From Antedon bifida (lineage: Eukaryota; Echinodermata; Crinoidea; Comatulida; Antedonidae): a DNA stretch of 64,000 bases. A program made the translations under genes and the position numbers. Where the stretch lies: contig OY727097.1 in the NCBI GenBank assembly GCA_963402885.1, positions 12,462,001 through 12,526,000 of the forward strand, written 5' to 3'. How positions within the stretch are numbered: position 1 is the first letter of the stretch; every line of letters begins with the position of its first letter. Below the pieces are notes generated by a model. That model ran no database searches. It was not told the DNA's origin and was given only the letters and a program-made list of their open reading frames with translations. Shown in pieces: positions 1 to 64,000 of this stretch.

Positions 1-285
1 TTTTTTGTTAAAAGAAAAGGTGTTTCCAATGCAATATTTAATTATCTAAATCTTATCCTTTCCAATTAATGGTTTAGTGATGAGTTTATTTGACCATATT
101 GTACTGCAGTGTCATACAATATACAAATACTAGTATTAACTGTCAAAGTAACTTGCAAGATAATATGTTCATTAGCAGACACATGATTATAATCAAATTT
201 CCGCTCCTTAAATCATTTAAATATTTCTGATATCATTACTATGTATGAACAGCACAATCAAGCACATTTCAAAATAAATATTTAC

Positions 286-399
286 CCTCTTTTTGTGGGC
301 TTGGCATTGGATTTGAACTGTTTGATGTTTCAGCAAATTTGGCTTCCTGTTTTGATGTTGATGCTCCTGTGGGGTTTTTCTCTTTCTCATGTCTACTTT
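286..399 (-). CDS. Low-complexity polar exon, last seen
   Basis: A 114-bp exon encodes a Lys/Glu/Ser/Asn-rich, probably disordered segment (ESRHEKEKNPTGASTS... NPMPSPQKE). The acceptor TTTTTCAG is strong and the donor is GTAAAT. Such a linker inside a Roc domain is unusual. Nothing coding is evident in bases 1-285, so the next exon lies outside the window. Confidence 0.55.
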
Positions 400-3300
400 C
401 TGAAAAATGTTCTGATATAATTAAAGATGACGCTTGTTGTAATAAGGAGCATAATAAATTAACATTTAATAATATCATGCTTTATAATCAAATTAACTTG
501 ACAAGAACAAAGTTTAACTAAATTTGAATTAACTTTAATTAAAGTCTTTTACCAGATTTGGTTTTCTCCTTTGATGGTCCTGCTATTGATGTGTATCCTT
601 CTGTATGGCGTGGACTTTTTAACATTTGTTTAACTGTGACATCAGTGACAGCATCCTGATACATGTCTAAAGCTTTTTAATTACAAAAATGTTAATAAAA
701 TCATATATATTATAATTTACACTGTTACATACTGGTTTTTAAAAAGCATTGAAACCATTTGAATGATGTTGTTGCAATAATTGATCCTCCTTGGTCAAAG
801 TGGATAACAATTACAGTATATGATATTAAAATGGCAGTTTACTTATTTGGTTAAAAAAATACAAAAACACATTGTGACATGACAAAGCATGTCACAGGGT
901 GAATTTTAAAACATCTATTTTTATTTTTTTAACAGGAGCATGTATCTGAATAAAGTGAATACTTACAAATATCCTGTGTTGTTTCTTTCAACATTTGTTT
1001 GTTACTGGGATCTGGTGTACACACCGTTGTTTTAACCATTGCATCTGTTATTATATGCAATGGATTAAACCTATGGCAAAATGACATTATATAATTCAGA
1101 AAAGAATGTTTGCATTGATAAATCTAGAGACACAAATTAATTTGATGGTATACTGCAATTACATTGTTTTTATGTTGCATTATAATCTTATTTTAAACCC
1201 TCAACATACCCAGAACACTAAAGGGCCAAATACTTTAACCAAACAACAAATTTTAATAGTAAATGTTAATTATTAACTATATTTTTACTCTTTTACATTG
1301 TGATATTTAGATTATTTATGTTTAGATTACTTCTAAGGATCCTAATAAAAAGACGATAGTTAGGCTATGTGTATGGGTGACCGGAATACAAGCCTTGCTT
1401 TGATGGTCACTCTCATCGACATTTGCTATGTATTTTGATATTATTTTATGATGAAATAATAAAATTATTCAGGAAAATATTTTAAATGTCTTATTCTTAT
1501 AATTGATACTACAGTAACAGTTTAAGCGGTTTAATGAAATAGTTTTAAAAAAAATGTAACCACTTAAAAAAAACCAATAAGGTAACATCTATTAGGCCAC
1601 AATTTGACCATGGCTAATTTTTAAACATCACCAAACCTAAACTCAATGTCACCATATTTTGAGGTTCACAATATCCTGTTGAAAACAAATTGAAAGCATC
1701 TGTTAATGTTTCTATCAGTACCTTTTCACTTATCCTTACAGAGAGTATAGACCCTCAACAATGTGTGTTCACAGGAACTATGTGTGTACAGTTATATACC
1801 AATCAAACAAAAATACATCTACGCAATGAAATATATAGGACACTGTTCCCAACTGCAAGTAGCAAACAATCAATCAACAAAAAATGATATAATATAATGT
1901 GCTTACTCTTTTCTTAAAAGAGAATTGATAGTAGAAGTTTTTCCAACATTCTCAAGTCCTACAAAAATAGTTCTTCCTTGATTAAACTCTGTTTGTCCTT
2001 CTTCAAGTGCATTTTGAAATGCTTTCACCGCATCAGGTCCTCTTGCCAATATCTCCTCTGGAACATGCATATCTTAAAATAAACAAAATAAATTACTGTA
2101 TAATTTCCTACTTTCATTTTTTCATGGGAATTCTAAAGATATTGGTATCTGAAATATATTCCTGTCTTTGGCAGAAAATACAGTGCCAACTCGTTATTTC
2201 ACTAGGCTAGTAAACAAGAAAACTGAGATCTAGAAAACTCAGATATATCCATTCTTAATCAGAGGGATTTAAAAAAATATTGTATACCTTAATAAACTAT
2301 TTCATTGCAGTGTTATAGATTAGGGTTTGCATAATTTTATTAATGTTTTGATTTAATTATTAAATTTACTATATTAGCTCAATATAATTTAACAGCGTGG
2401 TAAATAGCAGAATACAATCTGAATTTTCTACAACTAGAAAATTCAGATATATCTGAGATCAGAGTTTTCTAGACCATTAAACAGTGCATACATTTATTAT
2501 AATCTTTATCAGGATTTTATTTTCTTTATTTATCCAAAAAATTGTGAGAAATAGCACATCAGGAGTGCAGGAGATCACAAAAATATTGGGAGATAACACT
2601 CCTACAATTATTGGGAGAGTTGGGAGGTTTGAGTCAGTCTGGAAGTTAGCATACAGCCAGCTGTCTTCACTTACTTTCAATTGTATTTGCCAACTCTTTT
2701 TCATCAGATTTCCTGAGCGCTTTAACAAGTTGCGAACGCTTGGACTCAGAAGTTGATAATTTCATGGCCCAAGCATTCAGCATGTTATAAGCCACGTTAT
2801 ATTCATTATCTGGATTATCTTGTTTAAAATGATCGATATCTGCCATGGTAAACTCAAGATTTACTGCTAGTTGTTCCCAATCAGAGACATTAGCGATTAT
2901 GTTGATTAATTCTTTGGTTGTTATATCTAAATAAAATAAGATATTCTCACAATTTGTAAAACATTCAATGCAAAAGGGGATACATATAACACAGTGTTCA
3001 CAGCTCCAGCATGTCTAGATGTTTGTCTCCAAATCACTGTGCACAGGCTTAATTGAATCTTTGCGGACATATTTTTAGGAAATAGTATTAACAACTTTGC
3101 TACTGACAATTGGCAAACATGCTTTAATCTTTAAAAAAAGACACATACACAATCCCCCTCACATTTCAGCCAAACCTCTAATATGAAAACCAGCAAATCA
3201 GTGTAAACTGTACCTCTAGTATAGTATAAAGGTTTTTGAAGAATATTCATACCTGATGATGTCATATCTATGAATGGTAAAGGTCCGCCTAAAAAAGTAA

Positions 3301-6300
3301 TATGCATGAGTAAAAAAAAGTTAATTTTGAAGGGTGTTACAATCGCTAATGTAGAAAACGCCAGCTAATGTCGAAACAAACGTTAATGTAGAACAATCCA
3401 CCGCTAATGTAGTAAAACCGACAGCTAATGTAAAAACACCAACAGCTTATGTAGTAAATAAAAATCAACACCAGCTAATGTATAAATGGTCAACAGCTTA
3501 TGTAGTAACGAAAATTGCCTCCCAGCTTATGTGATTACTATCGCCAGCTAATGTAGAAAATGTTATATATTTTACAAAAATGTCTAAATCATGTGCAAAT
3601 GCATTGATCTTTACTTAACTATCAGTCTTTCAACCTCTTGTAAGCAACCAACTTTTAAAACGATCACACATAGTAAGCAACCATCTCTGTTAAAAGACCG
3701 CTTTTCATAATCGACCACCTCACGTAAGGGATCACCTCATCTCATAAGGGACCGCTTCACATAATCGACCACAATCGACTACAACTCTTACTGACCACAC
3801 ATCTCGTAAGTGACCATCAGTTGTCTACATTAGCGGTTGTAACAAAGGGTTCGAATGTTTTAATTTTAAAATTTAAAACTTGCAAAAGGGCAATGCTTTT
3901 TATCATTAATAATCAATAGTATGTTTTATTTTACTTCGTTTTATTTTACTTTACTTTATAATATTACCAAAATATAGACATAGCGTATAATTGCATCGCA
4001 AAACGGAAGATAAAAATGATAAAATACAAAAATAACTTTATAACTTAAACTATTAAAAAATTCAGACAAAAAGCAAGAGAATTATACATTAATAGAAGGA
4101 TATACTATGATTTCAACAATCTAGGAAATCTGCAAATAAATCTATAACAATATTGAGTTCAAAAACTTGATATTCCATGGGGAGGGTTCTAGTTGAATAG
4201 GCTTGTCTAATTAAATTCATCTAAGATGTAAATATTTGATTAAGGGGTATAGTAAAAAACAAAACAAAAACAAATTTACAAAAGACAGTTGAATTGTATC
4301 TTATAATAGGACTGACAATTAGGCCTACTACTTGATAAAAGAATCCATGATCATATTAAGATTTAATTACTTCTATTTTTTTAACAAGCAATCACAATAT
4401 TTATTTTGTTCATTATTACCTTTCCAAGCTTTGTTTTAAGTTTCATAGTACTTACCTTTCAGAATGTTAATGATTTCTTTTTTCTGATCTTTATCATATT
4501 TATCACAACTGTTTTCATTATAGCAATCCAAGGCAGACTTTCCCTCCTAACAATAAAAGGTTATAAATATCATGTTATTATGTGATTACAAAATATATTA
4601 TACTAAGCAGTCCTAAACATATTACAAAAGTGTGCTGAAAATGTCACATAATTTGCAAGACCATAACCCCCTTTTCATTTTTCTCCAGCATATAAATCTA
4701 ATTTTTATCTTGCTATTAAAACCATGGCAAACCTGGTGAGGGCTTACTGTACCTACCTCTACCTACATTACATTTTGTGTCATAGCTTAATTGCACTGCA
4801 AAGTACGTGAATGTGCATTTGATGTAATAAATAAGTATGCATCTAACTTTCCATGGTTGAATGCCTAATTCGAATCCCACTGAGGACCACTTTTTTAAAG
4901 AATAATTTTTTTTTGTGCGAGTTATGACCGCCTTCCCTTTAAACTAGAACTCTGTCAACATTCCGGGTCAAGAACATTAGTATTGCAAAGTTTTTCATAC
5001 ATTTTTAAAAAATTAACTATAATGAAGTAAAACAATTAATGACATTCCTGAAATTTGATTACTGAGCTATTGGGCTTTGACCAAATCTGACTTAATTACA
5101 AAAAAAAAAAGAAAATAAGAATTAGATGTAGCAGGCCTTTAACACTAAGTTCTGATTATCTATCTCTCAATATTTATTACATTTTTATTATCTCAATATT
5201 AGTTACAGTAGAAAAGCATTAAACAAATCCTCAGACGACAGTTGAATTGACAAACAAACAAAACCAACAAGCAAACAAACAACAAACATACAGGGACGAA
5301 AACGTAACCTCCTAGACAGAGGGAATAAAAGTGTTCATTCTAAGCATTCTCAAATTGTCTAAAACATTTGTTGATTAGATTAACTGAACAATTTGACCAC
5401 AAAAATCATTTTGCTTTAAATCCAAAGCTTACAAATAGTTCAAAAGGAACCTTTTTGGACAGGGTACATCCAGCTGAAATAAATTAGGATTTTGTTAATA
5501 TGTATTAATGAGCAACTGAGAGGATAAATTTAATATCAAATGATATGTCAACAACTAAAATTTAAAGAAATATAGAACAAATACTTAATGTACTCTCATT
5601 ATTTATTATATGTATTTAATTATGTATAATACTTCAGTTTACAGTTTAGTAAAATATGAGAAAAGTAGCAATAAGGGAAGCATGGTTCTGTTTATTTGTG
5701 ATTATAAACAATTCAATTTAGATTTACAATTTAACAATACAATGTGAATACTGTAATGAAAAAAAAAAATATTAATCACTATACAATTTGTTTGGGAGTA
5801 TCATTTTCATTTTAATATTTATACAAATATTCAAACAAATATACAGGTACATGGTGGATGGTCAATAGATTGCTCGAGGATCAGACAAGAAAACAGTAGC
5901 CTGTAATTATTGTCAATGTCAATGATAATAATAAACCTTATTTATTATATAACGTAAAAAAAGAATAGAACATCTATATTATTAACATAATTTTATTACA
6001 GTACTTAATAAACAAACTAACCTTGTTTTTATTGTAAATGTCCATATGTCCTTCCTGTATGAAGAACACAAAAGTATTCCTGTGTTCTTCATACAGGATA
6101 TTTGCTCGAGCACATCGATGCATAGCATTGTCTCCATTCTAGTAAAAAGTGAAATAAAATAAAGTGCACCAGCTGTACTGCATATATTTTAAATAAGTTT
6201 AACAAAAATAATTAATGGCACCACCAACATATTAAAGTAGTGTAGAGGATATATAATGATAGACAATGAAAAGGATAGAACAATTTTTAGGCTCTGGGAC

Positions 6301-9300
6301 CCTAATAATCTGGGATACACAACAGTTCAGGAACTAATGGGTTCAAGTCCCACAAGAGAATTATTTGGGAATGTATTCACAAGTGTTTGCAAAACATCTT
6401 AACAATTATTAAAATGGCTCTCTGATGCAACATTACTTCATAGTAGTTACATTATTATCAACATAATGGTGGTGGTACTGGAATCTAACCCTAGACATCA
6501 GCACAAACTTAGTGGTCAGTAGAGCTATGAATACCAGGCTGAAGTCATGGGTTCGACTCCACCAAAGAATTTCTCAGGTGGAACTCAGTCGTTCAATGTA
6601 ATGAGAATTTAGTACATTACATCAGAGGAGGTCACAGTCACAGTCTGGCGAACTTAGCTCTCTCTGATGCAAAGCTACTTTATAGTAGTTACAATTATCA
6701 TCATATAAAAGTAAAAGTCTTTTACACCCAGACAACTACCCTCTGGACAACTACTCACTAGGACAACCGCTCTTGTACTGTAGGACAATCACTCCATTAT
6801 AGGAAAATTACCCTGTTAGTGTTATGTTAGGACAACTATTCCTAGGACAACCACCCACTATACTTAATAGCAACATAATTTAGGATCAGCCCTTAATTAT
6901 AGATACAATTTATAACTAGAAATATTACAAGAAATCAATACAAATGATATGGTTGAAAAAAAGAGAAATTAAGATTTTTTTATTATTGGTTATTTGTTTA
7001 TTTTTTAAGTTAGGGGCATTCCACAGTATTTTTTTGTTACGGACGGGACATTTTTGAGAATATAACTAGACATATCTTAGAAATAAAAAAGAATACAAGA
7101 TTCAAAGTAGAATAAATGTATACATATATGGCCAATGTTTATTATGAAAGTCAAAAAAAAAAAAAAGACTGTACAAAAAAAATTTTATTATGAAAATTGT
7201 ATGCGTCGCGGACAGGACGGCAAATGGACATGACTTTTGAGAAGGTTTACGTATTGTAATATTTCTCCTCATTTAAAAGAGATTTTAAAATTTGTTTTGT
7301 ATTATTATGTTGCCAGATAGTTGTTTTAGATAACTGAATGTTAATTATAAAAATTGAACTGCAAATTTATTAATAAATATGATTTATATGTCGTTACGGA
7401 CGGGACATTTCTAACGTCGCGGACAGGACAACTTTGTCCACGTTAAAAAATTGTATAATTTTGCTATTAAAAAAATTTAAAAATAAGTTTTTTACATCAA
7501 TGTAATCTTTTATTTACAAATCAAAATATAATTCAACCTTTGAAACACTGTTTAAAAGTTTATGTCAAGTGAAAATATTAAAATTCATAAATATGAAATA
7601 TTATTTATAAAATTAATTATTCGAAGAGTTATAACGAGAAGCAATATTGTAAAATGTTATCAAAATATTTATTTACACTAATATAAAAGTTATGCTTGGC
7701 ATATTAAACAAGACTTCAAGATATTAACACATTTAAGGCGAATCTTTAAAAATTGGCGTTGGCGTTTGACGTCTGAATTTGTTAGTGGATCCAAGTTGCA
7801 TCTGAAATTTTCTTCTATTCTTGCTTGGATTTAATAACTGTAGGCCTACTTCTATTAAAATTCAATATTAATTATTTAGTATCTGATTTATAAAAGGTTC
7901 TTGGTTGCAAATTCACCAAAGAATGAAATCTACAAAGCGATGACCGCACCCAATACTCCCATTCATACTGGTCATGTTGTTTTGGATTTAGGTATTGTTC
8001 TTTTGTGGATTGTTATTTTAAATACAGACCACAATGTTTTGTGATTAATAAACAACAGTTAACACCTTTGTACAATACTTCTCAGCCTGCAGTACAAAAA
8101 CACTTTTTAATTCTTACAATATTGTCATGACATCCATAAAAAAAATGTCCCATCCGTACATTCAATAAATTTTGATAGTAATGTTTTTTTAATAAAATTA
8201 TAAAAATAAATCTATTGCAATTTAATATCCTTAGGAGTTGAAAATTAAGATTTAAAATTAGGAATTAAATAACAATTTTAAAGCCATTACTTCAATAAAC
8301 ACAAGTGAGGAAAAACCCCCAATCGAAATGTCTCAGAAGTCACAATTATGAATTTTGAAATGCAAGTATGAAATTAATAAACAATTTTAATAAAATACTT
8401 TATTATGAATAATTGGAGCTTACTTTGAAAAAAAAGTAACTGCAGTATATTTATGGGCAAAAATGTTAACAAGATGCATGGTTTTATTATGAAATAAAAA
8501 GGATTTAAATGATATGTCCCGTCCTTAACAAAAATTTCTATCCCGTGCCTACGAAAAATGTCATCAATATATTTTTGAATATGATATTTTCACCAAAAGT
8601 TTCAAAATATTTGTTTATAATGTATTGCATATAGTTTTAAAAGGAGAAAACAAAATATTAAATTGTGGTATCAATACTTTTAACTGAAATGTAAAAAACA
8701 CCGTAAAACTATATTAAATGTCGCGGATGAGACAATTATGAATTTTGAAATGTATATATGAAATTGAATAAACAAAATATGTGTTATAAAATGCTTGAAT
8801 ATGTACAATAGGGACATAGAGTAACTATATCTGGCAAAAAAATGTTCAAAAGATGCATGGTTTGTGAAATAATTAGGATTTAAATGATACGTCCCGTCCG
8901 TAACAAAAATGTCCCGTCCGTAACAATATATTTTTGAAATATGATATTTTCATCAAAATCTAAAATTTTCAAAAAATTTGTTCATAATATAATGAGATAT
9001 AGTCCTCAGGAGGAGAAAATGAAATATCAAGATTTTTGCATCATTACTTTTAAAATAAATGTAAAAAAACCGCCTAAAACGTCGCGGACGGGACATTTAT
9101 GAATTTGAAATGGATGTATGAAATTAATAAACAACAACATTTTAATTAAATACTTGATTATGTATTATTGAGACATAAAGTAACTATATCTGTTGAAAAA
9201 ACAGTAATAAGATGCATAGTTTATGAAATAAATAGGATTAAAAATGTCCCGTCCGTAACGCCAAATATGACTTTTTCATATTTAATATTCAATAACTTAA

Positions 9301-12300
9301 AAAATCAATATCAGAAAAATAAAAAAAATGTTATTTAATAAACTTCAACATGTCTACTTTGAGAAATGGCCAAGAGTTACATCAAAATCAGTAAATTAAA
9401 TTTTTAAACCCACGGACCAAATACTGTGGAATGCCCCTTTTCTGTCAGAGCCGACTGATATAAAATTATGATATAAGGCCATTATTAATAAATTGTGAAT
9501 AATATTATATTTTGATTGTACATACAACACTTTAGTAAAAACTGTCCAAATTGAAACATGGATGATTTATAAATGATATGAACAATACTTATCTACCATT
9601 TCATTGATTATATTGATTGATTATATTTACTGAATACAAAAAGAGCATATTTATTTAATGAGATATCTGGAGGAAGTTCAATAATAATATTATATATTAT
9701 TAATAATAATAATATAGGGCCTAGGCTAGGTCTATTATTAGGGAGTCCGAGAGGCACGCGTCCCAGAGCAGTATTTTGCTTTCCACGATTCAACTACGAT
9801 ACGTTACTATGCGCGCGATTTCTTTGACGTGCTATTTTTCTTCACTAGGCCTAGTAAACAATTTTTTATTATCATTATACTATGAAAAAATGGCTTTGGT
9901 GTCTAATTATTTACTTATTAATCTAAAAGATCATATAAGTTTGATTTCCAATGCATTATATTAACTATATGATACAGTTAACGACACGAACCACACAAGC
10001 CCGTACGACAATTTTCAACGCAAAACGGCTACATGCGGTCGTCCAGGAGGGGACTTCCCCCACTATACCTTCAGCGTGGCTGAGCCTCTCACAAATTAAA
10101 ATTTTTTTTCCTACTCCAAGATAATATAGTTCTATAGTTTTAGTGCTAAAAATGTTTTATTTTCTCGAAATATTAGGTAGTTTATAATTCGAGTTGTTTA
10201 TATATAGATAAATCGTATATCATAAAAAATATCTAATTTTTACATGTTTAAAAGAATTTTCGTGAAATTCTGAGAGGCTCAACCACAGAAATATCAGTAC
10301 ATCATATGATGTCATTCTAAGCGAATCGCGTTGGTGTATTCGACGTTGACAGGTAGGTCGTCACGGTTGAAGGATTCTAACAATGCCTCGGAAACGCATG
10401 CTACACACACAGTGCGAAAAGTTTCAAAGGAAAATTCCATAGATAGGTCAGGGAGTTTTAGGTCCCTTTCGTGTACAGATTACATGGTAAAATAATTGAT
10501 TAAATATTTAATTACAATCCTATTTTAATCCATCATGATCGTGTCGTCGCGAGAACGTAATAAATACAACAAACACGTTCGTATTGTTCTTGATTAATAA
10601 AAGTACTCGCACCGGGAGCTAGCCTACTAGGCTAGGCCGTGTAGACCTAGACAGAAAGTAGCCGGCGAAAATGTCAAAGTAGACAGTCGAATGCGCCGGT
10701 TGCCGGCTACTAACGAAACCCCTGATAGTCTGGCACCAGCCAGGTACAGAAATAGGGAGTTTGCATAGAGTGAGGTACCAACATTCACTATGATTATAAT
10801 ACAACATATAAGTAATACATACATAATTCACACCAGTAAAAATGTTTAAGTGACTACAAAATTACTAATATTACTTGGATAGTTATATAAATACTATCCA
10901 CCAACTTTTTGCTGTATTTGAAAAAAAAAATCAATTACCTTAAAAATATTATTGTCCCCTGAAAACAGGGATTATTGTGAATATGCCATTTTAATGAATG
11001 TCGCATTAATAGTTAAATTTAACTGTATCTTTTTATATGAGAAATCATTAGTTGTGTTCATTTTTATTTTCTATGGACTTGAATAACTTAATTAAAACTG
11101 CTAATATAAAGTCTAATTTTATAAATCTGAAATTTTTCATGATTTAGGAGGACAAAAAAAGTACTATTCTATTCTTGAAATTATGAAATAATTATTTACA
11201 ACTTACTTTGTTTATGCGATATAAATCAGCATGTTGGGCTAATGCTATGCAGCATGCAGTTTGACCTGACCTAGCAGCTAACAAGAGTGGTGTATTTCCA
11301 TCCTAAAAATAGAATATAATATGTCATACAATATTACAAACTTCTTAGCAATGAGGAGGCATGGTTAATAATGTGTTTAATTTGTTTAAACACATTAATA
11401 CTAACTTTTCATATATCTTTTTAAATCATTTAATTCAGTCATGATTTTAACTCTTCATAAATAAAAGTTTACATAGTGAAGATACACACTGATCCAGTGA
11501 TTTCATATTACCTTACATATTCTTTCAAAAACAAACATCCATATTTTTATTGTTTTTTCCTATGCAAACATGGTGTTATATTGCTACAATACTATCTATA
11601 CATGTTGGTACTATTTTATTTTTACTAAAAAATGAGAAAATATAGTGTTATAGTAGTATAAATAATCAAAATACAACTGATATGACCATTCTAAAACGTC
11701 TGATGAAGTTTTATAAATTTCTCTAAATAAATCAATGATTGAAATGATAAAATAATGGCATTTCAACAAAGTATTAAATAGGCTGTGTACATCATAAGTT
11801 AACAGTTTTTAGTCTCATTGAGCTTAATTATATCTCCATGATTTGGCAGACTGTGTTTGTATCTGTGCATTTGTGTTTGAACAGCAATTAACATTAATAA
11901 AATATAATATAAATACTATTGAAAGTTTTTAATGTAAATTATTTTAATTAAGATAATTTACATTGTCAGATCTCACTCTGAATACATTTAACTCGATTTC
12001 ACATTAAAAGTCAGTTTGGTAAAAGACCTTAAACAAACAATACATTATTAATAGGACACATTATAACAATATTTAATATAAAAAACTCATGACAATCCTA
12101 CGAAAGCCCATTAATGCCATTTTAAGTATATGTTTTTCGAACGTAATCCGTTCTAACGAATTAATAATTTGTTTGAACGGATTAATAATCTGTTCAAACG
12201 AATTAGTAATCCGTTCAAACGAATTGCAACATATACAACAAGTGATATTTAAAGTATATGTTGTAATTCGTTTGAACGGATTACTAATCCGTTCAAACGA

Positions 12301-15300
12301 ATTACTAATTTGTTTAAACAGATAAATAGTCTGTTCAAACGAATTAGGAATCCGTTCAAACGGATATAGTAATTTGTTTAAACGGATTACTAATTTGTTC
12401 AAACGAATTACTAATTCGTTCAAACGAATTAGTAATCCGTTTAAACAAATTAGTAATTTGTTTAATTTGTTTAAACAGGTTACTAATCTATTTAAACGAA
12501 TTAGTAATTCGTTTGAACGAATTAGTAATTCGTTAAAACAGATTATTAATCCGTTTGAACAGATTATTAATCTGTTTAAACATATACTTTAAATGGCACT
12601 TGTTGTATATGTTTCAATTCGTTTGAACGGATTACTAATTCGTTTGAACAGATTATTAATCCTTTCAAACGAATTACTAATTTGTTAGAACGGATTACGT
12701 TCGAAAAACATAAAATGGCATTAATGTGCTTTCGTACAATCCAGCATTCGAGCAGAGAAATATTATTGAAAAAGTGATGGTTATATGATAATGTTTTGTT
12801 ACTATTGTAAAGGTTTTTATGAAATGAAACTATGTTATGGAATGAAACTACAATTAAGGCCTAGTATTATTCGCTATTTAAACACTGTATTCATTTTCGA
12901 TAAGGTATACAGATTTTAAGGTGTATGTATACATTCAGATGCCGTATAAAAGTAAATCCCAGTATTTATAACTTTTTTAAGGAATTTTTAAGCAATATAT
13001 TTAAACAAATAATTCATTTTTTCAGTTTTATTCAGAAATATATGATTGATGTTCTGAATTCACTTTTGTGAGCAAAAAAATAATATCAAGACTTAAGTTT
13101 TTTCCTATGCAAACATGGTGTTATATTGCTACAATACTATCTATACATGTTGGTACTATTTTACTAAAAAATGAGAAAATATAGTGTTATATAGTAGTAT
13201 AAATAATCAAAATACAACTGATATGACCATTCTAAAACGTCTGATGAAGTTTTATAAATTTCTCTAAATAAATCAATGATTGAAATGATAAAATAATGGC
13301 ATTTCAACAAAGTATTAAATAGGCTGTGTACATCATAAGTTAACAGTTTTTAGTCTCATTGAGCTTAATTATATCTCCATGATTTGGCAGACTGTGTTTG
13401 TATCTGTGCATTTGTGTTTGAACAGCAATTAACATTAATAAAATATAATATAAATACTATTGAAAGTTTTTAATGTAAATTATTTTAATTAAGATAATTT
13501 ACATTGTCAGATCTCACTCTGAATACATTTAACTCGATTTCACATTAAAAGTCAGTTTGGTAAAAGACCTTAAACAAACAATACATTATTAATAGGACAC
13601 ATTATAACAATATTTAATATAAAAAACTCATGACAATCCTACGAAAGCCCATTAATGCCATTTTAAGTATATGTTTTTCGAACGTAATCCGTTCTAACGA
13701 ATTAATAATTTGTTTGAACGGATTAATAATCTGTTCAAACGAATTAGTAATCCGTTCAAACGAATTGCAACATATACAACAAGTGATATTTAAAGTATAT
13801 GTTGTAATTCGTTTGAACGGATTACTAATCCGTTCAAACGAATTACTAATTTGTTTAAACAGATAAATAGTCTGTTCAAACGAATTAGGAATCCGTTCAA
13901 ACGGATATAGTAATTTGTTTAAACGGATTACTAATTTGTTCAAACGAATTACTAATTCGTTCAAACGAATTAGTAATCCGTTTAAACAAATTAGTAATTT
14001 GTTTAATTTGTTTAAACAGGTTACTAATCTATTTAAACGAATTAGTAATTCGTTTGAACGAATTAGTAATTCGTTAAAACAGATTACTAATCCGTTTGAA
14101 CAGATTATTAATCTGTTTAAACATATACTTTAAATGGCACTTGTTGTATATGTTTCAATTCGTTTGAACGGATTACTAATTCGTTTGAACAGATTATTAA
14201 TCCTTTCAAACGAATTACTAATTTGTTAGAACGGATTACGTTCGAAAAACATAAAATGGCATTAATGTGCTTTCGTACAATCCAGCATTCGAGCAGAGAA
14301 ATATTATTGAAAAAGTGATGGTTATATGATAATGTTTTGTTACTATTGTAAAGGTTTTTATGAAATGAAACTATGTTATGGAATGAAACTACAATTAAGG
14401 CCTAGTATTATTCGCTATTTAAACACTGTATTCATTTTCGATAAGGTATACAGATTTTAAGGTGTATGTATACATTCAGATGCCGTATAAAAGTAAATCC
14501 CAGTATTTATAACTTTTTTAAGGAATTTTTAAGCAATATATTTAAACAAATAATTCATTTTTTCAGTTTTATTCAGAAATATATGATTGATGTTCTGAAT
14601 TCACTTTTGTGAGCAAAAAAATAATATCAAGACTTAAGTTTTTTCCTATGCAAACATGGTGTTATATTGCTACAATACTATCTATACATGTTGGTACTAT
14701 TTTACTAAAAAATGAGAAAATATAGTGTTATATAGTAGTATAAATAATCAAAATACAACTGATATGACCATTCTAAAACGTCTGATGAAGTTTTATAAAT
14801 TTCTCTAAATAAATCAATGATTGAAATGATAAAATAATGGCATTTCAACAAAGTATTAAATAGGCTGTGTACATCATAAGTTAACAGTTTTTAGTCTCAT
14901 TGAGCTTAATTATATCTCCATGATTTGGCAGACTGTGTTTGTATCTGTGCATTTGTGTTTGAACAGCAATTAACATTAATAAAATATAATATAAATACTA
15001 TTGAAAGTTTTTAATGTAAATTATTTTAATTAAGATAATTTACATTGTCAGATCTCACTCTGAATACATTTAACTCGATTTCACATTAAAAGTCAGTTTG
15101 GTAAAAGACCTTAAACAAACAATACATTATTAATAGGACACATTATAACAATATTTAATATAAAAAACTCATGACAATCCTACGAAAGCCCATTAATGCC
15201 ATTTTAAGTATATGTTTTTCGAACGTAATCCGTTCTAACGAATTAATAATTTGTTTGAACGGATTAATAATCTGTTCAAACGAATTAGTAATCCGTTCAA

Positions 15301-18300
15301 ACGAATTGCAACATATACAACAAGTGATATTTATAGTATATGTTGTAATTCGTTTGAACGGATTACTAATCCGTTCAAACGAATTACTAATTTGTTTAAA
15401 CAGATAAATAGTCTGTTCAAACGAATTAGGAATCCGTTCAAACGGATATAGTAATTTGTTTAAACGGATTACTAATTTGTTCAAACGAATTACTAATTCG
15501 TTCAAACGAATTAGTAATCCGTTTAAACAAATTAGTAATTTGTTTAATTTGTTTAAACAGGTTACTAATCTATTTAAACGAATTAGTAATTCGTTTGAAC
15601 GAATTAGTAATTCATTAAAACAGATTACTAATCCGTTTGAACAGATTATTAATCTGTTTAAACATATACTTTAAATGGCACTTGTTGTATATGTTTCAAT
15701 TCGTTTGAACGGATTACTAATTCGTTTGAACAGATTATTAATCCTTTCAAACGAATTACTAATTTGTTAGAACGGATTACGTTCGAAAAACATAAAATGG
15801 CATTAATGTGCTTTCGTACAATCCAGCATTCGAGCAGAGAAATATTATTGAAAAAGTGATGGTTATATGATAATGTTTTGTTACTATTGTAAAGGTTTTT
15901 ATGAAATGAAACTATGTTATGGAATGAAACTACAATTAAGGCCTAGTATTATTCGCTATTTAAACACTGTATTCATTTTCGATAAGGTATACAGATTTTA
16001 AGGTGTATGTATACATTCAGATGCCGTATAAAAGTAAATCCCAGTATTTATAACTTTTTTAAGGAATTTTTAAGCAATATATTTAAACAAATAATTCATT
16101 TTTTCAGTTTTATTCAGAAATATATGATTGATGTTCTGAATTCACTTTTGTGAGCAAAAAAATAATATCAAGACTTGGTTTTTTGTTTTTCTATTCTTGT
16201 TTATGTAACCATGCACACATCAGCAGGCCTAATTTGCTGGTTGGATGGTGACCAAAAACGTGAGCTATAGCCGGAAAAATAACCTAGTTTAGTTCTTATA
16301 AGCCTACCCCAGTTTGATGAATCTTCAGGTATCGGTCGTCGATCTAAAATTATCCGAAAGCCACTCTTATTGTTGATTAGAGTTTACTGTTTTGTTTACA
16401 ACACTTGACTAAGCGTTTGTCGAAATAATGCGCCATCTATTTGCCGAGGAATTTGAAGCTTCTCAGATTGGAATGTTCCATTCATCGCAAATCAATACAT
16501 TTGTATAAACGTATATTAAATATGTCAAAATAGTATTTTTTAGGGTTAGGGTTAGAAAATCGGCCTGTCTTCAACATTATGATGCTGCACTCGAGCTGTT
16601 CGAACGGTTTTCAGCTATTAAAAACAATTATCGTAGGAGGAAATGCGGGTATTTTTCAAAATGGACATCCATTAGACAGTGTAGCCTATACCACGATCGG
16701 AAAACACCCCTATTTGGGGCAAATCGTTCAACCTAAATTCGTTTTAATTGTAAATAACTAATTATCGAAGTCAATTCAATTAGTGAACAGGGTTACATCA
16801 GGTGGTTAAAATCAGTTCCGAAAGTACAACTTTATACTATCGAGTAAAACATTCTAGAAATAACGCGCGATTTACCGAATGTTGCCCTTACTTAAATTTA
16901 TATATAGATTACCAACTACTTAAAATTACCTGTCGAAAGAAAGTGAACTTTTCGTAGTCCGATTGTGATGAAATTAAAACAGAATTGTTTAGCAATATAT
17001 TGTTGTTGTCAATTAATCATCAACGCAGACATGTCAACAGAACAATCAGACTGCGCGTACGATTTCTACATGGCTACGTTTTGTTCTAAAAAAATGTAAC
17101 ACTAACAGTTGATTCGCAGCGTTATAGAGTATGGAACGCCTCCTCTGCCTTCAGTTCACAATGGTCATGCAGTACACACCAATCGTCATGCAGTACACAC
17201 CAATGGTCATGCAGTACACACCAATGGTCATGCAGTACACACCAATCGTCGTTCACATTTATCATGCAGTACACACCAATCGTCATGCAGTACACACCAA
17301 TCGTCATGCAGTACACACCAATGGTCATGCAGTACACACCAATCGTCGTTCACATTTATCATGCAGTACACACCAATCGTCGTTCACATTTATCATGCAG
17401 TACACACCAATCGTCGTTCACATTTATCATGCAGTACACACCAATCGTCATGCAGTACACACCAAACATCATGCAGTACACACCAATCGTCATGCAGTAC
17501 ACACCAAACATCATGCAGTACACACCAATGGTCATGCAGTACACACCAATTGTCATGCAGTACACACCAATCGTCATGCAGTACACACCAATCGTCATGC
17601 AGTGAAATATTGCGTAATTTATACCGCCACCTATCGACAAAATTGAATATCACGTGACGTTTATTAGACGGTTGTGTATTAAACGATGTCACTGGATCAG
17701 TAACTCAATAATAATAATAATAATAATTTAATTTTCCAATTCATCATGTGTTTATTACTTACTTTAATTGTACTGATTGGAATAATTAATCAGTATAATA
17801 ATGCTTGCCTTCTAATCAATGTTAGTTACATTGAAAACCTCATCCAAAGGATGCGATGTAAATCCACTCAACAATTTGTTGAATGGCAAGAGGAGTCATG
17901 GGTCGGCGAATTCACTTGTTATTGTTTGTCTTCTTTAAAAAAATATTTTGATGACGAAGTAACAGTTACTGTATAGTCAGAGTGACACTAGTTATAAGTA
18001 TTATTGTTTCAGATTTGTAATAATTACGTCAAGTATAGCCTCTTCTCTAGTAGGTATGTCAACCACTTTACTTAGCTTTTGGGCATGGCAATGTGCCCTG
18101 GTATATGCACGGTTAAATCGCCTATGACACTAACGCAATCATAAAACAACTATATTCTACATGAGGAAATGACAATGTACTTGCTTAGTATATATACCAA
18201 TGTCTTCATGTAACTGCTGTTTTCAGTATGCTGCTATTTACGTACATGATACAGCAACACCTTCCCCGTGATTATGTTTACGATAATATGTAAAATGTAT

Positions 18301-21300
18301 ATACATTGCGTCATCAGATATGTTATCTATCGGGCTGATAGTTATATAGTAAAAACAAATAATACTATAATATAAAAAGTACATAATGAAAAAAGAATAC
18401 ACGGATAACCTCATTTCGTTAACGTCTGAACTATACTAATATTTAAATCAATTAAAGCTCATCAGTCACACATAATAGTGATTTCGGATTTGACAAAAAC
18501 TGTTTCGCAAATCAACTGATTACATACCGATTATCAGGAATCTTAAATAAACAATTGTAGGAAGACTTACTGTGAGTTTTTTGCATTTGAATTATAATGT
18601 ATGAGGTTAATTATGCCTATTTCAAATAACTGTTTAGCCGATTTTGTTTCTCAGTCTCACTCTGCAATCGCGAAATTTTCTTTTAATTCTAAGCTCACAT
18701 AAACGGGCAATGAAATCGTTAATAAAAAAGATAAGTTTATACAGTATATTTATATTAGTTATTTATTTATTTATTTTTTTCTCGCTTTACTTGGCTTCAT
18801 CGTATCAAAAGGCCTATTCGTGGATACTATTTAAAAAATACAAACAAAGGGTTACTAGCGATGGTTTCCCTGTATAGCTTAATGTCTGTTTCTATCAAAA
18901 CTATCAGATCAACCGGCGGACGCTTTTCTTTAAATAATGTTGCTGATGACTTCTGACGTTAATGCGTCGGTCGTAAATTGGAATATTTTAATTTTTTTTT
19001 AAAAAAGAGGCGTATAAAAATCAATTTGCATGATTGATTTCTGTAATATAAATTATGCATGTAAAAGCGTTGTTTCCTGTTTTTATTGTTGAGGCCGACA
19101 GATCGAACATGTTATACAGGCCATGATTGTTATTATACAAATATGATATGAAAATAACTATTGTTGTTATGTTGTACCATATTGTTTTGAAGTATAATAA
19201 TATATTATATTAAATTTTATACTTATATGGATTTTATAAACACACTTTAGCTTCAATTATGTCAACAAACGACCAAATAATCCTAGGCCTAGCAAGGCTA
19301 AAACGCCTAGGCTAGGCCTAGCCTAATACTAACAGGCCTATAGCTAGACCTAAGCCTAGTACTAGCTTGGCTGAAAGGTAAAATTTTGACAGACAATTTG
19401 AACTTATCTAGGCTAATTATGGTTTTTCCAACGATTCAACATCTTGTAGAGATGTTCCCATTAATTAATAAAAATCTTACACACGATCTAAAGCTAATTT
19501 AAATGCCTTTTTGATCTAAATTAGTACATATATCTCTCCAGAAAAACTAGTCATCATAGCATTAAAATCGCCGCGAAAATAAGTGGCGATGTTGCATTTC
19601 AAAAGCAATAGTATAAAACAATATATTATTTTTCCAAACGCGAAAATATTTGTTTTTTCGTACACGGAAAAAAGTACCATTAAACGATCGTTTAAAAGTG
19701 CGTACTATTGCACGCCATGTGACCACATTCATCCTATCAAATGACAGGAATTTATTTAGGTGTTATATAATACCGGTAGCCGGTTTAAATTTGAAAATTA
19801 AACCATTGTTTTAATCACACTGAACTATACAGCACCCCTTAATAATGTTTGTAAAACTTACATTGTTTGTAAGATCCAAATTAGCACCTGCCTTGATCAA
19901 AATAGTACAAACATCTGTGTGGCCAATACTTGCAGCACACAAAGGTGTATCTCCGTCCTGAAATATTACAAACATTATGTTATAGTATTTTTCACTTCAC
20001 AACACACTATCTAATATTGCACTAAAATCAATTAGTTGTGATCATGTATAATACTAATTCAATTAAATAATATAATTTATATATACTACACTGTTAAATT
20101 AAACAAAGTTTATTAATATTAATGCATTACATACGTATTTGCTTGCATGATATTCTTATGGATGATACAGTACGTTTAAACACTTAATAACTGTAGCATT
20201 TATACTTTATAAACTGTTACCAATTGTGTAAAATATGGTGGTTCTTTCTTTTTTTTTATTTAACCTTTAGTTTTTCAGACACCACCTATTGACAGTAGCA
20301 GAATCGAGTGTTTATTTCAAGCTCACATAAACCGGCAATGAAATCCTCGTTATTAACACACAAAAAAATTATTTATGCTTATACACTACAGTATATTTAA
20401 ATTATCTACTTATTAATTTATTTATATTATATTGTTTTCTCTGTTGACTTGGTTAGATAAAACATGCTACTGAGAAACTGTAAACATTCTAGTTGAAATT
20501 CTTTCTGTTAAGTATACCCACAGATTGCAATATTTTCTGTATACTTAAATAGGTACTCTTTCCGTACATGTGTACATGTGAAAATATTTCACTTCAAACA
20601 TTTTCCAAAATAGTGGTACACAACAATGAAAAAAAGTGTGTTCTTGTCACTAGAACCATTCTTGGGACTGAGTTGAACTTCGAAAATGCCGGTCAGATGT
20701 AAAAACAAGTTACAAAGAAAAAAATAGCAATTGTCACTGCATACTCATCCATCAAACTAGCCGCCATCGGGCAAATACTCAATTCACAGTCATTCAGATT
20801 TTTAAAAAAATGCACTAATCTATTTACGTCACCCTGCAAAGTAGGTATTAACAATTGTTAGAACTCTAGTAACTGTCCTTTTCCGATATCTATTTTCGAC
20901 TCAATATATTTCATTTCTTTTAAGAATATGAACAGTTTGTCTTAAATGAAAGTTAAATTTAATTTGAATTGCGTGTTTATTGTAATTAACAATTGTCTGT
21001 AATTTTAGTATTAATTTGTTTAGAATTAATCTTATGAGGGTTTAGTTTTATAGGAACAATAGTACTTTTTTTATATGTTTTGGCAATTAGTGCAATTAAA
21101 GCGTAATTAATTCAGCAATCGTCGTATTCCATTTGGAATACTACGTCCTGTAAAATGACTAGAATGTTCTCATGGTTGTATTGCGGCGCCTTTCCACGTA
21201 TCATTTTAGCGCATCCCATCCTATTACTATTGAAACCGAATTGAAACATTTTTAAAAATCTTTTTATGATGATCACAAAATACCAAGACACATTAAAGGA

Positions 21301-24300
21301 ACGCTCATCGTCAGATATATGTAATGAGAAATATACAAACAATGATGTTGTTGTGATGTCGTGGGTGGGTGTTAGGTGTGGCGGCGTTCATTCGGGAAGG
21401 CATTGTTGGTAACGTTTTACAATAAAAAAAATTCCCCTAGATATGAACAAGTACAACACCATATTTGATATTATCAAGAAGTGATAACAGTAAACAATGG
21501 TATGAAAATACTTGGTAAATAAATAGATATAGCAGTCAATGAATTATTCAACACATATAATTGTGTTTGTGTTATAATACAATATTGTGTGTATAAATAT
21601 ATGTTGGAGGCGTTTATTAGAGGGTGGATGTTGCATATTACAAATATGTGTTATGGGGGAGACGGCGTTTATTCAAATAAATTCGGTAGGCCTAATTGGT
21701 ATAATCAATACATTATTTATTTTAAATCAAACATCAATAATGAAAATCATCAGTGAGCTGTTTCGGCATAAGGAAAACGTTTTAAACGGCTTGCAACATG
21801 GGCCAAAGAACCCCGGGTCTCAATGGCGATAAAGTACATGCAGAGTACCAGAACGTAACAGTTCCAGAAACGGATGAAACACGAATTTAATTAAGTATGA
21901 AAGCAAACATACAACGGACAATGATTAAAAGTTTCCCAAAAAATTGGTGAATTAAACTAAAATTTGAACTCAATCATCACCGTGATTAGTTCGGGATATC
22001 CGCGTTAACTCACACAGTGTAACAAACATCTTAAAATATGCACATACTCTATGACCTGACAAAAGAAACTATTCATAGTGCTGAATTATGTATATTTTTA
22101 CAGTATTAAGTGCGAATAACCAATCAAGTTAATAGTGTATGTTTTCTTCGCAAAAAATCCAATGTATTGTATGTGATATTTTTCTTGATAGTATAATATT
22201 CAATTTGTTGGTGGATATGATGCATTCTGAAAGTCCTTTAAAGGTTTTGTTAAAAGAAACATCAACTACGATTTAATTTTAAACAATGTTAAAATATGTT
22301 TTGGTATCGGAAAATTTCATAGTTTCGATGCATTTAATGTACAAATTTTGAGAGCTAAAAGATGTATATTCAACTGTAACATTTCAGAGGACCCACACAT
22401 TTAAAGTCATTGTTAAAAGAAATATTGAAATAGAAAAATATATTGCTTTTGAAAATTATAATGTGCATGCATATCCTAAAATGGAAAAAATTAGGAGTAT
22501 AGTCTGCCTTTTAACTACTCATGATATGTATACATTTTTGCTTGATTGGTTTTGTATCTAGCGAAAATGCGAAGGTTTGGACAGTTTTCTCACCAAGTGC
22601 GCGCGACAGGTATTACAAAGTGTTATTTGACGATTATTACAAAGTGCGACAGGGAGTTTACAGATAGTTATTATAATTATATGCGATGTTTTTTTTCCAA
22701 GACAGTTTGTCAGGAATCGACTCTATTTTTGTCCTTTCTTGAGTTTCGGGATCATTAATTTGATGAGATTTGACTTGGAGGTATCCAAGTCCATCTTTGG
22801 TTGATCTGACTTCTCAATGTCAAGATTAACCTTGATGGGGCAGCGTTGTTTCGAATCATGGTGCAGTTTTCGACAATACAGTTATCCTCACTACAAAGTA
22901 GACCTGAGTTGGTTCATTTAGGTATGTTATTACCGATACGTCCTTTAAATTGTAAAATTAGCACTTTGTTTTAATCACACTGAATTACATAGCACATATT
23001 AGTATTAATGTTTGTAACACTTACATTTTCCTGAAGATCCAAATTAGCTCCAGCCTTGATCAAAATAGTGCAAACATCTGTGTGGCCGTTTTGTGCAGCC
23101 ACATATAAAGGTGACGCCCCATCCTGAAATATTACAAACATTATGTTATAGTATAATTCACTCTCAACAAAGTATTGTACTGAAATCAATACGATGTATT
23201 GATTTACCACAAATTACCACCTATAACTAAGTTTGGAGGATCGAGAGAGTTGTTTTTTATAACAAACTTGCAAGGCTTTACATTTTGATGGATTGAGTTT
23301 GAGAAAGTTGTGACTAGCCCAGTTATCTAGATCACAAACGTCAGAATCAACAAAAGTGGGATCGCTAGCACGACGGACCTCAACAAGGATAATATCGTCA
23401 ACATACTTAAATTTAGATGATTGGGCGTATTACGGCAGCATCGTTAATTATAACGTTACAAATAATTGGTCCAAACTTAGTACCATGAGGGACGCCACAA
23501 GAGAGCGTTACCCATTCAGAAAGTTCGGAATGGTAACGAACTCTTTGGCGTCTGTTGGTAAGAAAGTCAACTGCCCAGGGCAATATTTCACTTCGAACAC
23601 CAAGATCAAGAAGCTTTTGGATTGCAAGCGTATGATTGACGGAATCAAAAGCCTTGGTGAAGTCAGTCGCAACTAACGTACCGACTGTGTTTCGTTTGTC
23701 AGAGCCTTTATAAAGGGTATCCAACATCTCAACCAGACAATGAGTTGTTGAAGATCCCTTAATTCCAACAAATTGATGATGATCAATTCGGGGGGAGGGG
23801 GGTTGTGGTGTGGAAGATATTGTTACCGAACCATTTACAAACAAACTCCTCACAGACTTTTGCTAGAATCGACGTGAGGGATATAGGGCGAAGATTTGAA
23901 ACAATAGCAGATTTAAATTTAGGGATAGGGGTAATAGTGGCGTATTTCCACATTTGAGGAATGGAACCTTGGGCAAGGGATGCATTAAGAATACTAGTAA
24001 CAGGGATACTAAATTCGCATGCAAATTCTTTAATCAATTTTCCAGGAAGTCACCTCGGGTCCTGGGGTATTTCTGGCGTTAATTAATAAGGCTGTGAACA
24101 TTTCCCAGATTTGAATCTGGGGGGATGTAAGGTTGGAAGGTAGGCTGGTAGCTTATGGCGTTCAATCGGGCGGCTATTATGTGAGATTGAGGCAAAACTC
24201 TGATTGATTGCCTTAGCAATTTCAAAGTGGTCACTTTGGGGGACTCCGGGGACTGAAATGTTGGGATGGAATTGTAATTTATTGCTCATAATTTGGATTC

Positions 24301-27300
24301 CTTTATGCCAATTGGATGGATCATTCTTTATTTAAATTTGAAAGGCGTTTTTGATAAAAGGATTTTTTGCTGATTTGATAGAGAAAATGATTTTTTTTCT
24401 AAGGAAGCGCCACAGGTACGTTTTTTTTTGGCAAAAGGCTACTTGGCGCTTTTTATTGAGAATCTTAATTTCTGGGGTCATCCAAGATTTGTCATTAGTA
24501 TGCATTTTAGAAGTTTTTTGTGAAAAGTGAGTGTTAATAGCGCTATTGACTGTACGATAACATAAATCAGCCTTAGCTTGGGGTGACTTAGCTTCTAGGA
24601 CTTCAACCCAAGATTGGCCATTTATCCACCTCCCAAAAACAAACATACGATGCTTAGGCATAGGTCTAAAAATACTTTTCCTAATACTACCATTTAATTT
24701 AAGGCCGCTCGGGGCCCAAAAAACATAATTATGGTCACTATTACAAATTGGTGCACCAACAACTGGTTTACAATAAACGTTATTAATGTTAGTAACAATA
24801 ATGTCCAAAATAGCAAGTTCACGTGTAGGTGTCACGAACACTTGTTTCATAGAGTGAGCACGTAAAATTGGGTTGATATCAACTCTGTTAAAATCGCCCA
24901 GTATGACGAAACCAATTGCCGGGTAACTGATCAACAGTAACAATTATGTGGTCAACTAGCACTTGCTGATGTTAATATTTTGGAGGTATATAAACAGCAC
25001 AGACAGCTATCGCAAACACCTTGCGTGGGAGTCGGTAAGGACGAGCATACAGCCACAAACATTCAAGAACATTGTGAATAATAACATCTTTAATCGGCGT
25101 TGCATGCAGGGATATTGTCCTTTACGTAGACGGAAACTCCGTCACCAGTTTTTTCCTCTCTTAATTTAGTGAAAACATTGAAGCCATCAATTGATAAGAA
25201 ATCTGTCGAGATTGAATTCGACTGCCATGTTTATGTTACAACAGCTATATCAACAGGGGATATACAGTTATTCTTAATAACGGCTTCTAATTCGTCAATT
25301 TTGTTGAGTACGGAGCCGCGAGTGTTTATAAGTAAAACAAGGCCATATACATGGCTGCAGTCGCGTGCTCAAGTTAGTGTTTACCGACCAACCAACCGGA
25401 ATTGCTGAACATGTTTACAAATTTGGAAAATGTTTAATAACATTTATGACAATGACAATGACAATTTCTTTTATTTTCTTTGTAAATAAAGTAAATAAAT
25501 AAACAACAAAATTAACATTTATAATTACAAAATTGATTTAACAAAGAAAAGGGGAACATTCTTGAAGCAGATGCTTATATTTTTTTTAATTGACGTGACG
25601 TAGCCTGTCACTTTTGACGTGCTCGTATAACGTAATTTCGAGTTGTAAAGTGAATCAAATATGATGACATTAAAGAAAGGTTGTAAAACAGAAATCGGGC
25701 AAAAAGATTGCGTATTAACGTGCAGTGCGCGTGCAAAAATCTGCGCACTCATTGCAATTTTTCAAACGCTTAAAATTGCCTGAAACGTACTCTAATTTCA
25801 TCGAAAATAAATTTGAAAATGTTGAAAATGTTAAGCCCGCGTACGGATGCGTTATATGCGCTACGCACGTAATTGTATTGCCATATGATGAAAAATAACC
25901 TGAAATTTATGAGTACCAAATTTTATTTAATTGTGATTCATGCTTGTAAAGATATGATTACAAACGTGATTTCGTTAAATTGTGCGTAGACCGCGTAATT
26001 TTTGATTGCGCACCTTGAAAAACATAACCACATCGAAAAATGGAATTAGCTAGATGAAACTTATATCAAGACAAAGTCATATACAAGTTTGTGTTTACCG
26101 ACCGACCGACCAAACGACCGATATGATGCACTGTAGAGTCGCGCGCACGCGACTAAAAACAAGTAGACCACCAACGGTTTTGGGAGCGAAATGAAAAGTG
26201 TTCTTACCCAAATCCGCCAGATGCTTGTCTTTAGAGATCGTGTTTACATATATTAAATTGGCATTAGGCCTACGTATCATGTAGTTGGCATCACGAAAAT
26301 TAGCGATATGTCCATAGCACGAATAAAACAACACGTATTCTACGCTTAGTACCACCACGTTGGCCTCGTTTTCTTCGTTTAACCCGCTTGCAGGTGGTAC
26401 GCAAATAGTTCGTCGAGTTCACGTTGTTCCACATGTGCACTACGCTGCTCCCGTGGTATGCATAACATTTAAACAAGATACAAGATAACGTTATTGTCAA
26501 ATAGTTCATCAACGAAAAATTTGATTGGTTTTTCTCATGGCAACTTAATATAAAAATAGAATAAAATCAGTAAAATGTTAAAAGACAAAGTAAAATACAC
26601 AGAACTGTAAAATATGTACAGATAAGGATAAATGCTATCTGGTGTTCCCAGGTGTTCGAAAATACAATTATTTGTGTTTGTCGTCATTATATTTAAATAT
26701 ACATTGTGGGACAAATGACAGTCGGTATACTGTGCTGTCCGTAACCTTGATATTACTCTTTATTCGTCTACACCCAGTACGATTAAACACGAAGGATGTA
26801 CGGAGTGGATGAGTATCATCGTTCATAATTGCAATTCTTTTCTGTTCCATTCGATTAACATACATTTTCATAACACTAGGCAGATTATTATCTCCATTTA
26901 TGCATTTCTTAGCTCTTTTAACTATGCGTTCAAATTGATTTTTATTGTATTCATACGTGTTACCATAGTAGCAAGTTAAGTTAAACATTAAAACACTTTG
27001 TATAACGGCTTTGTAGAAGAGTACAAGTATTTCTTCATTTACACTAAAGTTTTTGAGTTTCCTAATGAAATTCTTTGCGAACAGTTGTTGCAGCCTGGTC
27101 TGTCCAGGTAAGTTTCTTATCAATCATAGTTCCTAAATATTTATATTTGTCAATATTTCAACAACTGCTCCGTCGATTATAAGTGGTTCAATTTGAGGTT
27201 TTTTAATTCTGAAATCAATAATTAATTCTTTAGTTTTCTTAATATTAAGATCTAAGTAAATTATCGCCACACCATTTTGCAAATCTATTTACTTCATCGA

Positions 27301-30300
27301 AGTAACCGTTAAGTTTGTCTGACATGAAACCCGTTATTACAGTATCATCTGCATACTTGATGATGGAGCATTTAGGGTCTTCACATACATAGTCACTAGT
27401 ATAGAGTGTAAATAAAATGGGGGATAATACACAGCCTTGTGGGGCGCCTGTGCTGACTTTGCATACTTTAGATTGCGCATCTTCTATCTTATCATACTGT
27501 GGTCGTTCCCTAAGGTAACTGATAAGCTATAACAACATTTTAGTATTGACATTTAATTTATACAATTTATCGATAAGTAAGTGAGACTGGATACAATTGA
27601 AAGCACTGGAAATAAAAGTTGATCTGATGAAAGATCTTGGCACATCAAAGTCATTACTGCATCATCTACACCTCTGTTTTGACTATAATGCAAACTGATT
27701 AACATCATTATCAATATCATCATTCGACATAATCATTATAAGCATCATTCTTTCCAAACATTTCATTGGATTTGGTTTCAAAATTATGGGACGGTAATCG
27801 TTTAAGGAAGTAATTTGTTTAGTTTTAGGCAATGGTGCTATTATTGAAGTCTTCCAAATAGTTGGGATAACTCCAGTATCAATAGTACGTTTGAAAAAAG
27901 TTGTAAATACTGGAGAGAGTTGGTGACCACAAAACTTCAGCACTTTATTGCTAATACCGTCAGGACCCGTAGCTTTGTTCACCTTAACACCTGGGAACAC
28001 CTGCCCGACTAAAGTTTCATCAATACTTAAAATAGTGGATTTTTTATTGGTTTCGTTTTCTAATGACCTTATGTTATCGCTAAAATCATTTTATCAAATC
28101 GGCAGTAAAATTCATTTAGGTCATTTGCGAGTTTAAAATTAAAATTGTTAGTATTACTATTATCATTACTTTCTTTACAGTTAAAACCAGACATTGTTCA
28201 CATTGCCTTCCATGCTCCGCGGCTATCACAGTTCTTAAATTTATTTTCAAGAGTTCTACCATCTTCAGATTTACCGGATTTGATTAACTTGTTGATTTCT
28301 GTTTGTTTCAGTTTAACAAGACTACTTTGTTATCTGCAAAAGCCCGTTGTTTCTCAATTAATAGCAGTCTTATGTTTCTCGACATCCATGGTTTGTTATT
28401 TGCGTACACTTTCTTGTATCACATTTCCAACACAATATTTAATGTACTCATTTACAGCAGTAGCATTAGTGTCGATATTATTATTGTCGACCACTGACCA
28501 CCAGTCCGTACATTCGAAGCAACCGTGTAATGTATCCACTGCATCTTCCGTCCAGGCGCGGTATTCAATTGTGATTGGCTTGAATTGCTTTTAAAACGTT
28601 GTCTGTATTTCGGCAGCATACACATTGTATTATGATCAGATGCTCCTAGTGGCACTCGCGATTTCACATTATATTCACACTTAATGTTTCTGTTTCTAAT
28701 TTCATCAATTTTATTTGGTAGCGATCTAACGTTTGCAAGAATGATGGAGGGGAGTGGGCTCTTATTACCACTTTTCCTCATTTTTACCCGAGCCCCTCCT
28801 TTCGTACCTTGTAGGAAACTGAGGTTTGGCAACAAATAACATCAGAAAAAACAGTAAGGTAATCCAGCAAAACACACGAAAGGGATATCAAAAACACATA
28901 CAAGATAGACATCAATTCAATGACTAAAAAACATCACAAATACAACAGGAAACTTAAGTCCGGAGAGCAGCTAATGTAGCGCTACCGAGACGACGAAACT
29001 ACTGTCTTATGGCTGTGCACAATGTTTGTTGGCGTTCCAGATAATTATATTTTATTATTTAGGTGTTTTAGTATTATTTATGATTTTCAAACAAATTTTA
29101 AAAGCTTATGTGCATGGAAATAGTGTAGATTTCACATCTTCTAAATCAAATGTCAACTGTATACGTGAAGCATAATTAACAATACATTTAAGTTCCAACT
29201 TATCTTGCAGTTTAAAAGAAGCTATACTGGTATTGGTTGCAATAGCATCTGACAAACGGCATGCTTCGATAACTGCTGTAAAAGTAACAGGGCTGAATTT
29301 GAACCAGAACACTGGGGTAACCCCATATTCATCACGAAAGATGCCCTGGATTATTTATCATCCTGTTTTAAATCAGATGTAATTAGAATTCTATGGACCT
29401 CAACAGCATCCCTATTTCTAGATAAATGTCATTCATACTCATTGGGAGTAGGCTGGTTTATTTAGCAAAAAGAAGATATCCTTTAATTTGCATCAGCTTA
29501 AACTTATTATCGTTTGACCAAAATTATTAAAGATGGGAGCCAATAATCAAATATATACTGCTGATGCTAAACATGCACTGGCCTTGGCTAGGCTAAGCCT
29601 GACTAGGATGAGCCTTCTATCTTTGCTCAAATTATATCCATTTCTTTCCAGTAGCCTTTTATAAACATTCGCTGTCATTTCAACATTTGCTATACTGGAC
29701 AATTATCACAAAATGTAATAATATCATTGTGTTTTGGTTCTGGTCAAATTGGATAGAAAACAAACTCCCTAGCTACTGTAAATTTTGCTATTTGAAAATT
29801 GGGTTAGATTCAATTTTCCTACAAAGATGATATAATTTCATGAAAAAAGGCCATTATAAATGTAAATATTGGTAACAATTGTATAACAATAGATATTCAT
29901 GTCTATGTTTTATTGTATATTTATTTAATGCAAGTCATGTAAAATTTGTCCACACAAAAAATGGCATATCCTTTACCATTGTGTGATTTGATAATACCAC
30001 CAATTACCTAGCTGGGCAAAGTTTGACAGCCTTGTTCTTGCATTGACACTAAGTCGCAGGATTGGTCATATCAATAAATAGCAAACTATAGCCAAATAGC
30101 ATAAACATAGATAGCAAGGAAATAGCTGTGCAATTGCTATACTTGATATAGCATAATATAGCAAATAAAACTTTGCAATTGCTATACTGTACTTGATATA
30201 GCATAAATAGCAAATAAAACTTTGCAATTGCTATACTGTACTTGATATAGCAAACACATAGCTGTGTAATTGCTATACTTGATATATCCATAAATAGCAC

Positions 30301-33300
30301 ACAAATAGCTGTGTAATTGCTATACTTGATATAGCCATAAATAGCACACAAATAGCTGTGCAATTGCTATACTTCATATAGCCATAAATAGCACACAAAT
30401 AGCTGTGCAATTGTTATACTTCATATAGCCATAAAATAACAAATGCTTGAAATTGCTGTACTTGATTTAGCCATAGCAAATAAATAGCTGTGTAATTGCT
30501 ATACTTGATATAGCAATAAACAGCTGTGCAATTACTATACACCATATAACCATAAATGGAAAACAAATAACTGTGCTTTACACCAGCTATAACAAACAGG
30601 CTGAAAATAGCCTTGGAATAGCTGTCTTACTGTGACATATTGGTCACTTGCATGAAACCTCAGCTACAGCTGCTATAGTAGCTATATTTCAACTATACCA
30701 TACCATGTCTGAATGTAGTCACAGTTAAAGCCAAATACTAATATAACAATTACACAATGCTACAATTAATAACTACAGAATTAGATACACTTAATACACA
30801 TTGAATAGTTGACAAGTTTTGTTTTAGGGTATACACATTAGGCGATCTACATGAAGGTGGTTATATCTTGGCGGTTTACATCTGGAGTGATGTTTTTTAA
30901 AGGGTTTGGTTCAGTTGATAGTTAAGAGATTATTAAGAGGGTTTGGTTCAGTTGATAGTTGAGATTATTTAGAGGGTTAGGTTTAGTTGACAATTCAAAA
31001 ATTATGAAAAGCGGGGATTCAGTTGATACTTGAGATTATTTAGAGGGTTAGCTTGAATTTTACGTTTATAGTATTTTTTTTCAACTTCAGAGTTTTATTT
31101 TCATGCTATCGCAAAACTTATCCACCATCTTGTTTCACCTTCTAGGAAGTCACCAGATATGGTGATGAAAAAAACTCTTTATAGTAGAATTTTACAAAAT
31201 GTTGTATTTGACCATTTTAAGGGAAATCCTTGATTTCTATTTCAAATATTTGATTTATGCACAATTAACCAGATATTATATTTAAAATTCATGCCTGTAC
31301 CTGAGCTTGAACTTAAATAAAGATTATTAACCATTTGATGTTTTCTTTAAGATAATGTATTGTATATGCATGCATTTGTCTTGCTTGTATACTATTTTTT
31401 TATATAGTACGGTACTTTTACACGTAGCATTTATACGTTGCAAATTCGGTAAGAAATTGTGGTCCTTAATATAAAATGTGCCACTAGTTCTGCAGCCAGT
31501 TATTTTGCTACAATTATCAAAGAACCTATAGATACAGTGCATTGATTGGGTAATAGAATACTGTAGTTCAATACGGTTAGTGTAATTTTGCGACGGTTGA
31601 AAACTTCAACCTTTAAGATTTTTTGTTGGAGACATTGATATACGCACTGTCATATGGAACTTTTAAAGTTAAAACAGCCCCAAATCATATATATAATATT
31701 ATGATAAAGTGGTGTTTGCGTTTGAACTACGACTAAAAATGTATCCAGGCTCCAAAATGTGTTCAGGTAATATATTTTTGCTAAATTCTTAACTATTGGT
31801 TTCATTTTGGCGTTACTGTGAGGGGATATGTTTAAAAAAATGTTTTAACAAATCAAATGGATACCTCGATCATATCTATGTAGTGTACCATTTTTATAAA
31901 ATAGTGTTGCTCTGTAGGCTACATCACACAATACAATACACAAATAGAAAAATTACCATTAAAAAAAGACATTCCCTAACATGCAGTTCTCTAAATGGTA
32001 AAAACTATTACGGAATCTATTTGTATGAGGGGTGTTGGACCGCTTCCTTGAACTTAAAAAATAGTGCATATGGGTTGGGTCTTGCAAAATGAAATGTGTT
32101 TTTTTATTAAAGTGACCTCTAATCAATCAAATTAATAAAAAAATAAATTCCCGGTAAACCATGCAACAAAGATAAAAGTGAGAATACTTTCAAAGACGTA
32201 GGCATAATGGGATGTTTAAGTCTATGCATAAAAGTCAAAACGTTGAGCATGGGCCTTTTTGATAGCCTTAGTAATAATAAATTGTCTTGCCATCTAAGAT
32301 CTCAGTGATTTATTTACAATGTCAATTCCAGATAGGTGATTTACATTTTGTGTTATAAAATGTCGAGTGTTTCACCTGCTTTGATAGAAACAATACTGTA
32401 ATGAGTTGAAAATGTAACCATATTAGTGTATTGGTAAACACATGATGTACTGCAAACCAAACTAGTGTATTTGTGCACATAATAGTAGGTGACATATGTA
32501 ATTAAGAGCGTTTTATTTGACACGAAAAAGCATGTGAAGTCATAAAATACGTACTTAATCATATAATGTAGTACATTTTGAATGTTGACATGACATGATA
32601 AACAATAAACATGTTCAACAGAGTTTAACTTAAATTTTTCTCGGGTTACTTGAATTTCGTTCTTAATTACGGTTTATTGTTTTATTTATTGTAATGCGCT
32701 GTGTTCTCTATCGATCGATATTACATAGTTTGGATGTCACGCCAAAATTGGTCCGGTCGGATCGATTTTGGTTGTAATCAAGCGCCAAAACTGGTCCGGT
32801 CGGATCGATTTGGCGTTGAAACATCCGCAAAAACAGGTCCGGCCTTTAAAATCGCTTATTTATTCTTTAAAATGTATTAAGAAGCCTGCAAACAGTTCAA
32901 GTGGATAAAGTAAACTATGCTTAAAGTAAATGTACTACATATTACCGTACAAACGAAAAGAAATTATCGAAACACTAATTAAAGAAACTCTAATCGGCTT
33001 TTGGGATATTCTATTGTTCAGTTCGTTTAAAACTAAATAGCGCCCTCTAGTAATTTTATATTATGTCTAAGATATTATGTACAAACTGAATTATGAATAC
33101 GTCTTGGGCGTATTCAATAATGATTAATAATTAGTATTATTATTTTAGGTTGTTATCATTACTGCTATCAGTATCATTTTTTTTTTGCCTTTGTAAGAAA
33201 TTACACCAGCCTTATTTTTTTTCCAGTCCACATTTTGAGGTGCAAGTGGCCACTAAGGGCCTCTTATTAATAGTATAAAACAACAACAATAATAACAATC

Positions 33301-36300
33301 GATATGGGTAGCAATACTAACATTAATAAAGATAAAAAATCGACAAACGACACCACAGTGGAACGACCGGTTCCCTCATTCACGAATTTGGTTATACGAT
33401 GAATGAACCCGAGATTCGTAATAGAAAAAAAGAGGGTAAAACAGAGATTTTTTTTTATCACCCCCACAGCTGTTCCAGAAATATAAATTAAGTGTAGCGC
33501 CCCCAACGTTTCATAGCGTTTTATGGAGTAGCGATTCCGAAAACATATTGTATACAAACCACACGAGGAACCCGGAAGCAATCAAGCATAAAATGAATGT
33601 TTTTTAATAGCCAATAAAAACAAATAAAGACTGCGAAAGCCAGAAAAATAATGAATATTCATTAGAACAACCCTGGATGAAGGTGAAAAACATGTTGTCG
33701 TCGTTTTATCACGTGGATTTTAAGCGGTAATGTAACTGAAAGTTACCCAAAATTGTACACCCAATGCCAGTTTTTTTCTCAAGTGATACTTTTAAAAAGT
33801 AGGTATAAATGTTGTTTTCCATATCAGTTTAAAAATAATTTTTTCTGTTGAATTCTTTGATTTAGTTGGATACTTTAGTTATCCTTGAATGTTTTAACAA
33901 GGTTCGTATTCATATAGCCTGGCTGGATTTTTTCCTATGCTAGCTTATAATAGGCTATGCCCAGGCCTCCTTGGGTGGTTAAAACCAGCTGTGTAAGACT
34001 AATGGCTGTTTATTTTTAACACGTAAACATGTCTATTCGGGGGCCTGAGTGACAGTTGACCTGTTATAAAGCTGATTAATTACTTGTTCCTGGTCCTAAT
34101 TAAAAATTAGGCCTAGCCTAGGCCTAAGCTATTTTAATATTCATTCATATTGGGAGGGGAGTACAGAGTAGGCCAGGCTACAGGCCTATCTAGGCCTATA
34201 CTATATATAGGCTAGGCTACATTATCAGCAGGTTAAATGCCTAGCAGCCTACCTAGCATGTCTTAGTCAAAGATCTGTAATATATTAATAGAAAGAAGCT
34301 ATAGAGTACTGTGACATTAGATATTTAATTATAAATGCATATTTCTTTCATATTTGTATATATTATTTTGATATGCAATTTCCGTTATCAATCAATAATA
34401 TATAAACCAAATTAAAATAGAATAACTTCCAAAAAATTCAATTCAATTACAATTCATATACAGTACCATTTGTTAAATATTTACAAAATCATTGTTTTAG
34501 CAATAACCAAAAAAAACACTACCATTCATACAGTATACTGTACATAATATACAATACTGTAACAATTAATTATAACAAATGTATATTTCTATCATATTTG
34601 TATTGTATATTTATTATTATTATTTTGATATGCAATCAAAATCTGAATCAGTAAATAACATCAATTTCCGTTATCAATTAATTAATATATTTAAACCAAA
34701 TTAAAATAAAATAACTTCCAAAAATTTCAATTCAATTACAATTCATATACCATTCATATACCATTTGTTAATATTTCAATTAACTGAGTGGGAAATAGCA
34801 AACTATTCCTCAACTTTTCTGCACTTGGGCCATGCTGGATCTCAGGTGAAATAAAAGTCAGATGTGACTTCATGATTGACATAAGCTGGTCAAGGTTGCT
34901 CTTTAATCCATATACCGCCCTTTTCCGGCGATTAAATTCCGAGTGGATTAATTCGCCGCCTTGCTCAGCTAAGAGTCCCACTCCTACTCTCCATTCTCTC
35001 ATGAACGGTATTGTGTGGTGCTCCAACATGTGCAATTTTGGTTGAATCACATTTGGAGCGATGCGCCTGTATTCTTTGGAGAACAGTTTTATGTAGGTTT
35101 CTGTTTTGTGAAAAAAATTGTTTTTTAAATTTTAACATTATATTTGAAAGAATATGTATTGTCTTTTGAAATGACCAAAAATCATGAATTAAATGTTAAT
35201 GTAACAAGAAAGTTTATAATGAGAATTTAAATTATACAGATGTTTGAAGAAATTAATCACACATTAAGAATAGATAAAACCAGACAAAATTCACATAATT
35301 TGGTCATCAGTTTTTGCTTACCATATTGATCTATTTCTGAATCAGTGATGCGCCTAGTATGGTTTATGCATTCATGGACATTTGTAAAGGTTTTGAATAC
35401 AGGTGTAAATGATTCCTGTATCTTGTGCAATTTTGTTTCAAGCAGTTGTTTACAGTTTGTAGGACAGTAATGCATCTGTTGCTTTAAAGTCATTGAGACA
35501 CCATCCATGAGCTTTTCTATGATGTTGAACTAAAAATAAAATGAATAGTTTAAAATAAAACATTTACAGTATGGCGAGAGTCAATCGCAAATAATTCTTA
35601 ATTTTATTACTTATTTTGCTGTGTAAAAATTAACAAACTTCACATTTTAGAAATTTTAGAATAGCATCAATACAATGGGTATTTACTACATTAATGTTGA
35701 TTTAAGTTTGCGGGACACTTTCATTTGATTTTGCCGTGCAAACCTTCTAACAATATATTACTACAATGTTAGAAAAGTAAATTTTATAAAAAAAACAAGT
35801 ATCCTTTTTTATTGATTTTTTTTATTAGTTACTCACTTTGCATGCTCTGTATACATGGTTTCCCACAAAACTTTTTCCGTGGTACTGCTGTCGAGGAATT
35901 TTATTTTTCCTCAACACCTCGTCTATTTTTGTACATAGAGGTCCAGTTCCAAATTTTATCTCTTGGTTCATAGTACTTCGCTATAAAAATTTATAAAAGA
36001 AATATAGCATTAATTTTTCTATTTAGTATTGTATGTTTTAGACATAATTTTAAATTTTAAAGGTGTATACTGTAGTACTGACCAAGTCTTTGACCTCTTG
36101 TTCTTTCAGATTTATTCTGTGGCCAGTCTCTGCAATCTCTGCAATCTTGTTATGCTGTTTTGTCACAAGTGACACTGAGAGCTCGTTTCTTAAATCCTCA
36201 AGATTCTCTTCTAAAGACTGGATTTTAATCATTGTAGCATTTCGATGCGCTGCAGCTTCTGATATGCTTTTCTCGAAGTCTGCTAGATGATCACCTGAGA

Positions 36301-39300
36301 TTAAACAATATTGGTCAATCAAATAAATTTCAATCTGCATAAAAAATGAGCATCAAAATTAGTATATTTAAAAAATGTTAATGATAATATATGGATAATT
36401 CATAGAAAAATAAGTTTCAGCCAAAGGTTTGTTTATTATGCATAAAAACAGCAGGATAAACAATTTCGAAATTCACTAAATTCTATGCTCAAAGGGACAA
36501 TTTATATTTAAAAAGCAACTTGACCAATTGAGTTTATTTAATGTCAATGTAAAGTTGAAACAACATTTGAAGTTACCAGTCAAGATTTCACCATCCTGTC
36601 GCATGTTAAAAATTATAACATCAAGATTGTGCACGTCTTTTTCCAGCATATCATAGAGTTTCTTAAACAACCCAAGAGAAATGTGTAATGCTGGTATTGA
36701 CACCTGGAAAAATAGTTGATTGGGGAAATATTTAATAAAGAGGTATATTTATAAATTACTGTAACAATTGTTTGTTTTGACAGTTATTTTATACTAACAT
36801 TGTTATTTAATATGGAAGTACAAACACACATTTCATTGTTTGGAGTGTGTATTAAACTTTCTAAATTGAGATTTTAATTAATTTTGAATTTAACCTAACA
36901 TAAACACTGGGGACCTGTGCTGTTCTGATTATTTACCTACCCTGTTTAATTCGATGTCTACCAGGTATGGCCTAACAACGCTGTGCGATATTGTTTTGCT
37001 TTTTTTTTTGTCACTTCCATGGTCTACAAAAGACTTGTAGTCACGATTGTAGGTCTTCAGACATCTACAGGCTTGAGGAACATTGTTGGTTCTAATGTCA
37101 TCTTGATTGCAAAAACAATAGATGCAACTGTACTTTCCTTTTAAAAAAATCAATTTTTAAATCTACATAATATATATAGTACTTCAGTTTTGTGTACCAA
37201 TTCCAAACAATGAGAGCTAAATGAAACTGGAAATTGTACTTACCATTTGGGCCAACAAGTCCATATACCTTTGACAAAAAATCATAATCCCCAAAAAAGA
37301 ATAGGCGGATATTGTGAGTTCTGTAAAATGAGAAGTTATTTTCATTCAATTACCATGAATTCTAGTGTAATTAATTACATTAATCATAATTAAAGATATA
37401 CAAATTATGTAAAATTTTCAAATTAAGTTGCATATTATAATTATGTAGCTCTGCTATACTTAAGTCAGTGTTACTCATTCCAATATTATACTACTGTATT
37501 TAATATTACTTTTTGGTCTTTGGTGAGGTCCACTGTTTTCCATCTAAATCCATGACTTCATCAAGAACCAGTTTCAAGCCTTTTTCGACATTAACTATAA
37601 AATCTGGTGCTTGGAATGCTAAAATGACAATAATATTGTGCAGTGCATTGGGTTTAGGTAAACTGCAAATTTGAACTTCAAATTTAGTGGTATCACCACC
37701 CTTGTCTCCTCCAAACTTGAGAAATATGTCTCCATCTTTGAAGAAGTTCAATTCATCAGACCTACAAAATTAAAATTGCTTGTTAATTTTTGGTACTTGA
37801 TTATTTTGTTAAAATATTAAATGTAATTTAACTCTTCCCTGACTAGATGTGTAATTATTTTATTCTTATATTTATACCACATGCCCTCTATTATAGTATA
37901 TATAATATGTGCCAATAATACAGTACTGATGTATGAAATAGGTTTGTTTAAAAATAACAAAAAATGTTACATACATATCATATTTGTTTAGGTAGTCATA
38001 GATTAGTTCTTTGATTTTGGTTAGTCGGACTACTGCAACCTCCTCCAAAACAAGACCTCCTATAGATGTGGCTCCATCTTGTTTGACAAACATGTATTCC
38101 ATAGAATCTACTATGTGATCACCAATAATCTGTTCTTGGCAAATGCGCATTTGCCTTTCAGAAGCCAAAACTCCTGGGCAAAATCTATATTTAAAAACAA
38201 AAAATGTATATACAGTACTGATTAATTATAGTTTTTATAGTCAATTGAATTCTAAATTCAATTTAAAAAAAGTAAACTGTTGACTGAATAATAGTAAACA
38301 GTGGTGGCACCAGGATTTGCTGGACGGAGGGGCTGTGTGGCCCGACAGAGGTCCACATACCCGACACGAAAAGCAATAATAAAATAAATTACCTCCGCAG
38401 TGCTCGTTGCTGGCTCCAATTTATGCGGCAGGCATTCATGATTGCCAAACATCTTTGTGGGTCCATTTTCTCTTCAGTACTGGTAACACTAACAGTTGTT
38501 GTGCACTCCGATTGTTTAACAATGTTTATTGGCTGAATTTGATAAAATAAAATATTTGTATGATTTATCAAATAATAATGTATATGAGTGGATCAAGAGT
38601 GTAGGCCTACATTATGATAAATTTAAATTAATTGTAATGGGTTAAAAAACTCACCCGTCCTCGAGTCATAAGTGACACTTTCTTGTTATTCATAAGGTCT
38701 TTCCGTACTATGTTGTGTGCCATGCTTTTCAATTCTTTTGGCCAAACCTCATTTGTTTGGGCAGTACATGTAATTTCTTCAACTGCACTTATAATTTTGG
38801 TGAATGCCTGTTCTTTAAACGTTTTGCAAACATGATTAGGGGTTTCTGACCACACTAATTGTACTTTACATTGTTTGCATTGCAAAGGGACTCGTTTAAG
38901 CGATTGTTCTACAATAAGTGGAACTGGTTTGAGATCTTTGTCATTGACAATTTTGCTACAGTTATAACAATCAATTGATTCTCGTCCTACTGCCTTAAAC
39001 AATTTTTTTATGCAAAATGTACAAAAAAAATGTTGACAAGGTGTCTGCTGGCTGTCAATTGACAACAAATTATTACAGATCTGACATTCATACACTTGAT
39101 TATCATCATTTTCAACAATTTCAAATTGAGGGTTTAGTAGCAAGTGCTCATGGGTGGGAATAAAACTGCCAGTAGTATTGCTTCTGTTTTCGGGGAACTT
39201 GTATTTCTTCTTTTTTTTTGTCTTTTGTGAGATTCACTCACTTTTATTTCATTCTTTACAATTGTTACAATAATCTATATCAATTTTGTTTCAGTAGAAA

Positions 39301-42300
39301 ACTATCTCTGCAGCTTAAAGTTGTTTTTTTTGTTTTTCTTATTTTTACTATTTTACATGTATAAAAAGTTAAAGCATTTAAAAAATAGACAAAAGTTATA
39401 TAAAAATATACATCACATAATATAGGTTCACAATTGCCATTACAACATCACAAAATAAAATATACTGTAACTCATATAGCACCCGTAAATAAAACTAGTA
39501 AGGTAGAAACCATACTAGAATACTAAGTATTGTGTCGTAATAATATTTTCTCGTGTTTTTAGCCTGTTATTGTTTAACAACATTTTTAAATTGCTAAAAT
39601 AATATTTTTTACTTTTTCCCATTTTTTTATGCTTTCCTCTCTTTTATACACTATATCACATTCCATTCTGAATAGAATTCCTTGTTTAAAAGATTTCCAT
39701 AAATTAAAATAACTTTTATTTGTAACATCAGCAAGTATCTTTTGTTTATAAACCGTGAAAGCAGCAAATGTATATATAAAATCAGTAAGAATATTTCTTG
39801 TTCCAATTACCAGATTTTGAAAAGACATGTTTGTATGATTGGTACCTTTTAAAACAATCTCTATTTTTGTCCAAAAACCTTGAATAAATTTACAAGTAAA
39901 AAACATATGCTCCTCATCTTGTACCTCTCCACATCTACCACATATATTAGTATCTTTTAGTTTCCAGATAAACAACCTTTTGTTTGTTGCTAAAATTCTA
40001 TTTAACAGTTTGTAATTAAAGTGTATTAATTTTTTATCTTTCATTTTACAGACTTTAGATAACCAACATGACTTCCAATCAATATTCAAATTATGAAAAT
40101 ATTTTTCCCATTTTCCTTGACAAACCGGAGGGACAAACATTTCCTCCACAAAACAGAGATAAATACTCTTTGTTGTGATGTCCTTATATCTATTCTTAAT
40201 GACATTTTCTGTTATATTATAATAACAATTTTCCTCGTATTTGATTATAGTTTTCCATTGTATTGGTATCGCTTTTAATAAGCACATGTATTCATTTAAC
40301 CAGTTTGCTTTATACTTTAATTTTACCAACAATTCTTTTGAAGTTATGAATCTATTTTCTTTTATAATATCCTTCACTAAAATAATGCCACATTCAATCC
40401 AATGTTTATAACATAGTGATTGGTTTTTAAGTTGTATTAACTTATTACCCCACAACTGTTCATTCATTATATCATCATATGTGTCTACACTTCTTTTACA
40501 GCAATTATTATACTTTATGCATGCTTTCAACATACTCTCATAAAACATAGGCATTTTATGTATAAAGTGGTTTTCATCTGTCATGTTAAAAAGAATATTT
40601 TCTGAACATAAATTATTAATATAAAATTTTGGAATTAATTTCCATTTTGCTTCATCTTCATGTAACAACCTTTTTAGCCATGTGACATTAAGTGCTTTTG
40701 TATGTAATTTAAAATCTGGCATTTTAATTCCACCTTCGTTTAGGTTTCCAATTAAGGTTTTCCTTTTTATTTTTTCAGATTTTTTACTCCATAAAAATGT
40801 ATAACTTTGTTTGTTAACTATGTCATAAACATACTTTGGTACAGTAATAATATTTGCATTGTATGTAAGTTTTGCTAGTGCAAGTGACTTCAATATAATT
40901 ACTTTCCCATAAAGTGTTAAATTTCTAGAACTCCATAATTTCAAAATCTTTTCAAAATCAACCAGTTTATCACTCCAATTTTTAGTTTCACAAGTCTTGT
41001 AATCATATCCCACATATATTCCTAATATCTTTATCGGCTTTTTTTCCCAACATAAATCAAGTGGTTTATCACTTCTATTTTTCCATTTACCCATCCACAT
41101 AGCTTTTGATTTATGTTTGTTTAATTTCAAGCCTGACATTTCACAAAATTCTTCCACAGTTTTAACCGCTGTATGAAGACTCTTTTCATTACCAACATAA
41201 AGTATTGTGTCATCAGCTAACTGACTTATTCTAGCTTCGACATTTACATTTGGTAATTTAATTCCCTTGTAAATATTACTATTTCTTATATTAGAAGCCA
41301 TTATTTCGACCACAAGTATAAATAAAAGTGCCGACAGCGGACACCCTTGCCGAATGCCTCTTTCCATTCTGATGTTTTCTGATACCCATCCATTATTAAT
41401 TGTGACACTCTCTACTCTTGTATTTCTTCAGCCTTCGACCAGGTCTTGATTGTTGACTGAACAAGTAGCACGCCAAGCATTTGTCTCCATGGTCTTTGAA
41501 ATTAAATGGTGTTATGTTGTGTCCACCAAGTGCGCTAATGTGACAGCTTGCACATAGCCATTTAAGATTTGGATCCAAATTATATTCATAAGTGTACTTT
41601 ACATCTTTTATTTTAAATTTTTTTCCGCAACAGTAGCAAAGGGAACTCAATGCCCTCTCGTGGAACTCCATTACTGTATATGAAATAAAATATAATATAA
41701 AAAATATTAAATAAAAATAGCTCCGCAGTTTATCTGTGAAATATATTTGTAATTGTATGTGTAATTTTTATTAAGGCCTATATTATAGTTACAGTAATGA
41801 CTGTCACTCAGTCACACCAGCTAGCCTAAAAATGCACCAGGAAAGCAATAATTATTATTATAAACACATGCCATTAATTATTTGATAACAGTTATAATGA
41901 TTAAATTTAGGATTAGGATAATTAAAGGTTTTACTACTACGAATTTTCTATGTTTGGGCCTAGCTTCTTCCTAGGCCCACATTACTGTCAAGTTTATCGC
42001 CGGCGTCAACGCACTTTCTAAGCCTATCGCCAAACCGTTTTCTCGCCGATAACAATAACAATGTATAAAGGGGTTGCAAAATATGCGAGTTTTACTAAAA
42101 ACTGAACCAGGCTATATTAACATAACTTGTATTATTTTATTTATATAATAATGATGGCCTATATTCTACTTCGTTTTTTTTCTAAAAAAATGAATTATAT
42201 CCAAAAAATAAGTAAAGAATACAATGATATTTTCTACTTACGATTGTTTACTATTTCATTACACAGTTTATCTCGACTTCCTGGTTTATGTGTGGGAGAT

Positions 42301-45300
42301 TATTTCAGTAAAATGGACAATATCGTCGTTTATTTATTAATTTATATTAAAGAAACAATAAAATATTTATTTTTTAATTGAACATAAACTTTTTTAATCG
42401 TTTGGTTTTGTATAAAATGTGTTTTCTACATAAAAACTCACGGTGGCAAAATTTAATTTGCCGTTCGCGAAATAATGGTTTGTAAACAAAATTCATAAGT
42501 TCGCGCGGATCGGAGAGCGTCGTCTGCTAACACTGAGGGCGCTTTACTTTTTTTGATATCTTAACACTAGATGAAACAGCTGTGCCCCAAATTATGGACT
42601 TTTAAGAATTTAATTACTTATTACGCTCTAATAATATCACTGGTTGGTGTATGCGTGGGTTGCGTCATCATCTATAGTGTTTTAGCGAAAAATAAGAGGG
42701 TTAAATTTGCCATTTTCTCAAATTATCCAAAATATGAACTTTTTAGAATTCAATTATTATACGCTCTAGTATTATTATTTAGGCCTACTGATAGTACTTG
42801 TAATTAAAAACTTGTAATTGTAAAAAAAACAACCCAGGACCGCAGCTGAAAAAAACTGTCGCACATATAACGTGGATGGGATGGATGCGGACGACTAAGT
42901 CTATACACTCATTCTCGCTCAACTTAAAATGTTATAACATAGAGCTGAACGTACAATATACAATGAATTATTTGACTAGCCTATAGGTTTATTTCAATCT
43001 TGCAAAACACAATTCATATATTTAATTCAAAATGTATGAGTCCTAAATAGGCCTACTGTATTTGATAGTTACAATGTAATAATATATTAGGCCTACCTGT
43101 ATGTTTTATATTTTTATACAGTAAATACTGTAATTTAAAACAATAAAATTCACTATACATCAACTAAGGCAAACATATTAAAAATGGTACGCTTAACCAG
43201 TGCCTTGCGTGCGAAATTGCGCATTAACATTTTAAAATGCCTAAAATTAGGTTTTGATCAATTTTAGAACATGATTTAGGCCATTTGCGTGTTTCAAAAA
43301 AACTGCGCAAAAACACGATTTTGTTACTTATAAAACGTAAACAATTTTACACAAATTTGCACCGTATTTGAGTCCATTCAGACTTTAAATCTATACGAGC
43401 ATGTTAAAAATGACAGAATGCGCAAATTAACTATTAGGCCTAATTTAAATTTAAAATGGTAAGCTTTTAAAAATTTAAATAACTCTTCGGAAATTTCGTC
43501 GACCCTATAGATATAGTAAATCATTATTACTTTTTAACCAATTCAGTACGCATTCCTAGGTATTTTTAAGTGCTAAACAAATTAATAGATAAAGAAAATA
43601 AATGTTCTGTTTTTATCGCGAAATGTGGGTTTATCTAATGTAATATAATGGTGTTATGAGGTTTCTGACTTGTAAGGAAGACTCTACTCGCTTGACTGTC
43701 GTAACACATATATTGTTTATTCAGTATAATACTTGATACAATAATACTTCAGTATAATATACAACTATAACTAAGGAACAGAGGATAGGTGATGCTGTCG
43801 GTGAGATGTGAGATGTGTAGGTCTGCTTCTGGAGAAGTGGCTGTGAGGTGTGTGTTCCGTGAGGTGGCTGTAAGGTGTGTCTGGGCTCTTCTGAAACTTG
43901 GGGGTATATTGGCTTCGGTTCATTTGCATATGTCACTACGTCATCTGTGAGGGTAACGATTGGTCCTAAGTTGATCCAGGGGTGTTTAAGTGGGAGTGAT
44001 TGATCTTATCTGGGGAGGTTACAATGATGAATTGGCCCTGTCGAATCTTTGCTTAAAACTGTCAATATCTAATTGTTTTACGATGGGAACAGTTAGAGAG
44101 GTCAAATAAACTGTTTACTTTTGGGATTTAATTATGAGCTAAATGGACTAAATGTACTTTTGAAACATCTGGACAAACTCTCCTTTGGACTTTCTGGGTC
44201 AAGTTTGTGAACTTATTTGAATTCTAATACAAAGGTTGATTTCTAAATTATAAATGCATATCATTATATTACACTAATGTCAGTTATCCTGACTTTACAA
44301 GAAATTCTAATTTTATATATTTTATTCGAACTGTCTTGTTTGTTTTACTTTTGATATTAGTTATCTCAATTGTTTGGGACAGCACCATTAGTCCGTTTGA
44401 CGATACTTTTGTAAAGCTCTGTCTACATTATCAAACTTTATGTGACAAAAAATGTGATGTGCCCATAATATATGGACACGATATCATATCACTCCCCTGG
44501 GTTTATAGCCTCTCTACCCAAACAACGGCACACATGGTAAATTCATTTTTTTCTATTCATGTTTGTATATAAATGCGACGTATTAATATTGTATCGTATA
44601 AATGATATACAAAATATTAAGTACTATATGCAGTTACACAAAGTATACTGTATATAAAATGTAATTTTGCATTATCATGTAGATGATTATAGGTCTACTG
44701 TACTTTTGTACACGAAATAGATGGCGCATAGCAGTATTGGCGAAACTTAATCATATTAACGACACAATCTAGCTATTTTTAAATGCGAAATTATTTTGAA
44801 AAAACCTAAAGTTTTAGGAGGGACATTTGTTGAAGTACTGATGATGTATTGTCCCTTGAAAAATGGTAATGTTCCATAATAGTTATAAAAATGAAAACAT
44901 TTTTTTTCCTTTTTTTTTTTTTGGTGGAAAGGCAGGCTCAGTAGTCCTCATCAATTAAAAAAAAACAAAGTGTTCTTTTATATCATGCTAGTCTAAATTC
45001 GTGTCAAATTCATTTACTATCGTATCGGCTAAAACCATGAGTATTTCTGAAATCTAAATTTTGCAATATGTATGCAGACAAAGAATAACTAAAATTTAAT
45101 TCCTCACTTTGAAGAATAAATAGGTGATCATTTTATAATTTTACTGACATTTCATTTTAAAACAGATGCAGTACGTTAAAATACGATCACAAAACGTTGA
45201 TGTATGTCATGCTATAAGCTGATGCATACGCTTATTATAGTGCTGAGTTGTGCCTAGTATGTGTCATATACAATATATACAGTATTTACTATATACAGTG

Positions 45301-48300
45301 TAGCATAGGTGAAATTACGAAACACACATCATTGGTATGATGACGTTATCAAAATCAAACATGAAGATGACAATTTAAAAATGGATTAAAATGGAATATT
45401 CAACAAAAAATATTATATGAGAACCCTCTTTTTTAAAACCTTCAGTGCAAGTTAAAGTTATATATTATTAAAAACCAATTCTAAACCGCCCGGTGATATA
45501 CTGAAAATGTATTAAATTGAAACGATAAAATGGGGAAATATGTGAGAATATATTAAAAGAACCTTATTTAATCAAAATATATGAATACAATGAATGAAAA
45601 ATTATTTTTTACTATACGCCAAAGCCGTTCATTTTTATCGCAACTTTAGGAGAAAATGCAAGCGTATAAGCAACTGAAGAAAAGATATTTAGGCCTAGCC
45701 GAGATGTCATAAGTAAGCCCATTCATTTTCATGGCTGGTATCTTCAGAAAATAGAGAACTTTACGAACCCCTCTGATTATAGGTTTCTGAAATATACTGT
45801 AGTGCTGCTGCTGTGTTATCTGAGAAAGTTTATAATCTAATCAAATTATGTATTCAATTATCTCAACACAAATACCAATTGAAATGGCATGGTTTCTGTG
45901 ATTAGTTCTTTAGTTCTTATAAATATGTCTACTATAATCTTTCCCATCTCTTCTGAAAATTGTTTTCAATACAATCAATTGCCTGTTGTAAATACAAACA
46001 AGGAAAACGCTTAGCCACCATTACTAACAAGTGAGTTATCAGGGATAGTTATTTCAGGTTGATGTGCTTACATTTCCATCACATAACCCTTACATTTTAT
46101 CGCGTAAAGTATTAAGAGTACACGCCTGTTCAGGTGCGCCAAATTATTGCTCATATATTTTTTACCAAAATAATTTTGCAAGCATGGTAATGTATTGATT
46201 CAACATTACTTTGTTTACCAATTGGGGTTGTATATTTGTGAAGTAATAAATATTAACACTGTCAACACTCGGGAAACTACATTTTCTGGCAAAAAGCAAT
46301 GGATTTGATACCGCATGACATTTTTTCTGTTATTAACCATATTAGGAATTGAAAATAAATTTCAATTATTGCTATATTTTGGGGTTAAAGGTCACCAAAT
46401 ACCTGCCAAAAATACCAAAAAAATCGTATTTTAAAAATAAAACCATTAGAATAGTTTAGATTCACTGCTATTCTAGAAAAAATAACAGCAAATTTATCAA
46501 AACTGTTGTTTTTGCTCTTTTCAATTGAAATGTCATGGTTTCTCCCAATTTCCATGGTTACAAGACACTATTAAAATTGACCAAACATAACATTATTAGT
46601 GGATTTATATAATTTAAGATGTCTTCTTGCTAAACAATATTAAAAAATTTGGATTGCCAAATTTACCATTTTTAGACTTTTGGCGTTGGAGTAGTAAACA
46701 ACCCAATAAAAGTGACATTGGGTAGACTTGTAAATGGTAGTTGCGAATGAATTGCCGTTTCTTACAAAGGGAGCATACCGCCTTTCGTAACTACGCATTT
46801 TGGTCCCTGGATGTGTATAGCATGGCCCCGGATGTCGACGCGTTAGCTGGGCCAACTTCTAAATACATTTACTTTATAAATGTTTCTTACAAAGGGACAC
46901 CGCCAGACAAGAGCGGCGTCCTATCACTAGTAAGTATACTTGATTCAGATTTTGGTCCTTGTAACTTTGATACAGCACAAATATCGACGCGTGAACCGCA
47001 ATGGAAATGAGTTTGTGAGTTAGACGTTTTACTGTAATATTAAATATATTTGTTACTAGAAATTAGTTATAAAATATATTCTACAAAATTAGTAGGCCTA
47101 ATATTTTTGCCCCCTAAATGAAGTGGGTACGTGTCTGTTTATGAGTGAGAATCAATAAGGTATTTAATTAAAATGAAGACCGTCTTAAATTACTTGACAT
47201 GTTTCGATAAATATATTCTCATCATCAGAAATGTAATCAAAGCCTATAGAGTACTTGTATACTTACTACAAAGTTGCGTTTAAATGAGTCAATAATTAGC
47301 ATGAGAATAGATTTATCGAAACATGTAAAGTATTTTAAGACGATCTGCATTTTCGTTAAATGCCTTATAATATTATTGATTGTCACTCGTAATTTTGGTG
47401 GTATTATATATTTATGTAATTAATACACAGTGAAAGAGCTTATTTTAGTATCCTATAGTAATATATTTTCTATATAAGAGATATGGTATTTCAAATCAGG
47501 TACAAAAGCCGACGATCCGAGCGAATTACATGTTTAAAAAAATCGGAAAACACCCATTTTATTTGTTCTTTTCAAAACACATTGCACGTCGGCGAGGTTC
47601 GATGGCATGCGTGACTGGCGGAACAATGAAACAAAAATGAAAAACGAAAATGGTATGTCGTGTTGTCTGTAGGCCTATACAGTAGTTAGTTTTTCAGATA
47701 CCACCTTTGACAGTAGCAGAATCGGGTGTTTATTTCAAGCTCACATAAACGGGCAATGGAATCCTCGTTATTAAAAAAAAACCCATTATTTAAGCTTATT
47801 CACTACAGTATATTTAAATTATATACTTATTAATTTATATATTGTTTTCTCTTTTTACTTGGTTAGATAAAAAAACATGTTACCGAGAAACGGAAAACAT
47901 TCTAGTTGAAATTCTGTATGTATACCCACAGATTGCACTATTTTCTGTATACTTAATTAGTGTGTTGCTGATGGGAATAAATAAATATTTCAAAAAAATT
48001 AATAAAAATATTTTCCAAAATAGTGGTACACAACAATGAAAGAAAAAGTAAAAACAACATTTTTGTTACGTTCTTGTCACTAGATATATTCTTGCGACTG
48101 AATTGAACTTTGAAAATGCCGGTCAGATGTAAAAACAAGTTACAAAGAATAAATCAGCAATTGTACTCATCCATCAAACTAGCCGCCATCGAGAAAATAC
48201 TCAATTCAAAAAAATAAACTTATTTTCGGGTGATTTTTTTATATTAATTGTCAATTGTTTTATATTATTGTAGATCATTGTTTTCTTTGTTTTTATTATT

Positions 48301-51088
48301 ATGATGCCAATTATATATTGGAAATAAGGATTTGATCAAGTCGACTTTAGATTTGCAAGTAACAGGGAAGCATTTTTCTTGTCCGTTGTCAGATGGTTAT
48401 TGAATCTTTGTTGTCAATTTCTCTAATACTTATGTAATTAACCGCTTTACGTCACCCTGCATAGTAGGTATTAACAATATGTATTCGAACTCTAGTAACT
48501 GTCCTTTTCCGATATCTATTTTCGACTCAATGTATTTCATTTCTATTATGAATATGAACAGTTTGTCTTAAATAAATTTTAAATTTAATTTGAATTGCGT
48601 GTTTATCGTAATTAACAATTGTCTGTAATTTTAATATTAATTTGTTTAAAATGAATCTTAAAAGAGTTAGTTTTATAGGAAAAACAGTACTTTTTTATCT
48701 GTTTTGGCAATTAGTGCAATTAAAGCGTAATTAATTCAGCAATCGTGATATTCCATTTGAATATTACGTCCTGTAAAATGACTAGAATGTTCTCATGGTT
48801 GTACCGTGGCGCCTATCCACATATCATTTTATCGCATCCCTATTATTATTATTGAAACCGAATTGAAGCATTTTTAAAAAGCTTTTTATAATGGTCACAA
48901 AATGCCAAGATACATTAAAGGAACGCTCATCGTCAGATATATGTAATGAGAAATATACAAACAATGGTGTTGTTGTGATGTCGTGGGTGGGTGTTAGGTA
49001 TGTCGGCGTTCATTCGGGGGAGGCATTTGTTGGTAACATTTTATAATAAAATAAATTCACCTAGATATGAACAAGTACAACACCGTATTTGATATTATCA
49101 AGAAGTGATAAGAGTAAACAATTGTATGAACATGCTTGGTAAATAAATAGATATAGCAGTCAATGAATTATTCAACATAATATACGTTGGGGGGCGTTTA
49201 TTAGAGGGTGGTGGTTGCATATTCCAAACATGTTTTATGGGGGAGAGAGCGTTTATTTAAACAAATTCGTTATCGCCTGTTGGTATAATTAATACATTAT
49301 TTAGTTTAAATCAAACACCAATAATGAAAATCATCAGTGAGCTATTTCGGCATAAGGAAAACGTTTTAAACGACTTGCAACATGGGCCAAAGAACCCCGG
49401 GTCTCAATGGCGATAAAGTACATGCAGAGTACCAGAACGTAACAGTTCCAGAAACGGATGAAACACGAATTTAATTAAAGATGTATTGTCCCCCAAAAAC
49501 ATGAAAAATGAAAATTAATTAAATCAGACTTTGAATATGTTATTTTGTAGTTTTGATAAAGTTAATCACTTCCAATGAAAAAAAAAACGAAAAAAAAATA
49601 CTTTTTCACTTATAAAATGACAAAATAAATGGTTAAATTCAACCAAAATGCAGCCAATTTGACTATTTTTTGCTTTAAATCACATTTTTTTCAGGTAAAT
49701 ACATTTTTTTTCGATCCAATTTTTGGTCAAAGTGGATAACTATTGTGTTACATTAATCTGGAATATTAAAAAAAAATTGTAAGAATTATTTTTTCAGGAG
49801 GACAATACATCTTTAAGTATGAAAGCAAACATACAACGGACAATGATTAATAGTTTCCCGAAGAATTGTTGAATTAAACTTAAATTTGAACTCATTATCA
49901 CCGTGATTAGTTCGGGATATCCGCGATAACGCACACACTGTAACAAACATCTTAAAATACGCGAATACTCTCTGACATGAAAAAAACTATTTAGAGTGCT
50001 GAATTATGTATATTTTGTATCATACAGTATTAAGTGCGAATAACCAATAAAGTTAATAGTGTATATTTTCTTCGTAAAAACCCAATGTATTGTTTGTGAT
50101 ATTTTTCTTGATAGTATAATATTCAATTTGTTAGTGGATATGATGAATTCTGAAAGTCCTTTAAAGGTTTTGTTAATAGAAACATCAACTACGATTTAAT
50201 TTTAAACAATGTTAATATATGTTTTGGTATCGGAAAATGTCATAGTTTCGATGCATTAAATACACTAATTTTGATAGCTAAAAGATGTATATTCAACTGT
50301 AACATTTCAGAGGACCCACACATTTAAAGTCATTGTTAAAAGAAATATTGAAATAGAAAAATATATTGCTTTTGAAAATTATAATATGCATGCATATAAC
50401 CTAAAATGGAAAAAAATTAGGAGTATAGTCTGCCTTTTAACTACTCATGATAATATGTATACATTTTTGCTTCATTGGTTTTGTATCTTGTTGTTGAAAA
50501 CGAAAGTGCGAAAGTTTTGGACAGTTTTGTCACCAAGTGGGCGCGACATGTATTACAAAGTGTTATGTGACGATTATTACAAAGTGCGACAGGGAATTTA
50601 CAGATAATTATTATAATTATATGCGATGTTTTTTTTCTCAAGACAGTTTATCAGGAATCGACTCTATTTTTGTCCTTTATTGAGTTTCGGGATCATTAAT
50701 TTGATGAGATTTGGCTTGGAGGTATCCAAGTCCAAGTAAATGACCGCGACTTTTAAACTATCTTTGGTTGATCTGACTTCTCAATGTCAAGATTGGGGAT
50801 TGGGGCAGCGTTGTTTCGATTCATGGTGCAGTTTTCGACAATACAGTTATTCTCACTACAAAGTAGACCTGAGTTGGTTCATTTAGGTATGTTATTACCG
50901 ATACGCCCTTTAAATTGTAAAATTAGCACTTTGTTTTAATCACACTGAATTATATAGCACATATTAGTATTAATGTTTGTAACACTTACATTTTTCTGAA
51001 GATCCAAATTAGCTCCAGCCTTGATCAAAATAGTGCAAACATCTGTGTGGCCGTCTTGTGCAGCCACAATTAAAGGTGACGCTCCAGT
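286..51088 (-). CDS. Ankyrin-death-Roc (ROCO-like) signalling gene, partial, 12 exons visible
   Basis: Exons in transcript order: 51088-50990, 23123-23025, 19957-19862, 11302-11207, 6138-6022, 4546-4456, 3288-3253, 2926-2675, 2072-1907, 1070-967, 666-553 and 399-286. All have AG/GT borders and their phases chain without a break. The product has ankyrin repeats, then a death domain, then the start of a Roc-type GTPase domain with P-loop GLENVGKTS. ROCO proteins (DAPK1, LRRK, MFHAS1 relatives) use Roc-COR as a GTPase and dimerisation module, and death domains recruit adaptors in apoptosis or innate signalling; a cytoplasmic signalling role here is inference. The 5' end was not found above 51.1 kb and the 3' end runs off base 1, so COR or later domains cannot be seen. 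The largest intron (27.9 kb) holds another gene and many transposons. Confidence 0.72.
553..666 (-). CDS. Polar exon after Roc start
   Basis: A 114-bp exon with donor GTAAAAG encodes YMYQDAVTDVTVKQML followed by a Ser/Thr/Lys-rich tail. The first half loosely echoes the preceding exon (VTD-x-TVK), which may be a small internal duplication. No named domain is recognised; it is kept because its phases join correctly on both sides. Confidence 0.55.
967..1070 (-). CDS. Exon downstream of P-loop
   Basis: A 104-bp exon encodes FNPLHIITDAMVKTTVC followed by a polar stretch ending in KETTQDI. The ITD-x-x-x-x-TTVC segment sits where ROCO proteins have switch I (an EFxPxHxxTDGIET-like sequence), so Roc probably continues here. 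Splice phases chain with the exons at 1907-2072 and 553-666. Confidence 0.65.
1907..2072 (-). CDS. Roc/GTPase exon with Walker A
   Basis: A 166-bp exon (phase 1 in, phase 0 out of codon pair GA) encodes PEEILARGPDAVKAF, a helical lead, then TIFVGLENVGKTSTINSLL. The G-x-x-x-x-GK-(S/T) P-loop follows a beta strand, and the ARGP-x-AV-x-A-(F/Y) leader is typical of invertebrate ROCO proteins. The donor is GTAAGC. The switch and guanine-specificity motifs (D-x-x-G, N/TKxD) are not in view and should lie beyond base 1. Confidence 0.75.
2675..2926 (-). CDS. Death-domain exon
   Basis: A 252-bp exon, phase 1 in and out, encodes about 84 residues. The pattern is a death-fold: DWEQLAVNLEFTMADID, then DNEYNVAYNMLNAWAMK, then RSQLVKALRKSDEKELA. 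The W-x-x-LA-x-x-L-x-(F/L) start, the N/D-x-x-x-A-x-x-ML-x-x-W centre and the L-x-x-AL end are death-domain hallmarks. It precedes the GTPase exon, unlike DAPK1, where the death domain is C-terminal. Confidence 0.78.
3253..3288 (-). CDS. 36-bp micro-exon
   Basis: A phase-1 to phase-1 micro-exon encodes GGPLPFIDMTSS, bridging the ankyrin cap and the death-domain exon. Acceptor TTTTTTAG and donor GTATGA flank it. Support is the in-phase joining on both sides; being short and without a domain, it is less certain than its neighbours. Confidence 0.58.
3336..3844. mobile_element. MITE with repeated CGCTAATGTAGA words
   Basis: The ends are inverted repeats: GTTACAATCGCTAATGTAGA at 3336 and its complement with one change ending at 3843. 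The direct word AAGGGT lies at 3330-3335 and again at 3845-3850, consistent with a target-site duplication. The left half repeats a (C/A)AGCTAATGTA(G/A) word at irregular 15-25 bp spacing. The right half has degenerate GTAAG-x-GACCA words. There is no ORF, so it is a non-autonomous DNA element in the intron between exons 4456-4546 and 3253-3288. Confidence 0.68.
4456..4546 (-). CDS. Linker exon after ankyrin repeats
   Basis: A 91-bp exon, phase 0 in and phase 1 out. It encodes 30 residues beginning EGKSALDCYNEN, followed by a lysine-rich DKDQKKEIINILK helix. Such a half repeat with a charged helix commonly caps an ankyrin array. The donor is GTAAGT and the acceptor TTAG. Confidence 0.68.
4557..6021. 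other. Intron, AT-rich, no gene seen
   Basis: This is the intron between two exons of the ankyrin-death-Roc gene. A tRNA-like SINE fragment may lie at 4800-4990, where a B-box-like AATTCGAATCCCACT appears at about 4868. The rest is AT-rich with A/T runs and shows no coding potential. Confidence 0.5.
4800..4990 (+). repeat. Possible tRNA-derived SINE fragment
   Basis: A tRNA B-box-like word (AATTCGAATCCCACT) follows a short A-box-like stretch, then an unrelated body. The acceptor-stem pairing of a real tRNA is absent. A single degraded copy makes this a weak call. Confidence 0.3.
6022..6138 (-). CDS. Divergent ankyrin-like exon with internal hairpin
   Basis: A 117-bp phase-0 exon of 39 codons begins NGDNAMHRCARAN and ends in GHMDIYNKNK, so it has ankyrin-like ends but is six residues longer than a repeat. 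The donor is GTTAGT and the acceptor AG. The middle of the exon is a perfect inverted repeat (6054-6070 with 6081-6097), which accounts for the extra residues. It joins in frame to the exons on both sides. Confidence 0.62.
6054..6097. repeat. Perfect 17-bp inverted repeat inside a coding exon
   Basis: CCTGTATGAAGAACACA at 6054-6070 is exactly inverted at 6081-6097 with a 10-nt loop. It lies inside the ankyrin-like exon 6022-6138 and would form a stable hairpin in the mRNA. Confidence 0.9.
6290..6470 (+). repeat. SINE copy 1 (diverged)
   Basis: A B-box-like GGGTTCAAGTCCCAC starts at 6339. The tail CTCTCTGATGCAACATTACT and the following TTCATAGTAGTTACA are shared with the next copy at 6660-6700. 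The A-box half is degraded. It is a tandem or nested neighbour of the better-preserved copy. Confidence 0.5.
6500..6712 (+). repeat. tRNA-derived SINE, copy 2
   Basis: An A-box-like AGTGGTCAGTAGAGC starts at 6511 and a B-box-like GGGTTCGACTCC at 6549, spaced as in a tRNA promoter. A non-tRNA body and a CTCTCTGATGCAAAGCTACT tail shared with copy 1 follow. No cloverleaf acceptor stem is seen, so it is a SINE and not a tRNA gene. Confidence 0.55.
6718..6866 (+). repeat. Irregular array of GGACAAC words
   Basis: About eight copies of (A)GGACAA(C/T) followed by a pyrimidine-rich ACYCYY tail occur at irregular 12-25 bp spacing. The same short-word style appears in the elements at 3.3 kb and 7.0 kb. 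No bounding inverted repeat was found. Confidence 0.5.
7013..9437. mobile_element. 2.4-kb non-autonomous DNA element with GGACGGGACA words
   Basis: Terminal inverted repeats are GGGGCATTCCACAGTATTT at 7013 and its complement ending at 9437. Inside, the word GTTACGGACGGGACAT or GTCGCGGACGGGACA occurs forward near 7037, 7204, 7390, 7417, 8718 and 9079, and reversed near 8517, 8886, 8907 and 9245. There is no ORF above background. It lies in the 6138-11207 intron. The repeated words could be transposase binding sites, which is inference. Confidence 0.68.
9438..11206. other. Intron remainder, no gene seen
   Basis: This intronic DNA contains one small inverted-repeat element (10076-10286), a locally GC-richer patch at 10540-10760 and AT-rich sequence otherwise. 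The short open frames on the minus strand near 10620-10830 overlap each other in two frames and have no recognisable motif. Confidence 0.5.
10076..10286. mobile_element. Short MITE-like inverted-repeat element
   Basis: GTGGCTGAGCCTCTCA at 10076-10091 is inverted at 10271-10286 with one mismatch. The interior is AT-rich and non-coding. No clear target-site duplication was found. Confidence 0.5.
11207..11302 (-). CDS. Divergent ankyrin-repeat exon
   Basis: A 96-bp phase-0 exon encodes 32 residues (DGNTPLLLAARSGQTA... ending in YRINK). It keeps the ankyrin core TPLLLAA-x-x-G but has CCIALAQHADL in place of the usual second helix. Acceptor and donor (GTAAGT) are consensus. It lies just upstream of the macrosatellite-bearing intron and is not part of the recent exon duplications. 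Confidence 0.75.
12099..12736. mobile_element. Palindromic 21-bp-repeat element, unit 1
   Basis: Inverted ends of about 55-60 bp (TACGAAAGC...CCATT near 12099, complement ending at 12736) are flanked by CAATCC at 12093-12098 and 12737-12742, a likely 6-bp target-site duplication. The interior is an array of 21-bp units of the type CGAATTAGTAATCCGTTCAAA in both orientations, many of them near-perfect dyads around one central base. The 21-bp period keeps reading frames open, so the 70-116 codon frames here are artefacts. Confidence 0.75.
13640..14277. mobile_element. Palindromic 21-bp-repeat element, unit 2
   Basis: This is the second macrosatellite copy of the element at 12099-12736, with the same inverted ends and flanking CAATCC. 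It differs from unit 1 by about one base (ATTACTAATCCG for ATTATTAATCCG near 14084). Confidence 0.75.
15181..15818. mobile_element. Palindromic 21-bp-repeat element, unit 3
   Basis: This third copy has the same ends and flanks. It carries two private changes (TTTATAGTATATG near 15330 and AATTCATTAAAAC near 15610), showing that it arose by tandem duplication of a unit already containing the element. Confidence 0.75.
16180..17157. other. Intron, no gene seen
   Basis: Unique sequence of slightly higher GC than its surroundings. A short interstitial telomere-like stretch TTAGGGTTAGGGTTAG lies at 16540-16555. A 60-codon open frame at 16579-16761 has no recognisable motif. Confidence 0.5.
17158..17603 (+). 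repeat. 21-bp minisatellite (GTCATGCAGTACACACCAAT)
   Basis: About 20 copies of GTCATGCAGTACACACCAAT plus one variable base (C or G) form the array. Some copies carry a longer variant beginning GTCGTTCACATTTATCATGC. The unit is a multiple of three without stops, giving 93-182 codon open frames in several frames of both strands. Those frames are not taken as genes. Confidence 0.92.
17604..18639. other. Intron, no gene seen
   Basis: A short (TAA)n microsatellite lies at about 17706-17728, followed by AT-rich unique sequence. A 76-codon plus-strand open frame at 17746-17976 has a hydrophobic start but no family resemblance that I recognise. Confidence 0.5.
18640..20050. repeat. Oldest ankyrin exon-plus-intron duplicate unit
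   Basis: The segment at 18688-18800 (AAGCTCACATAAACGGGCAA onward) matches 20320-20450 and 47740-47870. The 200 bp around the ankyrin exon at 19862-19957 matches the flanks of the 23 and 51 kb exons. The middle has diverged or been replaced, and a cluster of TAGGCCTA words lies at 19280-19370. Confidence 0.65.
19862..19957 (-). CDS. Ankyrin-repeat exon, older duplicate
   Basis: A 96-bp phase-0 exon gives a 32-residue ankyrin repeat (DGDTPLCAASIGHTD... ending in DLTNN). The first helix is one residue shorter than in the 23 and 51 kb exons, while the second half is nearly identical to them. About 100 bp of intron on each side is still alignable with the other two exons, so it is an older member of the same exon-plus-intron duplication series. 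Confidence 0.8.
23025..23123 (-). CDS. Ankyrin-repeat exon, copy in left duplication
   Basis: A 99-bp phase-0 exon encodes one 33-residue ankyrin repeat (DGASPLYVAAQNGHTD... ending in DLQEN). It carries consensus splice sites, and the intron on both sides matches the intron around the 51 kb exon. This exon and the 51 kb one are products of the same recent duplication, giving two near-identical consecutive repeats in the protein. Confidence 0.82.
23206..25345 (-). pseudogene. LINE-A, CR1/Jockey-superfamily non-LTR retrotransposon, left copy (broken)
   Basis: The minus-strand remnant encodes an endonuclease segment (VILGDFNRVDINP, later CNSDHNYVFW, about 24.7-25.2 kb). A linker with AKAINQSFASISHNSRP follows, then reverse transcriptase with ATDFTKAFDSVNH, GVPHGTKFGP and catalytic KYVDDI near 23400. 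Frameshifts and stops split it into several frames. The normal F/YADD is YVDD and the G-x-PQG motif reads GVPHG. The copy stops at about 23206, so the C-terminal third is missing. It lies in the 27.9 kb intron and was copied within the segmental duplication. Confidence 0.82.
25335..26160. repeat. CCGACC-bearing repeat zone, left
   Basis: Two copies of a module GCCATATACA...TTAGTGTTTACCGACC, with short ACCG runs, lie at 25342-25400 and 26075-26150. The second continues into GTAGAGTCGCGCGCACGCGACT, a near-palindrome. The sequence between them (GCGCA-rich, AT-rich) is repeated at 54.03-54.60 kb. Nothing in it is coding. Confidence 0.6.
26340..26512 (-). pseudogene. Possible LINE 5' fragment
   Basis: A short frame encodes a basic run, KRVKRRKRGQRGGTKRRI, resembling the basic lead that precedes the endonuclease in LINE-B (KGGARVKMRKSGNK near 28790). 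It has no further conserved domain and is probably a truncated LINE 5' piece. Confidence 0.35.
26640..28850 (-). pseudogene. LINE-B, L2/CR1-like non-LTR retrotransposon, left copy (broken)
   Basis: From 5' to 3' on the minus strand: an endonuclease start with SIILANVRSLPNKIDEI (about 28.70 kb), which jumps to a later endonuclease piece with LGASDHNTM. RT fingers follow with KATGPDGISNKVLKF (27.97 kb) and NDYRPI, then GAPQGCVLSPILFTLYTSD and catalytic KYADDT near 27.35-27.45 kb, and a C-terminal thumb region (26668-27123). A deletion removes the middle of the endonuclease, and stops and frameshifts break the rest. The catalytic RT motifs are intact, but the element cannot be autonomous. Confidence 0.82.
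28860..30059. other. Intronic, left-copy-specific stretch
   Basis: Mostly AT-rich. A short minus-strand frame (29106-29312) contains DKLELKCIVNYASRI, which recurs at 56.39-56.45 kb within the right copy and probably marks another small repeat. No gene is recognised. Confidence 0.45.
30060..30620. repeat. About 47-bp degenerate minisatellite
   Basis: Around ten copies of AATAGCTGTG(C/T)AATTGCTATAC followed by TTGATATAGCCATAAATAGC occur, with unit lengths of about 45-58 bp. The related minus-strand open frame is a consequence of the repeat. Confidence 0.85.
30895..31060. repeat. Short tandem repeat, about 45-50 bp unit
   Basis: Four imperfect copies of AGAGGGTTTGGTTCAGTTGA and the following TAGTTGAGATTATTT are present. 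The unit is unrelated to the neighbouring 47-bp array. Confidence 0.7.
32728..34320. other. Spacer between duplicated blocks, no gene seen
   Basis: A two-and-a-half copy tandem of AACTGGTCCGGTCGGATCGA-like units lies at 32740-32845. The rest is AT-rich, with a cluster of TAGGCCTA words at 34110-34250. The 104-codon minus-strand frame at 33267-33581 has no recognisable motif. Confidence 0.5.
34321..34770. repeat. Direct repeat, about 220 bp, overlapping a gene 3' end
   Basis: The segments at 34321-34495 and 34563-34770 share the series TTTTGATATGCAAT, TTTCCGTTATCAAT, ATAACTTCCAAAAA and TTCAATTCAATTACAATTCA. The second copy contains the stop codon of the RAG1-like gene (34754-34756) at its edge, so the repeat duplicates mostly 3' flanking sequence. 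Confidence 0.7.
34754..35100 (-). CDS. Exon 11: HxxxxH and candidate catalytic glutamate, stop
   Basis: The exon encodes PKLHMLEHHTIPFMREW, then VGVGLLAEQGGELIHSEFN. H812-x4-H817 followed about 20 residues later by E834-x3-E838 matches the RAG1 order H937-x4-H942 and E962 (SEGNE). A helical tail and TGA at 34754-34756 end the protein about 65 residues after the glutamate, similar in proportion to RAG1. Confidence 0.65.
34754..41673 (-). CDS. RAG1-like / DDE-transposase-like gene, 11 exons, first coding exon split by a LINE
   Basis: Exons: 41671-41417 plus 39197-38655 (one exon cut by a LINE), 38532-38393, 38184-37975, 37761-37510, 37320-37244, 37137-36941, 36703-36577, 36294-36083, 35980-35837, 35529-35322, 35100-34754. 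Without the LINE the coding length is 2712 nt, exactly 904 codons including TGA, with every phase matching. Order of domains: CxxC/CxxC/HxxxCxxC zinc region (residues 12-68), C3HC4 RING (123-165), TRGR basic end (about 266), candidate catalytic D402 and D478, zinc C497-x2-C500, PALHISLG (H565), coiled coil (exon 8), H812-x4-H817 and E834/E838. RAG1 has the same order, and its D708-C727 spacing (19) equals D478-C497. Alternatives are an N-RAG-TP-like transposase, a divergent RAGL, or a domesticated copy. Bases 41672-41674 (ACAG|TA) suggest an upstream 5' exon. Confidence 0.7.
35322..36294 (-). CDS. Exons 8-10: coiled coil and helical insertion
   Basis: Exon 8 (36294-36083) encodes a strongly charged heptad-like stretch (SLEENLEDLRNELSVSL...). 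Exon 9 (35980-35837) encodes RQQYHGKSFVGNHVYRACK. Exon 10 (35529-35322) encodes an alpha-helical region with several cysteines. This lies where DDE transposases of this type carry a large helical insertion between the second D and the E. The YHGKSFVGNHV motif is one I associate with many uncharacterised invertebrate proteins of this family. Confidence 0.6.
36577..37137 (-). CDS. Exons 6-7: zinc CxxC and PALHISLG segment
   Basis: Exon 6 (37137-36941) has CIYCFC (C497, C500), then a basic, helical stretch. Exon 7 (36703-36577) begins VSIPALHISLGLFKKLYDML. In RAG1 the corresponding order is CTLC followed later by IDALHCDIGNAAEFYKIF. The C-to-ALH distance (C497 to H565, 68 residues) appears similar in RAG1, but I did this by eye. 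Confidence 0.6.
37244..37761 (-). CDS. Exons 4-5: candidate catalytic aspartates
   Basis: Exon 4 (37761-37510) encodes FLKFGGDKGGDTTKFEVQI, an amphipathic beta hairpin with a candidate first catalytic aspartate (D402), then PKPNALHNIIVILAF. Exon 5 (37320-37244) encodes IRLFFFGDYDFLSKVYGL with a candidate second aspartate (D478). Both sit after hydrophobic strands, as expected for an RNase H fold. The residue assignments are inference from position. Confidence 0.6.
38655..39197 (-). CDS. RING-finger part of the RAG1-like gene
   Basis: In the pre-insertion numbering the RING is C123-x2-C126-x12-C139-x-H141-x2-C144-x2-C147-x14-C162-x2-C165 (CQICNNLL, CQHFFCTFC, CYNC). A further CKQCKVQL...HVC element follows, much as RAG1 has a second zinc finger after its RING. 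The exon ends in VSLMTRGR at a GTGAGT donor. RING domains usually recruit E2 ubiquitin-conjugating enzymes. No ATG lies close upstream in this half, so translation of the RING alone would need another start. Confidence 0.72.
39198..39210. repeat. Target-site duplication, downstream copy
   Basis: CTTGTATTTCTTC, directly adjoining the LINE poly(A) run. Codon phase is identical in both copies (41428 and 39209 are equivalent codon starts). Confidence 0.9.
39211..41416 (-). mobile_element. 5'-truncated L1/Tx1-like LINE inserted in the RAG1-like exon
   Basis: A 2.2 kb minus-strand insert has a 9-nt poly(A) end (T run at 39211-39219), a 3' UTR of about 370 bp, an RT-to-C-terminal open frame and a 5' end truncated within RT at 41416. 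It is flanked by the 13-bp direct repeat CTTGTATTTCTTC. The uninterrupted frame and intact target-site duplication indicate a recent insertion. The LINE and the gene are in the same orientation. Confidence 0.9.
39586..41367 (-). CDS. LINE reverse transcriptase, C-terminal two thirds
   Basis: 593 codons remain open from MERGIRQGCPLSALLFILVV. They include QLADDTILYVG (catalytic ADD, with L in place of the usual F/Y), GLKLNKHKSKAMWMG, IKILGIYVGYD, NLTLYGKVIILKSLALAKL and EGGIKMPDF, plus a late CGRCGEVQDEEHMFFTC zinc-knuckle-like motif. These are typical of the L1/Tx1 clade. Endonuclease, ORF1 and the RT N-terminus are absent through 5' truncation, so it is non-autonomous despite the open frame. 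Confidence 0.88.
   Translation of the reverse strand: MERGIRQGCPLSALLFILVVEIMASNIRNSNIYKGIKLPNVNVEARISQLADDTILYVGNEKSLHTAVKTVEEFCEMSGLKLNKHKSKAMWMGKWKNRSDKPLDLCWEKKPIKILGIYVGYDYKTCETKNWSDKLVDFEKILKLWSSRNLTLYGKVIILKSLALAKLTYNANIITVPKYVYDIVNKQSYTFLWSKKSEKIKRKTLIGNLNEGGIKMPDFKLHTKALNVTWLKRLLHEDEAKWKLIPKFYINNLCSENILFNMTDENHFIHKMPMFYESMLKACIKYNNCCKRSVDTYDDIMNEQLWGNKLIQLKNQSLCYKHWIECGIILVKDIIKENRFITSKELLVKLKYKANWLNEYMCLLKAIPIQWKTIIKYEENCYYNITENVIKNRYKDITTKSIYLCFVEEMFVPPVCQGKWEKYFHNLNIDWKSCWLSKVCKMKDKKLIHFNYKLLNRILATNKRLFIWKLKDTNICGRCGEVQDEEHMFFTCKFIQGFWTKIEIVLKGTNHTNMSFQNLVIGTRNILTDFIYTFAAFTVYKQKILADVTNKSYFNLWKSFKQGILFRMECDIVYKREESIKKWEKVKNIILAI
41417..41429. repeat. Target-site duplication, upstream copy
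   Basis: CTTGTATTTCTTC, identical to 39198-39210. It encodes KKYK of the interrupted gene on the minus strand. Confidence 0.9.
41417..41671 (-). CDS. N-terminal zinc-binding part of the RAG1-like gene
   Basis: 85 codons from ATG (MEFHERALSSLCYCC). Cysteine pairs lie at residues 12/15 and 40/43, followed by H61-x3-C65-x2-C68 and a basic end RPGRRLKKYK. RAG1 has a comparable N-terminal array (CRICGN..., then FCHNC, then a W/F-x-x-H-x-x-x-CxxC segment and a basic stretch) ahead of its RING. The reading frame continues 2.2 kb further down at 39197, on the other side of the LINE. As it stands it runs into LINE sequence and stops at 41396. Confidence 0.68.
41675..47140. other. Upstream spacer, no gene recognised
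   Basis: AT-rich. Possible promoter sequence for the RAG1-like gene lies in the slightly GC-richer patches at 41990-42060 and 42480-42550, but no motif can be defended. A GCGCA-rich stretch at 43200-43420 resembles 25.7-26.0 kb. The word GATGTATTGTCCCTTGAAAA at about 44845 resembles the end of the TTAA-flanked MITE at 49.48 kb. A GTGAGGTG-rich patch lies at 43790-43900. Small open frames here have no recognisable domain. Confidence 0.45.
47141..47392. mobile_element. MITE with long inverted repeats
   Basis: The arms at about 47141-47221 and 47301-47392 are inverted copies of each other (for example ACATGTTTCGATAAATATAT against its complement near 47308) with a few mismatches. About 80 bp of unrelated sequence lies between them. 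There is no ORF. Confidence 0.7.
49479..49812. mobile_element. piggyBac-type MITE (TTAA target)
   Basis: Inverted ends AGATGTATTGTCC at 49479 and GGACAATACATCT ending at 49812 are flanked by TTAA at 49475-49478 and 49813-49816. The duplicated left block has a single TTAA (21891-21894) in the same context, i.e. the empty site. There is no coding capacity. Confidence 0.88.
50990..51088 (-). CDS. Ankyrin-repeat exon, most 5' seen
   Basis: A 99-bp phase-0 exon encodes exactly one 33-residue ankyrin repeat (TGASPLIVAAQDGHTD... ending in DLQKN). It shows the canonical G-x-(S/T)PL, AA-x-x-GH and (L/I)-x-x-x-GA-(N/D) positions. The acceptor AG lies at 51089-51090 and the donor GTAAGT at 50984-50989 on the minus strand. 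It differs from the 23 kb exon at only a few codons and sits in the right-hand segmental duplication. It is the first recognisable exon; upstream exons are probably beyond or hidden within 51-64 kb. Confidence 0.8.
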
Positions 51089-51844
51089 CTGAAATATTAA
51101 AAACATTATGTTATAGTATGTTTTACTCTAAAAAAAGTAATGCACTGAAATCAATACGATGTGATCAATTAACAATAACGTTTTGGATTTAAGTATGCTA
51201 CACTTTTAAATTAAATAAAGATTAATTTATTGTATACGTGTACATTTGTCTTGCTTGTATAACTTTTATAGTACTTTATAAATGTAAAACAAGTGTTTCT
51301 TTGCCTGAAATGTAAACACTTCATCCGGTAGTGCTAACTAGTCTCAGTGTAAATTATGATAAAGTGTTGACGGGAGTACGTTCTGCCGATAGAGGGCCAA
51401 AATCACGTATTTTTTAAATTGATTTATTCAATATATCGTAATCGCAGCACAAGGCTGAATTAAAACAATATTAACATGATAATGTACACATCAAAAGGAC
51501 AAAAAATCTAAAAAATTACAATTATAAAAATATAAAGGTACAAAATTCAAGAATCGATAAAAATACATAATTGAAAATAGACAAAAAGTAGCACACAAGC
51601 ACGCGAGCAACAACTGCACATGACGACCAATAAAACAAGAATCATTTGTCATTAAGGAGTTTGGCGAGAAAGGGTATAGCACTTTTGACATATCTTTCGG
51701 TTCCTTCGGTTCGGTACCTTTATGCCAAATATGTATTTATATCGTTTTGAGAATGACAGAATTATTTTACTACTATACATTGGTTTGTAAACGAATAAGT
51801 TTATAAATACCTAATAAAAATGAGAAGAAATTACAATAAAGGTG
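51089..51844. other. Right-copy spacer between ankyrin exon and LINE-A
   Basis: The first 80 bp match the left copy after its ankyrin exon; the rest is right-specific. A stretch at 51370-51412 (GTTCTGCCGATAGAGGGCC) is found inverted at 57990-58035. A TATCTTTCGGTTC word is repeated at 51690 and 51878. No gene is seen. Confidence 0.45.
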
Positions 51845-53945
51845 GGTGATTCCCACGAAAGATAAAAAAAAATATCTTTCGGTTCGAGCACGGGGGATTA
51901 GAAATTCGTTGGAGCATACTATGAGAACGAGAATTAATAGGAAACCACTCTTTGATGGAATTGGAACAGACGCATCGATGTGCAAATTCTTTACATAATG
52001 TAATTCTTTTCGTATCAAGCGTCTGAAGATTAGTACTTTTAAGTGCGTTAAGATATGTGTCGTACTTAGGTTCCAATATAATCCGAAGAGCTCTTTTTTG
52101 AATTCGCTCAATCATGAGAGACTGTTTTATAGTAATACAACTATGCCACGCTGTTGAGGCATACTCGACAATAGGACGAACGTACCCCACATAAACGGAC
52201 ACCAAATCGCAAGCAGAAACTCCCAAACGCTTGAAACGATTAGGCATATATAATCTACGGCTACTATTAGAAATCATATTGCTAACAAGAGTATCCCATC
52301 TTAAATTTGCTTGTATAGGGATACCGAGAAGTTTTATTTCATGCACAAAATCCAGCAATTTACCACATATAACTAAGTTTGGAGGATCGGGGGGTGGGGG
52401 GGGGGGGGGGAGTGAGATATCATTACCGAACCATTTACAAACAAACTCCTCACAGACCTTTGCTAGAATCGACGTGAGGGATATAGGGCGAAGATTTGAA
52501 ACAATAGCAGGTTTAAATTTAGGGATAGGGGTAATAGTGGCGTCTTTCCACATTTGAGGAATGGAACCTTGGGCAAGGGATGCATTAAGAATACTAGTAA
52601 CATGGATACTAAATTCGCATGAAAATTCTTTAATCAATTTTCCAGGAAGTCCATCGGGTCCTGGGGCTTTTTTGGCGTTAATTAATAAGGCTGTGAACAT
52701 TTCCCAGATATGAATCTGGGGGGATGTAAGGTTGGGAGGTAGGCTGGTAGCTTATTGCGTTCAATCGGGCGGCTATTATGTGAGATTGAGGCAAAACTCT
52801 GATTGATTGCCTTAGCAATTTCAAAGTGGTCACTTTGGGGGACTCCGGGGACTGAAATTTTGGAATGGGATTGTAATTTATTGCTCATAATTTGGATTCC
52901 TTTATGCCAATTGGATGGATCATTCTTTTTTAAATTTGAAAGGCGGTCTTGATAAAAGGATTTTTTGCTGATTTGATAGGGAAAATGATTTTGTTTCTAA
53001 GGAAGCGCCACAGGTACGTTTTATTTTGGCAAAAGGCCACTTGGCGCTTTTTAATGGGAATCTTAATTTCTGGGGTCATCCAAGATTTGTCATTAGTATG
53101 CATTTTAGAAGTTTTTAGTGGAAAGTGAGTGTTAAAAGCACTATTGACTGTACAATAAAATAAATCAGCCTTAGCTTGGGGTGACTTAGCTTCTAGGACT
53201 TCAACCCAAGATTGACCAGTTATCCACCTCCCAAATTCAAACATACGATGCTTAGGCATAGGTCTAAAAATACTTTTCCTAATACTACCATTTAATTTAA
53301 GGCCGCTCGGGGCCCAAAAAAACGACTACTATATCACTACTACAAAATTGGTGCACCAACAACTGGTTTACAATAAACGTTATTAATGTTAGTAACAAAT
53401 GTCCAAAATAGCAAGTTTACGTGTAGGTGTCACGAACACTTTCATAGAGTGAGCACGAAATTGGGTTGATATCAACTCTGTTAAAATCGCCCAGTATGAC
53501 GAAACCAATTTCCGGGTATATTGTCTTTAACTGATCAACAACAAAAATTATGTGGTCAACTAGCAATTGCTGATGTTCAAATTTTGGAGGTATATAAACA
53601 GCACAGACAGCGATCGCAGACACCTTGCGTGGGAGTCGGTAAGGACGAACATACAGCCACAAACATTCAAGAACATTGGGAATAATAACATCTTTAATCG
53701 GCGTTGCATACAGGGATATTGTCCGTTACGTAGACGGCAACTCCGCCACCAGTTTTTTCCTCTCTTAATTTAGTGAAAACATTAAAGCCATCAATTGATA
53801 AAAAATCTGTCGAGATTGAATTCGACTGCCATGTTTCTGTACAACAGCTATATCAACAGGGCATATACAGTTATTCTTAATAACGGCTTCTAATTTGTCA
53901 ATTTTGTTGAGTACGGAGCGAGTGTTTGTAAGTAAAACAAGGCCA
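51845..53945 (-). pseudogene. LINE-A, right copy (broken)
   Basis: This is the same element as 23206-25345. It holds endonuclease (IGFVILGDFNRVDINP, 53.5 kb), the linker (SFASISHNSRPIERN) and RT fingers (KAPGPDGLPGKLIKEF, LRPISLTSILAKV), then jumps into the RT thumb and C-terminal region (KLLGIPIQANLRWDTLV, RRLYMPNRFKRLGVSACDL, ERIQKRALRIIL). The catalytic RT centre is deleted at a G-rich junction near 52390-52410. It keeps the C-terminal part the left copy lost and lacks the centre the left copy kept. Confidence 0.82.
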
Positions 53946-54025
53946 TATACATGGCTGCAGTCGCGTGCTCAAGTTAGTGTTTACCGACCAACCAACCGAC
54001 CGACCGACCGACCAACCGACTGAAA
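53938..54025. repeat. CCGACC-bearing module
   Basis: GCCATATACATGGCTGCAGT...GTGTTTACCGACC with a short ACCG/ACCA run. It is the same module as at 25342-25400 and 57680-57775. Confidence 0.65.
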
Positions 54026-54624
54026 CAACTGAAAAATGTTTAAAAGCATTTATGACAATGAAAATGACAACTTCTTTTATTTTCTCTGTAAATAAAGTAA
54101 ATAAATTAACATTTATAATTACAAAATTGATTTAACAAAGAAAAGGGGAAAATTCTTGAAGCAGATGCTTATATTTTTTTTTTTACTTTTGACGTGTTCG
54201 TATAACGTAATTTCGAGTTGTAAAATGAATCAAATATGATGACATTAAAGAAAGGTTGTAAAACAGAAATCGGGCAAAAAGATTGCGTATTAAAGTGCAG
54301 TGCGCGTGCAAAAATATGCGCACTCATTGCAATTTTTTAAACGCTTAAAATTTACTGAAACGTACTCTTTTATTTTGAAAATGTTAAGCGCGTGTACGCA
54401 TGCGTTATATGCGCTACGCACGTAGTTGTATTGCCATATGATAAAAAATGACCTAAAATTTATGAGTACCAAATTTTATTTAATTGTGATTCATGCTTGT
54501 GAAGATATGATTACAAACGTGATTTCGTTAAATCGTGCGTAGACCGCGTAATTTTTGATTGCGCACCGTGAAAAACATAACCACATCGAAAAATGGACTA
54601 AGCTAGATGAAACTGATATCAAGA

Positions 54625-55005
54625 CAAGGCCATATACAAGTTAGTGTTTACCGACCGACCGACCAACGGACCGACATAGTGAGCTGTAAAGACAGGTAGA
54701 CCATGTTGAACCCACAAATGTGAAAACTCTCACAAATGTGAAAACAACCACAAATGTGAAAACGCATCACCCACAAATGTAAAAACAACCACAAATGTGA
54801 AAACGCATCAACCACAAATGTGAAAACAGCGCCCACAAATGTGAAAACGATCATCGCCCACAAATGTGATAACGCCCACAAATGTAAAAAAAAGAGAGAC
54901 TTTTTCGCCCACAAATGTAAAAAAAATCAGATCTAATAGTTCACTATATCGGTCGGTCTGTCGGTCTGTCTGTCGTTCCGGTATCACTATGCATTGTAGC
55001 ACGCG
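54625..55005. repeat. CACAAATGTGAAAAC array between inverted CCGACC modules
   Basis: About ten copies of CCACAAATGTGAAAAC at irregular spacing fill 54708-54920. The left flank is GTTTACCGACCGACC...CGACATAGTGAGCTG (54645-54680) and the right flank the same module reversed (CACTATATCGGTCGGTCTGT from 54945). The whole may be one inverted-repeat element. The open frames across it follow from the repeat. Confidence 0.6.
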
Positions 55006-55029
55006 ACTTAATGGCTGTTGGCCTTGTTT

Positions 55030-55880
55030 TCTCTTTTGCGTACACTTTCATGTATTTGATCGGGATCACATTTCCAACACAATATTTAATGTACTCATTT
55101 ACAGCAGTAGCATTAGTGTCGATATTATTATCGTCGAACATTCGAAGCAACCGCGTAATGTATCCACTGCATCTTCCGTCCAGGCGCGGTGTTCAATTGT
55201 GATTGGCTTGAATTGCTTAAAACGTTGTCTGTATTTCGGCAGCATACACATTGTATTATGATCAGATGCTCCTAGTGCCACTCGCGATTTCACATTATAT
55301 TCACACTTAATGTTTCTGAAACATGTGTCTAAGATCGTAGTGCCTCTCTAGTTTGTTTGGTAATATATTGCACATAACCCGGATAGCTAAAGCGGTATTT
55401 GTTAAAATCACCCAGTACGAGTTTAATGGAATCCGGTGATTTACTTTCGAGATCGTTTAACCTGCGTCTTAGCTCTTTGTTTACAATCGCCTTATTTGCA
55501 TACAACAATTACCAAATAAAATGGCCGCAAACCAACTATATTCAACTCTATGTCGGGTGAACAATAACGTTCTCGGATGAATTATTGCACAATGTATTGT
55601 TGAAGTAAAGACATACACCACCACCTCTGTTTTTGTCCGATTCACTGGTTCTGTCACCTCTAATAAGCTCATAATTTGGTATGTGTAATGCACTATCGGG
55701 AACGTCTACCCCCAGCCAGGTCTCGCTAAAACACATTAAATTAACATCACGAAACTCCTGTAAATATCTCAGATTACTGCATATTTCATCAATTTTATTT
55801 GGTAGCGATCTAACGTTTGCAAGAATGATGGAGGGGAGTGGACTCTTATTACCACTTTTCCTCATTTTTACCCGAGCCCT
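55030..55880 (-). pseudogene. LINE-B, right copy, 5' endonuclease portion
   Basis: The minus-strand frame 55548-55865 reads PLPSIILANVRSLPNKIDEI, then VNLMCFSETWLGVDVPDSAL and RGGGVCLYFNN, the N-terminal half of an APE-type endonuclease. The following sequence to 55030 gives the LGASDHNTM piece. RT is absent. It preserves the endonuclease middle that is deleted in the left copy. Confidence 0.8.
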
Positions 55881-57089
55881 ATGGAACTTTTAAAGCTAAA
55901 ACAGCCCCAAATTATATATATTATGATAAAGTGGTGTTTGCGTTTGAACTGGCAGTTACGACAAAAAATGTATCCAAGCTCCAAAATGTGTTCAGGTAAC
56001 ATATTTTGACTGCTAAATTCTTAACCATTGGTTTCATTTTGCCGTTACTGGGAGGGGATACGTTTAAAAAAAAAATTTTAACAAATCAAATGGATACCTC
56101 GATCATATCTATTTAGTGTACCATTTTTATAAAATAGTGTTGCTCTGTAGGCTACATCACAATACAATGCAAAAAAACAGAAAAATCACCATTGAAAAAG
56201 ACATTCCCTAACATTCAGTGCTCTAAATGGTAAAAACTATTACGGAATCTATTTGTACGAGGGGTGATGGACCGCTTCCTTGAACTTCAAAAATAGTGCA
56301 TATGAGATGGGTTGGGTCTTGCAAAATCAAATGTGTTTTCTTAGTAGAGTGATCTCTAATCAATCAAATTGAGATCTGCTCAATTCTAAGTATACGTGAA
56401 GCATAATTAACAATACATTTGAGTTCCAACTTATCCTTACATGTGGTCCCGGTAAACCATGCAACAATGAAAAAAAGTGAGAATACTTTTAATGACCGAT
56501 TTATATAAAAAAAACGTAGGCCTAATGGGAGGAGTAACTTCAAAATATGCAAAAAGTAAAAACGTTGAGCATGGGCCTTTTTGATAGCCTTAGTAATAAT
56601 ACTTATTGTCGTGCCATTTAAGATCTCTAGTGCTTTATTTACAATGTCAATTCCAGAGTGGGTATTTCATATTGTAGGTAATTTAAATGTGTGTGTTATA
56701 ATTATTTCGAGTGTTTCACCTGCTTTGATAGAAACTATACTGTAATGAGTTGAAAATGTAAACATATTAGTGTATTGGTAAACACATGATGTAGTGCAAA
56801 CCAAAGTAGTATATTTGTGCACATAATAGTAGGTGACATTTGTAATTGAGATCGTTTTATTTGACACGACAAAGCATGTGAACTCCTAAAAAACGTACAT
56901 AATCATATAATGTAGTACATTTTGAATGTTGACATGACATGATAAACATTAAAATTGATCCTTCTAACAGAGTTAGAGTTAACTTAGATTTTTCTCGTTT
57001 ACTTGGATTTCGTTCTTAATTAAGGTGTATTGTTTTATTTATTGTAATGCGCTGTGTTTTCTATAGGTAGATATTACATAGTTTGGATA

Positions 57090-57449
57090 CGCACATTTCT
57101 CTTATTATTACAGGGTAACACCGTGGCTTAAAAATATAATGTTTATTATAAAACATAGACCTTTGCAAACACACAACTTAGTTTATTAATGAAAAATATC
57201 ATAATTAAAATATACATTTGCATTAGCTGTAGGCCTACGTGTGGAAATAAAACATCTAAATGAATATGTATTTACAAAAAGCTACAATTATGTCTTCGTG
57301 AATTGTTGTTTTTTTTAGACCACACTAAGTGGTTGGTGTAACTTCACATTAATAATATATTGAAACATTATATGTTAATTAGTCACCTTAACATAGACCT
57401 TTGCCATATACGATGATTTAAAATTCAGAAAGTTTTAGTATTATAGTAT
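57090..57449. other. Flank of right duplication, no gene seen
   Basis: AT-rich sequence with no repeat or coding signal that I recognise. Confidence 0.45.
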
Positions 57450-57650
57450 TAAAGTTGAACCTCCGTGAGCGGCCACCTCCCGAAAGCGGCCACCTCCCTT
57501 TACGGCCGTACTTTCAAATGCTCGTTTGTTCTTCATCTAATTAGTGGACCTCCTGTAAGCAGCCATCTCACGTGAGAGGCCGCGGCAAATTTGTTTACAA
57601 TTCATTAGATTGTTTGTATGGTAAATTACCTCCCTGTAAGCAGCCACCCA
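57450..57650. repeat. GTGAGCGGCCACCTCC word array
   Basis: Degenerate copies of (C/T)GTGAGCGGCCACCTCCC, AAGCGGCCACCTCC and GTAAGCAGCCA occur. Related GTAAG-x-GACCA words fill the right half of the MITE at 3336-3844. Confidence 0.6.
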
Positions 57651-57674
57651 AAAAAAATCGTATTGACTTTTGAC

Positions 57675-57778
57675 AACAAGGCCATATACATGGCTGCATT
57701 CACGTGCGCAAATGTTAGTTAGTGTTTACCGACTGACCAACCGACCGACCGACATAGTGAGCTGTAGAGTCGCGTTTC
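57675..57778. repeat. CCGACC-bearing module
   Basis: GCCATATACATGGCTGCATT, then TTAGTGTTTACCGACTGACC, an ACCG run, and ACATAGTGAGCTGTAGAGTC followed by GCG. This is the fullest copy of the module in the window. Confidence 0.65.
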
Positions 57779-58087
57779 TAAAAATACAATGTTGATACTT
57801 ATATTGTGCATTTATATTATCTTTATTTCTTTATATTCCTGTGTTTTTTTAGATGAGATGAGAAAACTACACAGATTTTGACCAACCGAATTGTCTAAAA
57901 ATCATAAATAATACTAAACCATCTGATTATAAATTAAATTTAGAATATAGAGGCTAGTTGCGTTCAGAAAGCCGAAAAATATCGTGTATAGTCATAATAC
58001 GTGATTTTGGCCCTCTATCGGCAGAACCTCCCGTAATCAGTGGTCCCGCAATTAATAGGAATTGATACCTTTGGTTATAACAGCCCA

Positions 58088-58106
58088 GGGGCGGATTGCA
58101 ATAAAG
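58088..58106 (+). repeat. Harbinger left terminal inverted repeat
   Basis: GGGGCGGATTGCAATAAAG. It matches the right end with a 2-nt length difference in the last bases. Confidence 0.85.
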
Positions 58107-58273
58107 GTCTTAACCGCGGTCTTAGACTTAAGCCTAGGCTTTATACCGCCCTCAATGGAGGTCTTAGAATAAAGCCTCTTGCAATATAAAGTCTAAGCCT
58201 ACGAGAGGACGTTTCGCGGTCTTAGATTCTAAGCCTCCTCGTAGGCTTAGAATTCGTCGCGAAGACAAAAAAA

Positions 58274-59794
58274 ATGGCGAACTTCATCGCGGTGCAAGGC
58301 TATCGCGAGAGAATAGGTCGTATTTTTCGCGATAGATTGCATCCGCTTGATAAATATGATGACAACGAATTATATAGAAAATTTCGGTTCAACCGGCAAA
58401 GTATAATGACGCTTAGCGATAATCTAGCAATTGATTTGAATGTAACGAATAGGAATAATGCAGTCCCACCGGTCCTCCAAGTGTGCACAGCACTTAGATT
58501 TTATGCAAGTGGGTCAATGCATAACATTTCCGGCGATCTTTCTGGTAAGTATTAATATTAATAATTAGCACAACTACAATAATAATATTGTTTAGTTTTT
58601 AGTGATAATAATGAAGGTATAAAATTAGTAAATACTTAGTCTAATTAAGTAAAATAAATTATAATTATTTAGGCCTAGACTATGACTATCGCGCCGGCGC
58701 TAATATCGCGCCGGCGCTAGTTTACTCTCTCGCACCTTTACCCATTTAAAAATATTCACCAGCTGCACGGCGGCGGTATGGTGAGTGAGCGGAGTCAACA
58801 AGCCAATTAGTAAGCTTGTACTAGTAAATAGGCTGCTTGTTTTTTTTTTTTTTATCTTTTAGTTTAGTTTTTAATAAAAATAAAATTATGGTAAAAATAT
58901 CTATAATTTTAATATATAAATTAAGTTACATTTTTCTTATAAATTTATAAAGATAAATTTATACATATTCTCTATTATCAATTGTTATTTAATACTTTAG
59001 GTTAATTCAAGATTATAATATGTTGTATTCCTTTGTTTGTAGGAATTCATGAATCAACAGCTTGCCGAATTGTAAGGCAAGTTTCACTGGCCTTACAGAG
59101 ACATATGAATGAGTATGTGTTTTTCCCGATGGATGCAGCAAGCATTAGGGAAACAAAAATTAAATTTCACGACATATCTGGTTTCCCAAATGTCATTGGA
59201 GCGGTTGATGGCACTCATGTCCGGATACAAGCTCCAACAGTTGACGAATTTGTTTATGTTAACAGAAAAGGATATCATAGCCTGAACATCCAAGTCGTAT
59301 GTGACGCAAACATGCGATTCACAAATTGTGTAGTGCGTTGGCCCGGTTCAACGCACGATTCCAGAATTTTTAGAGAGAGTGGTATTGGCGTAGCTTTTGA
59401 AAATGGTGAAATGCCAGAAGGATATTTGTTGGGGGATTCTGGGTATGCTTTACGGCCATTTCTGTTGACACCCTTTATAAATCCAATTACTCGGGAAGAA
59501 CGAAGGTATAACAATGTACATTCCATAACAAGAAGTATTGTCGAGAGGACAATAGGTGCATGGAAAAGGCGGTTTCGGTGCATGCACGAAGAAAACCGTA
59601 TGCAGCCTCACAGAACCTGCGCTGTGGTAGCAGCAACAATGGTCCTTCATAATATGGCTCGTAATTTGGGTTTACCAGAAATTGAAAATGAAGAGGATAT
59701 TGATATAGGGGATGCAGGGCAGCGCAATGAACAAATTGAAGACAACAATGGACGTGCAATCAGGCAGATGGTTGCAAATGCAATTGCTAATTAA
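58274..59794 (+). CDS. Harbinger transposase (HARBI1-like), two exons
   Basis: Exon 1 is 58274-58544 and exon 2 59043-59794, joined by GTAAGT and TTTGTAG in phase 1. The product is 340 residues, the usual length for HARBI1-type proteins. An N-terminal helix-turn-helix-like region ends in GDLSG-IHESTACRIV across the splice. The catalytic triad is visible as GAVDGTHVRI (D), YLLGDSGYALRPFL (D) and SIVERTIGAWKRRF (E), with WPGSTHDSRIF between the aspartates. It excises and integrates the element together with the Myb-like partner. No stop or frameshift was seen, so it may be active. Confidence 0.93.
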
Positions 59795-59833
59795 ATTTGC
59801 AAAAAAATGTTTATACTGTATAAATGTTAAAGG

Positions 59834-59839
59834 TTTATT
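59834..59839 (-). promoter_or_regulatory. Candidate polyadenylation signal
   Basis: AATAAA on the minus strand, 16 nt after the proposed stop of the Myb-like gene. Confidence 0.5.
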
Positions 59840-59854
59840 AGATTCAATTTTTAA

Positions 59855-61453
59855 TTAAAATAATTGTGGCGCTGTCATAACAGCATCATCATTGTACATA
59901 ATACAGGTATTAATATATTAAATACAGTGTATTTAAATTGTATATAAATTGTAATTTATATATAATATATTAAAGATTTGTAAATTATTTGTAAACACCC
60001 ATAGAAATTTAATGAATTACTCATTAAATACAGTATTTATATATAAATTGTACTTTATATATAATATATTAGAGATTGTTAAATTATTTGTAAACACCAA
60101 TAGAAATTTAATGAATTACTCATTATTAAATACAGTATTTAAATATAAATTGTAATTTATATATAATATATTAGAGATTGTTAATTATTTGTAAACACCA
60201 ATAGAAATTTAATGAATTACTCATTAAATACAGTATTTATATATAAATTGTAATTTATATATAATATATTAGAGATTGTTAATTATTTGTAAACACCAAT
60301 AGAAATTTAATGAATTACTCATTAAATACAGTATTTATATATAAATTGTAATTTATATATAATATATTAGAGATTGTTAATTATTTGTAAACACCAATAG
60401 AAATTTAATGAATTACTCATTAAATACAGTATTTATATATAAATTGTAATTTATATATAATATATTAGAGATTGTTAAATTATTTGTAAACACCCATAGA
60501 AATTTAATGAATTACTCATTAAATACAGTATTTATATATAAATTGTAATTTATATATAATATATTAGAGATTGTTAATTATTTGTAAACACCAATAGAAA
60601 TTTAATGAATTACTCATTAAATACAGTATTTATATATAAATTGTAATTTATATATAATATATTAGAGATTGTTAAATTATTTGTAAACACCCATAGAAAT
60701 TTAATGAATTACTCATTAAATACAGTATTTATATATAAATTGTAATTTATATATAATATATTAGAGATTGTTAATTATTTGTAAACACCAATAGAAATTT
60801 AATGAATTACTCATTAAATACAGTATTTATATATAAATTGTAATTTATATATAATATATTAGAGATTGTTAAATTATTTGTAAACACCCATAGAAATTTA
60901 ATGAATTACTCATTAAATACAGTATTTATATATAAATTGTAATTTATATATAATATATTAGAGATTGTTAAATTATTTGTAAACACCCATAGAAATTTAA
61001 TGAATTACTTACTAGCCCTATTAAAAAAAAATACACACCTGCTGCAGCTGATGATAGTGCTGACCGACTCCCAATTGAACTTTCCACTCCACTGGATAAA
61101 CCAGCAAACAAACTGGAGTCTTCCCCACCGTATACATTGATAACCATTTCACTGCATTTCGGCATAACAAATTGTGGACCCCCTCCAGTAGGAGGATTTT
61201 TTTGACGATTCAGGTCTTTTTTGGCATCTGCCAATAAATTTTTCCATTTTTTTTTAATTTCGTCGACGGTTCGATTAACCTCACCATTTACGGCATTTAC
61301 ACTACTTAAAACCTCTTTCCATGCCTCAGCCTTTGAGTGCAACGAAACTCTTGACGAAAATTTTGAGTTCAAAATGTCTTTTTTGTATGAGAAAGCTTCT
61401 ATAAGGCATATTTTTTCAGTTTCGGTGAACGTCGGCCTACGCTTGTTGTCCAT
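59855..61453 (-). CDS. Harbinger Myb/SANT-like DNA-binding protein
   Basis: Exon 1 (61453-61039) encodes MDNKRRPTFTETEKICLIEA, then W-x-x-VL-x-x-VNAVNGEVNR and VDEIKKKWKNLLADAKKDLN. This is the tri-helical Myb/SANT-like domain (NAIF1/MSANTD type) paired with Harbinger transposases, which it helps carry to the nucleus and to the transposon ends. A donor GTGTGT at 61038-61033 can join to CAG/CGCC at 59871, giving APQLF and a stop at 59855 (143 residues). An AATAAA follows at 59839-59834. Without splicing the frame ends at 60968 (161 residues) inside the tandem array. Exon 2 is a proposal; the domain call is firm. Confidence 0.78.
59905..61010. repeat. 98-99 bp tandem array inside the Harbinger element
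   Basis: About eleven copies of a unit containing TTGTAAACACC(A/C)ATAGAAAT, GAATTACTCATTAAATACAG and the dyad TATATAAATTGTAATTTATA. The repeat starts recur every 98-101 bp, with GAATTAC at 60014, 60113, 60214, 60312, 60410, 60509, 60607, 60706, 60804, 60903 and 61002. Two subtypes (TTGTTAATTATT and TTGTTAAATTATT) alternate. It lies between the convergent genes, in the proposed intron of the Myb-like gene. Confidence 0.9.
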
Positions 61454-63811
61454 CGTCGCGTTATTACTATACTACAACTAGGCCGCCTATTAATAACTCC
61501 CGAGTCGTTTGTCAGTAGTCAGACGATAAAACGAAGGGAAAATCCCCGCGCGATACCGTAACATAAAATAGTACAATCAAGAGTCTTTTCATTTTTTTAA
61601 AGCTTTAATAATTAATATATAATGCTGATCTCCCACAATGATTTATTCATCGAATTAACCAAATAGTGATATAAAGAAAAAAAAATTTAAACATCGGCGA
61701 TCACTAGACTAGGCCTACTCTACTAAATACTGACCGCCTAGGCTAGTTAAGTTTAGTCTAGGCTAGGAAATGTAAACAAAGCTAGGCTATTTAATTTGGC
61801 CTGGCTACAGTTTAGGCCTCTTTATTACTGTAGTTAGTACTACTACTTAAAGAAGTTCAGTATACAAAGTTGTCTTGATTTAAAAATGATAGAATTAGTA
61901 TTTCAGTGATTTAAAAAACATATATTCAATTCTTACTGTACTCAGGCTAGATAGTTTAAATTAATTATAAATAATATTCAAATAATAACAATGATTATTA
62001 TTATAAAATTGTATATGTTATTTAAGCAGAATTGCTTTTATTTTAATTAAATAATGAAATATTCTGCATCCTAATATTTGTTTACAACAAACAAATACTG
62101 TATAAATTAAAATTGTTAACCTTAAATATAAAGGCCCCATGGAAACACTATATATAATAATACTGGTACTAAAATTCTTCAGCATGAATCTAAAACAAAA
62201 TTACAATACCAATCAATTCATTTTCAATTCAACTTTATTTCAGACTGAACTGTCCATATGGAACAATACAAAAATTACAAATTCCAAAAAAAAGGAGTTA
62301 ACCAATATTAAATAAACATCAACGACTAGGCCTACTATCTAATAATAATTTATAAGGGAGGGAGGAGGTAGGTAGTGGTGTATAAATTAAACTTGTTAGA
62401 AAAACATTAAAAAACAAGTTCAAGTAGAACACATTATTAATATTATGAATATTATTATTAATATTAGTTTAAACCAATTAACAATGTCAAGTAACATGCA
62501 TACCTTAATTCTTTTATTTACTGCTTAGCTTTGCCATTCCATTAAATATATATCCATGTTTTGTAGTACTCTGTAGGCTAGGCCTAGTAGTGTAGTGTCA
62601 ACATAGGCTGATGATGAATCTGTAATTACTTGCTACTATCTACTAGGCCCTACTACTACTAGGCCTACTACTACTAGTACTATAATATTATTACAGTACA
62701 ATTTAGTACACAGCCATGCAGTAATATTATTTTGATTCTCAGTCAATGTTTGTTTCGTACAGCATTTTGGCAATATCATCGTTGTAAATTGCTGCAAAAA
62801 ATTACACACAAAGTTCATGATGAAATAGTATAATCCAGATGTATGTAAAAAATCATACTACTAGCTGAGCCTTGCTTGGCCTTCAACAAAAGTGAAACAG
62901 GCCTAGTAGTATAATTCGTTGTTTTCCATCTTTATCTATTCTCTGACTGTTGAACTTGTTGAAGTAGGCCTCATACACATTTGTCTAAAAAGGAAAGCAT
63001 ATATTATTATAAATAATAATAAATATTATATAGTATAGGTATACTACTATCGTAAGTATATATAATATAATATAATGTGAAATATTATTAATTGGCCAGT
63101 CTATTATTATAGGTCTATATACTCTACAGGCTAGATAGTACATTTGCCGGCTACACATGCATAATAAATAAGTGGAATTTAATCTTGAATGAAAGGTTAG
63201 GCCTACACTAATAATTCATTAGGCCCGCCTAGCTAGGCCACGGGCTGTATTATATGCAGTACAGTACTACTAATAATACTACTAGCTAGGCCTAGATAGA
63301 CTAGAGGAGCCTAGGCATAGAGTAAAGTAGTAGTAATAAACAATATAAAACTTACTAATTAGGCCTATATGTAATTAATATTCAGCCGTCAGTGGTATAA
63401 AAATGTGTTTCGATTTTGTTCTAATATTTCGTTTACACACACACCTCCTTATTAAAATCCACACGTGCAACGTACACGACGGTTGCGGGGTCTCATAAAT
63501 ATTCATAAATCATCCCTTTTTTGTAGTAAATGGCGTGTTGTTATTGGTTGTTAGAAAAGTCATTTAATGATTGATAGCACTTTCTCGCGCGAGTTTTACC
63601 CACGTGTTATTTTGTCTATAGCTTGAGGGCGTTTATCTATTTACGATAGCTTTTATTATTTTTGTACACACAAATAATGCCCTCAACGGTGGTAACTAAG
63701 GTTTTCTATCGGGCTTAGCTTAGACCGCGATATTGCAATCGACTTTGCTGAGAGGCTTAGCTAAGACTTTCGCGAGGGGTCTTAGGCTTAGATCTAAGCC
63801 TAAGACCAAGT
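61454..63811. other. Harbinger 3' interior: Myb-gene upstream region, non-coding
   Basis: AT-rich, with many TAGGCCTA/CTAGGCC words (62570-62670, 63190-63310) and TACTACTACTAG runs. It should contain the promoter of the minus-strand Myb-like gene just above 61453, but no specific element can be named. No further gene is seen. Confidence 0.5.
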
Positions 63812-63832
63812 CTTTATATTGCAATCCGCCCC
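63812..63832 (-). repeat. Harbinger right terminal inverted repeat
   Basis: Complement of the left end: CTTTATATTGCAATCCGCCC followed by C. Confidence 0.85.
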
Positions 63833-64000
63833 AGGACTACTTTAGTTAAGTATAGTCAACAACATGAATTCCAGAAAAGTGAGTGACCTGCTACATAACC
63901 AACACTGAATGTATAGTTTTCTAAAGAATGCTACATTGCTACTCATTGAAATCATCAAGCCCAAAGACGTTCATTTTTGTCGCAAATACTGTAGGAGCAA
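63833..64000. other. Right flank of Harbinger element, no gene seen
   Basis: The last 30 bases (GTTCATTTTTGTCGCAAATA) resemble 45625-45660 (GTTCATTTTTATCGCAACTT), probably another dispersed repeat edge. Confidence 0.4.

Follow-up and report, generated by a model that had tools for sequence, protein, structure and literature searches.

Does the RAG1-like gene on the minus strand of this Antedon bifida DNA (the window, 64,000 nucleotides in all) belong to a distant relative of the RAGL elements, as the original prediction allowed, or to another family of transposons? With high confidence, we assign positions 33465–42584 to Chapaev, a superfamily of cut-and-paste DNA transposons; the element is most likely distantly related to the enzyme that cleaves the antibody genes of vertebrates. 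The link to RAG1 is real, but it has already been published for Chapaev (PMC4411706).

An open frame interrupted by a LINE

The gene runs from 41671 to 34754 on the minus strand and comprises an N-terminal piece, a LINE insert and 11 exon pieces:

41423–41671, minus: exon 1 ahead of the insert; N-terminal zinc array (candidate Chapa domain); presumed start codon at 41671
41417–41429, minus: LINE target-site duplication, 5' copy (from flank sequence)
39211–41416, minus: LINE inside exon 1, apparently 5'-truncated (from RVT_1 match and flanks)
39198–39210, minus: LINE target-site duplication, 3' copy (from flank sequence)
38655–39203, minus: exon 1 past the insert; C3HC4 RING, then a zinc finger, resembling the RAG1 ZDD
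38393–38532, minus: exon piece 2
37975–38184, minus: exon piece 3; DUF1280 match begins
37510–37761, minus: exon piece 4; D402 within the DUF1280 match
37244–37320, minus: exon piece 5; D478
36941–37137, minus: exon piece 6; C497-x2-C500
36577–36703, minus: exon piece 7; LH motif PALHISLG
36083–36294, minus: exon piece 8
35837–35980, minus: exon piece 9
35322–35529, minus: exon piece 10
34754–35100, minus: last exon; H812-x4-H817, E834, E838, stop codon

The N-terminal piece (41671–41423) holds 83 codons, and the reading frame ends a few codons past it; the C-terminal piece (39203–34754, 11 exon pieces) supplies 820 codons and a stop, giving 903 codons in total. All 10 predicted introns (102–307 nt) have GT-AG borders. 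The predicted structure of eleven exons, ten introns and a 903-residue frame once the LINE is discounted was recovered in full. The coding frame of the C-terminal piece contains a single stop in 821 codons, namely the terminal one, compared with 59/820 and 67/820 in its two other frames and 158/1967 codons in the introns. Calculated from the intron stop rate, and ignoring freedom in splice-site choice, the chance of 820 open codons is ~1.5e-30.

Both the open frame and the insert are read directly from the DNA. The insert (41416–39211, 2206 nt) carries a reverse transcriptase match (RVT_1, E=9.7e-17) and has the 13-nt duplication GAAGAAATACAAG on both flanks, which bears out the LINE insertion that had been predicted; because its ORF starts within the reverse transcriptase profile, the LINE is apparently 5'-truncated. 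This copy of the transposon is disrupted: the LINE landed in exon 1 at a later time. The window contains further transposable elements. Rfam at gathering threshold and a tRNA scan each returned 0 matches.

A DDE core matching DUF1280

All eight residues that had been named (D402, D478, C497, C500, H812, H817, E834 and E838) were verified, and the spacings D478–C497 (19) and H817–E838 (21) came out the same on recomputation. Against Pfam, the core matched DUF1280 (PF06918; E=1.4e-14, 54.7 bits, cut-off 25), and a 240-aa stretch on its own gave E=9.8e-15; the match spans D402 and stops short of D478. DUF1280 has been equated with Chapaev transposases and placed in clade II together with RAG1, according to PMC3985635. 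As far as its sequence tells, the protein is a transposase of the DDE type whose zinc and catalytic residues follow the RAG1 order, in agreement with the original prediction, which had rightly cautioned that other DDE superfamilies contain the CxxC/HxxxH pair as well.

When the last exon was aligned to the RAG1 C-terminus, E838 lay opposite the catalytic glutamate, with a score reached in 2/5000 shuffles; E834 was rejected as the catalytic glutamate, since the alignment places E838 there. A true RAG1-like (RAGL/Transib) element would account for this alignment and for the fact that the RING region finds a RAG1 chain as its top PDB hit (below). However, it is DUF1280 that the core matched, while the Pfam RAG1 core family was absent from the matches listed for the full protein and for the 240-aa stretch, in searches whose HMMER filters discard most matches above ~E=0.1. 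The target-site duplication is also 4 bp rather than 5 bp long, the 9 flanking ORFs scanned gave no match to a RAG2-like kelch gene (short exons could escape such a scan), and the RAGL tail motif Cx2Cx3GHx4C is missing, because the protein has no cysteine beyond C773, its final one. The proposal of a distant RAGL relative was abandoned on these grounds, and we judge a RAGL/Transib element to be extremely unlikely.

Searched by itself against the PDB, the core returned nothing at E<=10 and the last exon a single, unrelated match (E=0.56); the RAG1 C-terminal stretch reached 1.1 bits in the PDB search. Relatives were found neither in viral contigs (0 pattern matches with the C-terminal piece; 11 with the last exon, none related) nor in genome contigs searched with the last exon (57 pattern matches, none related).

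A possible N-terminal zinc array and a RING

The C3HC4 RING of the original prediction was recovered as a Pfam match (PF00097, E=3.8e-6). In a PDB sequence search with the RING region, a RAG1 chain was best (E=7.1e-6) and RAG1 constructs were the top 3 of 56 sequences (E=7.1e-6 to 2.4e-5); further RAG1 chains (1rmd and others) scored E=0.0014–0.08, equal to or behind BRCA1 and TRAF6. Judged by sequence alone, this region qualifies as the RING dimerization domain (ZDD) of RAG1/RAG1L. The RING exon was modelled by AlphaFold at pLDDT 31, which yielded no fold. For the N-terminal array, RAG1_imp_bd was the best of the 2 Pfam families listed, at E=0.15 and below its cut-off, and the Cys/His pattern fits a RAG1-type array by eye; against the PDB, the N-terminal piece matched no RAG1 chain and 2 CHFR sequences (E=4.1 and 5.2). 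Of the RAG1-like N-terminus that had been proposed, the RING region stands, and the N-terminal piece possibly contains a RAG1-type zinc array (Chapa domain). A Chapa domain followed by a RING is reported for two Chapaev subgroups, and some Chapaev transposases are said to bear a RAG1-type N-terminus and a RING (PMC4411706).

N-RAG-TP of Aplysia might belong to the same group, Chapaev with a RAG1-type N-terminus, a placement that is compatible with the Chapaev reading and that we hold as possible, if rather doubtful. Its N-terminus is described as RAG1-like (PMC8355894), and Aplysia is named in the legend to the Transib-superfamily tree of PMC4411706. Against this, N-RAG-TP, judged by its description in PMC8355894, is N-terminal-like sequence entirely.

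Terminal repeats and a 4-bp duplication

The element has ends at 33465 and 42584, which the original prediction did not include:

33461–33464, no strand: 4-bp target-site duplication CCCC, left copy
33465–33477, plus: left terminal inverted repeat CACAGCTGTTCCA; first 10 nt the same as at the other end, 12/13 overall
42572–42584, minus: right terminal inverted repeat CACAGCTGTTTCA
42585–42588, no strand: 4-bp target-site duplication CCCC, right copy

Ends and duplication are directly observed, in one copy. The termini (CAC...GTG) match over CACAGCTGTT at 10/10 positions, the duplication is CCCC (4 bp; the 5-mers differ), and the element measures 9120 bp, 2206 bp of which are LINE. A 10-nt exact match starting from CAC, together with a 4-bp duplication, occurred in 0/1000 resampled pairs of 3-kb flanks, 5/1000 of 5-kb flanks and 0/181 overlapping window pairs of equal spacing, a statistic calculated after 33465/42584 had been chosen. 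By matches over 20 nt, these ends scored 13, equal to the pair 30834/46815, which also has a 4-bp duplication, and three pairs that lack such a duplication scored higher (15, 14 and 14); the unbroken 10-nt match is the sole feature that singles out 33465/42584. The pairs listed by an inverted-repeat search (25 of its 26) were not accepted as ends. Two further pairs, found when termini of any sequence were allowed beside a 4-bp duplication, were rejected as well; they are AT-rich, match at 15/20 positions and do not start with CAC.

PMC4079192 gives as marks of Chapaev elements CAC...GTG ends, 3–4-bp duplications and three motifs, namely C(2)C, LH and H(4)H. All of these are present here, the motifs as C497-x2-C500, PALHISLG and H812-x4-H817. 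The same ends bear on whether the gene belongs to the host, having arisen by domestication of a Chapaev-like transposase and been retained for a cellular function. Its ten introns, the otherwise clean 820-codon frame and the failure to find a second copy of the protein within the 64-kb window are what such a gene would lead one to expect, but it is enclosed by terminal inverted repeats with a 4-bp duplication, its exon 1 is broken by a LINE and the window contains other transposable elements; we consider domestication very unlikely.

A displaced subterminal block

Inside the termini, a second block is common to both ends:

33481–33510, plus: left subterminal block, nt 17–46 from the end
42529–42559, minus: right subterminal block, nt 26–56 from the end

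Its score was equalled by 18/5000 random window pairs and 6/5000 shuffles. Between the 13-bp CAC terminus and this ~30-bp internal block (ATAT..AGCGCCCyCA), one end has a gap of 3 nt and the other a gap of 12 nt, a shift of 9–10 bp, or about one helical turn, in one copy only. That the ends are bipartite and asymmetric, with a 12/23-like pairing of unequal ends, is an unlikely reading. The displaced common block is possibly new; if it proved general in other copies, the Chapaev branch would have a 12/23-like pairing of its own, beyond RAG/Transib, and a 12/23-like rule could predate RAG. Another similar stretch (nt 75–102 and 159–187 of the two ends) was rejected, because 20/2965 random 200-mer pairs and 11/2041 flank pairs score as high.

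Proposed mechanism and significance

The single recognizable gene of the Chapaev element would encode a 903-residue transposase, predicted to consist of an N-terminal zinc array of the RAG1 type, followed by a RING with a second zinc finger and by a DDE nuclease core carrying CxxC and HxxxxH zinc residues. Its fold, catalysis and mobility we infer from RAG1 and the CMC group. By this analogy, the N-terminal part would dimerize and might also have ubiquitin ligase activity; the core would bind the CAC...GTG ends; D402, D478 and E838 would hold metal ions and cut both ends, which would be joined to staggered target sites, yielding the 4-bp duplications.

The locus offers a well-delimited Chapaev element with RAG1-like N-terminal modules, the RAG1 residue order and its own ends. 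Elements of this kind are the basis on which the assembly of RAG1 has been argued (PMC4411706). As the kind is already published, the locus is of value more as material than as a discovery, unless the inequality of the ends turns out to be a general feature.

Comparison with known systems

With RAG1/RAG1L, the element shares an order that runs from the candidate N-terminal zinc array through RING/ZDD to D, D, CxxC, HxxxxH and E, and E838 aligns with the catalytic Glu of RAG1. In contrast, Pfam and PDB sequence searches do not recognize its core as RAG1, its duplication is 4 bp and no RAG2L was found in the 9 flanking ORFs. Transib likewise has CAC ends and a DDE core with CxxC and HxxxxH (PMC12730594), but canonical Transib is reported as core only (PMC4411706) and its duplications as 5-bp (PMC8355894), compared with 4 bp here. 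N-RAG-TP of Aplysia resembles the element in its RAG1-like N-terminus, by description, and differs in being described as N-terminal sequence only (PMC8355894). Chapaev3 has the superfamily motifs in common with it, yet its reported duplications are TWA, 3 bp (PMC4079192), and not CCCC. Chapaev transposons that combine a Chapa domain with a RING (PMC4411706, citing Repbase Reports 2007) have in common with the element the DUF1280 core, the CAC...GTG ends, a duplication of 4 bp, the C(2)C/LH/H(4)H motifs and the RING, and probably the RAG1-like N-terminus.

Gene structure and the LINE insertion

We propose that the transposase gene sits within a Chapaev DNA transposon. A LINE divides its coding sequence into an upstream N piece and a C piece, which were handled separately; residue numbers count along the conceptual 903-residue protein obtained by joining the two.

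41671-34754 (-): transposase gene
41671-41423 (-): N piece, encoding 83 residues
41416-39211: LINE of 2206 nt, separating the N piece from the C piece
33465 and 42584: left and right ends of the proposed element

The C piece encodes 820 residues over eleven exon pieces, and its ten introns are all GT-AG, with lengths of 102-307. Only one of the 821 codons in its coding frame is a stop, the terminal one, while the alternative two frames contain 59/820 and 67/820 stops; G+C is 38% in exons and 24% in introns. Every residue listed in the original prediction was found on the conceptual protein. The LINE carries an RVT_1 domain (E=9.7e-17), has a short stretch of A at the 3' end and is flanked by 13-nt duplications. 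Since the reading frame ends a few codons inside it, this copy is unable to make the full protein.

The window also holds the following features.

2667-3014 (-): Death-domain exon (PF00531, E=3.9e-11)
12073-15780: three near-identical units spaced at 1541 bp (ORFs at 12073, 13614 and 15155), all composed of 21/42-bp repeats of words resembling GTAATCCGTTCAAACGAATTA; every unit has an open frame of 171 codons, nearly identical among the three
17159-17603: 21-bp repeat array (TCATGCAGTACACACCAATCG) with no stop in any of the three forward frames
23413-23862 (-): RVT_1 fragment of another retroelement (E=2.1e-10)
24332-24943 (-) and 52930-53325 (-): near-identical protein segments (FWAPSGLKLNGSIRKSIFRPMPKHRMF...) picked from the ORF list by eye; on that reading, one repeat family is present twice
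59006-59794 (+) and 60968-61471 (-): oppositely oriented genes of the PIF/Harbinger type, the first for a DDE_Tnp_4 transposase (E=1.9e-40), the second for a Myb/SANT protein (E=3.1e-18)
59941-61009: 98-bp tandem array between these two genes

Chapaev features of the protein

When the C piece was searched against a Pfam library of 24736 families, DUF1280 came first of the six families listed (E=1.4e-14), matching C-piece residues 264-372, i.e., approximately 347-455 of the protein, a stretch that includes D402. A 240-residue stretch alone gave E=9.8e-15 and a 520-residue core E=1.4e-9. The remaining five families were all RING families (best E=3.8e-6); the RAG1 core family was absent from this list, although HMMER's filtering removes most hits weaker than roughly E=0.1. 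In the accessible text of PMC4079192, Chapaev elements are characterized by duplications generally of 3 to 4 bp, CAC and GTG termini, and the motifs C(2)C, LH and H(4)H, and the protein contains all three motifs, as C497-x2-C500, PALHISLG and H812-x4-H817. According to PMC12730594, EnSpm, Mirage, Chapaev, Transib and RAG1 share the C(2)C and H(3-4)H combination; the pair alone therefore could not settle the family, which bears out the earlier caution that it is not family-specific. Searches of two collections, viral and prokaryotic, yielded no relatives.

Candidate element ends

We scanned 29000-34753 against 41672-48000 for CAC-starting inverted repeats with duplications of 3, 4, 5 or 8 bp (3960 pairs). 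At the pair 33465/42584, CACAGCTGTT matched at 10/10 positions, or 12/13 counting the next three bases, and CCCC, a 4-bp duplication, lies on both outer sides. Over 20 nt this pair scored 13, level with 30834/46815, which also has a 4-bp duplication, and behind three pairs without duplication (15, 14 and 14); its distinguishing mark is the uninterrupted 10-nt run. Within the window, CACAGCTGTTYCA occurs without mismatch only at the two ends, and allowing 2 mismatches added three matches, in or near a repeat array at 30106-30557 (TRF). Given a CAC start and a 4-bp duplication, an exact match of 10 was reached by 0/1000 resampled 3-kb flank pairs, by 5/1000 with 5-kb flanks and by 0/181 same-spaced, overlapping pairs from the rest of the window (longest match 7; those ≤3 kb from the real pair omitted), a statistic that flatters the pair somewhat because it was defined after the pair had been chosen. 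Nevertheless, CAC ends and duplications of 3-4 bp are to be expected from the literature on Chapaev.

The element so delimited is 9120 bp long; 1.3 kb and 0.9 kb of it flank the gene. Of 42 ORFs listed, including the gene's own, nine in and around these flanks were scanned, and none of the nine matched kelch or any other family above that family's cut-off (best, an unrelated membrane family, E=0.008).

Inward of the terminal 13 bp, a further block is common to the left end (nt 17-46) and the right end (nt 26-56), and its similarity was equalled by 18/5000 random window pairs and 6/5000 composition shuffles; an ungapped shared-segment score was equalled by 29/2979 and 21/2000, respectively. The gap from terminus to block is 3 nt on the left and 12 nt on the right, and AGCGCCC is at positions 32 and 42. 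This displacement by about one helical turn, in one copy, is reminiscent of the 12/23 signals in V(D)J recombination, and an ordinary 10-bp insertion or deletion accounts for it equally well. Among the open-licence papers listed, titles and abstract openings made no mention of unequal Chapaev ends, which is not to claim that they are unpublished.

Drawing mostly on parallels to RAG1 and the CMC group, we infer that transposase molecules would pair the element ends, that D402, D478 and E838 would hold metal ions, with cutting at CAC, and that a 4-bp staggered insertion would yield the CCCC duplication. The RING might have the ubiquitin ligase activity that has been reported for RAG1. The predicted structure of a single exon had a pLDDT of 31.

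Relation to RAG1

The C piece matched 56 PDB sequences at E≤10, the top three being RAG1 constructs (E=7.1e-6 to 2.4e-5) over C-piece residues 36-111. Further RAG1 chains (E=0.0014-0.08) ranked no higher than BRCA1 and TRAF6, and the matches of these lower-ranked chains extend to about residue 131-133, thus over the second zinc finger. RAG1 leads for the RING region, but RING similarity is generic, and the case is carried by the top sequences only.

The RAG1 C-terminus appeared in this search as a second stretch of only 1.1 bits, and plain PDB searches with the last exon and with the core found RAG1 in neither case. Aligned directly with the RAG1 C-terminal stretch, the last exon scored 52, a value that 2/5000 shuffles reached; six other 115-residue parts of the C piece all scored lower (21-29). 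This alignment pairs H812 with the first His of HxxxxH in RAG1, and E838, rather than E834, with the Glu of GNE.

For the N piece, the best Pfam family was RAG1_imp_bd, at only E=0.15 and over only the first 33 residues; taken as a single pre-stated test this becomes ~6e-6 (0.15/24736). Its PDB search gave no RAG1 match.

RAG1L proteins have C1-C3 fingers, in many cases the RING/zinc dimerisation domain (ZDD), and a Cx2Cx3GHx4C tail (PMC7204232). That tail is absent here, because the last cysteine of the protein is C773. Kapitonov and Koonin (PMC4411706) describe a truncated RAG1 N-terminal part, the Chapa domain, named after Chapaev, and two Chapaev subgroups in which it is followed by a RING; the core they describe is only a distant relative of other Transibs. 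The architecture of the present protein is probably the one already described there.
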